The translations under genes and the position numbers were made by a program. Source: Chloranthus sessilifolius (Eukaryota > Streptophyta > Magnoliopsida > Chloranthales > Chloranthaceae). From it: a stretch of 64,000 bases of DNA. Numbering within the stretch: position 1 is the first letter of the stretch; the number at the start of each line of letters is the position of its first letter. The notes beneath the pieces are model-generated. The model was given only the letters and a program-made list of their open reading frames with translations, was not told where the DNA came from and made no database searches. The stretch is from NCBI GenBank assembly GCA_021018995.1, contig CM037587.1, positions 19,035,366 to 19,099,365 of the forward strand, read 5' to 3'. Below, piece after piece: positions 1 to 64,000 of the stretch.

Positions 1-837
1 TTAGATCTATATCAACCAATAGGAGTCGAGCACAAGGATCCAGTTCTGTTTTGGCCAATCAGAACTGCTTGATCTGGTTCAGCCAATCAGGTGACAGAAG
101 CATCAATTCTGTTATGTAATTTTAAAATCTGTTTGAGCTTCTAGAAGTTCCCACCAAGTAATTTCATCTTTGGGTGTTCACATGGGGTGGAATATGCCTT
201 TGGTTCGTGCTCAGAATCTTTCGGAATGTCCCTGGGCTTTTAAATGCATTGGGGCGCATGCAGGGATTACTGAATTGCCCTTGCAGATGCTGGGAATCTT
301 CAGGATATCATTTCGCACAGTTTGGAGAACTTTTCGCAGGGTACTGTGACTTCTGAAGCTCTTTTCGTACAATTCTGGTACTGTTCGCAAGGAGTTCTCT
401 TCTTTTCGAATAGGTCAGGGATCCTTTCGAATAGTTTAGGTGCTCTTCGAAAACTAAGCCTGGAGCTTTTAGTTCTTTTCGCAAAGTTCAGGTTCTTTTC
501 GAAAAGTTCAGGTTCTTTTCGAAAAGTTTAGGTTCTTTTTGAAAAGCATTCTGTAATGCATTCTTTTATTCAAATAGCTCCAAACCTCTTTCCAGGTTGA
601 GACCAGGCCTTTGTCCTCTTTAGTTGAGGCATTTTGACAGCCAGTGAGGTTGTCCCTTCTCCTTCTTCCACTAGATTAGCATGAGTCATCTTTTTGGCAC
701 TTTTAAGCTGCTTTCAGGGTTAAGCCTGCCTTTATTGTTAGCTGTAAAACAAACGCTAAAACACTTATTTAGTACTCTCAAAGGTCTATCAAGACTCAGG
801 TTAAGGGGTGGAAAATGGTATTTTCCAGTTCTCAACA
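1..837 (-). repeat. 3' LTR of element 1 (truncated by window edge)
   Basis: It is collinear with 13147-13965 and ends in AACA at 834-837, directly next to a polypurine tract. It contains the TTCGAA/TTCGCA array at 314-545. Only about the last 0.8 kb of the LTR is inside the window, so it is unknown whether this copy also has the 839-bp internal duplication seen in the other LTR. Confidence 0.9.
314..545. repeat. Phased TTCGAA-type palindrome array in LTR of element 1 (left copy)
   Basis: CG dinucleotides of successive TTCGAA/TTCGCA/TTCGTA cores lie at 314, 335, 366, 386, 407, 428, 448, 480, 500 and 520. The 540 site is decayed to TTTGAA. Intervals are 21, 31, 20, 21, 21, 20, 32, 20, 20 and 20 bp, close to two or three helical turns. 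The best copies are the perfect 12-bp palindrome CTTTTCGAAAAG. Confidence 0.85.
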
Positions 838-849
838 CACCCCTAAACC
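838..849 (-). other. Polypurine tract of element 1
   Basis: On the minus strand this reads aggtttaggggtg immediately before the TGTT start of the 3' LTR, the expected position for plus-strand DNA priming. Element 2 has a nearly identical tract at 27204-27216. Confidence 0.8.
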
Positions 850-2623
850 TAAGCTTTGCTAGTCCCTGAGCAAAGACAAAATTTAAAAACAGAATGAAAA
901 AGCCATTTTTGTAGGGAGCACAGTTACATTTAGCATATGCTACAAGCCTTTTAAACCCCTAGGTGATCCCTAGTGGAGGAGTGAAGTCTCCTGAGGGTTT
1001 TCAGTTAAGGTCCCCACAAACTTCTCCAATAAATCAGTTAATATCAATGCAGTTCTGTTAAAGCAGACTTTCATCCAGTCAGATTATTCACACCTACATC
1101 AGTCAGGATGTAAGAGGAAGATCAAGAAAATATCAGTTTAAAACTAAAATTCTGCTATAATTCCTTTTACCATTCACTCAGTTTGTGTCAAAAAGTTTTT
1201 TACAAGACAAATTAATGAAAAGTTTACCTTTTATTTGAGAATTCAGTTTTGATGTTACCCCAATTAGTTGATTTCAAACCCAACTCTCTCCAGGATTTTC
1301 ACTCACCATACAAGTAAGAGGGTTATACTATTGCACACAACTCAAGAGCGATTCTGACCCTCAAATAAGGATAGCGAAGCATAGGCATTGCTTTTCGATT
1401 CAATTCTTGCTCTTTTCACCATAGATTACACAAATCCTTATCTCCATGTGACAGCTCAATCCATTTTTGATCAGTAAGGACTTTAACTTGGGTTGTAATG
1501 TGGCTTATGGGTGAAATTTATCAAGAATAAAGGGGTGGAATGGAGTTCAAAATTGAGAAGTTAGTCAAGGTAAGGAGGTGGTATGCACACCTTCTTTCTT
1601 TCAGCACAATTTCATCTTCTTCTTTGAATTTTCAGAGCCAAAGTGGCCATCTTTTTCTCTTTCCTTTTCAAACTTCCAATGAAATGACTTCTCCTTTTTT
1701 CTTTATTTTTTTATTTTTATTTTTTTTTCAAAATGACATTGACTGGAATGCCACATTTCTTCTGCTGATACATCATTGCCTTCAACTATTTTTCTTTTTC
1801 TATCACCAACTTGTTACCCAACTCTCCTTTCTTCAGCTTCCTTTCCTTTACCTTCTGAATTTTTAGAGTGAGGATTAGGCTAAATGAGGTGGATGAGGTT
1901 GGTTGATGAGGTTTCAAAGAAATCTTAGATTTATAAAGCTCAAATGGTGTGTATCAAGTGCAGTTTTAAAAGGTGGGGATTTGTTTTTGAAGTTCAAACT
2001 GTCCAAAAGGAGGCCTTACATCATGTCTTTAATATCATGATTGCTGTCAAATTATTTTAATTTGGATATGTGTAACTTCTAGTGATAGTAACCAGGTTCA
2101 AACAGTCCTTAGAGCAAAAAAATTGCCAATTTATACCTCCAAAGAATACATTTTAGGCCCAAATCTCACTGGGTGTGGTTTTCTATCAAATTCCTGAGGT
2201 GTATCATCACTGTTTTCTCTCTTTTTAGGTTTACTAAAACATCAATTTTCTTTTGGAAATTTTTTGACATTCACTTCATGAAAGTATTAGAATTACACTA
2301 GAAATCAATTTTAAAAAGTTTTAACTTCCTCATTTTTCAAAACAACAGGTGTGAAATTACTTCATTTTCAAAAATTCTGCTGATCATAAGCTACACTGAT
2401 GTTAACTAAACTATTGGCAATTCTGCCACACCCCCAAACCTATGATGAGCAGTGTCCTCACTGGTCTACAAGTGCATAAGCAAAAAGAAAAGAACAAAAA
2501 ACAAAAAGCATGTTGACAGAGAAGAAAGAAAGGAAATGCACAGTAATTACAAATTAACAAAAGCTAACAAAAAATAGGAATTACATACTACAGACCCAAC
2601 AAAACAAACATGTACAAGGTATT
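850..2623 (-). other. 3' noncoding region of element 1
   Basis: No credible gene is present; short ORFs here are AT-rich noise. The stretch is homologous to 27217-29087 of element 2, for example the blocks around 915-1010 and 27280-27380, so this about 1.8-kb untranslated tail is shared by the pol-bearing and pol-less families. It includes a T-rich tract near 1690-1735. Confidence 0.75.
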
Positions 2624-4844
2624 CTAATAACTGGGGTCAACATCTATATCATAAGTTGGTTCAATGGGGTCAGAATTGGAATCACTGTCAGAGTCTGAAC
2701 TTGAGTCAGTATTGGAGTCTGAACTCGATTTAGCTATCTCCTAGATTGTGGCTTGAAGCTCGGTGTAGTCCTCAGATTTGATCGTTTTGGTGAGGCCAAT
2801 ATATTTTGCAAGTCTCTCACTCCTCAGTTTTTCTTGTGCCAGACTTTCTTGTAGCATGGTAACTTTGTGCTGCTCACTCCTAACCATCTGAAATGTTTGC
2901 CTCAACAGGTCTTGCATCTTATTTCTCTCAAATTTCAAAAATAGCTCCAGCTTCCAAATTTGTTCTTCAAAAGGGGTTTTGATGTAAGTGTGGAAATCTG
3001 CAATCCCCTTAAGAACATCACGAAAGATGTAAGGGTTATCTTCCATAGCCCTTTTAAGAGTTGCAAAACGAGGGATGGGAATGGTCTAAGGTGGTTGTTT
3101 GGGATGTGGAGGCCAAGGTTTGGAGAATGGAATTTGTCACAGACTGGTTGTCTATGTTGATCTGTAGTTGGGCTTGGATGGATTGGAGAAAGGTAAAGAT
3201 TTGGCTAATTGTGTCAGGTGTGGGTGTGGTATGCAAAGTAGGGGCTGGTAAAATTGATGTAGATGGTTGAGGGGCAATGGGTGAAATGGCTGTAAAGGGG
3301 GAAGTAGCCAAATGGCTGAAATGAGGAGGGTCAGGTATGGGTACAGATTCAAGCCCAATATTCTCCAAGATAGATCCCATCAAAGATGAGTAGGCCTCTG
3401 TTGTGAATATCTCAGGTTCAGGGGTATGAGTGATTTTAGGTGTATGAGTTGAATGAGCAGGTGAACCTGAGAAGCTTTGGAGAAGGGGAGTGCTAGGAGA
3501 GTGTTCAACAAAATCTGTGGCCATATCTTGGACATTGTTAGGGGAAATTGGTGGTGTAAGTATGGCTGGAGTGGTTGGTGTAGAGGGAGAGTCTGCAATT
3601 GGAATTATGGTGGTTATGAGTGATGGGACTGTTGGAATGGGTGAAGGAATAGGAGTTGTGCTAGGTGAGGTGGGTAAGATGATGACCTCTTCAACAATGG
3701 GTGCAGTTGAAGAGCTGGTCACCTCAGTAATGACAGCTTGTTCAATGTTAGCTGCAAGTGAAATAGGTGCAGCTAAAGAGTTGGTCACCTTAGGGTCTGG
3801 TATAGTAGGCTCAATGGCAGCTGCAGGTATAGCAGGTTCTTGGGCTGGCTCAACCTCTTCCCTCATTCTATTCAACATGGTTTGGCTTGTAGTCCAAGCC
3901 CTCTTCCCAAAAGCGTGAGGGGAGACAATCTCAAATGGCTCTTGCTTATCAATGTCAAATTTGGCTCTTAGTAGGGCTGTGATCAGCCAACCAAATAGTA
4001 TTCCAGCTATTTTCTGCTCCTTCTTCATCTTGACACTGATGTCAGCCATGGCTTCAAAAATTAGCATAGGGGCATTGAAGAATTGCCCCTTAGAGAAATG
4101 AAAGAGGGCCTCCAAAATGGATGTCCTTCTTTCCTGACTGTGCCCAGTGACATAAAAACATCCTCTCAAAATGGAATCCATCAGCAAAAATTGAGGTGCT
4201 AAGTCTCTCCTAATGATGGACTGTCCAGTTCCAACTATTCCTTGGGTTAGATGTGTAGCCATTTCTCTAAAAGAAGCTGTCTCTGGTGCAGCCAAAGGAC
4301 CAGCCGGATCATGTTGAAATGGTATTCCCAAGGCATTTCCAATGTCTTCATAAGTGACTGTTAAATCGCAATCATCAATGAAAATTACAAGAGTAGGGAC
4401 ATCAGCATCCTTCTCAGTCACTTTTACCATGTTTTGGTACCATAATCTCACCATTCTTGGATAGATTTTCTCTGGAAGAGGAGTTAGGATATTGCTTAGT
4501 GAAGCATCCCTGATGTAGTTCAAGGATAGCTTACATTCAGGTTTGTTCAAGAAAAAGGTTTCATCAACAATAAGCTCTGGGATCAGCTTTTGAGCTTCAA
4601 TGAAAGGGTTTGGCAGTACCAAATGCATAGGAAGAGGAGGAATCTCAGGCTCAGGACTATGGTCAGCTGCTCGGATGGGTTCCTCATGCCTAATTTTCTT
4701 CCCTTTCTCAATCTTATCAGCTTTATCCATCGACAGTTTCCTCTTGGCTGAGGTTTTGGCTTTTCCTTTTGTGGATGGTTTACTACCTTTCTTGGCAGAC
4801 GACTTAGGGAACATTGCAGCCAGTGATTTTTTAGCTTTCCCCAT
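2624..4844 (-). pseudogene. Accessory gene of element 1 (env-position ORF, Athila ORF-like)
   Basis: The likely start is the ATG at 4844, whose product opens MGKAKKSLAAMF; upstream in-frame codons are hydrophobic noise. A lysine/serine-rich N-terminus resembling a nuclear localisation signal is followed by a globular domain (about residues 60-330) containing YPRMVRLWYQ and RRDLAPQFLLMDSILRG, then a Pro/Ser/Thr-rich linker. The frame closes at 3054. The homologous reading continues in another frame from about 3075 (PRFATLKRAMEDN), through a coiled coil at 2741-3046 and, after one TAG, an acidic Ser/Asp tail ending at 2624. A frameshift and a nonsense codon are therefore present. The domain is homologous to the accessory ORFs of element 2 and F, and resembles Athila ORF/putative plant transposon proteins. 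No signal peptide or clear membrane segment is visible, so an envelope role is not supported. Confidence 0.72.
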
Positions 4845-5536
4845 TTTAAAACTTTGTTTAAATTTCACACAATGCATGCTGACACAGAAATTAACTTTGC
4901 AAAATACAAACAGAAGATATGCAAAGAAAAATACCAAAATCTAGGGTTTTGCTTGAAATCTTTGATCGCTTGATTAAATCCTCTAGAATCAGAAGCAAAG
5001 GGTCCCTCTCTTCAAGCTTAATCAGAGAAATAGAAATGAAGGAAATTGGATATGAGCTTCAAAAGCACGCAGGGATGGAAGGAAAATGGGTTTTCTGTGA
5101 AACAGGACACTCTGGGAATGCTTTCGAATATGAAACCCTTGCTTCGAAAGGGTTTAAATATGCTCAAAACGATTTTCGCAAAGCATCTTTGAAGTCTTCG
5201 AAAAGTTCAAAACAGTCCTTTTTACAAAGGAGAATGGCATCAGTACCATTCAAAAACCAAAAGGCTACAGAAACAACTTTTCGAAAAGCAAAAGGCTTCA
5301 GAACCACCTATTTGAAAAGCTTATCATTCTTTTCGAGCAGTTAGTTACAGGTTCAGATCCTTTTCGAAAAGGAAATTAAATTTTTCGAAATAATTTTTTT
5401 TTTCTTTGCGAATTGATTTTTCACATATTGTAAACTTCTCGAATTGAGTGTAAAATATGACTAAAAACAGAGAGAAATAAACTATGCAAAAACTACAAAA
5501 CAAACATAAGTCAAATACATATGATACAGTTGTTTA
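4845..5536 (-). promoter_or_regulatory. Spacer upstream of accessory gene with TTCGAA palindromes (element 1)
   Basis: This lies between the integrase stop and the accessory start. It carries TTCGAA-type sites at 5123, 5143, 5197, 5277-5288 (CTTTTCGAAAAG), 5359-5372 (a perfect 14-bp palindrome) and 5383-5390, plus TTTTCGCAAAG at 5173. These are the same motifs as in the LTR array of this element. An AT-rich TATA-like stretch lies at 5152-5161. No coding potential is seen. I infer an internal promoter or operator region for the accessory gene. Confidence 0.5.
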
Positions 5537-6807
5537 TCAGTTGTAGAGCTCTTGATGATAGATGGTTAGCACAGGCTCCAGGGTATTTTCAATGCATGGT
5601 TTGAACCTCTGACCATTTACTTTCAAGGTTCTTCCATCACTTGGATCCATAATTTCAACAGCCCCAGAAGGAGATGCTTGAATAACAGTATATGGCCCTT
5701 CCCATCTGGATCTAAGATTTTCAGGAAAAAACTTAAGTTTTGAGTTGAATAGCCATACCTTAGAGCCAGATATGAACTCTTTTCTTAGCAGATTTTTGTC
5801 ATAGAAAGCCTTAATTTTTTCTTTGTAAGATCTTGCATTGGTGTATGCATCCATCCTCAGCTCATCCAACTCAGCGAGCTGCAGTTTCCTGTGATTACCA
5901 GCAGTAGTAAGATCAATGTTCAAAGTTTTAATAGCCCAAAAGGCCTTATATTCTAATTCCACTGGTAAATGGCATGCTTTACCATTGACCAATCTGAATG
6001 GGGACATGCCAATTGGGGTCTTATAGGCTGTCCTATATGCCCACAATGCATCATTCAGTTTAAGGGACCAATCTTTTCTGTCCTTCTTCACAGTCTTTTC
6101 CAGTATATGTTTGAGTTCTCTGTGGGAAATCTCCACCTGTCCACTGGTTTGTGGATGATATGGAGTAGCTACTCTGTGAGTGACAGAGTACTTTTTTAGT
6201 AGAACTTCAAAATGCTTGTTACAAAAATGGCTTCCCCCATCACTGATAATGGCTCTGGGGGAACCATACCTAGAAAAGATGTTGTCCTTTAAGAATTTCA
6301 GGACAACTCTGTGGTCATTGGTTTTAGTAGCTGTGGCTTCAACCCATTTGGATACATAATCCACAGCTACTAAGATGAAATTAAAACCATTTGATGGAGG
6401 AAAAGGTCCCATAAAATCTATCCCCCAAATATCAAACAATTCAACTACCAAAATAGGCTGTAATGGCATTGAATTTCTCTTGGAAATGTTGCCCAATCGC
6501 TGGCAGTTCTGACAAGACTTACAGTGCTGTAGTGCATCTTTGAAGAGTGTGGGCCAATAAAATCCACACTACAAAACTTTTGCAGCAGTTTTGTTTCAAC
6601 TAAAATGGCCTCCACAGGCCTGTTCATGACACATGGAGAGTATGCTATGAAAGTCTTCTTCATGGACACATCTTCTAATTATTTGGTCTGCACAAATCTT
6701 GAACAGATAAGGATCCTCCCAATTAAAATGTTTAATCTTTGAGAAGAAAAGATCGTTATCCATTTTATTCCAGTGTTGAGGGGTCCTTCCAGTAGCCAAA
6801 AAGTTGA
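5537..6807 (-). pseudogene. Integrase of element 1 (broken)
   Basis: The 319-residue open part (6496-5537) holds the catalytic core. D is in [11 protein letters not shown] in ISDGGSHF, and E in [11 protein letters not shown], with exactly 35 residues between the second D and E, so the DDE triad is intact. A GPY/F-type C-terminal motif (SRWEGPYTV) follows. The HHCC zinc finger upstream (6799-6500) is present but interrupted by stops at about 6596 and 6569-6571; the join to RNase H is also closed by a stop near 6808. Integrase would insert the element cDNA into host DNA. Confidence 0.88.
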
Positions 6808-8635
6808 CTATATTTGCAAACCAAGGGCGTGTATACTGATAGCAAAAAGTTGCTCATCAGGGAAAGATTCATTGATAGGCAACCTATCAATCTCAGCAGT
6901 TAGAATTCTAGACAGATGGTCAGCCACCACATTTTCTACACCCTTTTTATCTTTAATCTGTAAATCAAACTCCTGTAATAGGAGGATCCACCTGATTAAT
7001 CTTGGTTTGGTATCCTTCTTAGACAGAAGGTATTTCAGGGCTGAGTGGTCAGTGAACACCATAATTTGTGAACCCAAAACATATGACCTGAACTTCTCCA
7101 AGGCAAAAACAACTACCAACAACTCTTTCTCAGTTGTTGTGTAGTTGAACTGTGCATCAATCATTGATCTACTAGCATAAGCTATGACATGAGGCAGCTT
7201 ATCCTTTCTTTGCCCAAGATCCCAAAGCATAATCTGATGCGTCACACATCAGCTCAAAAGGCAGTGAATAATCTGGAGACTGTAGTATTGGAGCTGAAAT
7301 CAAACAATTTTTTAAGAATTCAAATGCCTTTAGGCATTCATTATTGAAAACAAAAGGAACATCTTGGCACAATAAATGGCAAAGAGGCTTGGATATTTTA
7401 CTGAAGTCCTTAATGAACCTCCTGTAAAATCCAGCATGCCCCAGAAAACTTCTGATTTGCTTAACAGTTTTGGGAGGAGGCAAATGTGCAATTAAATCAA
7501 TTTTTGCTCTGTCCACCTCAATGCGCTTGTGAGAGATAACATGGCCAAGGACAATGTCTTGGGTGACCATGTAATGGCTCTTCTCCCAGCTCAAAACTAA
7601 ATTGGTTTCCTCACATCTCTGTAACACCAAGCTGAGATTATGTAAACACTGGGCAAAATTGTTGCCATATATTGAAAAGTCATCCATAAAAATCTCCATA
7701 AATTGGTCAATCATATCAGAGAAAATAGAGTACATGCATCTTTGAAAGGTAGCAGGAGCATTACAAAGACCAAAAGGCATCCTCCTATAGGCAAAAGTGC
7801 CAAAGGGGAAAGTGAAGGTGGTCTTTTCCTGATCTTGTGGATACACAGGAATCTGGTTGTAACCAGAGTAACCATCAAGAAAATAGTAATAGGCTTTTCC
7901 TGCTAGCTTATCTAAAATTTGATCAATGAATGGAAGAGGGAAGTGGTCTTTTCCGGTCATTGTGTTGAGCTTTCTGTAATCAATACAGACCCTCCAACCA
8001 GTTGTTTGTCTGGTTGAAATGAGCTCACCAGAATCTGAGGTTACCACAGTAATCCCCGATTTCTTAGGTACCACCTGTGTAGGTGCTACCCAAGCTGAAT
8101 TTGAGATGGGGTAAATGATCCCTGCATCCAACAACTTAACAACCTCCTTCATGACCACTTCCTGCATATGAGGATTCAGCCTCCTTTGCATTTCTCTAGA
8201 AGGTTTTGCATCTTCTTCTAAGTGAATTTTATGCATGAAAACAGCTGGACTGATTCCTCCCAAATCAGCAATAGTCCTGCCAATTGCCCTCTTATGCTGT
8301 TTCAATACAATCAACAACTCTTCCTCCTGCTCCTCAGTGAGGGAAGAAGATATAATCACAGGCAATATTTTTTGGTCTCCTAGAAACACATATTTCAAAT
8401 TTTCTGGTAACTGTTTTAGCTCTACATCAGGTGGGCTGAGAAAAGAAGGTAACAAAGGTACCTTGGTTGTTTGTGGAAGGGGAAGAACAACAAGTTTCCA
8501 TGAAGAAAACCTTACTGATTGATCATGAGTTCCTTGCACAACATTAACCTCCTCAGACTTTAAGGCACAAACTGTTTCTTCCATAACATTTCTCCAAGCA
8601 TCTTTAAAATCTGTGGTTAAATCTTCACACTGCAA
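6808..8635 (-). pseudogene. Reverse transcriptase-RNase H of element 1 (frameshifted)
   Basis: The 478-residue frame 8635-7199 contains the RT fingers and palm: VCIDYRKLNTMTGKDHFPLP, FLDGYSGYNQI, MPFGLCNAPATFQRCM and the catalytic FMDDFSIYG. The frame runs into RNase H (CDASDYALG), where a small deletion near 7210-7225 shifts it. RNase H continues at 7245-6808 with TTTEKELLVVVFALEKFRSY, FTDHSALKYL and VVADHLSR. The upstream end is closed by a stop at 8639-8641. The module order RT-RNase H-integrase is that of Ty3/gypsy. Confidence 0.9.
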
Positions 8636-8641
8636 AAACTA

Positions 8642-9479
8642 TGGTAAAGTTTCTTCTACCAGTTCATCCAACAAATCAACAAGAAAGCATTCCTCAAAAC
8701 TGAATTGAGGCTGTGTAACTGGATTGTAGACATTTAACTTTACCTTCATATTTTCGAAAGACACTTCCATAATACCAGACCTGCATTAGATGCAAGCATT
8801 GGCTGCAGCCAGGAATGGTCTCCCTAAAATGATAGGGATGGAAGTTCTGCTTTTTGTAGGTTCCATGTCTAATACCAAAAAATCAGTAGGGTAGAAAAAC
8901 TTATCTACCCCTACCAATACATCCTCAATCATCCCAACTGGCTTTCTTTCGATCATGCGCTAGTTGTAACACCACATGAGTGGGTTTTAACTCTCCCAAA
9001 CCTAGTTTCTCATATACAAAATATGGAAGTAGGTTGACACTAGCACCCAAATCTAATAAAGCCTTTTCAATGGTATGTTCCCCAATAATGCAAGGGATTG
9101 TGGGGATTTCAGGATCTTGAAGTTTAGGAGGTGTGGTAATGGACAAAAGCTGTTTAACTCTTTCCATAGCAAAGACCTTCTTGGATAACTGTATCCTAGA
9201 TTGTCTTTTGTGAGTGCAAATATCTTTCAAAAATTTTGCATATGCTAGGACTTGTTTGATTGCATCAAGCAAAGGTAGATTTATCTTGACTTGCTTGAAA
9301 GTCTCCATCATTTCATCTATTTTTGTATTCCCTTTATCAAAAGGGGCTACAGATATCATGGCATGGGGAAATGGTAAATGAGGAACTACTCCTTTATTTA
9401 TTGCTTTAGAATCATCACCAAAAATTTTTTGATTTTTGATTTTTTCATTTTTTTTATTTTTCTGAGGTACATCAAGCAT
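8642..9479 (-). pseudogene. Retropepsin-like protease region of element 1
   Basis: The open frame 9479-8925 includes ALLDLGASVNLLPYFVYEKL, the aspartic protease active site in the DLGAS form seen in Athila-type elements, followed by the usual hydrophobic strand. A frameshift near 8940 follows. The other frame resumes with VGMIEDVLVGVDKF and PIILGRPFLAAAN, the conserved C-terminal ILGRPFL segment. A further stop lies near 8790. The protease would cleave the gag-pol polyprotein. Confidence 0.85.
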
Positions 9480-11068
9480 TTTAATGCTAACATCATCTTT
9501 GCTCTCAGCATATCTCTAGCAGTTTCCTCAATTTTTTCTTCTTCTTTTTCAGGATTCGCATTGTTATTTACAACTCTTCCACTTCTCAAAGTAGTGATAG
9601 CTTTTACTTCTTCATGTGAAACAGAGGCATCTCCAACCATGAACTATCCTTTAGGATTGTTCAATGGTTGGCTAGGTAACCTGCCTTCCTCTCTTTTGGC
9701 CAAAGTATTTGAAAGTTGACCCAATGTTTCTTCAATCTTCTTTATGCTCTGATTGTGAAAGATTACAGTCTGAGTTAAAGACCCTAAATTCTGGAGAGAA
9801 GTTAGAACTTGGTCTTCAAAAGAAGGGGATCTGGAAGGGGTTTGAACTGGAGCAGATTGCTGCACAGGTTGTGCCATCTGTTGTGGAATGGGCTACTGAA
9901 AATTTAGCTTGGTATAAAAATTCTGCTGGTAAGGCTGAGCAGTTTTGAAAGGTATTTGGTTCTTTCGTTGCTGCTGCTGTTGTGATTGATAATTGCCCTT
10001 GCTCCACCTTAAATTGGGGTTCCCTCTCCATGCATATTCATTTGATTGCATCTATCCAAACGATTGGGCAGCATGAGCTTGCTCCACCACTAGATCTAGG
10101 AACTGTGGTGTAGCTGGACATTGATCATGGGAATGAGTAGGAGACTGGTATATCAGACATGCCTCCTTTACTCTTGCAACCATTGGATTTTTAAGTGATT
10201 CCATCAATCTATCAAACTTAGTGGTTAAATTATCCATCTTCCTTTCCAACTCATTCACCTCATAAATCTTTCCCTTGGTGTTTTGCTGATTGTTCAACCG
10301 AGCAGGATTCTCAATGTCTTTTGACAAAGATTCCTGTTGAGTTGAATTTTCACCAATCACTTCAAATAGGTCCCAGACCTCCTCAACTATTTTTTGCAAA
10401 TAGGTGCCTCCACAGGAAGCATCTACCATATTCTTGCCCTTTTGATCAATTCCCTGATAGAAGCTTTGAACAAGCTACCATCGGGGAATTTGATGATGAG
10501 GACATTGCCTTAAAAGTTCTTTAAACCTTTCCCATGCTTCATGAAAAGTTTCAGTTGAGTGTTGTGAGAAGGAAATAATATTTTGTCTCAACTGGCTGGT
10601 CTTAGACATAGGGAAGTATTTGGCTAAAAATTGATATCGCAAATCATTCCAAGATGTAATGTTGTTTGGTGGCAACATGGATAGCCACGCTCTAGCTTTG
10701 TCCTTTAATGAAAAAGGAAATAACCTAAGCTTGGTTGCCTCTAAACCTAGTCCAGCTATGTTGAACGTGGTACAAAGAGACAAGAATTCATCCACATGCT
10801 TGTATGGATCTTCCTTACTCAAACCATGGAAGGAAGGCAGCATCTGGATAGTTGATGATTTTATCTCATAATTTCCTTCAACCGTAGGAAATTGGATATA
10901 AAATGGGGAATTATATGCACCAGGTGCAAAGTAATCCCTCAAAAGTCTAGGTTGCTCACCCATAGTAGCAGTCTCAGCAAAATTCTGTGATGTTTGTCTG
11001 GTTCTTAGTAACCTTTCAATTTCTAAATTCAGAGGGAAAATCTCAGGATTGAGAGTCCTACCAAACAT
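9480..11068 (-). pseudogene. gag of element 1 (three or more stops, frameshift)
   Basis: The start ATG at 11068 gives MFGRTLNPEIFPLN, matching the start of element 2 gag. The retrotransposon gag domain is at residues about 70-200 (YKHVDEFLSLCTTFNIAGLG, WERFKELLRQCPHHQIP). In-frame TAG codons lie at 10475-10477 and 10052-10054; others lie near 9894 and 9641. Element 2 has Gln at the first two. The zinc knuckle reads C-X2-Y-X4-H-X4-C: the second Cys of the CCHC box is Tyr, while element 2 keeps CLIC. The reading passes toward protease with a frameshift at about 9480-9500. Confidence 0.87.
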
Positions 11069-11244
11069 ACAACACAGAAATAGAGAGTAAAATTATGCAA
11101 AGCAAACCTTCAATATTCCTTTCAAAGTAGATTCCAAGCTCAAATGTATAGGAATAAATGCACAGATTTTAACAATAGAACAGTTAGCACTAATGTAATA
11201 ATAATAAATAAAAAACTTAGGTCTACCAATTTTAAAAAAATTCT

Positions 11245-11259
11245 CCGGCAACGGCGCCA
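11245..11259 (-). other. Primer binding site, tRNA-Asp
   Basis: The plus strand reads ccggcaacggcgcca, identical to the 3' end of plant tRNA-Asp(GTC), so the element strand is complementary to it. It lies 6 bp from the TGTT end of the 5' LTR. A tRNA-Asp primer is typical for Athila-type elements. Confidence 0.9.
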
Positions 11260-11280
11260 AAAACTTGTTCCTGTTCTAAG

Positions 11281-12957
11281 TGTGCATGATTTATTTGTGT
11301 TTTGAAAACAGATTTACAAATGATGAATTGCACTGAATTTGAAAAAGAATAAAGAAATATTAGCACAGAGAGAACTTAATTAGCCTACAAGATCAGGGCC
11401 AATTGTAGCAAGTTTTAAATGTAAGTGAGTAAAAGATCGTCCACAGGGAATTGATTTAACATGTAAGATAAACCTTCTTATCCGAGCTACCAGATCTGAC
11501 CTCTGATCCTATCTGCAAAACACATAAGATGGGAGGTTGAATTTGTCACATTAACTAAATGATAAAAGTAAAAATTAAAATAAATGATCCAGATTCGAGT
11601 TGGGGAGATTTGATGTAAATTAATAAGAATGGAGAAATAATATCTAACTTCGACTTAGTACTTGATTGCAGAATGAGAATAAATGTAAAACAAATGAGAT
11701 ATTATCCAATCTTCATTAGGCTACCAGCACAGATGCAAGAGAAAGTAATCCAACTCAAGGATTAGAATTGAGTTGAACTTATGGCTATGGTCTGTCCACT
11801 TCAATAGACACAGATCATCCAATAGTCTTCAATCCGAATCCTTGATTCAGAACAAAAAACACCACTACAAATGCTGTGAGAAATTAGGTTACAAATGCAG
11901 ATTCTCACAGGGGTAATGAATTAAGGGAAATTGCTTTAAAAACAGTAAATTTAAAGGAATCTAATGAATAAGGAGATCACTGGGAACCCTCAACACAAAT
12001 CCGATTGAGAACGTGCTGTTCACAGCAACCTTTTCAAATTCACCATTACAATTACAGAGAACAGCTTAAACAGCTCTCAGATTTATAGTCTTGAATACAA
12101 TTCTCACTTGAATTATAAGTGTGCATGATTTATTTGTGTTTTGAAAATAGATTTACAAATGATGAATTGCACTGAATTTGAAAAAAATAAAGAAATATTA
12201 GCACAGAGAGAACTTAATTAGCCTACAAGATCAGGGCCAATTGTAGCAAGTTTTAAATGTAAGTGAGTAAAAGATCGTCCACAGGGAATTGATTTAACAT
12301 GTAAGATAAACCTTCTTATCCGAGCTACCAGATCTGACCTCTGATCCTATCTGCAAAACACATAAGATGGGAGGTTGAATTTGTCACATTAACTAAATGA
12401 TAAAAGTAAAAATTAAAATAAATGATCCAGATTCGAGTTGGGGAGATTTGATGTAAATTAATAAGAATGGAGAAATAATATCTAACTTCGACTTAGTACT
12501 TGATTGCAGAATGAGAATAAATGTAAAACAAATGAGATATTATCCAATCTTCATCTGGCTACCAGCACAGATGCAAGAGAAAGTAATCCAACTCAAGGAT
12601 TAGAATTGAGTTGAACTTATGGCTATGGTCTGTCCACTTCAATGGACACAGATCATCCAATAGTCTTCAATCCGAATCCTTGATTTAGAACAAAAAACAC
12701 CACTACAAATGTTGCGAGAAATTAGGTTACAAACGTAGATTCTCACAGGGGTAATGAATTAAGGAAAATTTCTTTAAAAATAGTAAATCTAAAGGAATCT
12801 AATGAATAAGGAGATCACAGGGAACCCTCAACACGAATCCAATTGAGAACGTACTGTTCACAGTAACCTTTTCAAATTCACCATTACAATTATAGAGAAC
12901 AGCTTAAACAGCTCTCAGATTTATAGTCTTGAATACAATTCTCACTTGAATTATAAA
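11281..12957. repeat. 839-bp tandem duplication inside LTR
   Basis: Both units start tgtgcatgatttatttg (11281 and 12120) and end in ctcacttgaattata. Point differences are scattered (for example aaaaca/aaaata early in the units), so the duplication is not very recent. Confidence 0.92.
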
Positions 12958-13090
12958 AGTATCTCACAGTTCTTAGTTACAAATAAAAGCTAGGCTATTA
13001 CAGAAGTTTCAGACAAGCTATCTTAATTGGAAATGGGGCAATAGAAATGAAACTCAAAATCTGGATACCCAAATTGGGCAAATGGTTCGT

Positions 13091-13100
13091 CTATTTATAG
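13091..13100 (-). promoter_or_regulatory. LTR TATA box, element 1
   Basis: The minus strand reads CTATAAATAG, followed by the rest of the LTR toward the PBS. The same 10-mer is found in the LTR of element B at 17033-17042. It is the likely core promoter for the genomic RNA. Confidence 0.7.
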
Positions 13101-13458
13101 TTTTCCCTAAGTCTAGCTCATATGTGTATCAACCAATCAGAATTGGTTAGATCTGTATCAATCAATAGGAGTCGAGCACAAGGATCCAGATCTGTTTTGG
13201 CCAATCAGAACTGCTTGATCTGGTTCAGCCAATCAGGTGACAGAAGCATCAATTCTGTTATGTAATTCAAAAATCTGTTTGAACTTCTAGAAGTTCCCGC
13301 CAAGTATTTCATCTTTGGGTGTTCACATGGGGTGGAATATGCCTTTGGTTCGTGCTCAGAATCTTCTGGAATGTCTCTGGGCTTTTAAATGCATTGGGGC
13401 ACGTGCAGAGATTACTGAATTGCCCTTGCAGATGCTGAGAATCTTTAGGATATCATTT

Positions 13459-13672
13459 CGCACAATTTGGAGAACTTTTCGTAGGGTACTGTGACTTCTG
13501 AAGCTCTTTTCGCACAGTTCTGGTGCTGTTCGCAAGGAGTTCTCTTCTTTTCGAATAGGTCAGGGATCCTTTCGAATAGTTCAGGTGCACTTTGAAAACT
13601 AAGCCTGGAGCTTTTAGTTCTTTTCGCAAAGTTCAGGTTCTTTTCGAAAAGTTCAAGTTCTTTTCGAAAAGC
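13459..13672. repeat. Phased TTCGAA-type array in LTR of element 1 (right copy)
   Basis: CG positions are 13459, 13480, 13511, 13531, 13552, 13573, (13593 decayed to TG), 13625, 13645 and 13665. Intervals are 21, 31, 20, 21, 21, 20, 32, 20 and 20. The left LTR carries one additional 20-bp unit at the end. Confidence 0.85.
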
Positions 13673-13965
13673 ATTCTGTAATGTATTCTTCTGTTCGAAT
13701 AGCTCCAAACCTCTTTCCAGGTTGAGATCAGGGCTTTGTCCTCTTTAGTTGAGGCATTTTGACAGCCAGTGAGGTTGTCCCTTCTCCTTCTTCCACTAGA
13801 TTAGCATGAGTCATCATCTTTTTGGCACTTTTAAGCTGCTTTCAAGGTTAAGCGTGCCTTTATTGTTAGGTGTAAAACAAACGCTAAAACACTTATTTAG
13901 TACTCTCAAAGGTCTATCAAGACTCAGGTTAAGGGGTGAAAAATGGTATTTTCCAGTTCTCAACA

Positions 13966-14869
13966 ATGGGGTCCTGGGATATGTGGGAAAAGGGGGTTTG
14001 GGCCAATGGGCCTGGGGGTATGTGGGAGTTTGGTGATTGGGCCATGGGGCCTTGGGGTAAGTGGGTAATGGGGGATTGGGTGGTGTGGATTATGGGGGGT
14101 TGATGGGGGTCATGGGAGAGTAAGGCATGGAGATTAGCTAGGGTATGGGATGGGTTCATGGGCATGGGGTGTGAAGGAGGAGGGGGGGTGTTTTGAGAAG
14201 CCTTCCACATGGAATAGGCTTGGAGCATCTCCTCCATCATGGTCATGGAGGAAGGGCTGGATGAAGATGGGGGATTTAAGGGGTGATGGGGTATAGGCGG
14301 GATGGAGGTGGTGGAAAATTTGGGCATGGCCCCGGTATAATCGGGCATGGCCATGGTAGGTGGGGGTGTATGGGGTGGATGAGGGGATGCATTGGGTATG
14401 TTTTGGGATGATGGGGGGCATGATGAGGAGGGATGAGGAAAGTTGGGCATGGCCCTGGTAAAAATGGGCATGACCCGGATGGGTGGGAAATTTTGTGGAG
14501 GGGCGGATAGGGCGAAAGTGGCGTATGTGAATGTGGGTGGATCGGGTCTATAGGGGGATGATGGGAATTGGGGCATGGATGTGGATTGGGAAAATGGGTT
14601 TGGCATGGGCATGATTTGGGCAAAAGATGGAGAATGGGGGGTAGGACATAGGATATTTTGAGGGGTATCGGTTGGGAAAATGGGGGCACCAAATGGGCAG
14701 GTAACGGTAAAAGGGGGTTGGGTGAGGGGATGGTGGAAAAGACTTCTCTCGAATGGGAGTGGGTTGGTGAATGTGGTGGGGATGAGTCGGGATCGCTGTA
14801 AGCTGGGTCCACTACCCACGACATTCTACGGGAGCGGGTCGGGTAAGGGTGCCTTGGATAAGGCCCCAA
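13966..14869 (-). pseudogene. Proline-rich gag-like N-terminal region of element B, interrupted by element 1
   Basis: On the minus strand from 14869 a frame opens with MGPYPRHPYPTRSRRMSWVV, then Pro/Ser/His-rich sequence. A second frame (from 14819) carries the same low-complexity composition and includes MTMMEEMLQAYSMWKASQ, the only helix-like block. One frameshift seems likely. The position after LTR, PBS and leader suggests the start of gag, but I see no gag domain or zinc knuckle before the break. Confidence 0.4.
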
Positions 14870-16299
14870 AATCCTCCTGCTTCTTCCCCTACGGGACGGC
14901 GGAGGGCAAGATGATGCCGTTGTGCCGACACCACAAACTATATCTTTTTGGGCTTTGATTTATATATTTTTTTGGATTTCTTTTGAAAAACGTTTTGAAA
15001 AGCAATGGTTTCGAGGCCTTGGAATTCCCTTTTCGGGTGGCCCTCGTACCTTAATTCAAGACCCGCACCGATGATTCTGACGCACTTCGGAAGAATCGAA
15101 GGAGAACCTTCGATCGATTGAAGGCATAGAAATCCAGGCAAACAATCTGATCCCCCGAGATGAGGCAAAAAGAAGTTGCCTTCTCTTGACCGGTGAGGGC
15201 GTATTGGGTGTCGGAGATGGCGGGGCCTAAAGAAGGCACTAAGCACACTAATCGGGGAACTTGAGAAGTGAAATGGGCCAAGGATTCGGGCTGGGGTGCT
15301 GCTAAACAGACCTGGCGAAACTAATACTTGCGCCCAGGTTGCAGGGGAGCTCTTTTACACTGGCGAAACTATTAGTTGCACCAAGGTAAAAAAGTGAAGT
15401 TTAAAGCTGGCTAATAGTTGCGTCAGTTATAAATTCCAGCTTTTTATGCTGGCGCAACTAATACATGCGCCAGCCAAAAACAGATACTCCAGAATTTTTT
15501 ACAGCAGCCACCAACACCCGAAATGAGTCTCTTTTATGGTTCTTTGTGAAAGCTAGGCTTCCGGGAACTGAGCTATTTTTTTTGGTGATCGATTCTCTCC
15601 TCACAACACCTAAAGGGTTTGGGTCCGGTATAACTCGCTAGCACGCTCCCCAAGGGTTTTAAGCTTCGGAATGGGAATCTACCCGATATACCTCCGGTGC
15701 AAGTGCCTTCTCAGATACTAGGTGGGCTGGGACTTTTCTGGATCATCACTACTAGGGGCTGCCGCCATACTAAGACCCGGGTGTTTATGTGTTTGCCTAA
15801 TCCAACCCCTTTGAAAATCTAAACCGCAAAAATAAATAAATTAAGCTCCCTAACTTGGTTCAATTTTAATTTTTTTCAAAGCTTCTTCTTTTTTTGGAAG
15901 TTTTCTTTAATTTAAAGACCGGGAGTGATTATCCCGTGCCGCCACTACGGGCCGGCGTCCACTATTAGGATATGAGTGCGCAAGTAGGCCCGCCAATCGG
16001 CTAAGGCACTTTAAATGATGGAAATTTAAAGGAAATTAAAAGACAATGCACAAGTAGGCCCGCCAATCGGCTAAGGCACTAAAATGACGGAAAAGTAAGG
16101 AATTTTAAAGGACAATGCGCATGTAGGCCCGGCAATCGGCAAAGGCTCGTAAATGACGAAAAAGTAGGGGTAAGTAAAACAACTTAATCGGAGGGGTGAG
16201 TGAAAAAACAGTAAAAATAAACTAAAAAAATAGCAATAATATGTTAGTAAAAAATAAAAATAACAAGGCCAAGTTCAAGGGGAAGCTCTACAAGCTACT
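14870..16299 (-). other. 5' leader of element B, noncoding, with palindromes
   Basis: No supported gene is present. It holds four versions of a 23-bp near-palindrome (arms TGGCGCAACTA and TAGTTGCGCCA) at 15313-15336, 15361-15383, about 15412-15434 and 15450-15472, and a three-copy 70-bp tandem repeat at 15978-16185. The same palindrome recurs in the LTR of this element. Confidence 0.6.
15978..16185. repeat. Three tandem copies of a 70-bp unit
   Basis: The block caagtaggcccgccaatcgg starts at 15981 and 16051, and a diverged copy (catgtaggcccggcaatcgg) at 16120, giving periods of 70 and 69 bp. Each is followed by aaatgayg and an A-rich stretch. Confidence 0.9.
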
Positions 16300-16316
16300 C
16301 CCCAGCAGAGTCGCCA
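16300..16316 (-). other. Primer binding site of element B
   Basis: The plus strand reads ccccagcagagtcgcca, a tRNA 3'-end-like sequence ending in CCA, placed 2 bp from the LTR. Tat/Ogre-lineage elements are reported to use tRNA-Arg; I cannot confirm the tRNA here. Confidence 0.7.
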
Positions 16317-17032
16317 TCTGTGCAACCATGAGAATCGGGACGATCCCGTCGCGACGATGCGCTCTCTAACGAAAAATATAGAGTCGCCACCCGGAGCTTT
16401 TGGTGTCCCGGGATACCTAGTTTATTTTTATGAGCACCTAAGTGCTAAAAATATGACTCTAAATCTGGTCCACACCAAAGGCTCTTGGGTAGGGGCTTCG
16501 GTTATAGATCGGAAAGGTGTTAGGCACCCGATCAACCCGCTTAACGCGGTTTCTACTAATAGCCAAAAATAAAATGAAGTAGAAGCAAAGAAAATAGCTT
16601 CCTCTTGCCCAAAAGGGCTTAGAATCCTATTTGTGCCCCTCCATTCCTACCGAAAAATCGACGGCGTAACGGCACAAATGGGAGGATGGAGGGAGCTAGA
16701 AAGAGATAGGAGAAGAAAGGGGAGAGCCGGAGCCCTCGGGCCCTTGTAGCACTGTAGAGGAGCCTTGCGTGGCTTGCTTTGATGAGCTGTTGAAGGCTTT
16801 GTATGGTGGAAAGTGGGGTTCTAACTCTTAAGGCTTGAAGCTAAGAGGTAGGGAAGGGAGGCTAGGGGATCACACACACCTAGGCTAAGGGTTTTGGATA
16901 CAAGAACAAGCTCAAAGGGAGGTTCTGGAATTTAGGTGAAAATAGCGTACAAAAGGGAGGAAGAACTTTTCACTTTGAGCTCTTTCTCTCTTAAGCAAAT
17001 TTCTCAACCCCTAAACCAAAGGGTGGGGGGCT

Positions 17033-17042
17033 CTATTTATAG
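17033..17042 (-). promoter_or_regulatory. LTR TATA box, element B
   Basis: The minus strand reads CTATAAATAG, the same 10-mer as in the LTR of element 1 although the two LTRs are otherwise unrelated. It points toward the PBS and the leader. Confidence 0.65.
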
Positions 17043-17323
17043 GAAAAGGGTGGGTTAGGAGGCCACTTAAGAGCTAAATGAGTTTAGCAATTAGATAATC
17101 TCACATCAAAGGATTCCTTGGATTTTAAGAGCTTGGAAAGGTGTGAAGGATCCTCCAATGGTGGATGATGGGGTGAGGCCTTAAGCCACTTAAAGGGGTG
17201 CAAATAGGCTTCCAAAGGGTGCAACAGAACTAGAAAAACACACCCCAAAGGTCAAGGTGGTCAACAAGTCAAACCCCAAACATGAAATTTGGGGCAAAAT
17301 CTAATAGTCATTGTTCATATGTT

Positions 17324-17553
17324 TGGCGCAACTATTAGTTGCGCCAGGCAAATGTATAGTAAAATAGTAACGAACAGTAGCTTGGAAGTTGGCTTAGTTG
17401 CGCCAGGCAAATGTATAGTAAAATAGTAATGAACAGTAGCTTGGAAGTTGGCTTCGCGAGGGGTGGGGGGACCCATTTATACCTGGCACAACTATTAATT
17501 GTGCCAAGCCATTTCTGGGGGAAAAATACCTGGCGTAACTATTAGTTGTGCCA
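17324..17553. repeat. Iterated 23-bp palindromes in LTR of element B
   Basis: Full copies at 17324-17346, 17484-17506 and 17531-17553 have arms TGGCGCAACTA / TAGTTGCGCCA or CG-to-TG decayed forms. A half copy at 17396 arises from a 59-bp tandem duplication (17337-17395 and 17396-17454). Confidence 0.85.
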
Positions 17554-17795
17554 GGCAAATCCAGGGGGAAAATGGCCTGATGCAACTAGGCAAAAAACCC
17601 TCCACAAAAATCTGATTTTCAAATGGTCATAACTTTTGATATACAACTCCGATTGAGGCAATTCTTGGCTGGTTGGAAAGCTGGAGAAGTCTATGTTCCA
17701 ATGGTATATGATTTGATATCAAAAAAAGACATCCGCTAGTTCTAGTGCACCACTCTTAATCCATTACCCGCGAAGGTTAGGTTTAGGGTTCGGAA

Positions 17796-17900
17796 TGGGT
17801 TCTAAGGGTCGGGATTGGTTTCTAAAGGTTTGGGGTAGGTTCCTAAGGGATCTAGGGTGATTCCTAAGGGTTTGGGGTGATTCCTAAGGGTTCTATATGT
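17796..17900. repeat. 21-bp G-rich minisatellite
   Basis: The unit ttcctaaggg plus a G-rich tail is repeated at 17840, 17861 and 17881, with weaker copies near 17796 and 17818. Periods are 20-22 bp. A short TTTAGGG-like run precedes it near 17785, but it is not a telomeric array. Confidence 0.75.
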
Positions 17901-17976
17901 GCCATCAAAAGCTCAGGACTACACCTCTCTCGAAAGGTGTTTCGATCGGGCCTTGGGCCAAATTTGGGAGTCTACA

Positions 17977-18690
17977 CTTATGTCATGCAGAAATCGATCA
18001 AAGGACAAGCCATTGTTGATTATCTCATAGGCCTCCCACTCTCGAATGATGAACCCATCTGCACAAATTTTTACGATGAAGACCTGTTCATGATTCATAA
18101 CGAAGAGCCTGATGAGACGTCCCGAACCCTCTATTTTGACGGTGCTCTAAACCACAAAGGAAAAGATATCGGGATAGTCCTCCTAAGCCCAGAAGGAGTT
18201 GTCATACCTAAAACTTTTTAACTAGATTTTCCCGTCACTAATAATGTCATAGAATATGAAGCTTTTATAGCTGGGCTACGAGCAACACTACAATTAGGAG
18301 TTAAACAATTAAAAACCATCGACGATTCCAAACTAGTAATTTCACAAGTTACAGGAGAATGGAAAACTAAGGAAAGGAAACTAATGACATACCTAGAAAC
18401 TGCTTAATATTTAATAAAGAAATTTGAAAGAATCTCTTTTATATACATCCCTAGATTAGAAAATGAGCTCGCAGATTCCTTAGCCACGCTAGCCTCGGTC
18501 ATCCAAATACCAGTCAGACAAAATACCAAAACCTTCTTTATTGAAAAGCTGATAGTAGCCGCCCACGAGGTAGCATGGATCGTCAAAAGAGAATTACCCA
18601 TCCTCCCCACAAGTACAGGACCAAAAGGAGTAATTATCCCGGAGAAGCACGTCAAGGCAGAAATCGAAGTCGCCATGTTCAGATTTGAAA
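17977..18690 (+). pseudogene. Archaeal-type RNase H (aRNH) of element C
   Basis: It begins in the linker (MQKSIKGQAIVDYL) and enters the aRNH fold: LYFDGALNHKG (first Asp), EYEAFIAGLRATLQLG (Glu), DDSKLVISQVTGEW (Asp) and NELADSLATLAS (last Asp). All four acidic positions are present. The reading is broken by stops at about 18222 and 18405. Dual RNase H is diagnostic for the Tat lineage; the enzyme would degrade RNA in RNA:DNA hybrids. Confidence 0.82.
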
Positions 18691-19890
18691 AATCACCGAT
18701 TGACGATGGACAGCCATGATACTTTGATATCTGAAATTTCTTAAAATATCAGCATGTCTCTCTGTACACTACCAAAATCGAGCAAAAGACCATAAGGAAC
18801 AGATGCGCCCGATTCTGCGTACTCGATGAAATATTATACAAAGAAGCCTTCACCAAAGGAGTACTACTACGATGCATCACGACCGTCGAAAGACAATACA
18901 TTATCCAAGAAGCACACGCTAGTACCTACGACGCCCACTCCGGTAGACAGAGACTCGCCGATCAAGTTAAACGACAAGATTACTTCTGGCCAACAACGAT
19001 CAGAGATTGCCACCTCTATGTTCAATCCTGCAAGCAATGCCAAGAACACACCTCACTCATCAATGCTTCATCAGTTACATTGAATAGCATGACTTTGCCA
19101 TGGTTTTTTTCAATGTGGGCCTTCTACATCATTAGCCCTTTCACTGATATAGTTGGGAACACTCACAAACACGCATTCATACTTATAGTTCCCAATGTGT
19201 TTATCATCGACAAAGGACCACAGTTTATCACAGAGAAGACGAAGAAGCTATTCAAGAAGTATAGCATCGATATATGCCACTCGTCACCGTTCTACCCTCA
19301 AGGTAATGGACAAGCGAAAGCTATGAACAAAACACTAATTTGAATCTTAAAATACACAGTAAAAACAAGCAATGGAGCAGACTGGCCTGAACGATTACCA
19401 GAAACACTCTGGGCCTATAGGACCTCTATTTGTACGGCTACTGGCCAAACTCCCTAACTCCTCACCAATGGGATGGAGGCAGTCCTATCATATGAGATAC
19501 AACTACCATCTTTACGCATTAAACTCGATGATGAGCTATCCTTAGAGGCGAGGAGAATTGCCCTACTCACGCAGCTAGAGCAGCTTAATGAAACACATCT
19601 AAGGGTGGCTGACCATGCTCGGTATATCAGAGGAGAGTAGCCAGGGCTTATGATAAGAAAGTCCTTGAACGAACCTTTAATATCAGAGAATTAGTTTAGA
19701 AGAAAATTATGCCTTCCAAGTATGCCCACTCGAAAGGAAAACTGAAATTGAACTGGGAAGGCCTATATATCATAACAGTCGCATACCCTGGAAATGCCTA
19801 TAAACTAGCGAACCAAGATGGGGAAGAACTCCCTAGTCCTTGCAACTCCATGTACCTTAGAAAATACTATCCCTAACCCTGTGATCATCA
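18691..19890 (+). pseudogene. Integrase of element C (broken)
   Basis: The zinc finger region (HSGRQRLADQV, CHLYVQSCKQCQEH) is followed by the core. Part of the first-Asp region appears lost between about 19150 and 19190, where D has extra sequence. IIDKGPQFI keeps the second Asp. The Glu position in NGQAKAMNKT is Lys. The C-terminal LKLNWEGLYIITVA is present. Stops lie at 18718, 18733, about 19342 and later. Confidence 0.8.
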
Positions 19891-21045
19891 CATCCTGTGG
19901 TTAAATACTTATACTTACCACCCCCGTAGTCGTCACGACCAATTCGTTGGTCGTACACCTTCAATTCTCAGAATATCCTTATGACCTCCAATCTATTGCC
20001 CACCTTTTCTCACTCGGGCAATTTGATGAAAGGACTAGTGACCTATCTAACCCCTTTCAAAAGCATAAGTAACACCCGATCCTCACTTCTCTTCCCCCGT
20101 CATTGGAGGAGACGTTAGAGCAAACAAAAATGAAGATGTTAGGTTCAATCAAAACTCATTATTTTTGTGCTAGCAGGATACTTTCAAAAAAATATATATG
20201 CATTTACATGTCCAAAAAAATCAAGTGAGAGCATTATGACGAATGAGCAAGTCAATGAGCTCAGAGAAGCATAAGCAGACGTGAGGGCATCTCTGATAAT
20301 TTCACTAGAAGTGTATAAGCAAGCTGCAAGGGCATCCCTGATGTCTCCATACTACTAGATGGCATCGTAAGGTGGCGGGAGGAGGATAAACTCCTGCTAA
20401 TAGAAGAATGTGAGATTTTGATGGTGCCGAAACATGACGAAGAGCCCGATCATGGCATCTCGCACCCCTCTGAGAAAAGACTGTTACTTACCCCTTTTGG
20501 AAAGCATTAGATATAAACTACTCCTCCCATCACTGAGCCTTACCTCCCTTCGCTATTTTTTTTATTTTTGGACAATAAATAAGGAGCCTTGTAGGATATT
20601 CCTAGAAATGAAACCAAAAATTGATGAATGACGACTGGCGTAATCACCTATTATACATACCATACTTCTCCCTAATAACCACGAGATAGGATGGCCACCA
20701 CCCTAGGATAGACCCCGCATACAACTGACCTAATCATAAAGATGACTTCACCAGTTCGGTGACCACCGATCAACTTTTTTCTTCAAAACTAACTCACCAG
20801 ATAAACATGACTGCTCATAGACTCAAAGTGCTCACCGCGAAACCCAAAAAAGCTCCATTGCATATTGATGTTGGGGCATTTTTTTTTTGGATTAGAAGAA
20901 GAATCATCTCAAAAATGTCGGCTTGTCCACAAAGAAGATAAGAAATGACGAAGTTACCCTCCGAAAAGCGCTATCGAAGATACCATACTGCTGATCCTAC
21001 CACGCTCCTATGTTGGGGCATTTTAATTTTTAATAATAACCTAAA
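19891..21045 (+). other. 3' noncoding region of element C
   Basis: It is homologous to 59941-61055 of D, with no gene seen. It contains two copies of a ttggggcattttt block (20873 and 21014), also doubled in D (60893 and 61035), which resembles the purine-rich tract before Tat LTRs. No LTR follows directly. Confidence 0.65.
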
Positions 21046-21119
21046 CTAAAACATGAAAATCAAATAGCAATAAAAAGGACTCCTAAAACTAGACCCTAAA
21101 GTGGACAGTCCTAATCCCT

Positions 21120-21383
21120 TCAATCATCCATGATGGATCTCCCTTCCTTCGGCTTTGAAAATGCGCAATTCCACATCTCCTCAAAGATGTCGCCCACGTG
21201 TGGTGATGAAAAATGCGCTTGTGGTGGAGAAGATGGTGGGGTCAGAGATGGCAGCTCTATATCAATCAACTCATGCTTTGCCAAATCGAACGGTGGTCGA
21301 GGTGCGTGAAGGCGTGGACGTTTCCTAGCCGGTTCCATCAATTTTTTCACTGTCGAGCGGGTACGATATTTGATAGGCGCCAT
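21120..21383 (-). CDS. Small hypothetical ORF, basic and proline-rich
   Basis: ATG at 21383; about 87 residues opening MAPIKYRTRSTVKKLMEPAR, with a basic N-terminus followed by a Pro/Ser-rich segment. It is not recognised. The basic start resembles the N-termini of the accessory proteins of elements 1 and 2. It lies about 170 bp downstream (minus strand) of a TCAATCGATTGA cluster, with an AT-rich TATA-like stretch near 21450. It could belong to F or to the 3' side of element C. Confidence 0.3.
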   Translation of the reverse strand: MAPIKYRTRSTVKKLMEPARKRPRLHAPRPPFDLAKHELIDIELPSLTPPSSPPQAHFSSPHVGDIFEEMWNCAFSKPKEGRSIMDD

Positions 21384-21556
21384 AACCAAAGCGTGGGGAA
21401 GAGGGAATAATAATTTGACTGAGGCGATGAAAAGGACTACCCTAAGAATGATTTAAATAAAGAAAAACTGCTAAACACGGACTCTTAGGACTCAAAGAAG
21501 GACTCAAATCTCGAATTTCGAAATGGAAGAGGTATTCTTCCGGAAATATAACTCTG

Positions 21557-21813
21557 TCAATCGATTGACATTTCAGTGTCAATCGATTGATACTAGATGT
21601 CAAAGGTGCCATTGCGTGCATGGTTCAAATTCTATTTTTTCGAAGCAATAACTATTAGAAACTTTCTGTTACTGACAGATTTAGACATTTTTGCCCACAT
21701 AGTAGTCAATCGATTGAGAATTGTTCCTCAATCGATCGACTATTGAAGTTTAATTTATGAGAATTTAAGAATTTAATGCTCAATAGATTGAGAGAGACAT
21801 CTCAATCGATTGG
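21557..21813. repeat. TCAATCGATTGA pairs, downstream cluster of F
   Basis: Three pairs of the 12-bp palindrome or one-base variants start at 21557/21579, 21706/21728 and 21780/21802, each exactly 22 bp apart. The 10-bp sequences between partners differ. Confidence 0.9.
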
Positions 21814-22073
21814 CTGATGCACAAATGCACCAATCTGAGAATACAGAGAAAAATATACCATGCTAAAAACACTCTGATTGCATTGATTGAAATGATTTGA
21901 TTACACCATTGAGCCCATCATCAACTAAAAGATCAACTAAACAAACTACAATTGACCCTACATAAAAAAAATATATCTAAAAACACATCAAACCAAACAA
22001 AAACAACAAACACTCATACTAACAAACAAACACACTAAGCATCATCATCATCATCAAATCCAGGGTCTCCCTC

Positions 22074-23198
22074 CTAACCCATCACCGCTCGCGCTCCTGC
22101 GATGAATCCGTCGGCACGCCCAGGGAACAATTCCCAGGCCATCCGCATGAGGAGAGAAGTCTGAAACCTAGACCGTCGAGCAATACCTCCCACAGGGGTA
22201 CTCACCCCATCCATCCGTGCCTCGAGGCGAGCAACTGCTGCCTCAACATTAAAATCAGGGACCTCTTTGGGACGAGGTCGTCTTACACCGCTGCGTTGGC
22301 GTTGTGCGGTGTTTGGTCGGGGAGGAGGAGGTACTTCATCAATGTCAATAAGAGGTGGCGTCACACGCAGAATAGCCTTGATGCTCTTGTCCCAAACGTT
22401 GGTTCCATAGTGATAAAATTGCATATCACCCAACTCTTCATCATTGTAAATCGGGCACCCAAGCTGGTCCAAGAGATGCATCACATAGTGCGGGAAGTGA
22501 AGAAGGATAGCCTCTCGCTTCTTCGGTGTAGTGGTGGTAGCGATGTCCTGGTGACGCCGATACATCTCCTCTAGCATTAACCTCGGCACATCAAACCACT
22601 TACTCATGTGTGCCACATATAGTGCCAGCACCCTATTCTTCGTCCACTCACTCTTCGTGCCATGCGGTAGCAAATTATTTGACATAATGATGTCCCAAAA
22701 TAAGATGTCCATTGGTAGGACTGCCCTTTTAGTGGCCAAACCGGTCCCGCACCGTCTTCCACACATATCGTTGATCATGTCATTCTGACTAAGATCAATA
22801 GCCTGATTGATGTGGTGATTCAATGGGCGAACCACGAAGAAGTTGAAAGCCCGTGTGAGATCTGCCTCATGCATGTTATATCACCAATTATCGATCTCGA
22901 GGCTAATGAATGTCAATCCCATTGGTGAGAGTGGTGTAGGTACCCAGTTCATTTTCTAGTAGAACAGGCGAATGATATGCAAAGAGACATCAATAGGTGG
23001 AGGGGCGAGCAACATTTCTAAGTGCAGAGCTTCGATGAATTCGATCGAACGAGCGCATTCCGCGATGCGACGATATTTAGCGAGATCAAAGAAATTCGCC
23101 GTTTGAAATTGGCGATCGACATACTCATCATTGGGAATGAGCATAGGGTTGTTTGCGGGATGAGGTGGCCGGTATATCGGTGGGCCAGGCGTTGCCAT
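22074..23198 (-). pseudogene. Accessory gene of element F
   Basis: The ATG at 23198 opens MATPGPPIYRPPHPA; the frame is broken by stops between about 22956 and 22870 and continues open to 22074. The central block (RAVLPMDILFWDIIMSNNLL, WFDVPRLMLEEMYRR) aligns in pattern with RRDLAPQFLLMDSILRG of element 1 and the matching block of element 2, so it is a diverged member of the same env-position family. The C-terminus is basic and proline-rich, then VEAAVARLEARMDGV, a short coiled coil. An array of palindromes and a TATA-like box lie just upstream. Confidence 0.65.
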
Positions 23199-23282
23199 TT
23201 CAATCAGACGAGGAGAATGAGAATGTGGAAGCGCGGCTCGGATTGGAGGGGAATTGAGATGAAGGGGACCACGGGTGTCCCC

Positions 23283-23292
23283 ATTATATAAT
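23283..23292 (-). promoter_or_regulatory. TATA-like box before accessory gene of F
   Basis: The plus strand reads attatataat; it lies about 87 bp upstream (minus strand) of the ATG at 23198 and directly downstream of the palindrome array. It would be a plausible core promoter independent of the LTR. Confidence 0.4.
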
Positions 23293-23299
23293 TTGAATG

Positions 23300-23824
23300 T
23301 CAATTGATTGAGGATGGATCCTTAATCGATTGAAAACGGTTGGCCTCCACACGTCGCGAGAATTTTAAAAGACACCAGGCATGCTTGATGCGACGTGGTA
23401 CAATCCACTCATCCACGCTTAATGTCAATCGATTGACACAGTGATGTCAATTGATTGAGAAAGACCTTATAGCAAACAGTCGCACCATTTAAGTCCCTTG
23501 GGAACAGACAGAGTAAATAGGTAATCATGTCAATCGATTGGCAGGTTGGTCTCAATCGATTGACATAGACGTGCCCCAAAAGTTACCTCCTACGACAAGA
23601 TGTGTCGATTGATGCTCTGATTTCTGAAAACTGGCCAGAACTTCAAAGTGATGTCAATCGATTGAGAATGGACTCTCAATCGATTGACAGAAGAAGGGAG
23701 GAGATGATGATGATGATTGGACATCAATCGATTGACAGGGTAAGTGTCAATCGATTGAATAATGAATGTCAATCGATTGAATAATGAATGCCAATCGATT
23801 GACTTGAAGGAGTCAATCGATTGA
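23300..23824. repeat. TCAATCGATTGA array upstream of accessory gene of F
   Basis: Palindrome starts are 23300, 23322, 23425, 23447, 23530, 23552, 23654, 23676, 23724, 23747, 23769, 23791 and 23813. Partner spacing is 22 bp (once 23). The last five form a continuous run. Spacers such as CACAGTGATG, GAATGGACTC and CTTGAAGGAG differ in sequence but keep their length. Confidence 0.93.
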
Positions 23825-23927
23825 AAAAGACTCTTCCTCTAACAAAACACAACCAAATAAGAAACACACTGGGTTGCCTCCCAGGAAGCACTGAGTTTAA
23901 ATGTCAACAGCTCGACCACATTGTCGT

Positions 23928-24657
23928 TCAATAGCTTAGGTCACTGAGGTACATTGCCTCAATCCTCATCTGGGTCATTGGCTCAATCATTGGTTTGAGG
24001 CGTTGCCCATTGAATTTGAGAATTCGATTGTCCGTAAGGCTTCTAATTTCAATCGCCCCATGCATGGTAGTGGAGACGACCTGAAATGGTCCTTCCCATC
24101 GTGATTTCAATTTCCCTGGATGAAGCTTAAGTCTGGAGTTGAACAGCCAAACTTTTTACCCAATGTGAAACTATATCTACAAAATTGACTGGTCGTGCAA
24201 CTTTTTGTATCTTTCCTTATACATTTTTGAATTCTCATACGCATCGTAGAGTAGCTCTTCTAATTCATTTAGCTGAAGGCGTCGATGGGACCCTGCCTCT
24301 TTCATATCGAAATTAAATCGTTTTATGGCCCAGAATGCCTTATGCTCTAATTCCACTGGAAGGTGACAGGCCTTCCCATAGACAATCCGAAACGGTGACA
24401 TTCCAATCGGGGTCTTGAATGTCGTGCGATATGCCCAAAGAGCATCAGATAGGCGATTCGAGAAATCTTTTATGTCCGATCGTACCGTCTTCTCTAAAAC
24501 TCTTTTAATTTTTCGATTAGACACTTCCACCTGACCACTAGTTTGCGGGTGATATGGCGTTGCCACCTTATGGGTAACGCTGTATTTCTTCATTAAAGTG
24601 GCAAAATGGCTGTTGCAGAAGTGCGAACCGCCATCACTAATGATTGCTTGTGGAATC
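23928..24657 (-). pseudogene. Integrase C-terminal part of element F, cut by element 2
   Basis: It contains [15 protein letters not shown] (second Asp) and [13 protein letters not shown] (Glu), closely similar to element 1. The GPY/F motif [10 protein letters not shown] (24110-23928) follows after stops near 24175 and 24150. The 5' side is cut at the GAATC target duplication; the first catalytic Asp is at 38045-38227. Confidence 0.88.
24653..24657. repeat. Target site duplication GAATC, left
   Basis: GAATC directly precedes TGTT of the left LTR of element 2 and recurs at 38015-38019 directly after AACA of the right LTR. It marks the insertion point in the integrase of F. Confidence 0.95.
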
Positions 24658-27203
24658 TGTTGCGACATCTCAGTGTGCTTATTTTATTTGTTGGTGGTAA
24701 AAAAAATAATTTAAAATCAAAGAAAGAGTAAAACAGGGGATGGAATCAGCACAACTGAGAAATCCTAGACCTGCAAGATACAGGGTCTATTTGTAGCAAG
24801 TTTTGATAAGTACGAGTTTGTCCCACAGGGAAAGGTGATCTACAGCTCCAAAGGAGCCATCTCTAGTAGTCCCTCCAGATCTGACTACAGATCTGGCAGT
24901 CCTAAAAGGAGGGGAGTTTAAGGTCACTTATTCTAAGTATTCTAAGATAGCCTAATGTGTTAACTACAGAAAGGGTTGAGAAGATGGATGGATTGTGGAA
25001 AATAAATATAAAAGGGTGAGAAGTAGGTTATTGAGTCTAGATCAGAGGAGTTTTGTAACCCAGATTCAGATATGATGTTATGGAAATCCTGTCCAATGGC
25101 TAAATTATCACCAAAGAGGAGGAAGAATTCAACTCATCCCTGTGCCATGATCCAATCCCTTAAGGTTATAACCTGTCCACTTAAATGGTCACAAACTATC
25201 CCATAGGGGAACCACAGTCCAAAGATGGGTCAAAACAAATTAATCATTGTAGGCACTACTTCATCCAGGCTACAAGCTCAAGGAATCCATAGGGAACCTC
25301 AACCTATAAAGCCCTATGTGTGGGGCTAAGGCTGTATAGGACCATGATAGCCCAGACACATAGAACCAGCAAGAGATTGAGTACCACCTTAGATCTAGCA
25401 GTCCATTGCTTGGGTGGGGCTGTAATGGTCTAGTCACAAGCCTACAATCTCCATAACCAGATCAGATCTAACATCTGATGGCGGGTCTATACAAACATAT
25501 GGGGAGTCTGCCTGTGCACAATCTCCTACTAGGCTTAACAACTCAGGATCAGGAAAGAAGGATCCATCTTGGATCGGCGGATTGGATTCACCCTAAGGCT
25601 ATAGCCTGTCCACTTAAATGGTCACAGACTATCCCAGAGGCTATCCTCCTCACGGAGCCCAAGACAAAATAAGTTAATTACTGCTACCACCATGGTCACA
25701 AGGCTATCAGCTTAGGCTCCCATGAGAATTTCAGATCTAGTGGGTCCTGTGGTGGGGCTAAGGCTGTATAGGACCGTGATAGACCAGACACACAGGTCAC
25801 TTGGATCTGATTGGATCCTTAGAATCAGTCCTCCATTTCTTTGAAACACAGCCAAAGCAATGGCGGATCACAAGGCAGCAGCCTTGCACAGAACAACTCA
25901 CAAATACACAAATCCCATAAGAGTACAAATCCTATTATCAAAACTCCACTAATCTAACCTCAATAGACATACAAAGGCATGGCCAGCAAGTGATGAGCCA
26001 TGGAGAGAAGAAAAAGAAGAAAAAGAAAACTACTTACAATTACAGGAAGAACAAGAATGGAAAAGAAAATTACAAAATCTGAGATAGGAGTTCCTCTTCT
26101 AAATTCTAACTCCAAGTCTCCCTCTCGATCCCCCTAAACCTAAACCAGGCTTAGGTTTATATAGCAGTGGTGTGGCGGCGCATTAGGGTTAGTAAACCCT
26201 AATTTTAACGATGCCATGTGGCCGAATAATGATCCTTGGATGCCTCGAGGCACGTACACAGAGATTTGAGCATGGGAGTGCGTGCCCTTACCCATGGAAA
26301 TCCCCAGAAAGTCCTTTACAGAATGATGGAAGTTGGAGTTCATAGCTTTGCCAGGTTGCAGTCAATTCGCAGACTTGTCACGTGGTAGCTCTAGTCTTCG
26401 CGTGGTTGAGTTTAACATTAAAGCTTCAGATGTCACGTGGTTGCAGCTTCTTGATGCTTTGAGCAGTCGCGAGGTAGACAGTTAAGCACTCGCTGGGTTG
26501 GGCTTCGCGTAGTTGGATTGATAATTGTGAATAGCGTGGGAACTATGCGAGCATTCCACTTCACATCGCGAGACTAATTCTGCGTTTCGCGAGACTGCTT
26601 TCTTTCTGAATAGCGAGAGAACTGCGCGAGAAGTTCACTTCTTAATGGATCTTCGTGAGGATCCTCGTGAGGCGTTGAGGCTTTTCTGAACTGCGTGACA
26701 GGTTCTCTTGATATTTGCATCCTGTGGTTACTACGCGATAGCTGCGTGAGGCAGGATTCTAAAGCTCTCTCTCCTCAGCTGTTCTGAGCGAATAGAGCGA
26801 GGGTGAGAGGGGTCTTCTTGAACTGCGCGGGAGCTGTGCAACCTTTAACTTCAAAACTTCGTAAGAGCTGCGCGACTCAAGGCTTCTGAAGCTCTTCTAT
26901 CACTCTACTATGTGAGAACTTGTTTGTGAAGTCTTGGGACTTCGCGAGGACTGCGCGAAGTGTATTTTTCTGAATCCTCTAGAGCTTTGTCAGCTGTGCG
27001 AGGCTCTTCTATGGTCTGAATTCATGGTTCATTCTTCTGAGGGACTTCTGGTGCCAAAACAGGCTCCTTAGTAGGATTTATGGCCTTATTGCCCTGCTGT
27101 TTATTACCTACAAAAAACACTTAACAAGCATTTATTAGATGGCTAAGGGTCTAATCAAAGGCTAAGTTAAGGGGTGAAAAGTGGTACTTTTCAGGACTTA
27201 ACA
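24658..27203 (-). repeat. 3' LTR of element 2 (2,546 bp)
   Basis: TGTTGCGACATCTC at 24658 to acttaaca at 27203. It has a TATA box at 26156-26163 (minus) and many CG-rich TCGCGA/TGCGCGAG words from about 26370 to 27010. The nearby H and E LTR starts resemble its first 300 bp. Confidence 0.95.
26156..26163 (-). promoter_or_regulatory. LTR TATA box, element 2 (left copy)
   Basis: The minus strand reads TATATAAA in an otherwise GC-mixed context; the same site is at 36976-36983 in the 5' LTR, where it would drive the element RNA. Confidence 0.7.
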
Positions 27204-27216
27204 CACCCCCAAACCT
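27204..27216 (-). other. Polypurine tract of element 2
   Basis: The minus strand reads aggtttgggggtg next to TGTT of the 3' LTR, differing by one base from the tract of element 1. Confidence 0.85.
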
Positions 27217-29087
27217 AATCTTTGCTAGTCCCTTAGCAAAGCTACACTAAATCAACTATAGAATTTAAATGCCACTTTCGTAGGGAGCACAGATACATTT
27301 AGCATATGTACCAAGCCTTTTAAACTCTTAGGTGATCCCTAGTGGAGGGGTGAAGTCTCCTGAGGGTTTTCAGTGAAGACACCCACAAACTTCTCAATGA
27401 AGCAGTTAACAAAAGTGCAATTTATCAGATGAGCAGTCAAGGAACAAAGTTAGTTCACCTTTGAATCATTAAAAATATAAGAAATTCAAACACATTGGCT
27501 GCATAGAAATTTAAACAGTATAAGCTTCTCATGAAAGCACAGCATTTCCAATCAGTTTACACCAAAGACACTACACATGTGTGTCAACATTGAGCTCATA
27601 ACTGGATCAAAAATTAGGTTGTAGATCATGCTTAATGCATTCAATATCAGACCCAAAACTCTCCAGGGCATACTCTCATAAAGAACTGCTGAGGGTTTCA
27701 TTATCTCTTAAGCTCAAGAGCAGTTACATCCCCCAAATGGGTCTGTAAGCATGAGCATAGGCATAGCTCTGAAGTTCTGGCATCATTGACAAATCCTCAC
27801 CATAGATTGAATAGCTCTCTGTCTCCACGTGACAGCTCACTCAACTTTGGATCACAAGGGCTTTAACTGGGGTGTAATGTGGCTTATGGAGTGGGGTTAA
27901 AAAGAATGGAAGGTGGAAAAGGGGTTCAAAATTGAGAAATCAGTAGGTGAAGGAGGTGATTCATGACTTCACCTTCTTTGATTCTGCTCCTTTCATCTTC
28001 TTTGAGGTTTTCAGATTTAAAGTGATCAGTTTCTCTTCTTGATTTCAATTTTTCCAATGAAAGTACCCTCTTGACTCCTCTCTTACTCCTCTTCATTATT
28101 ATTTTTGTTTCTTTTTTATGCATTTTTCTTCTTTTTATTTTGTTTTTGCTTTTCTGAAATGCCACCATTTTCTCAGTTACCATACTGCCAGACTTTGAGG
28201 TACTTCTTCTTTCTTCACCTAATGTTGACCATAACTAGTCCATCTTCAACTCTTGTTCCTTTGCCTTCTGAATTCTCAGAGTGAGGGTAAGGTTAAATCA
28301 GATACATAGGTTCAGGTGCAAGTACTCAGGTGTATTTTTGAAGAAATTTAGGATTTAAGGCTCAAGGGCAGTTGCTTAAGGTTGGTCTATTTAGGCTCAA
28401 ACTGCCCAAGAGAAGGCCTTGATCCTTTCCTAAGTCTCATGAGTGCTGTCAGTTGTTTTAACTTGGAGTTTCCTAACTTCTAGTGAGCACAGTGACTCAG
28501 CCAGTCCTTAGAGCTAGAAAAAATTGCCTTTGTCACTCCTCAAAGAAAAAATTTTGTATAGTAGGCCCAAATCTCACTGGTTGTGGTCTTCCTTTGAATT
28601 CTTAAGTATGTCCTTACCTTTTTCTCTCTTTAGTGATTCACTAAGTGTTGATACAAGTGAGTGTCCTTGGTGATCTCATCATGGAGATGTGAAATTTTAA
28701 AAGTTTATACTGTCTAAAGTCTGGAAAAATTTAAAATTTCATTATTTTTCTGATTCTCCAATGAACATGGTTCCATTTCCATATTACTCACATGATTATG
28801 CTGCACTTAGGTTAACTATTCCATTGGCAGGATTTGCCTGCCACACCCCAAAACCTATGAGGAGTAGTGTCCGCACTGGTTCAAAGTTGGGTGTGCAGTA
28901 AATTTATTAATGGCAAGAGAAAAGGAAATAGCATGGAGCAAAACAGACACAAGACATAGAAGAAGAGCAATGACAAAAGAAGAAGATCTATTATATAAGA
29001 GAGAAATGTACAAAAGGAAAAACAAAAGGAGAAAAAGAAAATACAGAAACAGCAAAAATCCTAGGTACAAGCTAATCGGAGTTTGAA
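27217..29087 (-). other. 3' noncoding region of element 2
   Basis: No gene is seen. It is homologous to 850-2623 of element 1 over most of its length. The ORF at 27926-28183 is a lysine-rich AT-bias artefact. Confidence 0.75.
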
Positions 29088-32000
29088 TCAAAACCGGTCC
29101 CAACCCATCTTCTTGGCATGCTCTTGAAGGAGAGCTTCTTCCTCTTTCTTCTTTCGTGCCCGCTCTTCCTTCCATTGGGCATCAGTTTTGGGCAAGGTTG
29201 GTGCCCTGACCCTCATTTTTTGGGTCTTTAGTTCAGGGGGGGTCACTGAAGATTTGTCTTTGCTTTGCTCAGGTAATTTGGTAGGACCTTTTCCTTTAGG
29301 ATTCTTCCCTTTGGGGCCCTTCCCTTTGGAGGTTGGCTCTTGCTGAGTCTGAGGGGGAATAAGAGAAGATTTAGCTTTTTCTAGCTCAGGAGGGACAAGC
29401 GGGCTCTTGCCTTTATCTTTCAGTGGTGGTGCCTCCTCAGACTGGGCAGATTGTTCTTTTCTAATTTTGATAGAGGCAGCTGTGTGAGTAGTCCTCTTAG
29501 TTGTTGCTTTCCTTCTCTGAGGATAAGTTTGCTCAGCAGGGTCAGAAGAAGGAAGAGCAACAGGATTTTTAGAACTTGGATGCACAGGTGGGGCAGAGTC
29601 AGAATCGGAATCAGAGGGAAAGAGAGCAGTGGGGTCCAATCCAAGGGCTGCAGCAGCCTGTCTGCGTTCTTCTTTAGAAAGTAATCGACCATGGGGGTCA
29701 TCCTGAGCAGAAGCTCTGGTGGCCTTCGGTGGTGGGGATGGAGGAGCAGGCTTTTTCTCTTTTTGGGCAGCAGTGGCTCTTTTGGAGGGAGTGGGTTTCT
29801 TGGAAGGAGTCCTCTTTCTCTTGGGTGCAGGAGATTTGGCAGGGGGAGGCACTGTAGCAGGAGGTGGTGGAGGTTCTTGAGTAGGGGGTGGAGGAGGTGG
29901 AGGAGGTGGAGGAGGTGGAGGAGGTGGAGATGTAGATGTAGGAGCAGGGGGGATGGAAGAAGATGGTCCAGGGTGTGTGGAAGGTGGAGCCTCAGGGGGT
30001 GCTGTAGCAAGAGGGGTGGCTTCAATTGGTTGGCCTGTCAGAGATGCAATCCTTTTTTACAAAATTTTAATCTGTTTTTCAGCATAAAGGAGGTTGGCAT
30101 CAGAAAGCCCCTTAGTTAGCCTGTGGATCTCCTCAGCATTGTTCAGCCTTTTTTCAAACATCCGGGCTCTCTTGTGCTCCAGCTTGGCATTGGCTTTCTC
30201 CATCTCCGCCTACAGTTTATAGTAAGTTGCATCAGCCTTTGTCGTAGTGAGGATCTCCAAAATTGACTCCCACCCCTTTGAAACATCTCACAGCTTCTGC
30301 CTGTGAGCAAGCTTCAGGTCATTCATCTTCTGCAGCAAAGGGTACTCAATGGATTGTCTGAGTTGGGCCATGCCCCTGAGAACATCCCTCTTGATGTAGG
30401 CATTGTCCCTCATGGAATGCAGGATGGTGAAGTAAGGAGGGGTGTAGTACGAGTGTCGTGGTAAGATTGGTAGAAATTGAGTGGAAGAAGTAGAAGGTGA
30501 TTGGTCCTGGGGGGGTAAAGTGGAGACTGCAGTGAGGAAGTCTAGTTGAGGGGGAGGGGTAGAAGGTTACCGGTCATTTGTGATTGGTCAGTGAATTGAG
30601 GAGCGGGTAGGATAAGAGGTGGAATGGACGGCATGGGTGGAAAAGTAAATGAAGGGGGGTCACTGAAGGTGGGTGGTTCTGGGTAAGGGTAAAATGGAAT
30701 GGTGAAGGGTCTGAATGGTAAGGGTGGGGTTAAAAATGTGAGGGGGTTAATGGGAAAGGTGGATGGGAAGGGAATGGGGTCTGTTTGGGTTGATTGATTG
30801 GTAAATTATGGTGGGGGTAAAATGAGTGGGGGAAGCATAGGTAGAGGGGGGAAGGAGTGGTGGCGTATGGTGTCAATGGGGGGAAAATCTGGGTGCACTG
30901 TGGAGTTAGAGGTGGAAGGGGACTGGATTTGTGGTGTAGGAGGTTTTTGTGCAGAGATGGGTTGTGTTTGTCAATGTTTGAAGGGTGGATTTGATGGTGG
31001 TGATGTCAGTCTGCATTTAGTCTTGGGTATGTGTTGTGGTTGATAGTTGGGTGTGAATGTCATGTATTAGGGCAAGGATATGGGTAAGTGTGTCTGAGTG
31101 TGGTTGGGGTGGAGTATGAGAAGAAGAGGGAACAAGTTGGAAAGGGGAAGTAGGGGCATGATGGAAGGTTGTAGGAGGAGGAGATGGAGGTTCTAGTGAG
31201 TGATGTGAGGAAGGAAGTGGGGAATCTGGGAGAGGGATATCATGGATTGGCAGGGTGTCAAGCAATGTAGTCATGAAGGCCTGATATCCGGAAGTAGTGG
31301 CTAGGTTAAAGTCAAGGTCTGTGAGTGGAGGTGAGGTAGGGATGGTTGGGATGGTGGCTGGGTCAATATGTGGGGTTTCTGTGGGAATGATAGGGGTGGT
31401 TGGTTTAGGTAAGGATCTGGCAGGGGTTGTGTGAGAGGTTTTCATTTTAATGTAGGATATCAGGGGAGGGCTGTCAGGGTTCAGTTAAGATGATGGGGGA
31501 ATTGGGGGTGTGTACTGAGGTAATGTACGTGAGGGTAAAGTGCTGGCATGGGGTTCAACACTTTCCTCCCAGGAACAAATCACAGGGAAATCTGGAGTGG
31601 GTATGGAAAAGGGAGATAAAAGAGGAAAAGGGAAAGATGGAAGAGGCAAAGAGACGGATGGAGGGGTAGGTGTGGTGGATGAAGGTAATGCTGCAGAAGC
31701 AGAAGTGACCGGAGCTTGCACCACCTTCTTGGGAGCAGGAGCTTTAGCCACCTTTTTGGGAGCAGGGGTGGTCTTCGCAGCAGCAGTCCCTCTCCTTTCT
31801 CAGAAGTAGTCTGAGATTTCTTCTTCTTGCTGGGATCCATCAGACTCCTGCTGATCCCCCTTTGTCCCTTTACGAAAGTGGTAGGGGGAAGGTCAACAGT
31901 TAACTCCCCCACTGGTATCTTGTACCCTACCCTTAAGAGTAATTTGATGATGAGCTTTGCATAGGGGAGAGTGTGGAGCTTCTTTTTGTGCCCTATTTTT

Positions 32001-32728
32001 ACCATAATATCCTTCATGGCCTCAAACATCAACCCGGCAGCATGGAATCTGTGGCCCCGAGAGAAGGAATAGAGAGCATAAAAAATTGGAGTCCTCCTCT
32101 CCTGCTGATGGCCGGCAATAGATGTTCTTTCGGAGAACTTGATCAATGAATAGGAGTTTGGGGTCTAGATCTCTTTTCCTGATGGAATCCCCTGTGGCCT
32201 TCAGCCCTCTGGTAAGGACTTGTGCAATGGTATCAATAGGGGCACACAGAGGGGGGCCATATCCGCAGTTGGGGTTGAAGACAGCAGGGATGCCCATCAC
32301 TTCAGCAATCAGCTCACGACTGAGTAACATTTCAAAATTGTCAACTAACACAAGGAGACCTGGCTGCCCACAGTGGTCTAGTAAAAGAGTTGCACTAATG
32401 TGCTGGTAAAAGAGTTGCACTAGTCTAGGGTAGGCTAGTGTAGGGATAGCTTGCAGCAGGGGGGTCAAACCAGCCTTGCGCATGAATTCAATGACACGGG
32501 CTGACAGAGGTTCCGTTTCAAAGAAAGATAGGTCAAAAACAGCTTCAGGTTCCAAGGGAAGGGGAGTCAGGAGCTCAAAGGGTGTAGAGTAATCAGGTGT
32601 TAGTTTGGCCCCTTTCTAAACCACTTCTTTCCCTTTTTGCGGCGCCGTTGAGGACTTGGCCTTCTTGGGAGTGGGCTCCGCGGGAGCCTTATCCCTTGCT
32701 CTTTTCACAGGTGCGCTCTTAGGAGCCA
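29088..32728 (-). pseudogene. Enlarged accessory gene of element 2
   Basis: The ATG at 32728 opens MAPKSAPVKRARDKAPAEPT, a basic N-terminus. After one stop the conserved domain follows (YPRLVQLFYQHISATLLLDH, KRDLDPKLLFIDQVLRK), with frameshifts near 32100 and 31750. A Pro/Ser/Thr linker (31445-31017 and further, degenerate) comes next. A coiled-coil block beginning PPYFTILHSMRDNAYIKRDV (about 30450-30070) matches the C-terminal block of element 1. Finally an open stretch (about 30056-29088) encodes a polyproline run and a Lys/Pro/Gln-rich tail with a short acidic SDSDSDS patch. At 3.6 kb it is much longer than the 2.2-kb homologue. The tail composition suggests a disordered, nucleic-acid-binding region. 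Confidence 0.68.
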
Positions 32729-33590
32729 TGGAACTTCTCCTCTGTGACGGTGTAGTTTGAAAAATGAAAAGCCAAGGTTGAGAGCTGAGTCTTACCCTTA
32801 AACTTAGGGTTCTGTTCAGTCGGATGCACGAAAGACCGCGAGAGCTCCAATTAGAGGGCAACTGGTGGAGGGGACTTTAGGAGCAAATCCCCAGAATTTG
32901 AAGGTGAATGATGGACTGTAGAAAGGATGTTGGAGGAGAGAGATTAATGGGAGTCAGAGCTAGGGTTTCGCTGGCTGGGGAAGAAAGAGAAAACAAAAAG
33001 GAAAGCAGCGCGGGGTTGGATTATATAAATCGCGGGGCTCAGCGTGCTTTGGAAATATTAGCTCGCTGGATAGAAATGAATGGGTCGCGAGATTGGACTT
33101 TCATTTGGATTGTGTGAGAGAGTCTACACAATTGTATTGAATCTCGTGACAGTTTAGCAGGCTGACATCTTATGAACTGCGCGAGAAGAAACCACGCCTA
33201 TTTTTTAGAACCTCGCGACAGCTAAAACAGTGACAAGGATCTTTTTCCTTTATTTTGTGGGTGGATTCTCTCACATTCTCTGTTCCAGAGACACCCACGG
33301 TCATTCTAAAAGGGATTCCCTCAGGCATTCCCAACATTGAAGCATGTAAGTAATCCAAAAGCATTTAATCAAAACATCATATTCAAACAGCATTCTTATT
33401 ATCAAAATAGTACAATCATCATTCATTTACTCAAAATCATCAATTCAAAGGGAATAAGAACCAAAGCAGGAAGAATAATTCTCAGGTCATGTACATTCAG
33501 ACTCCGATGAGATCACTAGAAATTCCTATAAACAAAAAAAAAATGAACCATACTAAAATACATAACATACACAATGCACAATTCTGTGAA
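32729..33590 (-). promoter_or_regulatory. Spacer upstream of accessory gene with TCGCGA motifs and TATA box (element 2)
   Basis: No gene is present. This is where pol should be. It carries the LTR-type words gcgcggg (33006), tcgcggg (33029), gtcgcgagat (33084), tctcgtgac (33143), ctgcgcgagaag (33178) and cctcgcgac (33211). A TATA-like box (minus TTTATATAA) lies at 33021-33029, about 290 bp before the accessory ATG. The layout parallels the spacers of element 1 and F. Confidence 0.5.
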
Positions 33591-35137
33591 TCAAGTCAAT
33601 GAAAGATCCCCTTGCCCCTCAAGGTTTGAGGATCCATCACCAATCAAAAATTGGCCCTTGGTATTAACCACTGGTTGACTGGGCAACCTCCCCTCCTCTC
33701 TTTTAGCTAAGGCATTCACTAGCTGGCCAATCTGCTCTTCCATCTTCTTTATGCTCTAACCATGAGAACTCATAGTCCGAGCCACGGACCCCAGGTTTTG
33801 CAGTGAGGTCAAGACCTGGTCCTCAAAAGAAGTATTTCTGGGTTGAGATGGGGGTAGGACCAATTGATTTTGTTGCTGATGGGGCTGCTGCTGGTGTTGG
33901 AAATTAGACCTAGGGGCATATCCTTTGTTGAACTGCTGTTGTGGCCTTTGAGGTAAAGCCAACATCTGCTATGGCTGCATAAAATTGTCTTGCCTCCACC
34001 TCAGATTTGAGTGGTCTCTCCATTGGTAACCAACATTTTGGTGCTGGTATCCATATGGCTGTCTGTTGTAGCCACCAGATTGTTGCTGACCAAAAGATTG
34101 TGCAGCAGCAGCATGTTCCAATACCAATTCAGGATATTGCCCTGCAGATGGACATTCCTCTACTGTGTGCTGTGGGGACTGGCATATCAGACATTCCTCC
34201 ACCACTTGAGCAGCCCTTCTGGGTTGCATCATAGTCAGTAATTTGTCAAACTTCAAAGAGATGTTTGCCATCTGTAGCTGCAGGTCATTGTTCCCAGACA
34301 CCTCATAAACTTTTCCTCTTGACGATGCAGCAGGCTCCACTTTTGACACAGACTCCTGACTAGTTCTTGCCTGGGATAACTTTTGAAAAGCATTTTCACT
34401 GATTACTTCAAACAATTCCCATGCCTCATCAACAGTCTTGTGCATGTAGGTTCCACCACAAGAGGCATCAACCATATCTCTATTTTTCTCATCAATCCCA
34501 TTGTAGAAGCTTTGTACAAGCTGCCAGTCTGGGATCTTGTGGTGGGGCCACTGTTTGAGCATTTCTTTAAACCTATCCCAGGCTTGATTAAATTCCTCAA
34601 TTGGGGATTGGGCAAAAGCAAGAATTTCCTTCCTCAACTGGCTAGTTTTGGTCTCAGGGAAGAACTTTATCAGGAACTTGGTTTGTAGGTCTTTCCAAGA
34701 TGCAATGCTATTGTTGGGAAGAGTAGCCAACCAGGTGCTAGCCCTATCCTTCAGAGAGAAGGGAAAGAGCCTGAGTCTAGTAGCCTCAGGTCCCAAACCA
34801 GCGATATTGAAAGTGGTGCACAAGGCCAAAAATTGGTCAATATGCTTATAAGGGTCCTCCTTGCTGAGCCCATGGAAAGAGGGCAGCATCTGGATGATTG
34901 AAGTTTTAATCTCATAATTCCCTTGAACATCAGGAATTGAATGCTGAATGGAGAGTTATAGTCATCCGGAGCATTCAACTCCTTGAGAGTTCTGGGTTGT
35001 TCTTCACCCATGAATACTGTCTCAAATTCAGTTGGGGGCTCTACTGTGGTGTGCCTGTTCCTTCCCAGTCTTCTACCCCTTTCTAGCTCAGGGTTTAATG
35101 GCTCTAAAGTAGGACTAAGAGATCTCCTACCTAGCAT
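33590..35137 (-). pseudogene. gag of element 2
   Basis: The ATG at 35137 opens MLGRRSLSPTLEPLNPELER, homologous to the gag start of element 1. A frameshift near 34920 precedes the long open part 34889-33969. That part has the gag domain (YKHIDQFLALCTTFNIAGLG, WDRFKEMLKQWPHHKIP) and an intact zinc knuckle CLICQSPQHTVEEC (C-X2-C-X4-H-X4-C), then a Gln-rich tail. Stops lie near 33966 and 33755. Homology to element 1 fades after GQFLIGDGSSN (about 33620), just before where protease would start. The product would form the capsid and package RNA. Confidence 0.88.
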
Positions 35138-35469
35138 CCAAACACACCACTAGCAGGGACAACTCCTTGGATGCACATTGCACTTGATTCAATGAATTTT
35201 TTAACAAATTTACAGCTAATTTAAGAAGACATACATTTACAACTATATTAAACAACGACTATGTAATTTTCAAAGAAACTAGACTAAGTGTTAAAGGTTA
35301 GAGAATTGCAAACAGAGGTAGCTAATCTCCAAATGCAGTCCAATGTCCTTCTCTGCTGTTGTCTAGATCTGCAAGAAATATTCTAAATTATATCAGCAGT
35401 ATCAATTATTCACATTTACAAAGAATACTATAAATACAAAAACTAAGGGTCTACTAATAGATCATCTTT

Positions 35470-35486
35470 CCCCGGCAGCGGCGCCA
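35470..35486 (-). other. Primer binding site of element 2, tRNA-Asp
   Basis: The plus strand reads ccccggcagcggcgcca, one base different from the 3' end of plant tRNA-Asp, 6 bp from the 5' LTR. Confidence 0.9.
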
Positions 35487-35492
35487 AAAACT

Positions 35493-38014
35493 TGTTGCGA
35501 CATCTCAGTGTGCTTGTTTTATTTGTTGGTGGTAAAAAAACAATTTAAAATCAAAGAAAGAGTAAAACAGGGGATGGAATCAGCACAACTGAGAAATCCT
35601 AGACATGCAAGATACAGGGTCCATTTGTAGCAAGTTTTGATAAGTAAGAGTTTGTCCCACAGGGAAAGGTGATCTACAGCTCCAAAGGAGCCATCTCTAG
35701 TAGTCCCTCCAGATCTGACTACAGATCTGGCAGTCCTAAAAGGAGGAGAGTTTAAGGTCACTTATTCTAAGTATTCTAAGATAGCCTAATGAGTTAACTA
35801 CAGAAAGGGTTGAGAAGATGGATGGATTGTGGAAAATAAATATAAAAGGCTGAGAAGTAGGTTATTGAGTCTAGATCAGAGGAGTTTTGTAACTCAGATT
35901 CAGACATGATGTTATGGAAATCCTGTCCAATGGCTACATTATCACCAAAGAGGAGGAAGAATTCAACTCATCCCTGTGCCATGATCCAATCCCTTAAGGT
36001 TATAACCTGCCCACTTAAATGGTCACAGACTATCCCATAGGGGAACCATAACAAATTAATCATTGTAGGCACTACTTCATCCAGGCTACAAGCTCAGGGA
36101 ATCCATAGGGAACCTCAGCCTCTAAAGCCCTATGTGTGGGGCTAAGGTTGTATAGGACCATGATAGCCCAGACACATAGAACCAGCAAGAGATTGAGTAC
36201 CACCTTAGATCTAGATCTAGCTGTCCATTGCTTGAGTGGGGCTGCAATGGTCCAGTCACAAGCTTACAATCTCCATAACTAGATCAGATCTAGCATCCGA
36301 TGGCGGGTCTATACAAATATATGGGGAGTCTGCCTCTGCACAATCTCCTACTAGGCTTAACAGCTCAGGCTCAGGGAAGAAGGATCCATCTTGGATCGGC
36401 GGATTGGATTCACCCTAAGGCTATAGCCTGTCCACTTAAATGGTCACAGACTATCCCAGAAGCTATCCTCCTCACGGAGCCCAAGATAAAACAAGTTAAT
36501 TACTGCTACCACCATGGTCACAAGGCTATCAGCTCAGGCTCCCATGAGAATTTCAGATCTAGTGGGTCCTGTGGTGGGGCTAAGGCTGTATAGGACTGTG
36601 ATAGCCCAGACACACAGGTCACTTGGATCTGATTGGATCCTTAGAATCAGTCCTCCATTGCTTTGAAACACAGCCAAAGCAATGGCGGATCACAAGGCAG
36701 CAGCCTTGCACAGAACAACTCACAAATACACATCCCATAAGAGTACAAATCCTATTACAAAAACTCCATTAATCTAACCTCAATAGACAGACAAAGGCAT
36801 GGCCAGCAAGTGCTGAGCCATGGAGAGAAGAAAAAGAAGAAAAAGAAAACTACTTACAGTTACAGGAAGAATAAGAACGGAAAAGAAAATTACAAAATCT
36901 GAGATAGGAGTTCCTCTTCTAAATACTAACTCCAAGTCTCCCTCTCGATCCCCCTAAACCTAAACCAGGCTTAGGTTTATATAACAGTGGTGTGGCGGCA
37001 CATTAGGGTTAGTAAACCCTAATTTTAATGATGCCACGTGGCCGAATAATGATCCTTGGATGCCTCGGGGCACATGCATGAAGATTTGAGCGTGGGAGTG
37101 TGTGCCCTAATCCTTGGAAATCCCAGAAAGTCCTCTGCCGAATGATGGAAGTTGGAGTTCAGAGCTTCACCAGGTTGCAGTCGATTTGCAGACTTGTCGC
37201 TTGGTAGCTCTAGTCTTCGCGTGGTTGAGTTTAGCTTCATATGTCATGTGGTTGCAACTTCTTGATGCTTTGAGCAGTCGCGAGGTAGACAGTTAAGCTC
37301 TCGCTGGGTTGGGCTTCGCGCAGTTGGATTGATAATTATGATTAGTGCGGGAACTGCGCGAGCTTTCCACTTCACTTTGCGAGGCTAATTTTGGCTTTCG
37401 TGAGACTGCTTTCTTTCTGAACAGCGCGAGAACTGTGCAAGAAGTTCACTTCTTAATGGCTCTTCGCAAGGATCCTCGCGAGGCATTGAGGCTTTTCTGA
37501 ACTGTGCGACAGGTTCTCTTGATATTTGCATCTCGCGGTTATTACGCGATAGCTGCGCGAGGCAGGATTCTGAAGCTCTCTCTCCTCAGCTGTTCTTAGC
37601 AAACCGCGCGAGGGTGAGAGGGGTCTTCTTGAACTACGCGGGAGCTACGCGACCTTTAACATCTAAACTTCGTGAGAGCTACGCGAATCAAGGCTTCTGA
37701 AGCTCTTCTGTCACTCTACTGCACGAGAACTTGTTTGTGAAATCTTGGGACTTCGCGAGGACTGCGCGAAGTGTATTTTTTTGAATCCTCTGGAGCTTTG
37801 TCAGCTGCGTGAGGCTCTTCTATGGTCTGGATTCATGGTTTATTCTTCTGAGGGACTTCTGGTGCCAAAACAGGCTCCTTATCAGGATTCATGGCCTTAT
37901 TGCCCTACTGTTTATTACCTACAGAAAACACTTAACAAGCATTTATTAGATGGCTAAGGGTCTAATCAAAGGCTAAGTTAAGGGGTGAAAAGTGGTACTT
38001 TTCAGGTCTTAACA
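35493..38014 (-). repeat. 5' LTR of element 2 (2,522 bp)
   Basis: TGTTGCGACATCTC at 35493 to tcttaaca at 38014, with a TATA box at 36976-36983 (minus) and a TCGCGA-rich zone at 37218-37820. It is followed by the GAATC duplication and the integrase of F. Confidence 0.95.
37218..37820. repeat. TCGCGA/TGCGCGAG array in LTR of element 2
   Basis: Many CG-rich words of the form tcgcga, ctgcgcgag and cttcgcgag occur, several in pairs 10-12 bp apart (37348/37358, 37425/37437, 37465/37477, 37545/37557). The left LTR (26370-27010) has the same series with different CG-to-TG/CA decay. Confidence 0.75.
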
Positions 38015-38900
38015 GAATCTCGAATCAGTTAAAGATATTTTCTTTCAAAATTTGACCACGACCTTGTGGTCATTCGAGCGGGTTGCCACAGCTTCTATCC
38101 ATTTGGACACATAGTCAACAGCTACTAAAATATATGAATACCCGAACGATGGGGGAAAAGGACCCATGAAGTCGATCCCCCATACATCAAAAATTTCAAC
38201 AATCAAAGTCAGGTTCAGTGGCATCATATTTCGTCTTGAAATATTTCCAGGCTATTGGCATCTTTGGCATTCTTTATAAAATTTGGCAGTGTCCCGAAAG
38301 ATGGAGGGCCAATAGAATCCGCTTTGAAGAATCTTGTGTGTGGTCTTTTGTCCTTCGAAATGGCCTCCACAGGCCCCAGCATGGCAGAAGTTAATAACAC
38401 TCAATTGTTCTTCTTCAGGCACCCATCTTCTGATAACCTTATCTGAGCAAAATTTGAACAATTGTGGCTCATCCCAAAAATAGTATTTTATTTGAGAGAA
38501 AAATAGATTTTTATCATTTTTACCCCATTGGGTAGGGATTCTGTGAGTGACCAGATAATTTACAATATTGGCAAACCAAGAAAGATTTGTACTTGTTGTA
38601 TCAATTGTCATTAACTGTTCATCTGAAAAGGTGTCACGGATAGTCTCAGAGACCGATGATTCTTCAGGCAGAATTTTTGATAGATGATCAACCAGAACAT
38701 TTTCGACTCCCTTTTTATCTTTGATCTCAAAATTGAACTCTTGGAGAAGTAAGATCCATCGGATCAACCTTGGTTTGGTGTCCTTCTTTGCTAACATATA
38801 TTTCAAAGCCAAGTGGTCTGAAAAGACCACTATTTTCGATCCAAGCAAATAGGAGCAGAATTTATCCAAAGCATACCCATTTACTCTCATCCCTCTTTCC
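38015..38900 (-). pseudogene. RNase H end and integrase N-terminal part of element F
   Basis: Minus strand: RNase H (FSDHLALKYMLAKKD, VDHLSKIL), the HHCC finger (CHAGACGGHFEG, CQRCQ), a TAG at 38252-38254, then [20 protein letters not shown] with the first catalytic Asp. A one-base shift near 38050 precedes the break at the GAATC site. Upstream of about 38900 the homology stops, so F lacks RT here. Confidence 0.85.
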
Positions 38901-40620
38901 CAATTTATCAGAGATTCAAGGGTAAAGCTTAAATTTTTAGAAATGGTGTCGGGGTATGGTTGACATGGCTTATCAAAAAACATATAAAGGTAAAATTTTC
39001 AAGAAGCTCAAAGGGGATGCAAAAAGGTAAATCTATATAAGGTGGGGCATTTTAGGTTCAAACGAGCCAAGGATGGCTTATGATCATTTCCTGTCACTGT
39101 GGTAATTGTTAGAACCTGTTTGTCACGTTTTACTCCAAAATCCATGTAGATATCCCTTAGGATATGTGTGTGCCAAGATGGATGGGTTCTACTTGGATCG
39201 ATCAAGTTTATCTATCAGACACTCTTGATCTGTGGTGTGTTTATCATTCAAAAGACCTTAAAAACATGATTATAAATAACCTAAAGATATTGTTCCCAAA
39301 GCGAGCTGTTGCTACTGAATGTTCTCAATGCTCACAACATGCTATGATATTTATCACAGCGAGTTGTGGTGTTCACAGCAGGCTGTGGTTACACTCACAG
39401 TGTGTTGTCACCACAGCTCACTGCCACTTGAATCACAACGTGTTGTGGGTTCCTCGGGACAGAACTTCTCTTTTATGGAAAAGGGGCTTTTTGGACTTTT
39501 CTTATTTTTTGGTCTTTTGGGGCTTTTAGGGTTTGGTTTAAAAGGTTTTGAAAAGAGGAGGTAGGGAAGCAAGCTAGAGAGAGCTTCTTCTTCCTTGAGC
39601 AAAAACCCTAGAACTCTATCATCTTTCACCTTTTGAACTTTTGAATTGGAAAAGTAGTTTATTCAAAAGGTGTTCCTTTCTTCTTCATTTTCTACATCAT
39701 ATTTGCTCAAGTGAGTTGAGTGTTTTGAGCCCTAGAGATTAGGGTGTGTGACTGATAGTCTTGTGGATCTCAAGGTGGATCATTGTGCGTTCATCAACGA
39801 GTGTGGAGGGCATTCAAATATGAAAACTGTTGAGGCGACCCGTGACGGGAAGTTGAGTTGCTTGGGGGTTTGATAGGGCATGTGCATGTGTCGGTATATC
39901 ATTTGAAACTCCTTGTAAATATTTATTTCATAGTGAATTTGGTGTGTGGACTTAGGTCCCATAGTTTTTCCTAGTGATTTGGTTTCCACGTAAATCTCAT
40001 GTTGTGGTGATTGTTGTTTATAGTATAATCTCTAGATTAATTAGAATTAATCGAATAGCCCGATAAATTTCGTAGATTGACGAAATTTCAGTAATGATGC
40101 CTATTTATTTTGAATTCAAATACAATGTGTTCTAATGCAATAATATAAACAATGTATAATCAACAAACTCAGATAAAGCATATGAGATTAAAATAATTAA
40201 GCACGAATTTTAAAGATACTCCAAATTTATTTTAACACTCATCAAGAATGAGATAAAAGTGCTAAAGCTTTTCGGGTATAGTCAATTTTAGAATCTTAAT
40301 ATTCCAGATTCGAACTAATCTTTTGATTTCCGGACCTAAACATGGCAAAAGTGTAAAAAATGTTGTAGGTAAGAAATTCAGATTGACCTTTAAATGTTCA
40401 CAATAGAATTAATTATCTTGAACAACAACAGTTTATCATGGCATGAATATAATAAAATTTTAAAATTTACATGCATCTTTGATTACATTTTGAAAACTAC
40501 GATAAAATAAATAGTGATGGTTTAGAAAACTATGCAAACAATGGTATTGAGGGTGTATAAAACAGTGATTCAACATATAATATAAAAAGTATGAATCATG
40601 AACCATGCATTTGGCAGAAC
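38901..40620. other. Unassigned LTR-like sequence
   Basis: No gene is supported. The end of this stretch (around 39950-40010) has the look of plant LTR or UTR sequence. 39297-39448 carries a run of near-palindromes. The source element and orientation are not determined. Confidence 0.35.
39297..39448. repeat. Phased CACA-GCGAG-TTGTGG near-palindromes
   Basis: Words of the form cacagcgagttgtgg (variants cacagcaggctgtgg, cacaacgtgttgtgg) start at 39333, 39355, 39374, 39396, 39412 and 39434, with a further one at 39297. Intervals are 22, 19, 22, 16 and 22 bp. Confidence 0.7.
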
Positions 40621-41040
40621 ACCCCCAAACTTAAGTGGTGTTATGCCCTCATTGCAAAAAAAACCTAAATAATAGAAACAACAAGAGGGGAACTATAAGT
40701 GGGGTGTGAATCAGACATCAAATAAGCACTGTAACCCGGTCAGACTGAGGCCAAAGTGCAAAAACTAAACCTCTGGACAAGTCAGGGAAAGACCCAAAAT
40801 TAGAAGCAAGAATAATCAAGGGCAAAGAGGCTCACTGTGCCTCCCCCAAACCTGTTCAAAAACTAATATCAACACCACCACATAAATTTTAGTAACCACC
40901 AAACATCAACAAGAACACAAAAATAAAAATAAAAGAACTATTTATATATATCCACAATTTACAATTTACAGACACCTAAGTACAAAATGTGGAAACCTCA
41001 GAAAAATCTAGGCACGCTCAAACACTAGCAACGACCATAG
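40621..41040 (-). other. Polypurine-tract-like site and noncoding sequence
   Basis: The plus strand gaaca|cccccaaacttaag resembles the LTR-end/polypurine junctions of elements 1 and 2 on the minus strand. No LTR could be delimited to its left and no gene is seen to its right. Confidence 0.3.
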
Positions 41041-42049
41041 TTTGGTCTTCTAATCCTACTCTGATTCTAATTAAGAAAAGTGGGTTGTGGCACGTTATGC
41101 TAATGAGGATTAGCCCCGTTCCCGGGTACCCTCCGTAAGCTCCCTTGGGCAAATCAGGTGCCTAAGGGCTATTTTATGAATACTAGGATCTAAAGATTGA
41201 ATTTAAATTGAGGACTAACAACTAAGGATTAAAAATTAACAATTAAGAATTAAGGATTGAGAACTAAGAATTAAGAACTAGAATTAAAACTAGAACTAAG
41301 AACTAAGAACTAGAACTAAGAAACCAGAAACTAGAACTAGAAATTAAGAACTAAGATCTAGAACTAGAAATTAAGAATTAGAACTAGAAATTAAGAACTA
41401 GAACTAGGAAGAGATTACCTGAAGTTGAGCACTTCTTCCTCCTTCCAACGCCACAGAGAGAGCCTCGAAATTCCTAAGCTTGGAGGAGAGAAACTTGAGA
41501 ATTGGATGTGTGGAGTGTGGGGTAGGGGGGTCTATTTATAGGTTTTTACAATGCATAAAACTAGAAATCCTAGTGTAACTCTAATTCCTAATTCAAACAA
41601 AAGAAATATCCTAATTCTGAATCCTAGTGTTAATCTAATTTCTAAGTCTTCTAAAATAATAAAATAAAGTTTTAAAACAATAAGGAAACTAATCCTATTT
41701 CTAATAAAGAAACAAATCCTATTTTCTAAAATAAAATAATAAAGAGACTAATCTTAATTCAATTAGGAGTCTTGAAATTCGTTACTTTCTGCGCAGCTTC
41801 TGAAAACTGACCATAACTTCTTCAAGACTTATCAAAATTGCACATTTTTGGGCTCGTTGGAAAGCTACTTCGATAAGCTTTCAAATCCGACCAATTTTGT
41901 ATCAATCTGACTTCGTTTGATATATCAAAATAGGCCAGATATAAAAATAACGAGATTAAAAATTGAAGACCCGATGATACTCGATTGTATGCTATGTGTT
42001 TAGCATATAGTCCTAGGTCTATAAGGTTTTCAGACTTTGGAGAGGGTAG
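41041..42049 (-). repeat. Partial Tat-type LTR, copy c
   Basis: It shares ggtaccctccgtaagctccc (41128), a TATA-like site (tctatttatagg near 41531) and the tcgattgtatgctatg block with copies a and b. Its TGTAGACACC start is missing. 41215-41410 is a low-complexity run of agaacta/aattaag words. Confidence 0.6.
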
Positions 42050-43113
42050 CCTAAAGTCTATCTAGTCTAGTCTCCTATTCCTGCTAAACCTATAGAAAGA
42101 GGGGTGAGGCCTGCTATACTTGGAGGATCGTCCCCGTTCCTAGGTACCCTCTGTAAGGTCCCTTGGGAAAATTGGATAGTTAAGGGGCAACTTTATAATC
42201 ACTAGAAATGAAGAATTTAATTATAGCTAAGCTAAGAACTGGGGCATAGGTTACCTGAAGCTAGGCACTTCCTCCTCCAAGTACCGGGGCCAGTGGACTA
42301 ATGGCGCTAGCTCGCCTTCCCCGCGAACTCTAGAGAAAAGATTCACTCCCTTCTTCGACGCCGCAGAGAGAACCTCAAAATTTCTAAACTAGTGAATTGA
42401 TTGAGAATTGGTCCCTTTTGGCATGGAAGGGGGGTCTTTTTATAGGTATCAGGCTAATTTCACAAATGGGGCTATGTGCACAATAGGTGAATTGTGCACA
42501 TGACTAGAGGCGCTCAATTGAATTCCGCACAGAGTCCAATGCACTTAATTCACTTTGAGTCTATCACTGACTTGGGAGTGATCGGCTGAGCAGGTGTCCT
42601 AGTTCCAGTGTGCTTTGGAACCAATTTTGTGTATATGACTACGTGGAATCCGATTTCACGTAGGGAGGTTTGTGCGAGATCGGGGAGTTCAGGCGGTCTT
42701 GGGAAGTAGAGTCCCAGTCCGCGCCTAGACTGATTCTGTGTGTGGTCTCACATGTGTAATCGATTCCATGTGTCACTGTGTGCGCTAGATTGATGACTTT
42801 CGGTGGTGAACGAGAGTGGAATTTTGGTCGATTTGGGACCAATTAAGCGTGTTATGTCACACGTGCAATCAATTCCGCGCATGGGTGATAGAGAGAAATT
42901 AGAAGAACCCTCGGGCCAGGTCGGATTCAAGTTTTTGGGTTGATATTTCAACCCATACCTCGATTGTATACTATGCATATAGTATATAGTCCCCGTATTT
43001 TAGGTTTTAAGGTCTTCGAAGAAGGTCAATTCTTTTCTGGAGATCGTGGGCATGGCCAAAGGTTGATCGAACGGGTTAGTATACTTCAAGAGGGCAAAAT
43101 TGAAGTGTCTACA
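42050..43113 (-). repeat. Partial Tat-type LTR, copy b
   Basis: In element sense it begins TGTAGACACTTC (43113) and contains the ggtaccctctgtaag block (42140) and a TATA-like site near 42433. It abuts copy c at about 42050 and an RNase H fragment at 43114. Confidence 0.65.
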
Positions 43114-43310
43114 CTCACAGTTGATCATATGCCAGACCAACAGAGATTGGAAAATGAAGGATGAGAAGTTAATCCTGTATCACGAGCACCTTAAAGATCT
43201 AATTGTGTGCTTCGATGATGTTACTGTTAGTACGTGCTTTTTCTAGGTCCCTTTTGGGTCTTGGAATAAGTGGCCCAATTTGGTCCAAGCGGATCTGGTT
43301 GCGATGGGGG
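43114..43310 (+). pseudogene. Fragment of Tat-type archaeal RNase H
   Basis: In one plus frame (43147-43240) the reading DWKMKDEKLILYHEHLKDLI matches the segment between the third and fourth acidic residues of Tat aRNH (compare GEWKTKERKLMTYLETA in C). Only about 35 residues are convincing. It is flanked by LTR copy b on the left. Confidence 0.5.
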
Positions 43311-43499
43311 GAAAGACTATGGAATAATAATAAAAGAAAATATCTAAATGCAACAAAATAAAAGAAGGTAAATTTTAAATGGGGAATACCTGAGTTGATG
43401 TGCTCGCCATTTATAGATATTTATCGATGTTGTAACACATCACTGATCACGCTTAGCAGGAGACAAGTTGAACTCCTTTACTATACATCAACCGACCAA

Positions 43500-44653
43500 C
43501 ATCAGCAGCTATGGGTTTCCTAAGGTCTATCTAGTTTAGTTTCCTACTGGGAACTATCCAAAAGGGGGGTAGTGGCCCTCTATGCTTGGGAAGATCGGCC
43601 CCGTTCCCGGGTATCCTCCGTAAGCTCCCTTCGGCAAATTGGCGAGGCTAAAGTTATTTTTGAAATACTAAGAGGAGTTAGGGACCTAATTTGCTCTAGG
43701 CTAAGAATTTTGGCTGGGGTTTCCTAGGGATCTAAGGCTAAGAACTTACTCCTTTGATACTCCTTCGAGAGTCGAGGCTAGCCAGCCAGTACCACTAGCT
43801 TGACTACTTGAGGTTTCTAGAGAAGAGTTTGTGGAGTGCAGCTCAACCCTTTCTTTGAAATCCTCTGAGAGAACCTCAAATTTTTTAAAAGGAAGAAGCT
43901 TGAGAGAGAGAATTGTGTGTGATAATTGTGTTGAATGGTTGTGGGGTAGGGCCCTATTTATAGGTATACAGGTAATTACCTACATGGGGGAGTGTAAGCA
44001 ATTGAGCAATTGCGAGCATGGAGCCATGCACATAATTGAATTGCATGCATGGAACCATGAGCTTAATTGCCCGAAAGTAGGTCACTGAGTTCAAACTAAC
44101 AAGCTGACTGGCTCAGTCGCGTATCCTCGTTCCATTATTCCTTGGAACTAATTACGCGCATGGGGTCATGCACATAATCGAATTATGTGCATGGACTCAT
44201 GTGCATAATTGGGGATTTAGAGCAGTCTTACGATTTAACATCCCAGTCCAAGTCTAGACCAATTACACGCTTCCAGGGATGAATGTGATCAAATTTCCCC
44301 CATGGGATTAGGTGTGCAATTGGGGTCTTAGCTCGGTGCACGCGAGATGTGCCCCTAGTGCAGGTGGACTAATTGCGTGTAGGGAGTCTTGCGTGCAATC
44401 TAATTGTGCGCTTGTGTTTAGGAACGTAATTCGGGACCCTCCCTGGCCAAGTCTGGTCCAAGTCAATGGGTTGAGATTTTAACTTAGAACTCTCCCATAC
44501 ACCATTTGTGTAGTGTATGAGTTGCGAGTGTGGGATTTAATGGGTTCTAAGACTTTTGGAGAGGATTGGTTCCTTTTCGAAAGTCATAGGCAAGGTCAAT
44601 GGTTAACCGAACAGGTTTGTACACTCCGAGAGGGCAAAAATGGGGTGTCTACA
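43500..44653 (-). repeat. Tat-type LTR, copy a, with 31-bp repeats
   Basis: In element sense it starts TGTAGACACCCC at 44653. It contains a TATA-like ctatttatagg near 43958 and catggagccat-type words 31 bp apart (44017/44048 and 44159/44190), around a near-palindrome with arms TGCACATAAT / ATTATGTGCA (44169-44191). The right flank (aatgcccatctttgg) resembles a Tat polypurine junction, so this may be a 3' LTR. Confidence 0.65.
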
Positions 44654-45985
44654 AATGCCCATCTTTGGAGCATTATTGTGTAGAAAAAGTGTGTTGAAGA
44701 AGTAGGCACTCCCTTTCAAGGTGCCTTCTCGTCTCTTTGCAAGATCACAAGTTTAAAATGGGGAGCTAACATGAAATGTTTGGTTTTCTTATCTGTCGGC
44801 GCAAGCTAAATAAAGGATATTGGTGTGCCTCTTGGTAGCAGTTGAGAGGTGTATCCAAAGACACGAGTGCATATTGCATCCCGTCCCATATCACGACCTT
44901 CTGAATATCGTAGTCAAATGGGGGAAATTGACACAAAAGAGGTACTAGTGGCGTCACACGAATATCAAGATATGAGGTCACGTGATCGGGTAATATGATG
45001 TAATATAATGGCAAAAGCTTTCACAAACCATGTCAGACTAGATGTGTCATTTCTAACACCAACGATGTATCAGGGATCCCTTTCCAGTGGACATTCGTGA
45101 TTTCTCAAAGTTGAGTATACTCGGTGCTCAATTTCCCAGGGGAAGGAAAGGATTGGGTTGATGAGAGGTGAAAGTTTGATAGACAGGGAGTTTTGAAAGT
45201 TCGAGTTCTAACTTTAAGATCAATTCGATAAAAACTTAAAAAAATGTTGCTTTCGAGACATCACTAAGCAGATCCATCGGCACCGGATTTGGGGACCCGA
45301 CCTTTGTTTTGTTGCCAAGACGTCGCTCGATATGTCGGACACACCTTCTAACCTTCTCGCGGATATTGATGATTTTCTCTTATAGGAGGACTACAATGAT
45401 TTGTGAATTAGGAGAGTTAGGTTTTGAAAATGTTTGACTTAATATTAGAATAATTATATTTACAGAGAATATCGAGTGAAGAGAGGGTGACACTTACCTG
45501 ATTTGGGCAGAATGCCATTCTGAGCTGGATAGCTAGGTGGTTTTTTCACTAATCTGTTTCACTTATAGTTTTTGCGATGGGACATTTGGCAGGTTCGAGT
45601 TTGCTTTTCGCTATGGGATATTGGTTGAGCCTCCCTTCTGGTTGCATGCTATGGTGGATTGCTATGGGACCTGATGATTATGCGATGGGACATTTTGTGT
45701 TTGTAATTCCTGGTTGCCTTGATGCCATGATGGGGCAATGCTGGTCTTTTCTACTTTTTGATGGATTCTAGGTTATGCGGTGGGACAATGGGTTTGGTTT
45801 TATTATTTGTATGTTTTGTGTCTTCGTTGATGTCATGATGTGACTTTGGCAGACCTCCCTTCTGGTCGGTATGCAGGGTCACTGCCAAGAACGTCTGGAG
45901 GGAGACAACTGTTAAGAGGGTTCTACTTGTTCTTGGAGCATGGGAAACCACACAACCACCCACATTGTTCAAATTAGTTTACTTT
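44654..45985. other. Unassigned sequence, possible 3' internal region of a Tat-type element
   Basis: No gene is recognised; the 82-residue minus frame 45014-44766 has no known motif. 45565-45790 repeats the words gcgatgggaca / gctatgggat five times. The boundary with the chromovirus fragment is near 45985. Confidence 0.4.
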
Positions 45986-45994
45986 ATCACCTCT

Positions 45995-47790
45995 TCAACT
46001 ACTATGCCTCTTGCTGAAGCCTTCTTGTTGGTGTTTAATCAGTTGCTCATCAATGATGTGAGTCAGATCCCCTACGTACTTCCTCAATATGGATACGTGG
46101 AATACATCGTGTACTCTCTCTAATTGCGGAGGTAGCATAATCCGATATGCAGTTTCACCAACTTGACCCAAAATGTCGAATGGTTCAATGTAGTGTGGGC
46201 TAAGTTTTTCACGCTTCCTGAAATGCATTACACCTTTCAAAGGTGAAATCTTTAGGAATACATGGTCTCTAATATGAAAATCCACACTTGTACATTTAAT
46301 ATCTGTATAACTCTTCTGTTTACTCTGAGCAATCTTTAACCTCTCGCGGATCCAACTTATCACTTCATTAGTAGTTACAAGAATTTTTAGACCCAAAATA
46401 AATATTTCTCCCTTTTCTTCCCAATTTAGAGGGGATCTACATCTTTGCCCATACAATGCCTCATAGGGAGCCATACCAATGCTTCTCTGATAACTGTTAT
46501 TATATGCAAATACGATCAAAGGTAAATGCTGATCCCATGATCCTCTAAAATCAAGCATGCATGCCTTGAGCATATCTTCAATAATTTGACTTACCCTTTC
46601 AGTTTGTCCATCCATCTGGGGGTGGAATGCTAAGCTGAAGTCCAACCTTGAGCCCATTCCCTCTTGGAATTTATGCCAACAATGTGATGTGTACAACGGA
46701 TCACGATCTGATACTATACTTGCCGGAATACCATGTAATCTAATGATCTCCTTTAAATACATCTCGGCAAGTCTACTTGCAGTATATTAGGTATTGTAAG
46801 GCAATAAATGGGTAGACTTAGTCTGTCTATGACAACCCATATTGCATTGTGTCCCTTTGTTGTTCTTGGTAATCTCACAATAAAATCCATAGAAATTGAC
46901 TCCCACTTCCACTCTGGTATTGGTAGAGGTTGCAATAAACCTGATGGATGTCGATGATCCACTTTCACCTGCTGACACACTAAGGACCTCGAAACATACT
47001 CAGCAACATCCTTTTTCAAACCTCTCCACCATATACTTTTCCTTAGATCTTGTTACATCTCAGTACCACCTGGATGAATCGCATACTTGGATTTGTTCGC
47101 CTCTTCTAGTATGTTATGCCTCAGATCGGCATTGGTCGGTATACAAAGATGCCCTCTGAATAATAATGATCCATCTTCCCTGATGAAGAAATTTGGTCTA
47201 ATACCCTCAGTTACCCCCTGTCTAATCATCACTAGTTCGACATCTTTCATCTGTAGCTCATACACATCATCATACATGGTCGATCGGATAGCTATGTTCG
47301 CTACCAAGACTCCTGACTTTTACACCTCGATCTTAGCGTCGTATAGTGAAACAACCTTCAAAAGTTTCCATTGTCGTATTCCCATAACAAGATTTGCTAA
47401 CTAAGCCGAACTCTTACGACTCAATGCATCTGCCACTACGTTCGCCTTGCCTGGATGATATGAAATGGAGCAATCATAATCTAAGAGAAATTCGATCCAC
47501 CTTCGCAGCCTCATATTCAAATCCTTATGAGTGAACAAGTATTTAAGACTCTTATGATTTGTGAATATCTCAAAAGTCTCCCCACATAAATAATGTCTTC
47601 ATATCTTCAATGCAAAGATCACCACAACAACTTCAAGGTCATGTGTAGGATAATTCTTTTCATGATCCATGAGTTGTCTTGATCCATAGGCAATAATCTT
47701 CTGATTCTGATTAAGCACACAACCTAACCCGTTATGTGATGTGCTATACACCACAAACCCTCTAGTGTCAGTTGGGATGGCAAGCACTAG
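45995..47790 (-). pseudogene. Chromovirus-like RNase H-integrase fragment
   Basis: Minus strand, in order: RNase H ([20 protein letters not shown], then [20 protein letters not shown] and [10 protein letters not shown]), the HHCC finger (KYAIHPGGTEM, VCQQVKVDH), and the integrase core with MDFIVRLPRT (Asp), IVSDRDPLYTSHCW (Asp) and MDGQTERVSQI (Glu). The C-terminal part includes VHDVFHVSILRKYVGD. The motifs are those of Tekay/Del-type chromoviruses. The chromodomain itself is absent because the fragment ends at 45995. Stops and frameshifts occur near 47600, 47400, 47050 and 46790. No RT or LTR is attached. Confidence 0.85.
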
Positions 47791-48741
47791 TGCAGAAGTA
47801 AGCCTCTTATGAAGTGAAGCAACAGAAAAGATGATGAATCGTAAATAAAGAATCATTCTATAGGAAGCTGTGTTAAAGGCTAGAAAATCGTGATTTACGA
47901 TTTTACAAAAGGACACCTTATGAAGCTACTGATCCCGTGAACTTACACCGCCATGCACCAAATTAGAAGAATTCTTGACTTAGAAGTCTGGCCAACCACG
48001 GAACTGAGAAGATTGACGAAGAAGACTCTTAAAGGACTCTACTATTGAAATAAAGGAGAACAATCCAGAAGTACATCAACTGTTGAAAGCAACGAAAGAT
48101 AAAATTAAGAATTAGAGTTATATTAGGATACTTTTATTTTAATAGTTTCTTTTATTAAAATTAGGAGTTTTGTAAACTGACCCCTTATGATCTATAAATA
48201 AGAGGGCTTGGTATAGGAATTAATCATCGAAGAAATTCTCAGCATCAATTGACAATTGAGGTTATGTTTTCTTTCGATCATTAGAGTAGTTTAGTTTAGA
48301 TATCCAAGGTTCTTCAATCATAATTGATGACTGGGATTGAGAGCTGGAAGTTTACAATAGATATATATAGTTTCTCAGAAGCAATTGACGACTATGGCTG
48401 AGGGATGAAAGAAACAATTTTGATTGCTTTCTAGTTTAGATTTATTTTCTTGCTATTTCCTGCTTTGTAAATATCTTCAAATTTTAATTTAAATTGACGA
48501 CTCAGGTTAAGGTTTGCAGATTAGTGTAATGGTTTTTATTTTTCATCTTTAACTTTCTGGAATTTGATTGACGCCCAAATTTCTAGTAGATTAAAGATTA
48601 GTATAAATCTATATTGAAGGATGCTAGTTTTGATTGATGACCAATGCTAGAAGACTGAGATATAGCATAACAGTATTTGAAATTTGTAAATATCCGATAG
48701 CTGAAGATTGTGATTGATAACCACAATCTGAAGAAGGAGGA
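47791..48741. other. Noncoding stretch with degenerate ATTGAYGAC repeats
   Basis: No gene is present. From about 48240 to 48720 the word attga(t/c)gac recurs seven times, near 48249, 48324, 48386, 48500, 48568, 48632 and 48710, each followed by a short purine-rich tail. Confidence 0.5.
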
Positions 48742-48949
48742 TGTTGGATTTCAGAAGTGTGTTTTTTTATTATTTAAAACTGATGATAAAGAAGCACATA
48801 AAATGATGACAAAATAAAATAAAATGAAACCAAAAATTGTTGAACACTAGCACAAAACCAAACGCACAATCCTGCAAGAATCTAGGGCCTGTTGTAGCAA
48901 GTTTTATGAAGTAAGAGTTTGTCCCATGGGGAGTGATGATCTGAACCAC
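48742..48949 (-). repeat. LTR fragment H (Athila-like), interrupted by element D
   Basis: TGTTGGATTTCAGAAGTGTG at 48742 aligns with the start of LTR E (63274) and of the LTRs of element 2, including tagcaagttttatgaagtaa. The match ends at 48949, where the D LTR begins. Confidence 0.75.
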
Positions 48950-51013
48950 TGTAGATACCCTCATTTTTCCCTCTCGGAATATATAAATTTATTCGGTCAA
49001 CCTTTGACCTTGCCCGTAACTTTTCGGAAAGGACTTACCTTCTCTGAAAGTTTCACAACCCTAATATGGCGACCATATGCTAAAACAATAGTATATGGCG
49101 GAACACAGGCTAAAATAATAGCTCTGTGGCTTAGACCCATATGTTGAAACAATAGTATATAGCTGAACACAGGCTGAAACAATGGCTCTATGGTTCAGAC
49201 CCCCTAACCCTTATATGAGAGCCATGCACTGAAACAGTAGTACATGGCTGAACACAGGCTGAAACAATAACCTAGTCAGCCGATCGCTCACTGAGTCGGT
49301 GATCGACTCAAAGCGATTAAGCACCAGGCTACCAGCGCACAATTCAGTTAAACACCTGAAACAGGGCGCGTAATTGGATAAAACCCTATAAAAGAACTTT
49401 TTATTTTGACCTCAAAGGAGGAAAAACAAAATAGAGAGACAGAGAGCGAATAGAGAGAAAAACACAACAATGACTTCGAGATTCGAGTTTCAAGTCTTCC
49501 GGATCCAAAGCATCGAATTTTGAGATTCCTCTCTATCGTCCTGGCATTAGGTAAGAATTTAGCTTTTAGTTTCCGACTCTATTATTTTAGTTCTTAGATT
49601 TAGTTAGTATTTTTTTTTTAGTTTTAACTATTAGTATTAAATTTTCAGTCCTAGACCGTAGCACCCTTTTTTAGACCATAATTTTTAATATCTGGTTCTA
49701 GTTCATCGCTTCTAGAACCAGTCCTTAATCTGATAGCCTAATCACCGACCACCAACTTCAATTGTGTTTTTAAATCTCAATCTCTAGTCCTATCATTAAT
49801 CTCTGGTTCTAGTTCTTAGTTTCTAGAACTAGTCTTTAATCATACGGTCAGATTTTTCTGATTTCAGTCCCGAATTCAGTCCTTACATTTTAAACTCTAT
49901 TTTTAATTCCACAATTTATAATTCAGTTTTCTTAATTTTTAGTTTCATAATTTAATTCATAATTATAATCCAAAATCAACTTGGAAAATTCCAAAAAAAT
50001 ACTATATTATAATCCAAATATTCAATTTGCTTTAATCTCAGCCACCCGATTTGCCCAAGGGAGCTTACGGAGGGTACTCGGGAACGAGGTCAATCCTCCT
50101 TAACATAACGGGCCCAAAACCACTTTTCTTAGATTCTTAGTGAAATTAATCCATTGCTTTGATTAGAGTTAATAAAAATTAGTCCCTTTATTTTAATTTG
50201 ATTTTAGTAAAATTGGTTCATTTGCTTTAATAGATTCTTAGTAAAATTAATTCATTGCTTTAATTGGAATTTTAGAAAAATTAGTCCAAATGCTTTAATT
50301 AGAATTTCAGTAAAATTAGTATACTTGCTTCAATTAGAATTTCAGTAGAACTAGTATATTTGCTTTAATTAGAATTCCAGTAAAAGTGATATATTTGTTT
50401 TACTCGGGATCCCAGTACAATTAGCATGCTTGATTTAATTAGAGTTCCACTAGAATTAATATATTTGCATTCCTAGTACAATTAGGAGACTAATATTAAT
50501 TAGACTTCTAGTAGCATTAGGAAACTAAATTAAGTAGATTTCTAATAAGATCACAACACTTGAATTAATTAGACTCCTAATAGGACTAGGAGACTTAATT
50601 AATTAGACTTCTAATAAGATTAGAATATTTAAACCAAATAGACTTACACTAGGATTAGGATACTAAGATTAATTCCTCACTACAATAAATTCATATAGTC
50701 AGACTTATAGTAGAACAGGAAATTCAAGCCAATTAAAATTATAGCATTAATAAGGAAAGAAGGAAAACTAAACTATCTAAAATAAAAGAAGAGTCATTGC
50801 TGCTGACGTCTGCTAGCGGACGATTCAGTAAAGAAGTAACCCATACCCGCTCCAAAGCGAGATCACTGACGTGTTGCAGCGTCATTAAATATTTGTAGCA
50901 GGTGATCGCAACAAACTAGGAATCTTTCTAGAATCTCCCTTTATTTTCAACATTCAAATACTGCATTGCCAGAGTCCTCTCAAGACAGAATTGGAACCCA
51001 GGAAAAGTGCACA
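48950..51013 (+). repeat. 5' LTR of element D (2,064 bp)
   Basis: It starts TGTAGATACCCTC and ends gtgcaca before the PBS. It is collinear with the reverse complement of LTR copies a-c (for example gggagcttacggagggtac near 50060). A TATA-like ccctataaaag lies at 49384-49394. The second half contains a 35-bp minisatellite. Confidence 0.75.
50180..50480. repeat. 35-bp minisatellite
   Basis: Units opening tgctttaattagaatt start at 50256, 50291, 50326, 50361, 50396 and 50431, with weaker ones on both sides. The period is 35 bp with heavy point divergence. Confidence 0.8.
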
Positions 51014-51022
51014 CCAATAGAC

Positions 51023-51039
51023 TGGTGATCGCGATGGGA
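51023..51039 (+). other. Probable primer binding site of element D
   Basis: tggtgatcgcgatggga lies 9 bp after the LTR end and has the TGGYGA...GGGA shape of Tat primer sites. It is diverged from that of element B and the tRNA is not identified. Confidence 0.5.
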
Positions 51040-51119
51040 CGCTTTTGCTAAACTCTTTCCTTCTTAGATAGGTAGTTTTTATTTTATTTTTCTACTTTTT
51101 CTTTCCATTGTATTATTTC

Positions 51120-52950
51120 TAATTCCCTTGAATATATGAGTCTTCGTCAAAGACTCGAGATGTCCGATATATGAAGAGTGAGTTTAGGAGACCCTTTGTT
51201 GTGGGGATATCATGACAACCCTGTATACGAGGAAGAATCAATTTACGATTCCAACCTATGACAACCTGAGATTAACATGGCTGGTGATATGAAAAATCTC
51301 TTTTCTACCCCGCACACTGGTAATAATCATAATGGGAGAGATAGTAACACTGGACAAAGCGTCACTGCCCAATAAACTATAGAACACAGTGTCTAGAGAA
51401 TACAAAGAGGAGATGATGACACCAAAGAATTGCTTCGAGGACTAGTTGCCGCATATGAGGCCATTAGGACATGACAATATTTAGAAGAACAAGAATAAAA
51501 GGAAAGGCCGCCTCCTACCCCGAGCACGGTGTCAGCTCGCGCCTCATCATTGAGATAACCTACTCATACATTCTTCAACGATGATTCTCTAGACAAGGTT
51601 TGCTCGTGGGTTTCTCCAAAAGACGGAACCATCAAGATTAAAGATCTCCCCAAGATGCTCGATGAATATATGGCCAAGAGAGAACGCCCTGGTCACTCAT
51701 TCAGGTTCGAAAAATTTTGTCGGGATGTCGAATTTATCTTACCAATGGGATTCAAACACTAAGTATAACGGCACAGGATATCCAAACCGTCACCTGGCCC
51801 TCTTTTGCAATGACTATTGACCCATACGCAATAATCAAGGACTTCTCATCCATTATTTCCAACGCTCATTAAAATGGGAAGCTTTAGATTGGTTTTCGAG
51901 ACTCCCGTTGTATAAGATAGATATGTTCGACGATTTAATCGGTCAATTCCTAGACCAGTAAAAACACTTGATCCGAGACATAGTCCTTCTCAGCGATCTA
52001 ATGGTGACAAAGCAAGGACCCGATGAAGAGTTAGCCGACTTCATCGCAAGATGGGGGAAGTTCGCTACCAGGACTGACACTTCAATGAAAGAGAAAGTCT
52101 CGGTTGACATTATCATCGATAATACTAGAGAAGCATTAAAGAGCATGCTTGTCATAAGTGATTGTCCCTACTTCACCGCACTCCACTCCCAGGCCTCCCG
52201 ACTAGCACAATACATCAAAGGCAGAGACCTCACCCTATCCATAGTCACGTCGAAAGTAGGCTCTTCTATTGAATCAAAGTAAAAAAATAACAAGAAAGCC
52301 TCAAGAATCAAGTAGGTTAACACTGTTGTCAACCAAGGGTAGAACTCCGGGAACGAAAACTCCCAACCGAGAAACTTAGGGCAAAATAAAAATCAGCAAC
52401 GGTACACAAACCAAAATCAAGGTACGAATCAACAACAGTATGTGAACCAAAACCATGAGCAAAACCACAATCATGGCCAATACCAGAATAGGAACCAATA
52501 CCCCAACGCCTACCAAAACAAGAATACTGTATAGAATCAACCAGTCCTCACACAAAATTTTAATAACGTACCCCCATCATAAATCTTCAACCCAACTAGA
52601 GGCCCCTACCAGCCGAGGCGGGAACACTATCCCTTTTACCTGTTACAATCCCTAACATCTTTCATCTCCTCAATACCCAGAATCTCCTCTGATTCCGGCA
52701 GGAAAGAACCCAACCATGGCCGACAAATCTAGACTATAGTAAATACTGCACATTCCATTGATATGGGGGACACAATCTAGAAGACTTCTGGGTCCTCCGG
52801 GATGTAATCTATGACATGAATGACCAAAAATAAATCGACTGGGAAGCGCTCAGGAATCCTAACCTTAACAATAATCAACCCCAACAGAACTTAAGAATTA
52901 TTAATAATCCCATGCCCAATCACAACTAAGGAACACCAGCCCAGGTCACC
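51120..52950 (+). pseudogene. gag of element D (decayed)
   Basis: Readable blocks are GTIKIKDLPKMLDEYMAKRE (about 51630), the 104-residue open part 51968-52282 (GPDEELADFIARWGKFATRT), an Asn/Gln-rich segment (52320-52520), and a degenerate zinc-binding-like block YCTFH near 52745 followed by GHNLEDFWVLRDV, with its cysteines partly lost. Stops and shifts separate the blocks. Confidence 0.65.
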
Positions 52951-53819
52951 ACCGTGGACCTTCCCGGTCAATCCTCTTTCCAGCCCTCCACCTTAATCAC
53001 TAGTCTTCAACCTTCCAACACTTTTTCCACCCCTATGAGAGCTCCTTCACCCCCGCATCCCTTAGCCTTGATTACTCAAATTGCCCCGTGGAGCCCACCT
53101 CCTTACCCAATGTTCACTCAGATACAAGTCGTTTCCTTTAGGGCCCGAAGACCATTCCTCCATAGTTACCCACCAGAACCTTCAACCCCTCCAAATCTTG
53201 AATCAACATAATCACCGCTCCCCCAGTCCAATTCAGAGCTCGAGTATGAAGATCATGTTCTTCAAACGACAGTCTAAATCATTGCATGGGTTAACAGTGT
53301 TACCCGAAAGACTCCAAGCCAAGAAGATAAGACAAAGACTGAGTGTTTACCTGATGCAGAAGAGAGGGAATAAGAAGAACATCCTGACCTATGAGAGATG
53401 CTGGTCTCTGCTTTCCTAGAAGAAGAGGATTACACACAGTACCTCCCACCTTGGAGTGGCATAGTGCAAATACTTGCTCCGTCCTTGAATTTCACTCCCT
53501 TCATAAATACATCAATGTCGAGCAACACCAGGCTCGGTCAATAACCAACTTGCCTGATCCTTAAGTCAGGAGCCAATTACCCACCTCCGCCTTTCCCTCG
53601 AAATAAGGATTTCACGAACATGCAACCACCAGAGGGGAACATGAGAGAAAGAGAAGTTACTTGCCACCCCCACCTCACATTATCCCTTCACCATTCTCGG
53701 CACCTAAACCACTCTAACCATCCGCACCCAAGGCTCATCGGCCAGGCAAAGAAATTGCACTCGAGCCAAGATAAGAATATGACCTTCTACGACATCTTCA
53801 AATGATCCCGGCCCAGATA

Positions 53820-54400
53820 TCAATATTAGAACTTATCAAGAAATTGCCTGACCATTATCGACTGCTAATTAGGATGCTTGAAGACACACAAGTTGATGAG
53901 GACACGACATTGGATGAGCTACATCAAATTGCCTCGGTCATGGTGTAACCTTCGGCACTCACTTTCACCGATGCAGACATCCCTAAAGAGTCACTTCAAG
54001 GAAGTTCAGCTCCCATATACCTTATAGTTATAATTAGAGGATTCTCCGTATCCCATGCATTGGTCGATACACGAACATGGCTCAATATTTGCCCGATTAC
54101 AATGTTAAAAATGCTCGAATACACAGAGCATGATTTCAGGCCCTCAACACCATCTCTTATAGCTTATGACTGCTCACGTCATTTCGCGAAAGGGACTATC
54201 AAACTTTAGGTTCACCTCAGACCTATAATAAAAGACGTTACTTTCCATATTTCTGATTGTCCCAGTACTTACAATCCTATCTTAGGAAGAAAATGGTTAA
54301 AGTCAATGAAGGTTGTTGCATCCACATACCACTAATGCATCAAATTCCCGTATGAGGACTCCATTGTCCATATCTATGCTAATGCACCCCTCCAGTAGAT
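53820..54400 (+). pseudogene. Protease of element D with altered active site
   Basis: AILIRGFSVSHALVD-type strand: the frame reads SHALVDTRTWLNICPITMLK (54050-54110), where retropepsins have Asp-Thr/Ser-Gly; here Gly is Arg. It is followed by the conserved PILGRKWLKSMK near 54280. Stops lie near 53947 and 54208. 52950-53820 before it is a Pro/Ser-rich, broken connection to gag. Confidence 0.7.
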
Positions 54401-56580
54401 GGACACTGATTACGTGGCAAGTATTCCGACTGCCCATGATTTTATGCTGAACATGGGCCACATTCAGAAGACTCGAATTCCCGATGAGGCAATCATTGTG
54501 GAAGTTCGTCCCCCTACCCCTCCTAGTTTTCCCTCAATGCATCAACAAAAGTTAGCGAGAAGAGAGGTTGGCCCAGACCTCGCCAAACTCTACAACATCA
54601 ACCTAACTGCCATGAAAGGTTGGGACCTATGTATCAGCTCGGGTACATTCCCCACACAGAACTCAATAAAAACAAGCAAGGTCATGTAGGACTTGTTGTC
54701 CCAAGGAAAATATACAAACACACAGGGTTAGGTTACCAATCAGACAGCCCACAAGCCGACTTGTTCCCTACCTCACCAAAATGGTCTTTATATGACCACT
54801 TCATCTACGGGACCACTGAGAAATCAAATGTGTCAAGGCAGAAGGAAGTGTCCTTCACTGATTCTTAAGAAGCAAAAATCGAACGAATGGCTAAAGCGTT
54901 TAATGATTTAATGAATCTAAATGACGATATTGACGAGCCACTCATTGGAATCAAGCCCTTGTTTGACACTAAGGAGTTTACAGAAGAGAGAAAAGAAGAA
55001 CCCCTAGAACTCGAGCTGTAAGTAGAAGATTAGGAATCCACCAATGATGAAGATTTTCACATAGCTGCCTTGCAAGATGGTGAAGAGTGCTTACACTCAA
55101 TATGGGAAGAGGATGACACCCCACAAGAAAATTTTAGCTCACATAGCATCCGCCTCGGCCTTGACCTTGAAGGATGGGAATGTCCGTGGGACTCCCCTTG
55201 TGTCGCTCACTCATACCAACCCCGCTGTAGGGCATGCACCAACATATTAGAATGTTCCGCTAACTGGATTCGACATTCAACAATAGTAGGATCCAATGAC
55301 TCTGACCTCGTAATGGAAGAAGCAAGTAATGGCCTATCGGCTCAGTTACTGGCGCAGGAAGAAGAAAATTCCAATAGCCATCTAGTCGACCCCAAAGAAA
55401 ATACTCACATCGCTCTTATTGAGTTCGAGGAAGAACTCAAACTAGACACTCCTCCATCCCCAAACGCACCACAACTCCAAATATTTTGGAAATCACTCAA
55501 GGAAGAGTGGCAACCTCCTTAAAGTGATGACGAGGACTATTGGATAGACCTCCCTGCACTTGAGTTAGCAGAGCAGACCAACCAAGGGCTTCAGCCGTCA
55601 CCAGATCAGGAAGAAGAGTTCAATACCGGCTTTGACTCTGACTCAGAAGGATGTGAGTGCCCTTGGGAATCTCCCTTCATTTCTTGCCATTATCAACCTC
55701 GCTATAGAACATGTTGCTCATCCTAATACTATGAAGTTCAAGGGAAGAGCAATGGCAACATAACTCAGAGGATGATAGTTTGACCGATTACGATCTCTAG
55801 AGCTTCTTCGAAGATGAGGCAGTTAATGTGACAGAGAAAATTCGAATGTTAGTGCCACTATCACCAGCGTCACCTATTCAAAAGATCTCATCAGACGAAC
55901 ACTCTAAAAGAAAAAAATGTCAAATTCAGAACAAGTCCACATTTCTCGAAGAAGCGCCCGGACGGCTCTAGCAGCCATCTCACTCCCTTAGTTAGAGGAA
56001 GCAACTTTCCCAGCGCCACTTGAGGCGATCGACCTATTACCATATCTACTATTAAAAATAAAAAAAATAGAAAAAGCAGAAAACCCTAAAAGTTCAGAAA
56101 TATAAAATTTAAAAAAATCAGAAAACCTTGGAAAAGGAAGGGAACCCTTCATCCCGAATCAATTTTGCGACCAATGAGGAGAATTTTCTCCTAATATTTC
56201 TGTCCCCTCTCCTGCGCGTAAACGCAAGGCGTCTAGGCTAAACAATAAGCCAGTAATCATACCAGATCAGATACTTCGTGACTTTGATAAAAGGATCAAT
56301 AGCCTTGACCTTCACCTTACGAAAGATGTCTCAATCATAAATTGTGTCGATGAAGGGCTACCTTTCGCAAAATCAAATCCCCAGTGTAGCAATTTTATAG
56401 TATACGAGCTTACTGACCATGAAGAAAGAACACCAATCACTGAGGAGGCACAAGACTTCCAACATGTCATCAAGTGTTTCGACGAGCAAACCCAAGCTGT
56501 CGCAGAACCTACAAAAGAAATCAACTTTGGCACTGCAGAGAAACCCAATAAGCTATTAATTAGTGCAACACTCAACTCTA
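54400..56580 (+). pseudogene. Acidic linker between protease and RT of element D, with repeated Cys-rich motif
   Basis: This is a long Glu/Asp-rich region with few recognisable features. The block ECPWDSPCVAHSYQPRCRAC (55181-55240) recurs as ECPWESPFISCHYQPRYRTC (about 55650-55710), some 470 bp downstream. Open pieces are 54399-54689, 54863-55020, 55070-55522 and 55524-55725. Tat elements often have a variable spacer here; the function is unknown. Confidence 0.6.
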
Positions 56581-57960
56581 TGGAATGCCAACAAATCGTA
56601 CAAGTCCTATAAGAACACCTCGACTCCTTTGCATGGTCCTATGACGATATGCCTGGTCTAGACCCAAATTTAGTAAAACATCGTCTTGTCTTGGAACCTG
56701 ATGCAAAGCCTGTTAAGCAGAAACTTTGAAGGATGCACCAACAAAATAGCCCTTCAAGTTAAAGAGGAAGTTGACAAGTTGCACAATGCCAAGTTCATCC
56801 GATTCGTCCTTTACCCCAAATGGGGTTGCCAATATAGTACCATTGCTAAGAAAGATGGTAGAGTACGAGTTTGCATTGACCTCTGAAACCTCAACCAGGC
56901 ATGGCCAAAAGACGACTTCCCACTTCCACACATTGACACTCTAGTCGACAACACCGCTAGACATGAGATGTTATCTTTTATGGACGGTTTCTCCAGGTAT
57001 AATCAGATCAAATTAGCAAAGTCTGACCAAGAGAAGACTTCTTTCAGCACACTATGGGGAACATACTCCTACATTGTCATGCCTTTTTGGCTCAAGAATG
57101 TAGGAGCCACGTATCAATGCACTAGATGGTTATCTTCCATGACATGATGCATAAATGTGTAGAAGTCTATGTCGATGACATATTAGTGAAGTCCTAAACA
57201 CGGGCAGGAGATGTTGAAGCACTCCGACTGGTGCTACAAAGAGCTAAGAAGTACCAGCTAAAAAAGAACCTAATGAAATGTGTCTTCGGGGTCACCTTCA
57301 GGAAATTACTCAGTTTCATAGTCAGCAAACGAGGAATCGAAGTTGACCCTATAAAAGTCAGAGCCATATTTGAGATGCCACCTCCCAGTAATATCAAAGA
57401 ATTATGAGGCCTGATAGGAAGATTGTAATTCATCAAGAGATTTATCTCCCAGCATTTAGACAAATGTGATCCTTTCTACAAACTACTTAAAGGAAGAAAC
57501 AAGTATAAATGGGATGACCAGTGCTAGCAAGCCTTCAACAACATAAAAAAGTACTTCCTTAACCCACCAATACTATCACCACCAATCCCCGGAAGACCTC
57601 TAATACTCTACCTCTCAGTAAATTATAAAGCAATGGGAGTAATTCTTGGACAATATGAAGAAGACAGCAAGAGAGAGAAGGCTGTCTACTACCTTAGTAG
57701 GACGATGGTTGAGTACGAACGAAAAATAAACTTTAATGGAGAAGACCTGCCTCACATTGGTGTGGGCCTTAACCAAATTACGACACTACTTCGGAGCACA
57801 TAAGATATTAGTACTAGCCCGAATGGACCCTCTGAAGTATGCATTCGAAAAGCCCGCAATATCAGGAAAGATCGCTTGCTGGCATATGCTATTATAAGAA
57901 TTCGATATCACTTACATCACGCAGAAGTCGATCAAAGGGCAAGCAATCGCCGACTACCTC
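56580..57960 (+). pseudogene. Reverse transcriptase and RNase H of element D (heavily decayed)
   Basis: RT blocks include HLDSFAWSYDDMPGLDPNLV, KDGRVRVCIDL, and the catalytic VEVYVDDILVKS (57168-57182 for YVDDI), then LMKCVFGVTFRKLLSFIVSK and FEMPPPSNIKEL. RNase H follows with RPLILYLSVNYKAMGVILGQ, where the usual first Asp is absent, and KAVYYLSRTMVEYE. More than ten stops lie across the RT. Confidence 0.8.
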
Positions 57961-58019
57961 ACAGATCTCTCACTCCTGATCAATGAGCCCATATACATGG
58001 ATCTCCATGATGAAACCCT

Positions 58020-58530
58020 ACTAATAATTAATAACGAATAGCCTGATAAGATGTCATGGACCCTTTATTTTGACGGTGCTCTAAATCACAAAGGAAAAGG
58101 CATCAGTATAATCCTGCAAACCCTAGAAGGAGTCTTCATACCTTTGACTTTTCAACTAGACTTCCCTGCCACTAATAATGTCACGAAATATGAAGCTTTC
58201 ATAGTTGGACTACGAGCAACACTATAATTAGGCGTTAAACAGTTAAAGACCATCGGTGATTTCAAGCTCATAATCTCACAAGTTATAGGAGAATGGAAAA
58301 CCAAGGAAAGGAGATTGATGGCATATCTAGAAACCGCTCAATGTTTGGTAAAGAAATTTGAACGAATCTCTTTAACGCACATCCCTAGATTACAGAATGA
58401 GCTCGCAAACTCCCTTACCACATTAGCCTCGGTCATCCAAATACCCATCAGACAAAGTACCAAGACCTTCATCAAAAAGCTGATTGTACCTGCCCATGAG
58501 GTAGCATGGACCATTAAGAGAGAATGACCA
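58020..58530 (+). pseudogene. Archaeal-type RNase H of element D
   Basis: LYFDGALNHKGKGI (first Asp), KYEAFIVGLRATL (Glu), GDFKLIISQVIGEW (Asp) and NELANSLTTLAS; in the last the expected Asp is Asn. The copy in C keeps it. It is homologous to C throughout. Second RNase H domains mark the Tat lineage. Confidence 0.82.
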
Positions 58531-58599
58531 ATCCTCCCCACAAGCACAGGACCAAATGAAGCAGTCACTTTGAAAAATCACCTCAATTTGGAAATCGCA

Positions 58600-59940
58600 G
58601 TCGCTATGTTCAGGTTTGAAAAATCACCAACTGGTGACAGACAACCATGGTATTTCGACATCTGAAACTTTCTGAAGCATAAACACATCCTCCCATTCAC
58701 CACAAAGATCGAACGGAAGACTATAAGGAACCGATACACTCGATTCTGCATACTCGGTGAAATATTATACAAGGAAGCCTTCACCAAAGGAGTACTGCTA
58801 TGATGTGTCACAGCTATCGAAGGATAATACATCATCCGAGAAGCACACGCCAATGCCTGCAGTGCCCACACTGGTAGACAGAGACTCGTCGACCAAATCA
58901 TTTGATAAGGCTACTTCTGGCCGACAATGATAAGAGACTGCCACCTTTACGTCCAATTCTGTAAACAATGCCAAGAACACACCACACTCTTCAAAGCTCC
59001 ATCAGTTTCATTGAACACTATGACCTCGCCATGGCCATTTTCGATGTGGGTCTTTGTCATCATCAGACCTTTCATAGACATAGTTGGGAATACTCATAAG
59101 CATGCTTTCATACTTACGACAATTAAATACTACACCAAATGGGCAGAAGTTGAATCCTACGTCAAAATCACCGCTTCAACACTCGTGAGGTTCATCGTTC
59201 GAAATATTATCACCAGGTTTAGAGTACCCAGGATGTTTGTCACTAACAACGGACTGCAGTTCATCACAGAGAAGATAAAGAAGTTATGCAAGAAGTCCGG
59301 CTTCAATCTACATCACTCATCACCGTTCTACCCTCAAGGAAAATGATAAGCAAAAGCTATAAATAAAATACTGATTCAAATTCTGAAACACACAGTAGAG
59401 ACGAGCAATGGAGTTGATTGGTTCAAACAACTACCAAAAGTACTCTGGGCCTATAGAAATTCTATTCGTACGGCCACTGGCCAAACTCCTTACCTCCTTA
59501 CCTATGGGATGGAGGCAATCCTATCATATGAGATATAAGTATCATCTTTATGGATTCAACTCGATGATGAGCTATCCTTAGATGATAGGAGAATTGCCAT
59601 ACTCATGCAGCTAGAACAACTCGATGAGACACATCTAAGGGCAGTTGATCATGCTCAGGTATATCAGAGGAGAGTGGCCAGGGCTTACGATAAGAAAGTC
59701 CTCGAATGAACCTTTAATATTAGAGAATTAGTCTTGAAGAAAATCATGCCTTCCAAGCACGCCCATCCGAAAGGAAAACTAAAACCAAACTGGGAAGGCC
59801 CCTATGTTATAACAGCCGCATACCCTGGGAATTCATGCAAACTGAGAACCAAGATGGGGAAAAACTCCTTAGCCCTTGAAACACCATGTACCTTAGAAAA
59901 TACTACCTTTAGCCTTGTGATCATCACATCCTGTGGCTAA
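58600..59940 (+). pseudogene. Integrase of element D (catalytic residues changed)
   Basis: The zinc finger (CHLYVQFCKQCQEH) is followed by the core: SMWVFVIIRPFIDI around the first acidic site, MFVTNNGLQFI with Asn where the second Asp should be, and QGK-stop-stop-AKAINK with Lys at the Glu position. The end reads KLKPNWEGPYVITAA. A nonsense pair interrupts at 59343. This integrase cannot be active as written. Confidence 0.82.
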
Positions 59941-61832
59941 ATACTTATACTTATCACTCTCGTAGTTGTCACGACCCATTCATTTGTCGTATGCCATCAA
60001 TTTTTGGAATATCCTTAAGACCTCCAATTTATTGTCTACCTTCTTATTCAGGCAATCTGATCAAAGGACTAGTGACATACCTAACCTCTTTCAAAAGCAT
60101 AAGTAATACCCGACTCTTATTTCCCTTCCCCCGCCATTAGAGTAGATGTTAGAGCATGAAAAAAAGTGAAGATGCTAGGTTCAATCAAGACTCATTATTC
60201 TTGCGCTAGCAGGATGCTTTAAAAAAAGTATATATATCTAAAAAAATTGAGTGAGAGCATTACGACGAATGAACAAGTCAATGAGCTCAGGGAAGCATAA
60301 GCAGACCGTGAGGACATCTCTTATAACTTTACTAGAAGTGCATAAGCAAGCTGCGAGAGCCTCCCTAATATCCCCATACTACTAGATGTCATTGTAACGT
60401 GGTGGGAGGAGGACAAACTCCTGCTAACCATAGAATGTGAGATTTTGATGGTACCAAAACATGATAGAGAGCTCAATCATGGAACCCCGTATCCCCTCTA
60501 AGAAAATATTGTTACTCATTCCTTTTTTAATGTGTTGGATACAAACTATTCCCCACATCACTGAGCCTTACCCCCCTCTTCTATTTTTTTGTTTTGGATG
60601 ATAAATCGGAAGCCCTTCAGATACTCCTCAGAATGAAATCGAAAATCGATGAATGATGACTGATGCAAGCACCTACTATACATACCATACTTCTCCCTGA
60701 TAACCACGGGATAGGATGACCACCACCCAAAGGTAGACCCCGGTATACAACCGACATAATCAAGGTGACCTCCCCCGGTTCGATTACAGTACTGATGAAC
60801 TTTTCTTCAAAACTAACTCACCAAATACTCATGGCTTCATATAGACCCAAAGTGCTCATCTAAAACCTGAAAAATCTCTATTGCATCTAGACACTGGGGC
60901 ATTTTTTTTGGGTCAGAAGGAGAATCACCTTAGAAGCACTGACTCGTCCACAAAGAAGATGCGGAATAACGAAGCCACCACCCGGATAATACTACCAAAG
61001 ATACTATACTCCCGATCCTACCACGCTCCTACGCTGGGGCATTTTTAATTTTATTTTTATTTTGGTTATTTGCTTTCCCTGTTGCGTTATTTTTATTTCT
61101 AAAAAAAAAAAAAGACAAAAAAAGAGGACATATATCCATCTTTTACTACCAGACCTCGGTCTGAGATACTATCCCCCATGACAACTAGCAAGGGGGAAAA
61201 TAAAAATTATTGATAGCCTTGCCTTGACATGTACAGATACAAAGTAGCCTTCAATCACTATCGGGCCAACTCAGGAAGCATCCAAGTCCCAATGATAACT
61301 GACGACATAAAAAACAAAAGGCAGATGCAAGAGGTAACTAAAAGAAAAGGAGCCAACCAGGTATATCTAAACCAAAAATCTCCATATATATATCTAAATT
61401 TTCTTTTTCTTTACACTTGTCACCGGGGGCATACCCCTTGTATATACATGGACACACACACAACGCACACAAAAGAATACACATGCACCCCTACTCCCTA
61501 CACTGTCGCTGGGATGGTCGATCACCGTTATCCCCAGTATCATTAACCTAGAGGTTCGTAGACTGATCCTCTGAAAACACGATCCCAGCACCCGGAGTTG
61601 GAGGAACCTCTAGACAACGAGGCCCCGCTACTAAACCCCCCTCACTTGCCTGACTAGCAGACCACCTAGATCGAGAACGAGGAGGATACCCTGCAAGAAT
61701 CTCATGAATGGCAGAATCCTCACGAGCATAATCCCTGACACGATCACGTGACGTGTGCTAAGGCTGCCCAGCCAAGGAACCAGCAGCCCTCAACTCCGAT
61801 CCATCGAGCTGACCGACCAACCCGCACACTCC
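59941..61832 (+). other. 3' noncoding region of element D
   Basis: It is collinear with 19891-21045 of C up to about 61055, with the doubled ggggcatttttt block at 60893 and 61035. 61055-61832 has no homologue in C and no supported gene; it includes short AT and CA-rich runs near 61380-61470. Confidence 0.6.
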
Positions 61833-63254
61833 TCAGTCACTCCTTGTCAGACGATACTGCAGCCAGTCTAGGGCCACCTGCATCTCTACCTGCGTCGTCC
61901 GGCGCGCCACCTTCAACACCTCAGTCTGAGTCCTCTGTGTAATCATCATCTCAATAAATAGGTCCTCCTGGCTCTGCATCTCCCCAAGGATCCATCTTGC
62001 CTTAAGAGTGGCCTGTGTTCGTGCCGCCTCTAGGCGTGCCTCCTCAAGCTCACGTACTTGTGTTACCACACTACATCAAAGAAAACTAATATGTATACGA
62101 ACATTTATAAGGAAAAAAATTTTGAAAAGAAAAAAATCATACCAGATCTACCCTCTCCAAGAAGGTGCTCAACCGTTGCAGCGGTCACTGGATCAGAAAG
62201 CGGCATGGAAGGAACAACAAACATGGGCGGCTACAATGAGAACAAACAAATACATCAGCCAACCTTAACGATGACAAGTAAACTATAAATGCATCAACTA
62301 AAACATGCCTGAGAAGGAACAAGGGTAGACCCCTGAGGCGGAGCCTTAGGAGAGGAGTCCGGAACAGCCTACACAAGGAACCAAACAAACCAACACAAGA
62401 TATGTCAGAACAAAATAAATGAAATAACCTAAACTGAATTACACTAAATCAGAAACTATACCTGCCTCTCGAGGTGTAGAGAGGCAGCCGTTGCCTCCCT
62501 CTTCTGAAGATCCTCAGCGACCTGACGTGGAAATACCCCACGATGTTAGTAAACCGTTAAGAGAAGTGAAACAATAACATCCAATGAACTACTATAATCA
62601 TATCAAACGGGTCAAAGATTGAAGAAACTCACCCAGTGCTCTAGCTCGGCTAGCAGCTCGGCCATCACTGGATCCTCCCGACTGGAGGAAGAAAGCGAAG
62701 AGCAGATCGAATGCACGGGGAGAGCTCCAACAAATGTCCTAGAACTAATTAGAATCCACAAAATACTACCAATCAATAAACCAAGAAAGACACTTACCAA
62801 TCGATCAATCTCAGATCACAGACTTGCCTCCACCTCCCGACTGACTTGCTGCTGACCGCATAATAACTCGATCATCGCCGCATGACTGGCGACCTCGGCC
62901 TCCCTCTCGGACTGGCCAAAACAAAATGAGACACCACGAATATATTAGAATGGCTGGAAAATTGAGTCAACATAATATATAAACAACAAAACCAATGAAC
63001 TAACTTACTAGAGATCGTCGGGTCGTCGCAAGCCAAACCCCCAACTCATCCTCCGCTGTCCTATCCTGAGCAACCGAAGTAGCTAAGGAGCGCAACATCA
63101 CCTCATCAGGATAAGAAGCGCATCCCGCCTAGTCCATCGCCCTATGAAGGGCATCCAATGCTCCCCAGATGCCCACCATGAGATGGCCCTCCTCCAATGC
63201 AGCCACTCTCTCCCTCAATGCCGATGCCGACCGCAAAAGAACCACTCTCATTGA
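61833..63254 (-). pseudogene. Multi-exon antisense coiled-coil gene downstream of integrase in D
   Basis: Seven exon-like blocks are read on the minus strand: 63254-63009, 62911-62798, 62681-62633, 62521-62462, 62368-62309, 62230-62152 and 62070-61833 (stop). Introns of 78-116 nt separate them, with GTAAG/GTGAG/GTATA donors (one GC donor at 62308) and pyrimidine-rich AG acceptors such as that before 62681. The encoded pieces are heptad-like: LRERVAALEEGHL, SEREAEVASHAAM, PVMAELLAELEHW, VAEDLQKREATAA, then a proline-rich exon, ending VRELEEARLEAARTQATLKA. Two in-frame stops (63131, about 62830) and phase slips at two junctions indicate decay. The 5' end is cut by LTR E. Antisense ORFs between integrase and 3' LTR are known in some Tat elements; I do not recognise this one. 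Confidence 0.6.
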
Positions 63255-63273
63255 AAGGACGGGTGAAGAGACG

Positions 63274-64000
63274 TGTTACGGGATTTCTAGTGTGCCGATT
63301 TATTGTGTAATGATAAAAACAAATTACAAATAAACTAAAATAAAAGAATGGATTCAGCACAACCAAAATATCCTAGACCTGCAAGATACAGTGTCCATTG
63401 TAGCAAGTTTTGATAAGTAAGAGTTTGTACCACAGGGAGTAGTGATCTAAACCTAGAAGGTGTATAGTAGACCTCTAGATTTGGCTACAAATATGATAAT
63501 TCTAAGGAGAAAGAGAGCTTTTCGAGTGTCACTAGATCTAATTAATCTATAAAACATAAATCTAAAACTAGGTCTAAAAGATGGAGGAAGAAGGATGGTG
63601 AAATAAAGTAGAAAAGGATGGGAAATAGACAACTAGGGCCTGATTTTCACTGCAAATCAGATCAAGGCATGTGAATTTGCAGCAATCCCCCATCTGGCTA
63701 CAAGCACAGCTGCAGGGTAGAAGAATCTGATTTCAGCTAGAGAATTAGATTGCTCTTAAGGCTATGATTTGTCCACTTTAATGGCCACAGACCATCCAAT
63801 AGAGTCCCTCCATTCTAAGACCGCCCTCAGAACATGATAATCAGTACAAATGCTGTGAATGCCAGGCTAGGCAGAACCACCCACAGGAGTATCAGATCTA
63901 GGAAGATTAAATGGTATTAAAGAGATCTACCAGTTAAGTGGGTGGGCTAGTCCCATCTACACAAATCCGGTCGAGAATCAAGTGAAATAAGATGATCTAT
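63274..64000 (-). repeat. LTR E (Athila-like), continues past window end
   Basis: TGTTACGGGATTTCTAGTGTG begins at 63274 inside the antisense gene of D. The following sequence (gcaagatacagtgtccat, tagcaagttttgataag) is homologous to the starts of the LTRs of element 2. No PBS precedes it, so this is the outer left edge: a 3' LTR of a minus-strand element or a solo LTR. The left flank agacg is a candidate target duplication. Confidence 0.85.

Follow-up and report, generated by a model that had tools for sequence, protein, structure and literature searches.

Silenced retrotransposons abound in plant genomes and, to our knowledge, little is known about how such elements retain working promoters. 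Among described systems, a close counterpart of the arrays considered here is provided by the RM boxes of Sireviruses (Bousios et al. 2010, PMC2829016), which are palindromic, 10–20 bp long and present in 8 or more copies per element. Within the LTR these boxes lie in its upper half, ahead of a TATA box, and they recur upstream of the env-like gene. In the sections of that paper drawn on here they are termed Sirevirus-specific, as judged against classic Ty1/copia elements. Hairpins formed from Sirevirus-type palindromes are discussed as sources of small RNA in the extract used of a further paper (PMC10760457, citing Bousios 2016).

The array analysed here consists of copies of the palindrome TCAATCGATTGA in a Ty3/gypsy-type element and is real, large, orderly and of cis-regulatory type. 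We describe its layout and its recurrence in the genome, and weigh the explanations for it.

Element F and its palindrome arrays

The window, by which we mean the whole stretch of 64,000 nt that was analysed, holds several nested retrotransposons (table 1). On its minus strand lies element F, a fragment of a Ty3/gypsy-type retrotransposon. In a single frame (window 38252–38983) the integrase zinc domain comes after RNase H, which is the Ty3/gypsy order, and to judge by gag and layout F may be Athila-like. The protein collection contains 2,428 relatives of its pol, the named ones among the best 120 being from plants (Malus, Camellia, Mucuna, Hibiscus and Sesamum). Element H, nested inside F at 24658–38014, has 2.5-kb LTRs that are 93% identical and a target duplication GAATC; it carries gag and an accessory-type ORF, and no palindrome array in it was prominent in motif counts. 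Elsewhere in the window, tandem repeats of 35 bp and 69 bp are found at 50129–50674.

Table 1. Coordinates of the features discussed, numbered from the first letter of the window unless a contig is named.
Feature	Position	Strand	Remarks
Window	contig CM037587.1, 19,035,366–19,099,365		64,000 nt of plant DNA with several nested retrotransposons; 2.17-Gb assembly
F pol, 3' part	23928–24657	minus	integrase core (weak Pfam rve) and C-terminal region
F pol, remaining part within the window	38015–38983	minus	RNase H and integrase zinc domain; separated by nested element H
Array A	23300–23824	minus	13 palindromes TCAATCGATTGA (8 exact, 5 with one mismatch), four pairs and one run of five; located after the end of integrase and ahead of ORF1
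TATA box	23283–23290	minus	sense strand TATATAAT; 9 nt past the final palindrome of array A
ORF1, accessory gene	22035–23198	minus	Pfam Transposase_32 (PF20167) weak, under cut-off; three in-frame stops in F
Array B	21557–21813	minus	three pairs with a 22-bp step, 6 palindromes in all, of which 3 are exact and 3 have one mismatch; located after ORF1 and ahead of ORF2
ORF2, small accessory ORF	21120–21383	minus	87 aa, basic stretch; no Pfam family
Element G, LTRs	1–837 and 13147–13965		integrase and accessory ORF (3054–4937) homologous to those of F
Element G, 3' LTR array	402–546	minus	7 copies of CTTTTCGAAAAG, 0–2 mismatches; steps 20–21 and 32 bp
Element G, integrase–accessory spacer array	5172–5371	minus	6 copies of CTTTTCGAAAAG, 0–2 mismatches; steps 22, 83, 31, 21, 31
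Element G, 5' LTR array	13506–13702	minus	7 copies of CTTTTCGAAAAG, 0–2 mismatches

The palindrome of F has the core ATCGAT and one central CpG per site. With up to two mismatches it matches the window 23 times against 3.65 expected (s.d. 1.88), and none of 100 shuffles reached 23, so that a chance origin of the array was rejected. Thirteen of the matches form array A, six form array B and four are isolated (15110, 30346, 42393 and 44463). Single sites were also tested for palindromic extension, and none was found. A CRISPR-like array was considered as well and rejected on the setting, which is a plant retrotransposon.

A preliminary description of this DNA had reported thirteen copies or one-base variants of the palindrome at 23300–23824, set 22 bp apart from start to start (once 23) within pairs and in the final run, and upstream of the accessory gene of F. 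All of this was borne out: the step is 22 bp inside each of the four pairs of array A and 23, 22, 22 and 22 bp in its final run, and on the minus strand the array does lie upstream of ORF1, which starts at 23198. Array B, with six further copies, had been overlooked; there the step is exactly 22 bp in all three pairs. All 19 sites of the two arrays belong to 22/23-bp pairs or to the one run. Counted over the window, 18 of the 20 sites with at most one mismatch have a partner (at most three mismatches) at 22 bp, and one more has a partner at 23 bp.

The same description held that the spacers differ and that the array is no simple tandem duplication. For most of the array this stands, with ten distinct spacers among 11 steps. 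In the final run of array A, on the other hand, the spacer ATAATGAATG occurs twice (23759 and 23781), and two overlapping 22-bp rows (23724–23802 and 23745–23825) were returned there by Tandem Repeats Finder, which indicates that one step of this run is a local tandem duplication.

Genomic copies and position of the arrays

Exact units of two palindromes separated by 10 bp occur 18,872 times in the 2.17-Gb genome, and the reversed control gave 0. Motif pairs with any gap from 0 to 30 number 22,664, so the gap is exactly 10 in about 83% of them. A pattern scan of viral contigs gave 0 matches.

Copies of F were collected by a genome search with ORF1, which gave 143 scored copies out of 15,978 candidates. 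Twenty of the 143 (L025–L044) were picked by protein and not by motif, and together with F itself, L008, L010 and L017 they make up the set of 24 F copies used below. A separate group, L005–L021 (17 of L005–L024), was chosen for exact 22-bp pairs, so its spacing is biased by that choice; L022–L024, picked blind, contain no sites.

In the 20 copies chosen by their ORF1 protein the arrays recur at the same two places. Both arrays are present in 23 of the 24 copy slices, array B of L008 falling outside its slice, and the final run of array A consists of four palindromes in 17 of 24. The set holds 421 sites, two of them within the ORF1 zone. A preference for the 22-bp step among genomic copies, which had been put forward for checking, is evident: the distance to the next site is 22 bp in 179 of 397 cases and 23 bp in 38.

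The preliminary view that motif and spacing are kept while the filler is free is also supported. Mean column identity over 20 aligned copies (the 24 minus L031, L010, L017 and L043) is 0.95 in the arms of array A, 0.70 in its spacer centres and 0.80 elsewhere; for array B the values are 0.91, 0.44 and 0.67. Among 129 changed arm pairs, only 4 are Watson–Crick, while 46 are G-U and 58 A-C. Arm changes are thus uncompensated, so what is kept is the sequence of the arms as such. The most frequent arm changes are CpG transitions (49 of 159), in keeping with copies that are methylated and silent.

Array A is closely tied to a TATA box. The word TATAWA stands exactly 9 nt past the array in 20 of the 24 copies, as against 2.7% of 60-nt windows drawn at random from these sequences. 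The exceptions are L025, with a one-base variant in that position, L008 and L031, in which the last site called is at a different place, and L017, which is without it. For ORF2, 11 of 21 copies, many of them truncated, contained a less strictly defined TATA-like word. Directly past the TATA box of F, on the sense strand at 23264–23282, there is a second small inverted repeat, GGGGACACCCGTGGTCCCC, exact in 7 of the 24 copies and present with at most two mismatches in 17.

In a full-length relative, E1 (L010 + L011), both LTRs contain sites, as do the leader ahead of gag, arrays A and B and the stretch after ORF2. The gag-pol of E1 contains no sites, and that of two others, E2 and E3, one site each (at most two mismatches). 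The LTRs of E1 measure 1346 and 1340 bp, with site starts from 251 to 463 and from 251 to 459, respectively; each has three TATAWA matches, one of which sits 29 nt past the last LTR site. The leader arrays of E1, E2 and E3 have no TATA match before gag, so not all arrays are promoter modules of this kind.

Sister families and helical phasing

Related families with homologous accessory ORFs (F, G and L023) carry different palindromes. The motif of element G, CTTTTCGAAAAG, is likewise a 12-bp CG-centred palindrome, and differs from that of F. At up to two mismatches, 20 of its 23 window matches fall in the two LTRs and the spacer of G, and five shuffled windows gave 3–10 matches; in the genome there are 1,337 pairs and none in the control. 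In a third family, L023 (4845–5318), four GCCTCGCGAGGC-like boxes (at most two mismatches) in the integrase–accessory spacer are followed by TATATA. Further arrays with free spacers were noted for TCGATTAATCGA, mostly at 19–23 bp steps (L008:3389–3791, L021:1023–1497 and L011:7988–8151), and for TTGATCGATCAA, with about 25 copies (at most three mismatches, some overlapping) mostly at 20–21 bp steps (L012:8213–8762); over both motifs most steps fall within 18–23 bp.

The sites of G are phased with a period of 10.4 bp (36 distances, R 0.82; reached in 0 of 2,000 random placements), a value that derives partly from tandem repetition in the LTRs, the spacer set alone giving R 0.95 over 9 distances. 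Five copies of the G spacer gave R 0.81 over 59 distances. For TCGATTAATCGA, R was 0.76 (L008) and 0.45 (L021, L011), and for TTGATCGATCAA 0.41 (L012); the L023 boxes showed no phasing (p 0.33). For F itself the tests disagree. Set against random pair placement, the between-pair distances of the window show no phasing (p 0.39); R there was 0.44 at a best period of 7.4, with p 0.016 in a weaker jitter test, and E1 reaches R 0.54 at a period of 10.7 (0 of 1,000 in the jitter test). The earlier suggestion of dimers bound side by side on one face of the DNA is supported mainly by the sister families, whose different palindromes are set at multiples of about 10.4 bp; for F it receives this divided answer, and it had missed the pair as the unit.

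A predicted binding module and its possible reader

Motif, spacing, conservation above background, positions, TATA box and family-specificity are directly established. A palindrome kept as sequence, helical-turn multiples in the sister families and the position relative to the TATA box together make a dimer site the best explanation. On balance we think that the promoter-proximal arrays of family-specific CG-centred palindromes, in LTRs and accessory-gene spacers, are probably dimer-binding sites of this sort, arranged in cooperative 22-bp modules. Each 12-bp palindrome would be the site of a symmetric (dimeric) DNA-binding protein, and two sites 22 bp apart, or about two helical turns, would form one cooperative module. 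Several such modules would lie directly ahead of a TATA box in the LTR and ahead of the accessory gene, and there they may activate or shield the promoters of the element itself. Binding could be sensitive to methylation of the central CpG.

As to the binder, a special case of this explanation is self-recognition of the VANC type, in which ORF1 or ORF2 would bind the palindromes of its own family and reverse silencing, with motif and protein co-evolving. We regard this as possible but rather unlikely. It would suit the finding of homologous accessory ORFs with different palindromes among related families of one genome, the near-absence of sites from the ORF1 zone, the arrays being in non-coding parts, and the share of CpG transitions, which is as expected for methylated copies. 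The same logic is reported for VANDAL/VANC in the sections used of two papers (PMC5735166, PMC10398659). On the protein side, ORF1 is an open frame of 422 aa in copy L033 (start codon TTG, upstream of ATG), but it has no match to a known DNA-binding family in Pfam, and neither the ORF1 piece nor the accessory protein of G has homologues in the protein collection at E 0.001. An AlphaFold model of a 268-aa ORF1 piece, run with three window sequences, had a pLDDT of 37, and the structure was not usable. Homologues of ORF2 are found in L008, L010, L017 and L019; its basic KKLMEPARKRPRLH stretch presumably resembles a nuclear localization signal. Also against self-recognition, the box listed for the tobacco copia element Tnd-1, ACAATCGATTGT (PMC2829016, in the part used), is nearly identical to the palindrome of F and points instead to a shared host factor.

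The pair as the unit

The unit of the arrays is the pair of palindromes rather than the single palindrome. In nine orthologous pair groups, the first bases inside the pair (+1/−1) are complementary in 140 of 165 cases and the second (+2/−2) in 134 of 165. The usual run of four, with sites 22–23 bp apart, behaves as two pairs: in each of its two outer steps the inner ends are complementary in 15/18 and 18/18 cases, and in the middle step, the junction between the pairs, in 0/17 and 1/17, at nearly the same spacing. The letters themselves vary by pair group (CT/AG, CA/TG, GA/TC and GG/CC). Among the 18,872 genomic units, the inner-flank class C...G accounts for 2,495, G...G for 1,342 and C...C for 1,354, the last being the reverse-strand count of the G...G pattern.

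Inner flanks that are complementary within a pair and not at the junction are not predicted by a plain DNA-face model, and they mean that a hairpin or cruciform has to be considered. Each pair would fold, as RNA or as extruded DNA, into a stem of 12 plus 2–3 bp with a short loop, and the fold would be the selected feature, with packaging, RNA regulation or a small-RNA source as proposed roles. We regard this as unlikely. The complementarity does survive strict de-duplication in both orientations (n = 47), with 24 pairs at the first inner position against 13.3 expected (p 0.00075) and 23 at the second against 15.6 (p 0.007), but the excess fades under the strictest de-duplication (n = 22; p 0.015 and 0.10). 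On a tree of 19 copies (the 24 minus L031, L010, L017, L043 and L008), two-sided changes starting from a pair keep pairing seven times and break it once; against this, 27 one-sided changes break the inner pair, as may be expected in dead copies. Array A folds strongly as RNA (z −7.3), although this follows from the repetition of the palindrome. The outer flanks have no significant complementarity, and the arms, which would form the stem, are almost never compensated. Their G-U and A-C changes are about equal (46 and 58) and so carry no sense-RNA signal; sense-RNA structure on its own was rejected for the lack of arm compensation and of a G-U bias. In the spacers of G the inner ends are complementary at either position in only 5 of 25 distinct spacers. 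The complementarity is therefore real in F, moderate in extent and not common to G.

It is highly improbable that the arrays are a neutral minisatellite, decayed tandem repeats of a 22-bp unit, because the one true duplication in the final run stands against spacers that are mostly unrelated, arms that are near identical, orthologous positions in 20 copies and adjacent modules in the window whose starts are 48–127 bp from each other amid unrelated sequence.

Returning to the dimer-site reading, a broader version of it can be framed, to which we assign rather little probability. Plant Ty3/gypsy-type elements would then use a family-by-family code, each family having a CG-centred palindrome of its own, set in helical phase ahead of its promoters and read in a methylation-sensitive manner by its own accessory protein, amounting to a VANC-like system that arose in LTR retrotransposons. 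In F the fixed 22-bp pair could also fold, so that the same duplex site would be offered by double-stranded DNA and by the folded single strand.

Comparison with known systems

The open-licence literature searched yielded no account of such arrays in Ty3/gypsy elements, and a search with the motif letters led to PMC2829016, through Tnd-1, as the sole paper recognized as relevant. As far as this search extends, what is new is that the arrays sit in Ty3/gypsy-type elements, that their palindromes form a strict 22-bp pair whose inner ends co-vary, and that a single genome holds sister motifs specific to their families. A paired site present about 19,000 times in a single genome would amount to a large store of identical binding sites, with the capacity to titrate or rewire a host factor. 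Should the accessory proteins indeed read the palindromes of their families, proteins of hitherto obscure function would gain a role, and sequence-specific self-recognition by transposons would have another case beside VANC. The 22-bp module, the sister motif of G and the co-varying flanks lend themselves to simple binding and reporter assays.

Several described repeat systems share some of these properties. The SIRCs of Arabidopsis (PMC10342631) resemble the arrays of F in having short direct repeats with unrelated spacers, and some lie in Athila and VANDAL elements; they are nevertheless a broad class with 2–8 repeats, most without long palindromes, and the portion of the paper used describes no fixed pair module. 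In Retand (PMC11963269, in the excerpt used), too, the region from pol to the 3' LTR contains repeats together with an accessory ORF, but there whole units are in tandem and the ORF is antisense, whereas in F only the palindrome and its step are kept and arrays are also present in the LTR and leader.

VANDAL elements and their VANC proteins (PMC5735166, PMC10398659; comparison limited to the parts used) share with F short, family-specific motifs in non-coding parts that differ between related families. VANDALs are MULE DNA transposons, whereas F and its relatives have a retrotransposon pol, LTRs and gag. The VANDAL motifs, YAGTATTAY and AGTTGTCC/AGTTGTAC, are non-palindromic and lie in tandem repeats, in contrast to the palindrome of F, and binding is proven for VANC while for the arrays of F it is inferred.

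The likeness to the Sirevirus boxes, within what the sections used of PMC2829016 provide, extends further. In both cases the motifs are palindromic, numerous and placed in the upper half of the LTR (as in E1) and upstream of an accessory gene, and the cluster is soon followed by a TATA box (for array A in 20 of 24 copies, and in the LTR of E1), a feature from which the leader arrays depart. Most Sirevirus boxes have a CGG-CCG core, unlike the ATCGAT of F; Tnd-1 is the published exception, its box (Table 3 of that paper) sharing the core CAATCGATTG with F. A fixed 22-bp pair, inner-flank complementarity and leader arrays, all present in the F family, do not figure in those sections. Sireviruses are Ty1/copia elements, with integrase before reverse transcriptase, whereas F has the Ty3/gypsy order and is not a Sirevirus. 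By analogy, the arrays of F are best read as working like the Sirevirus repeated motifs, but in another superfamily.
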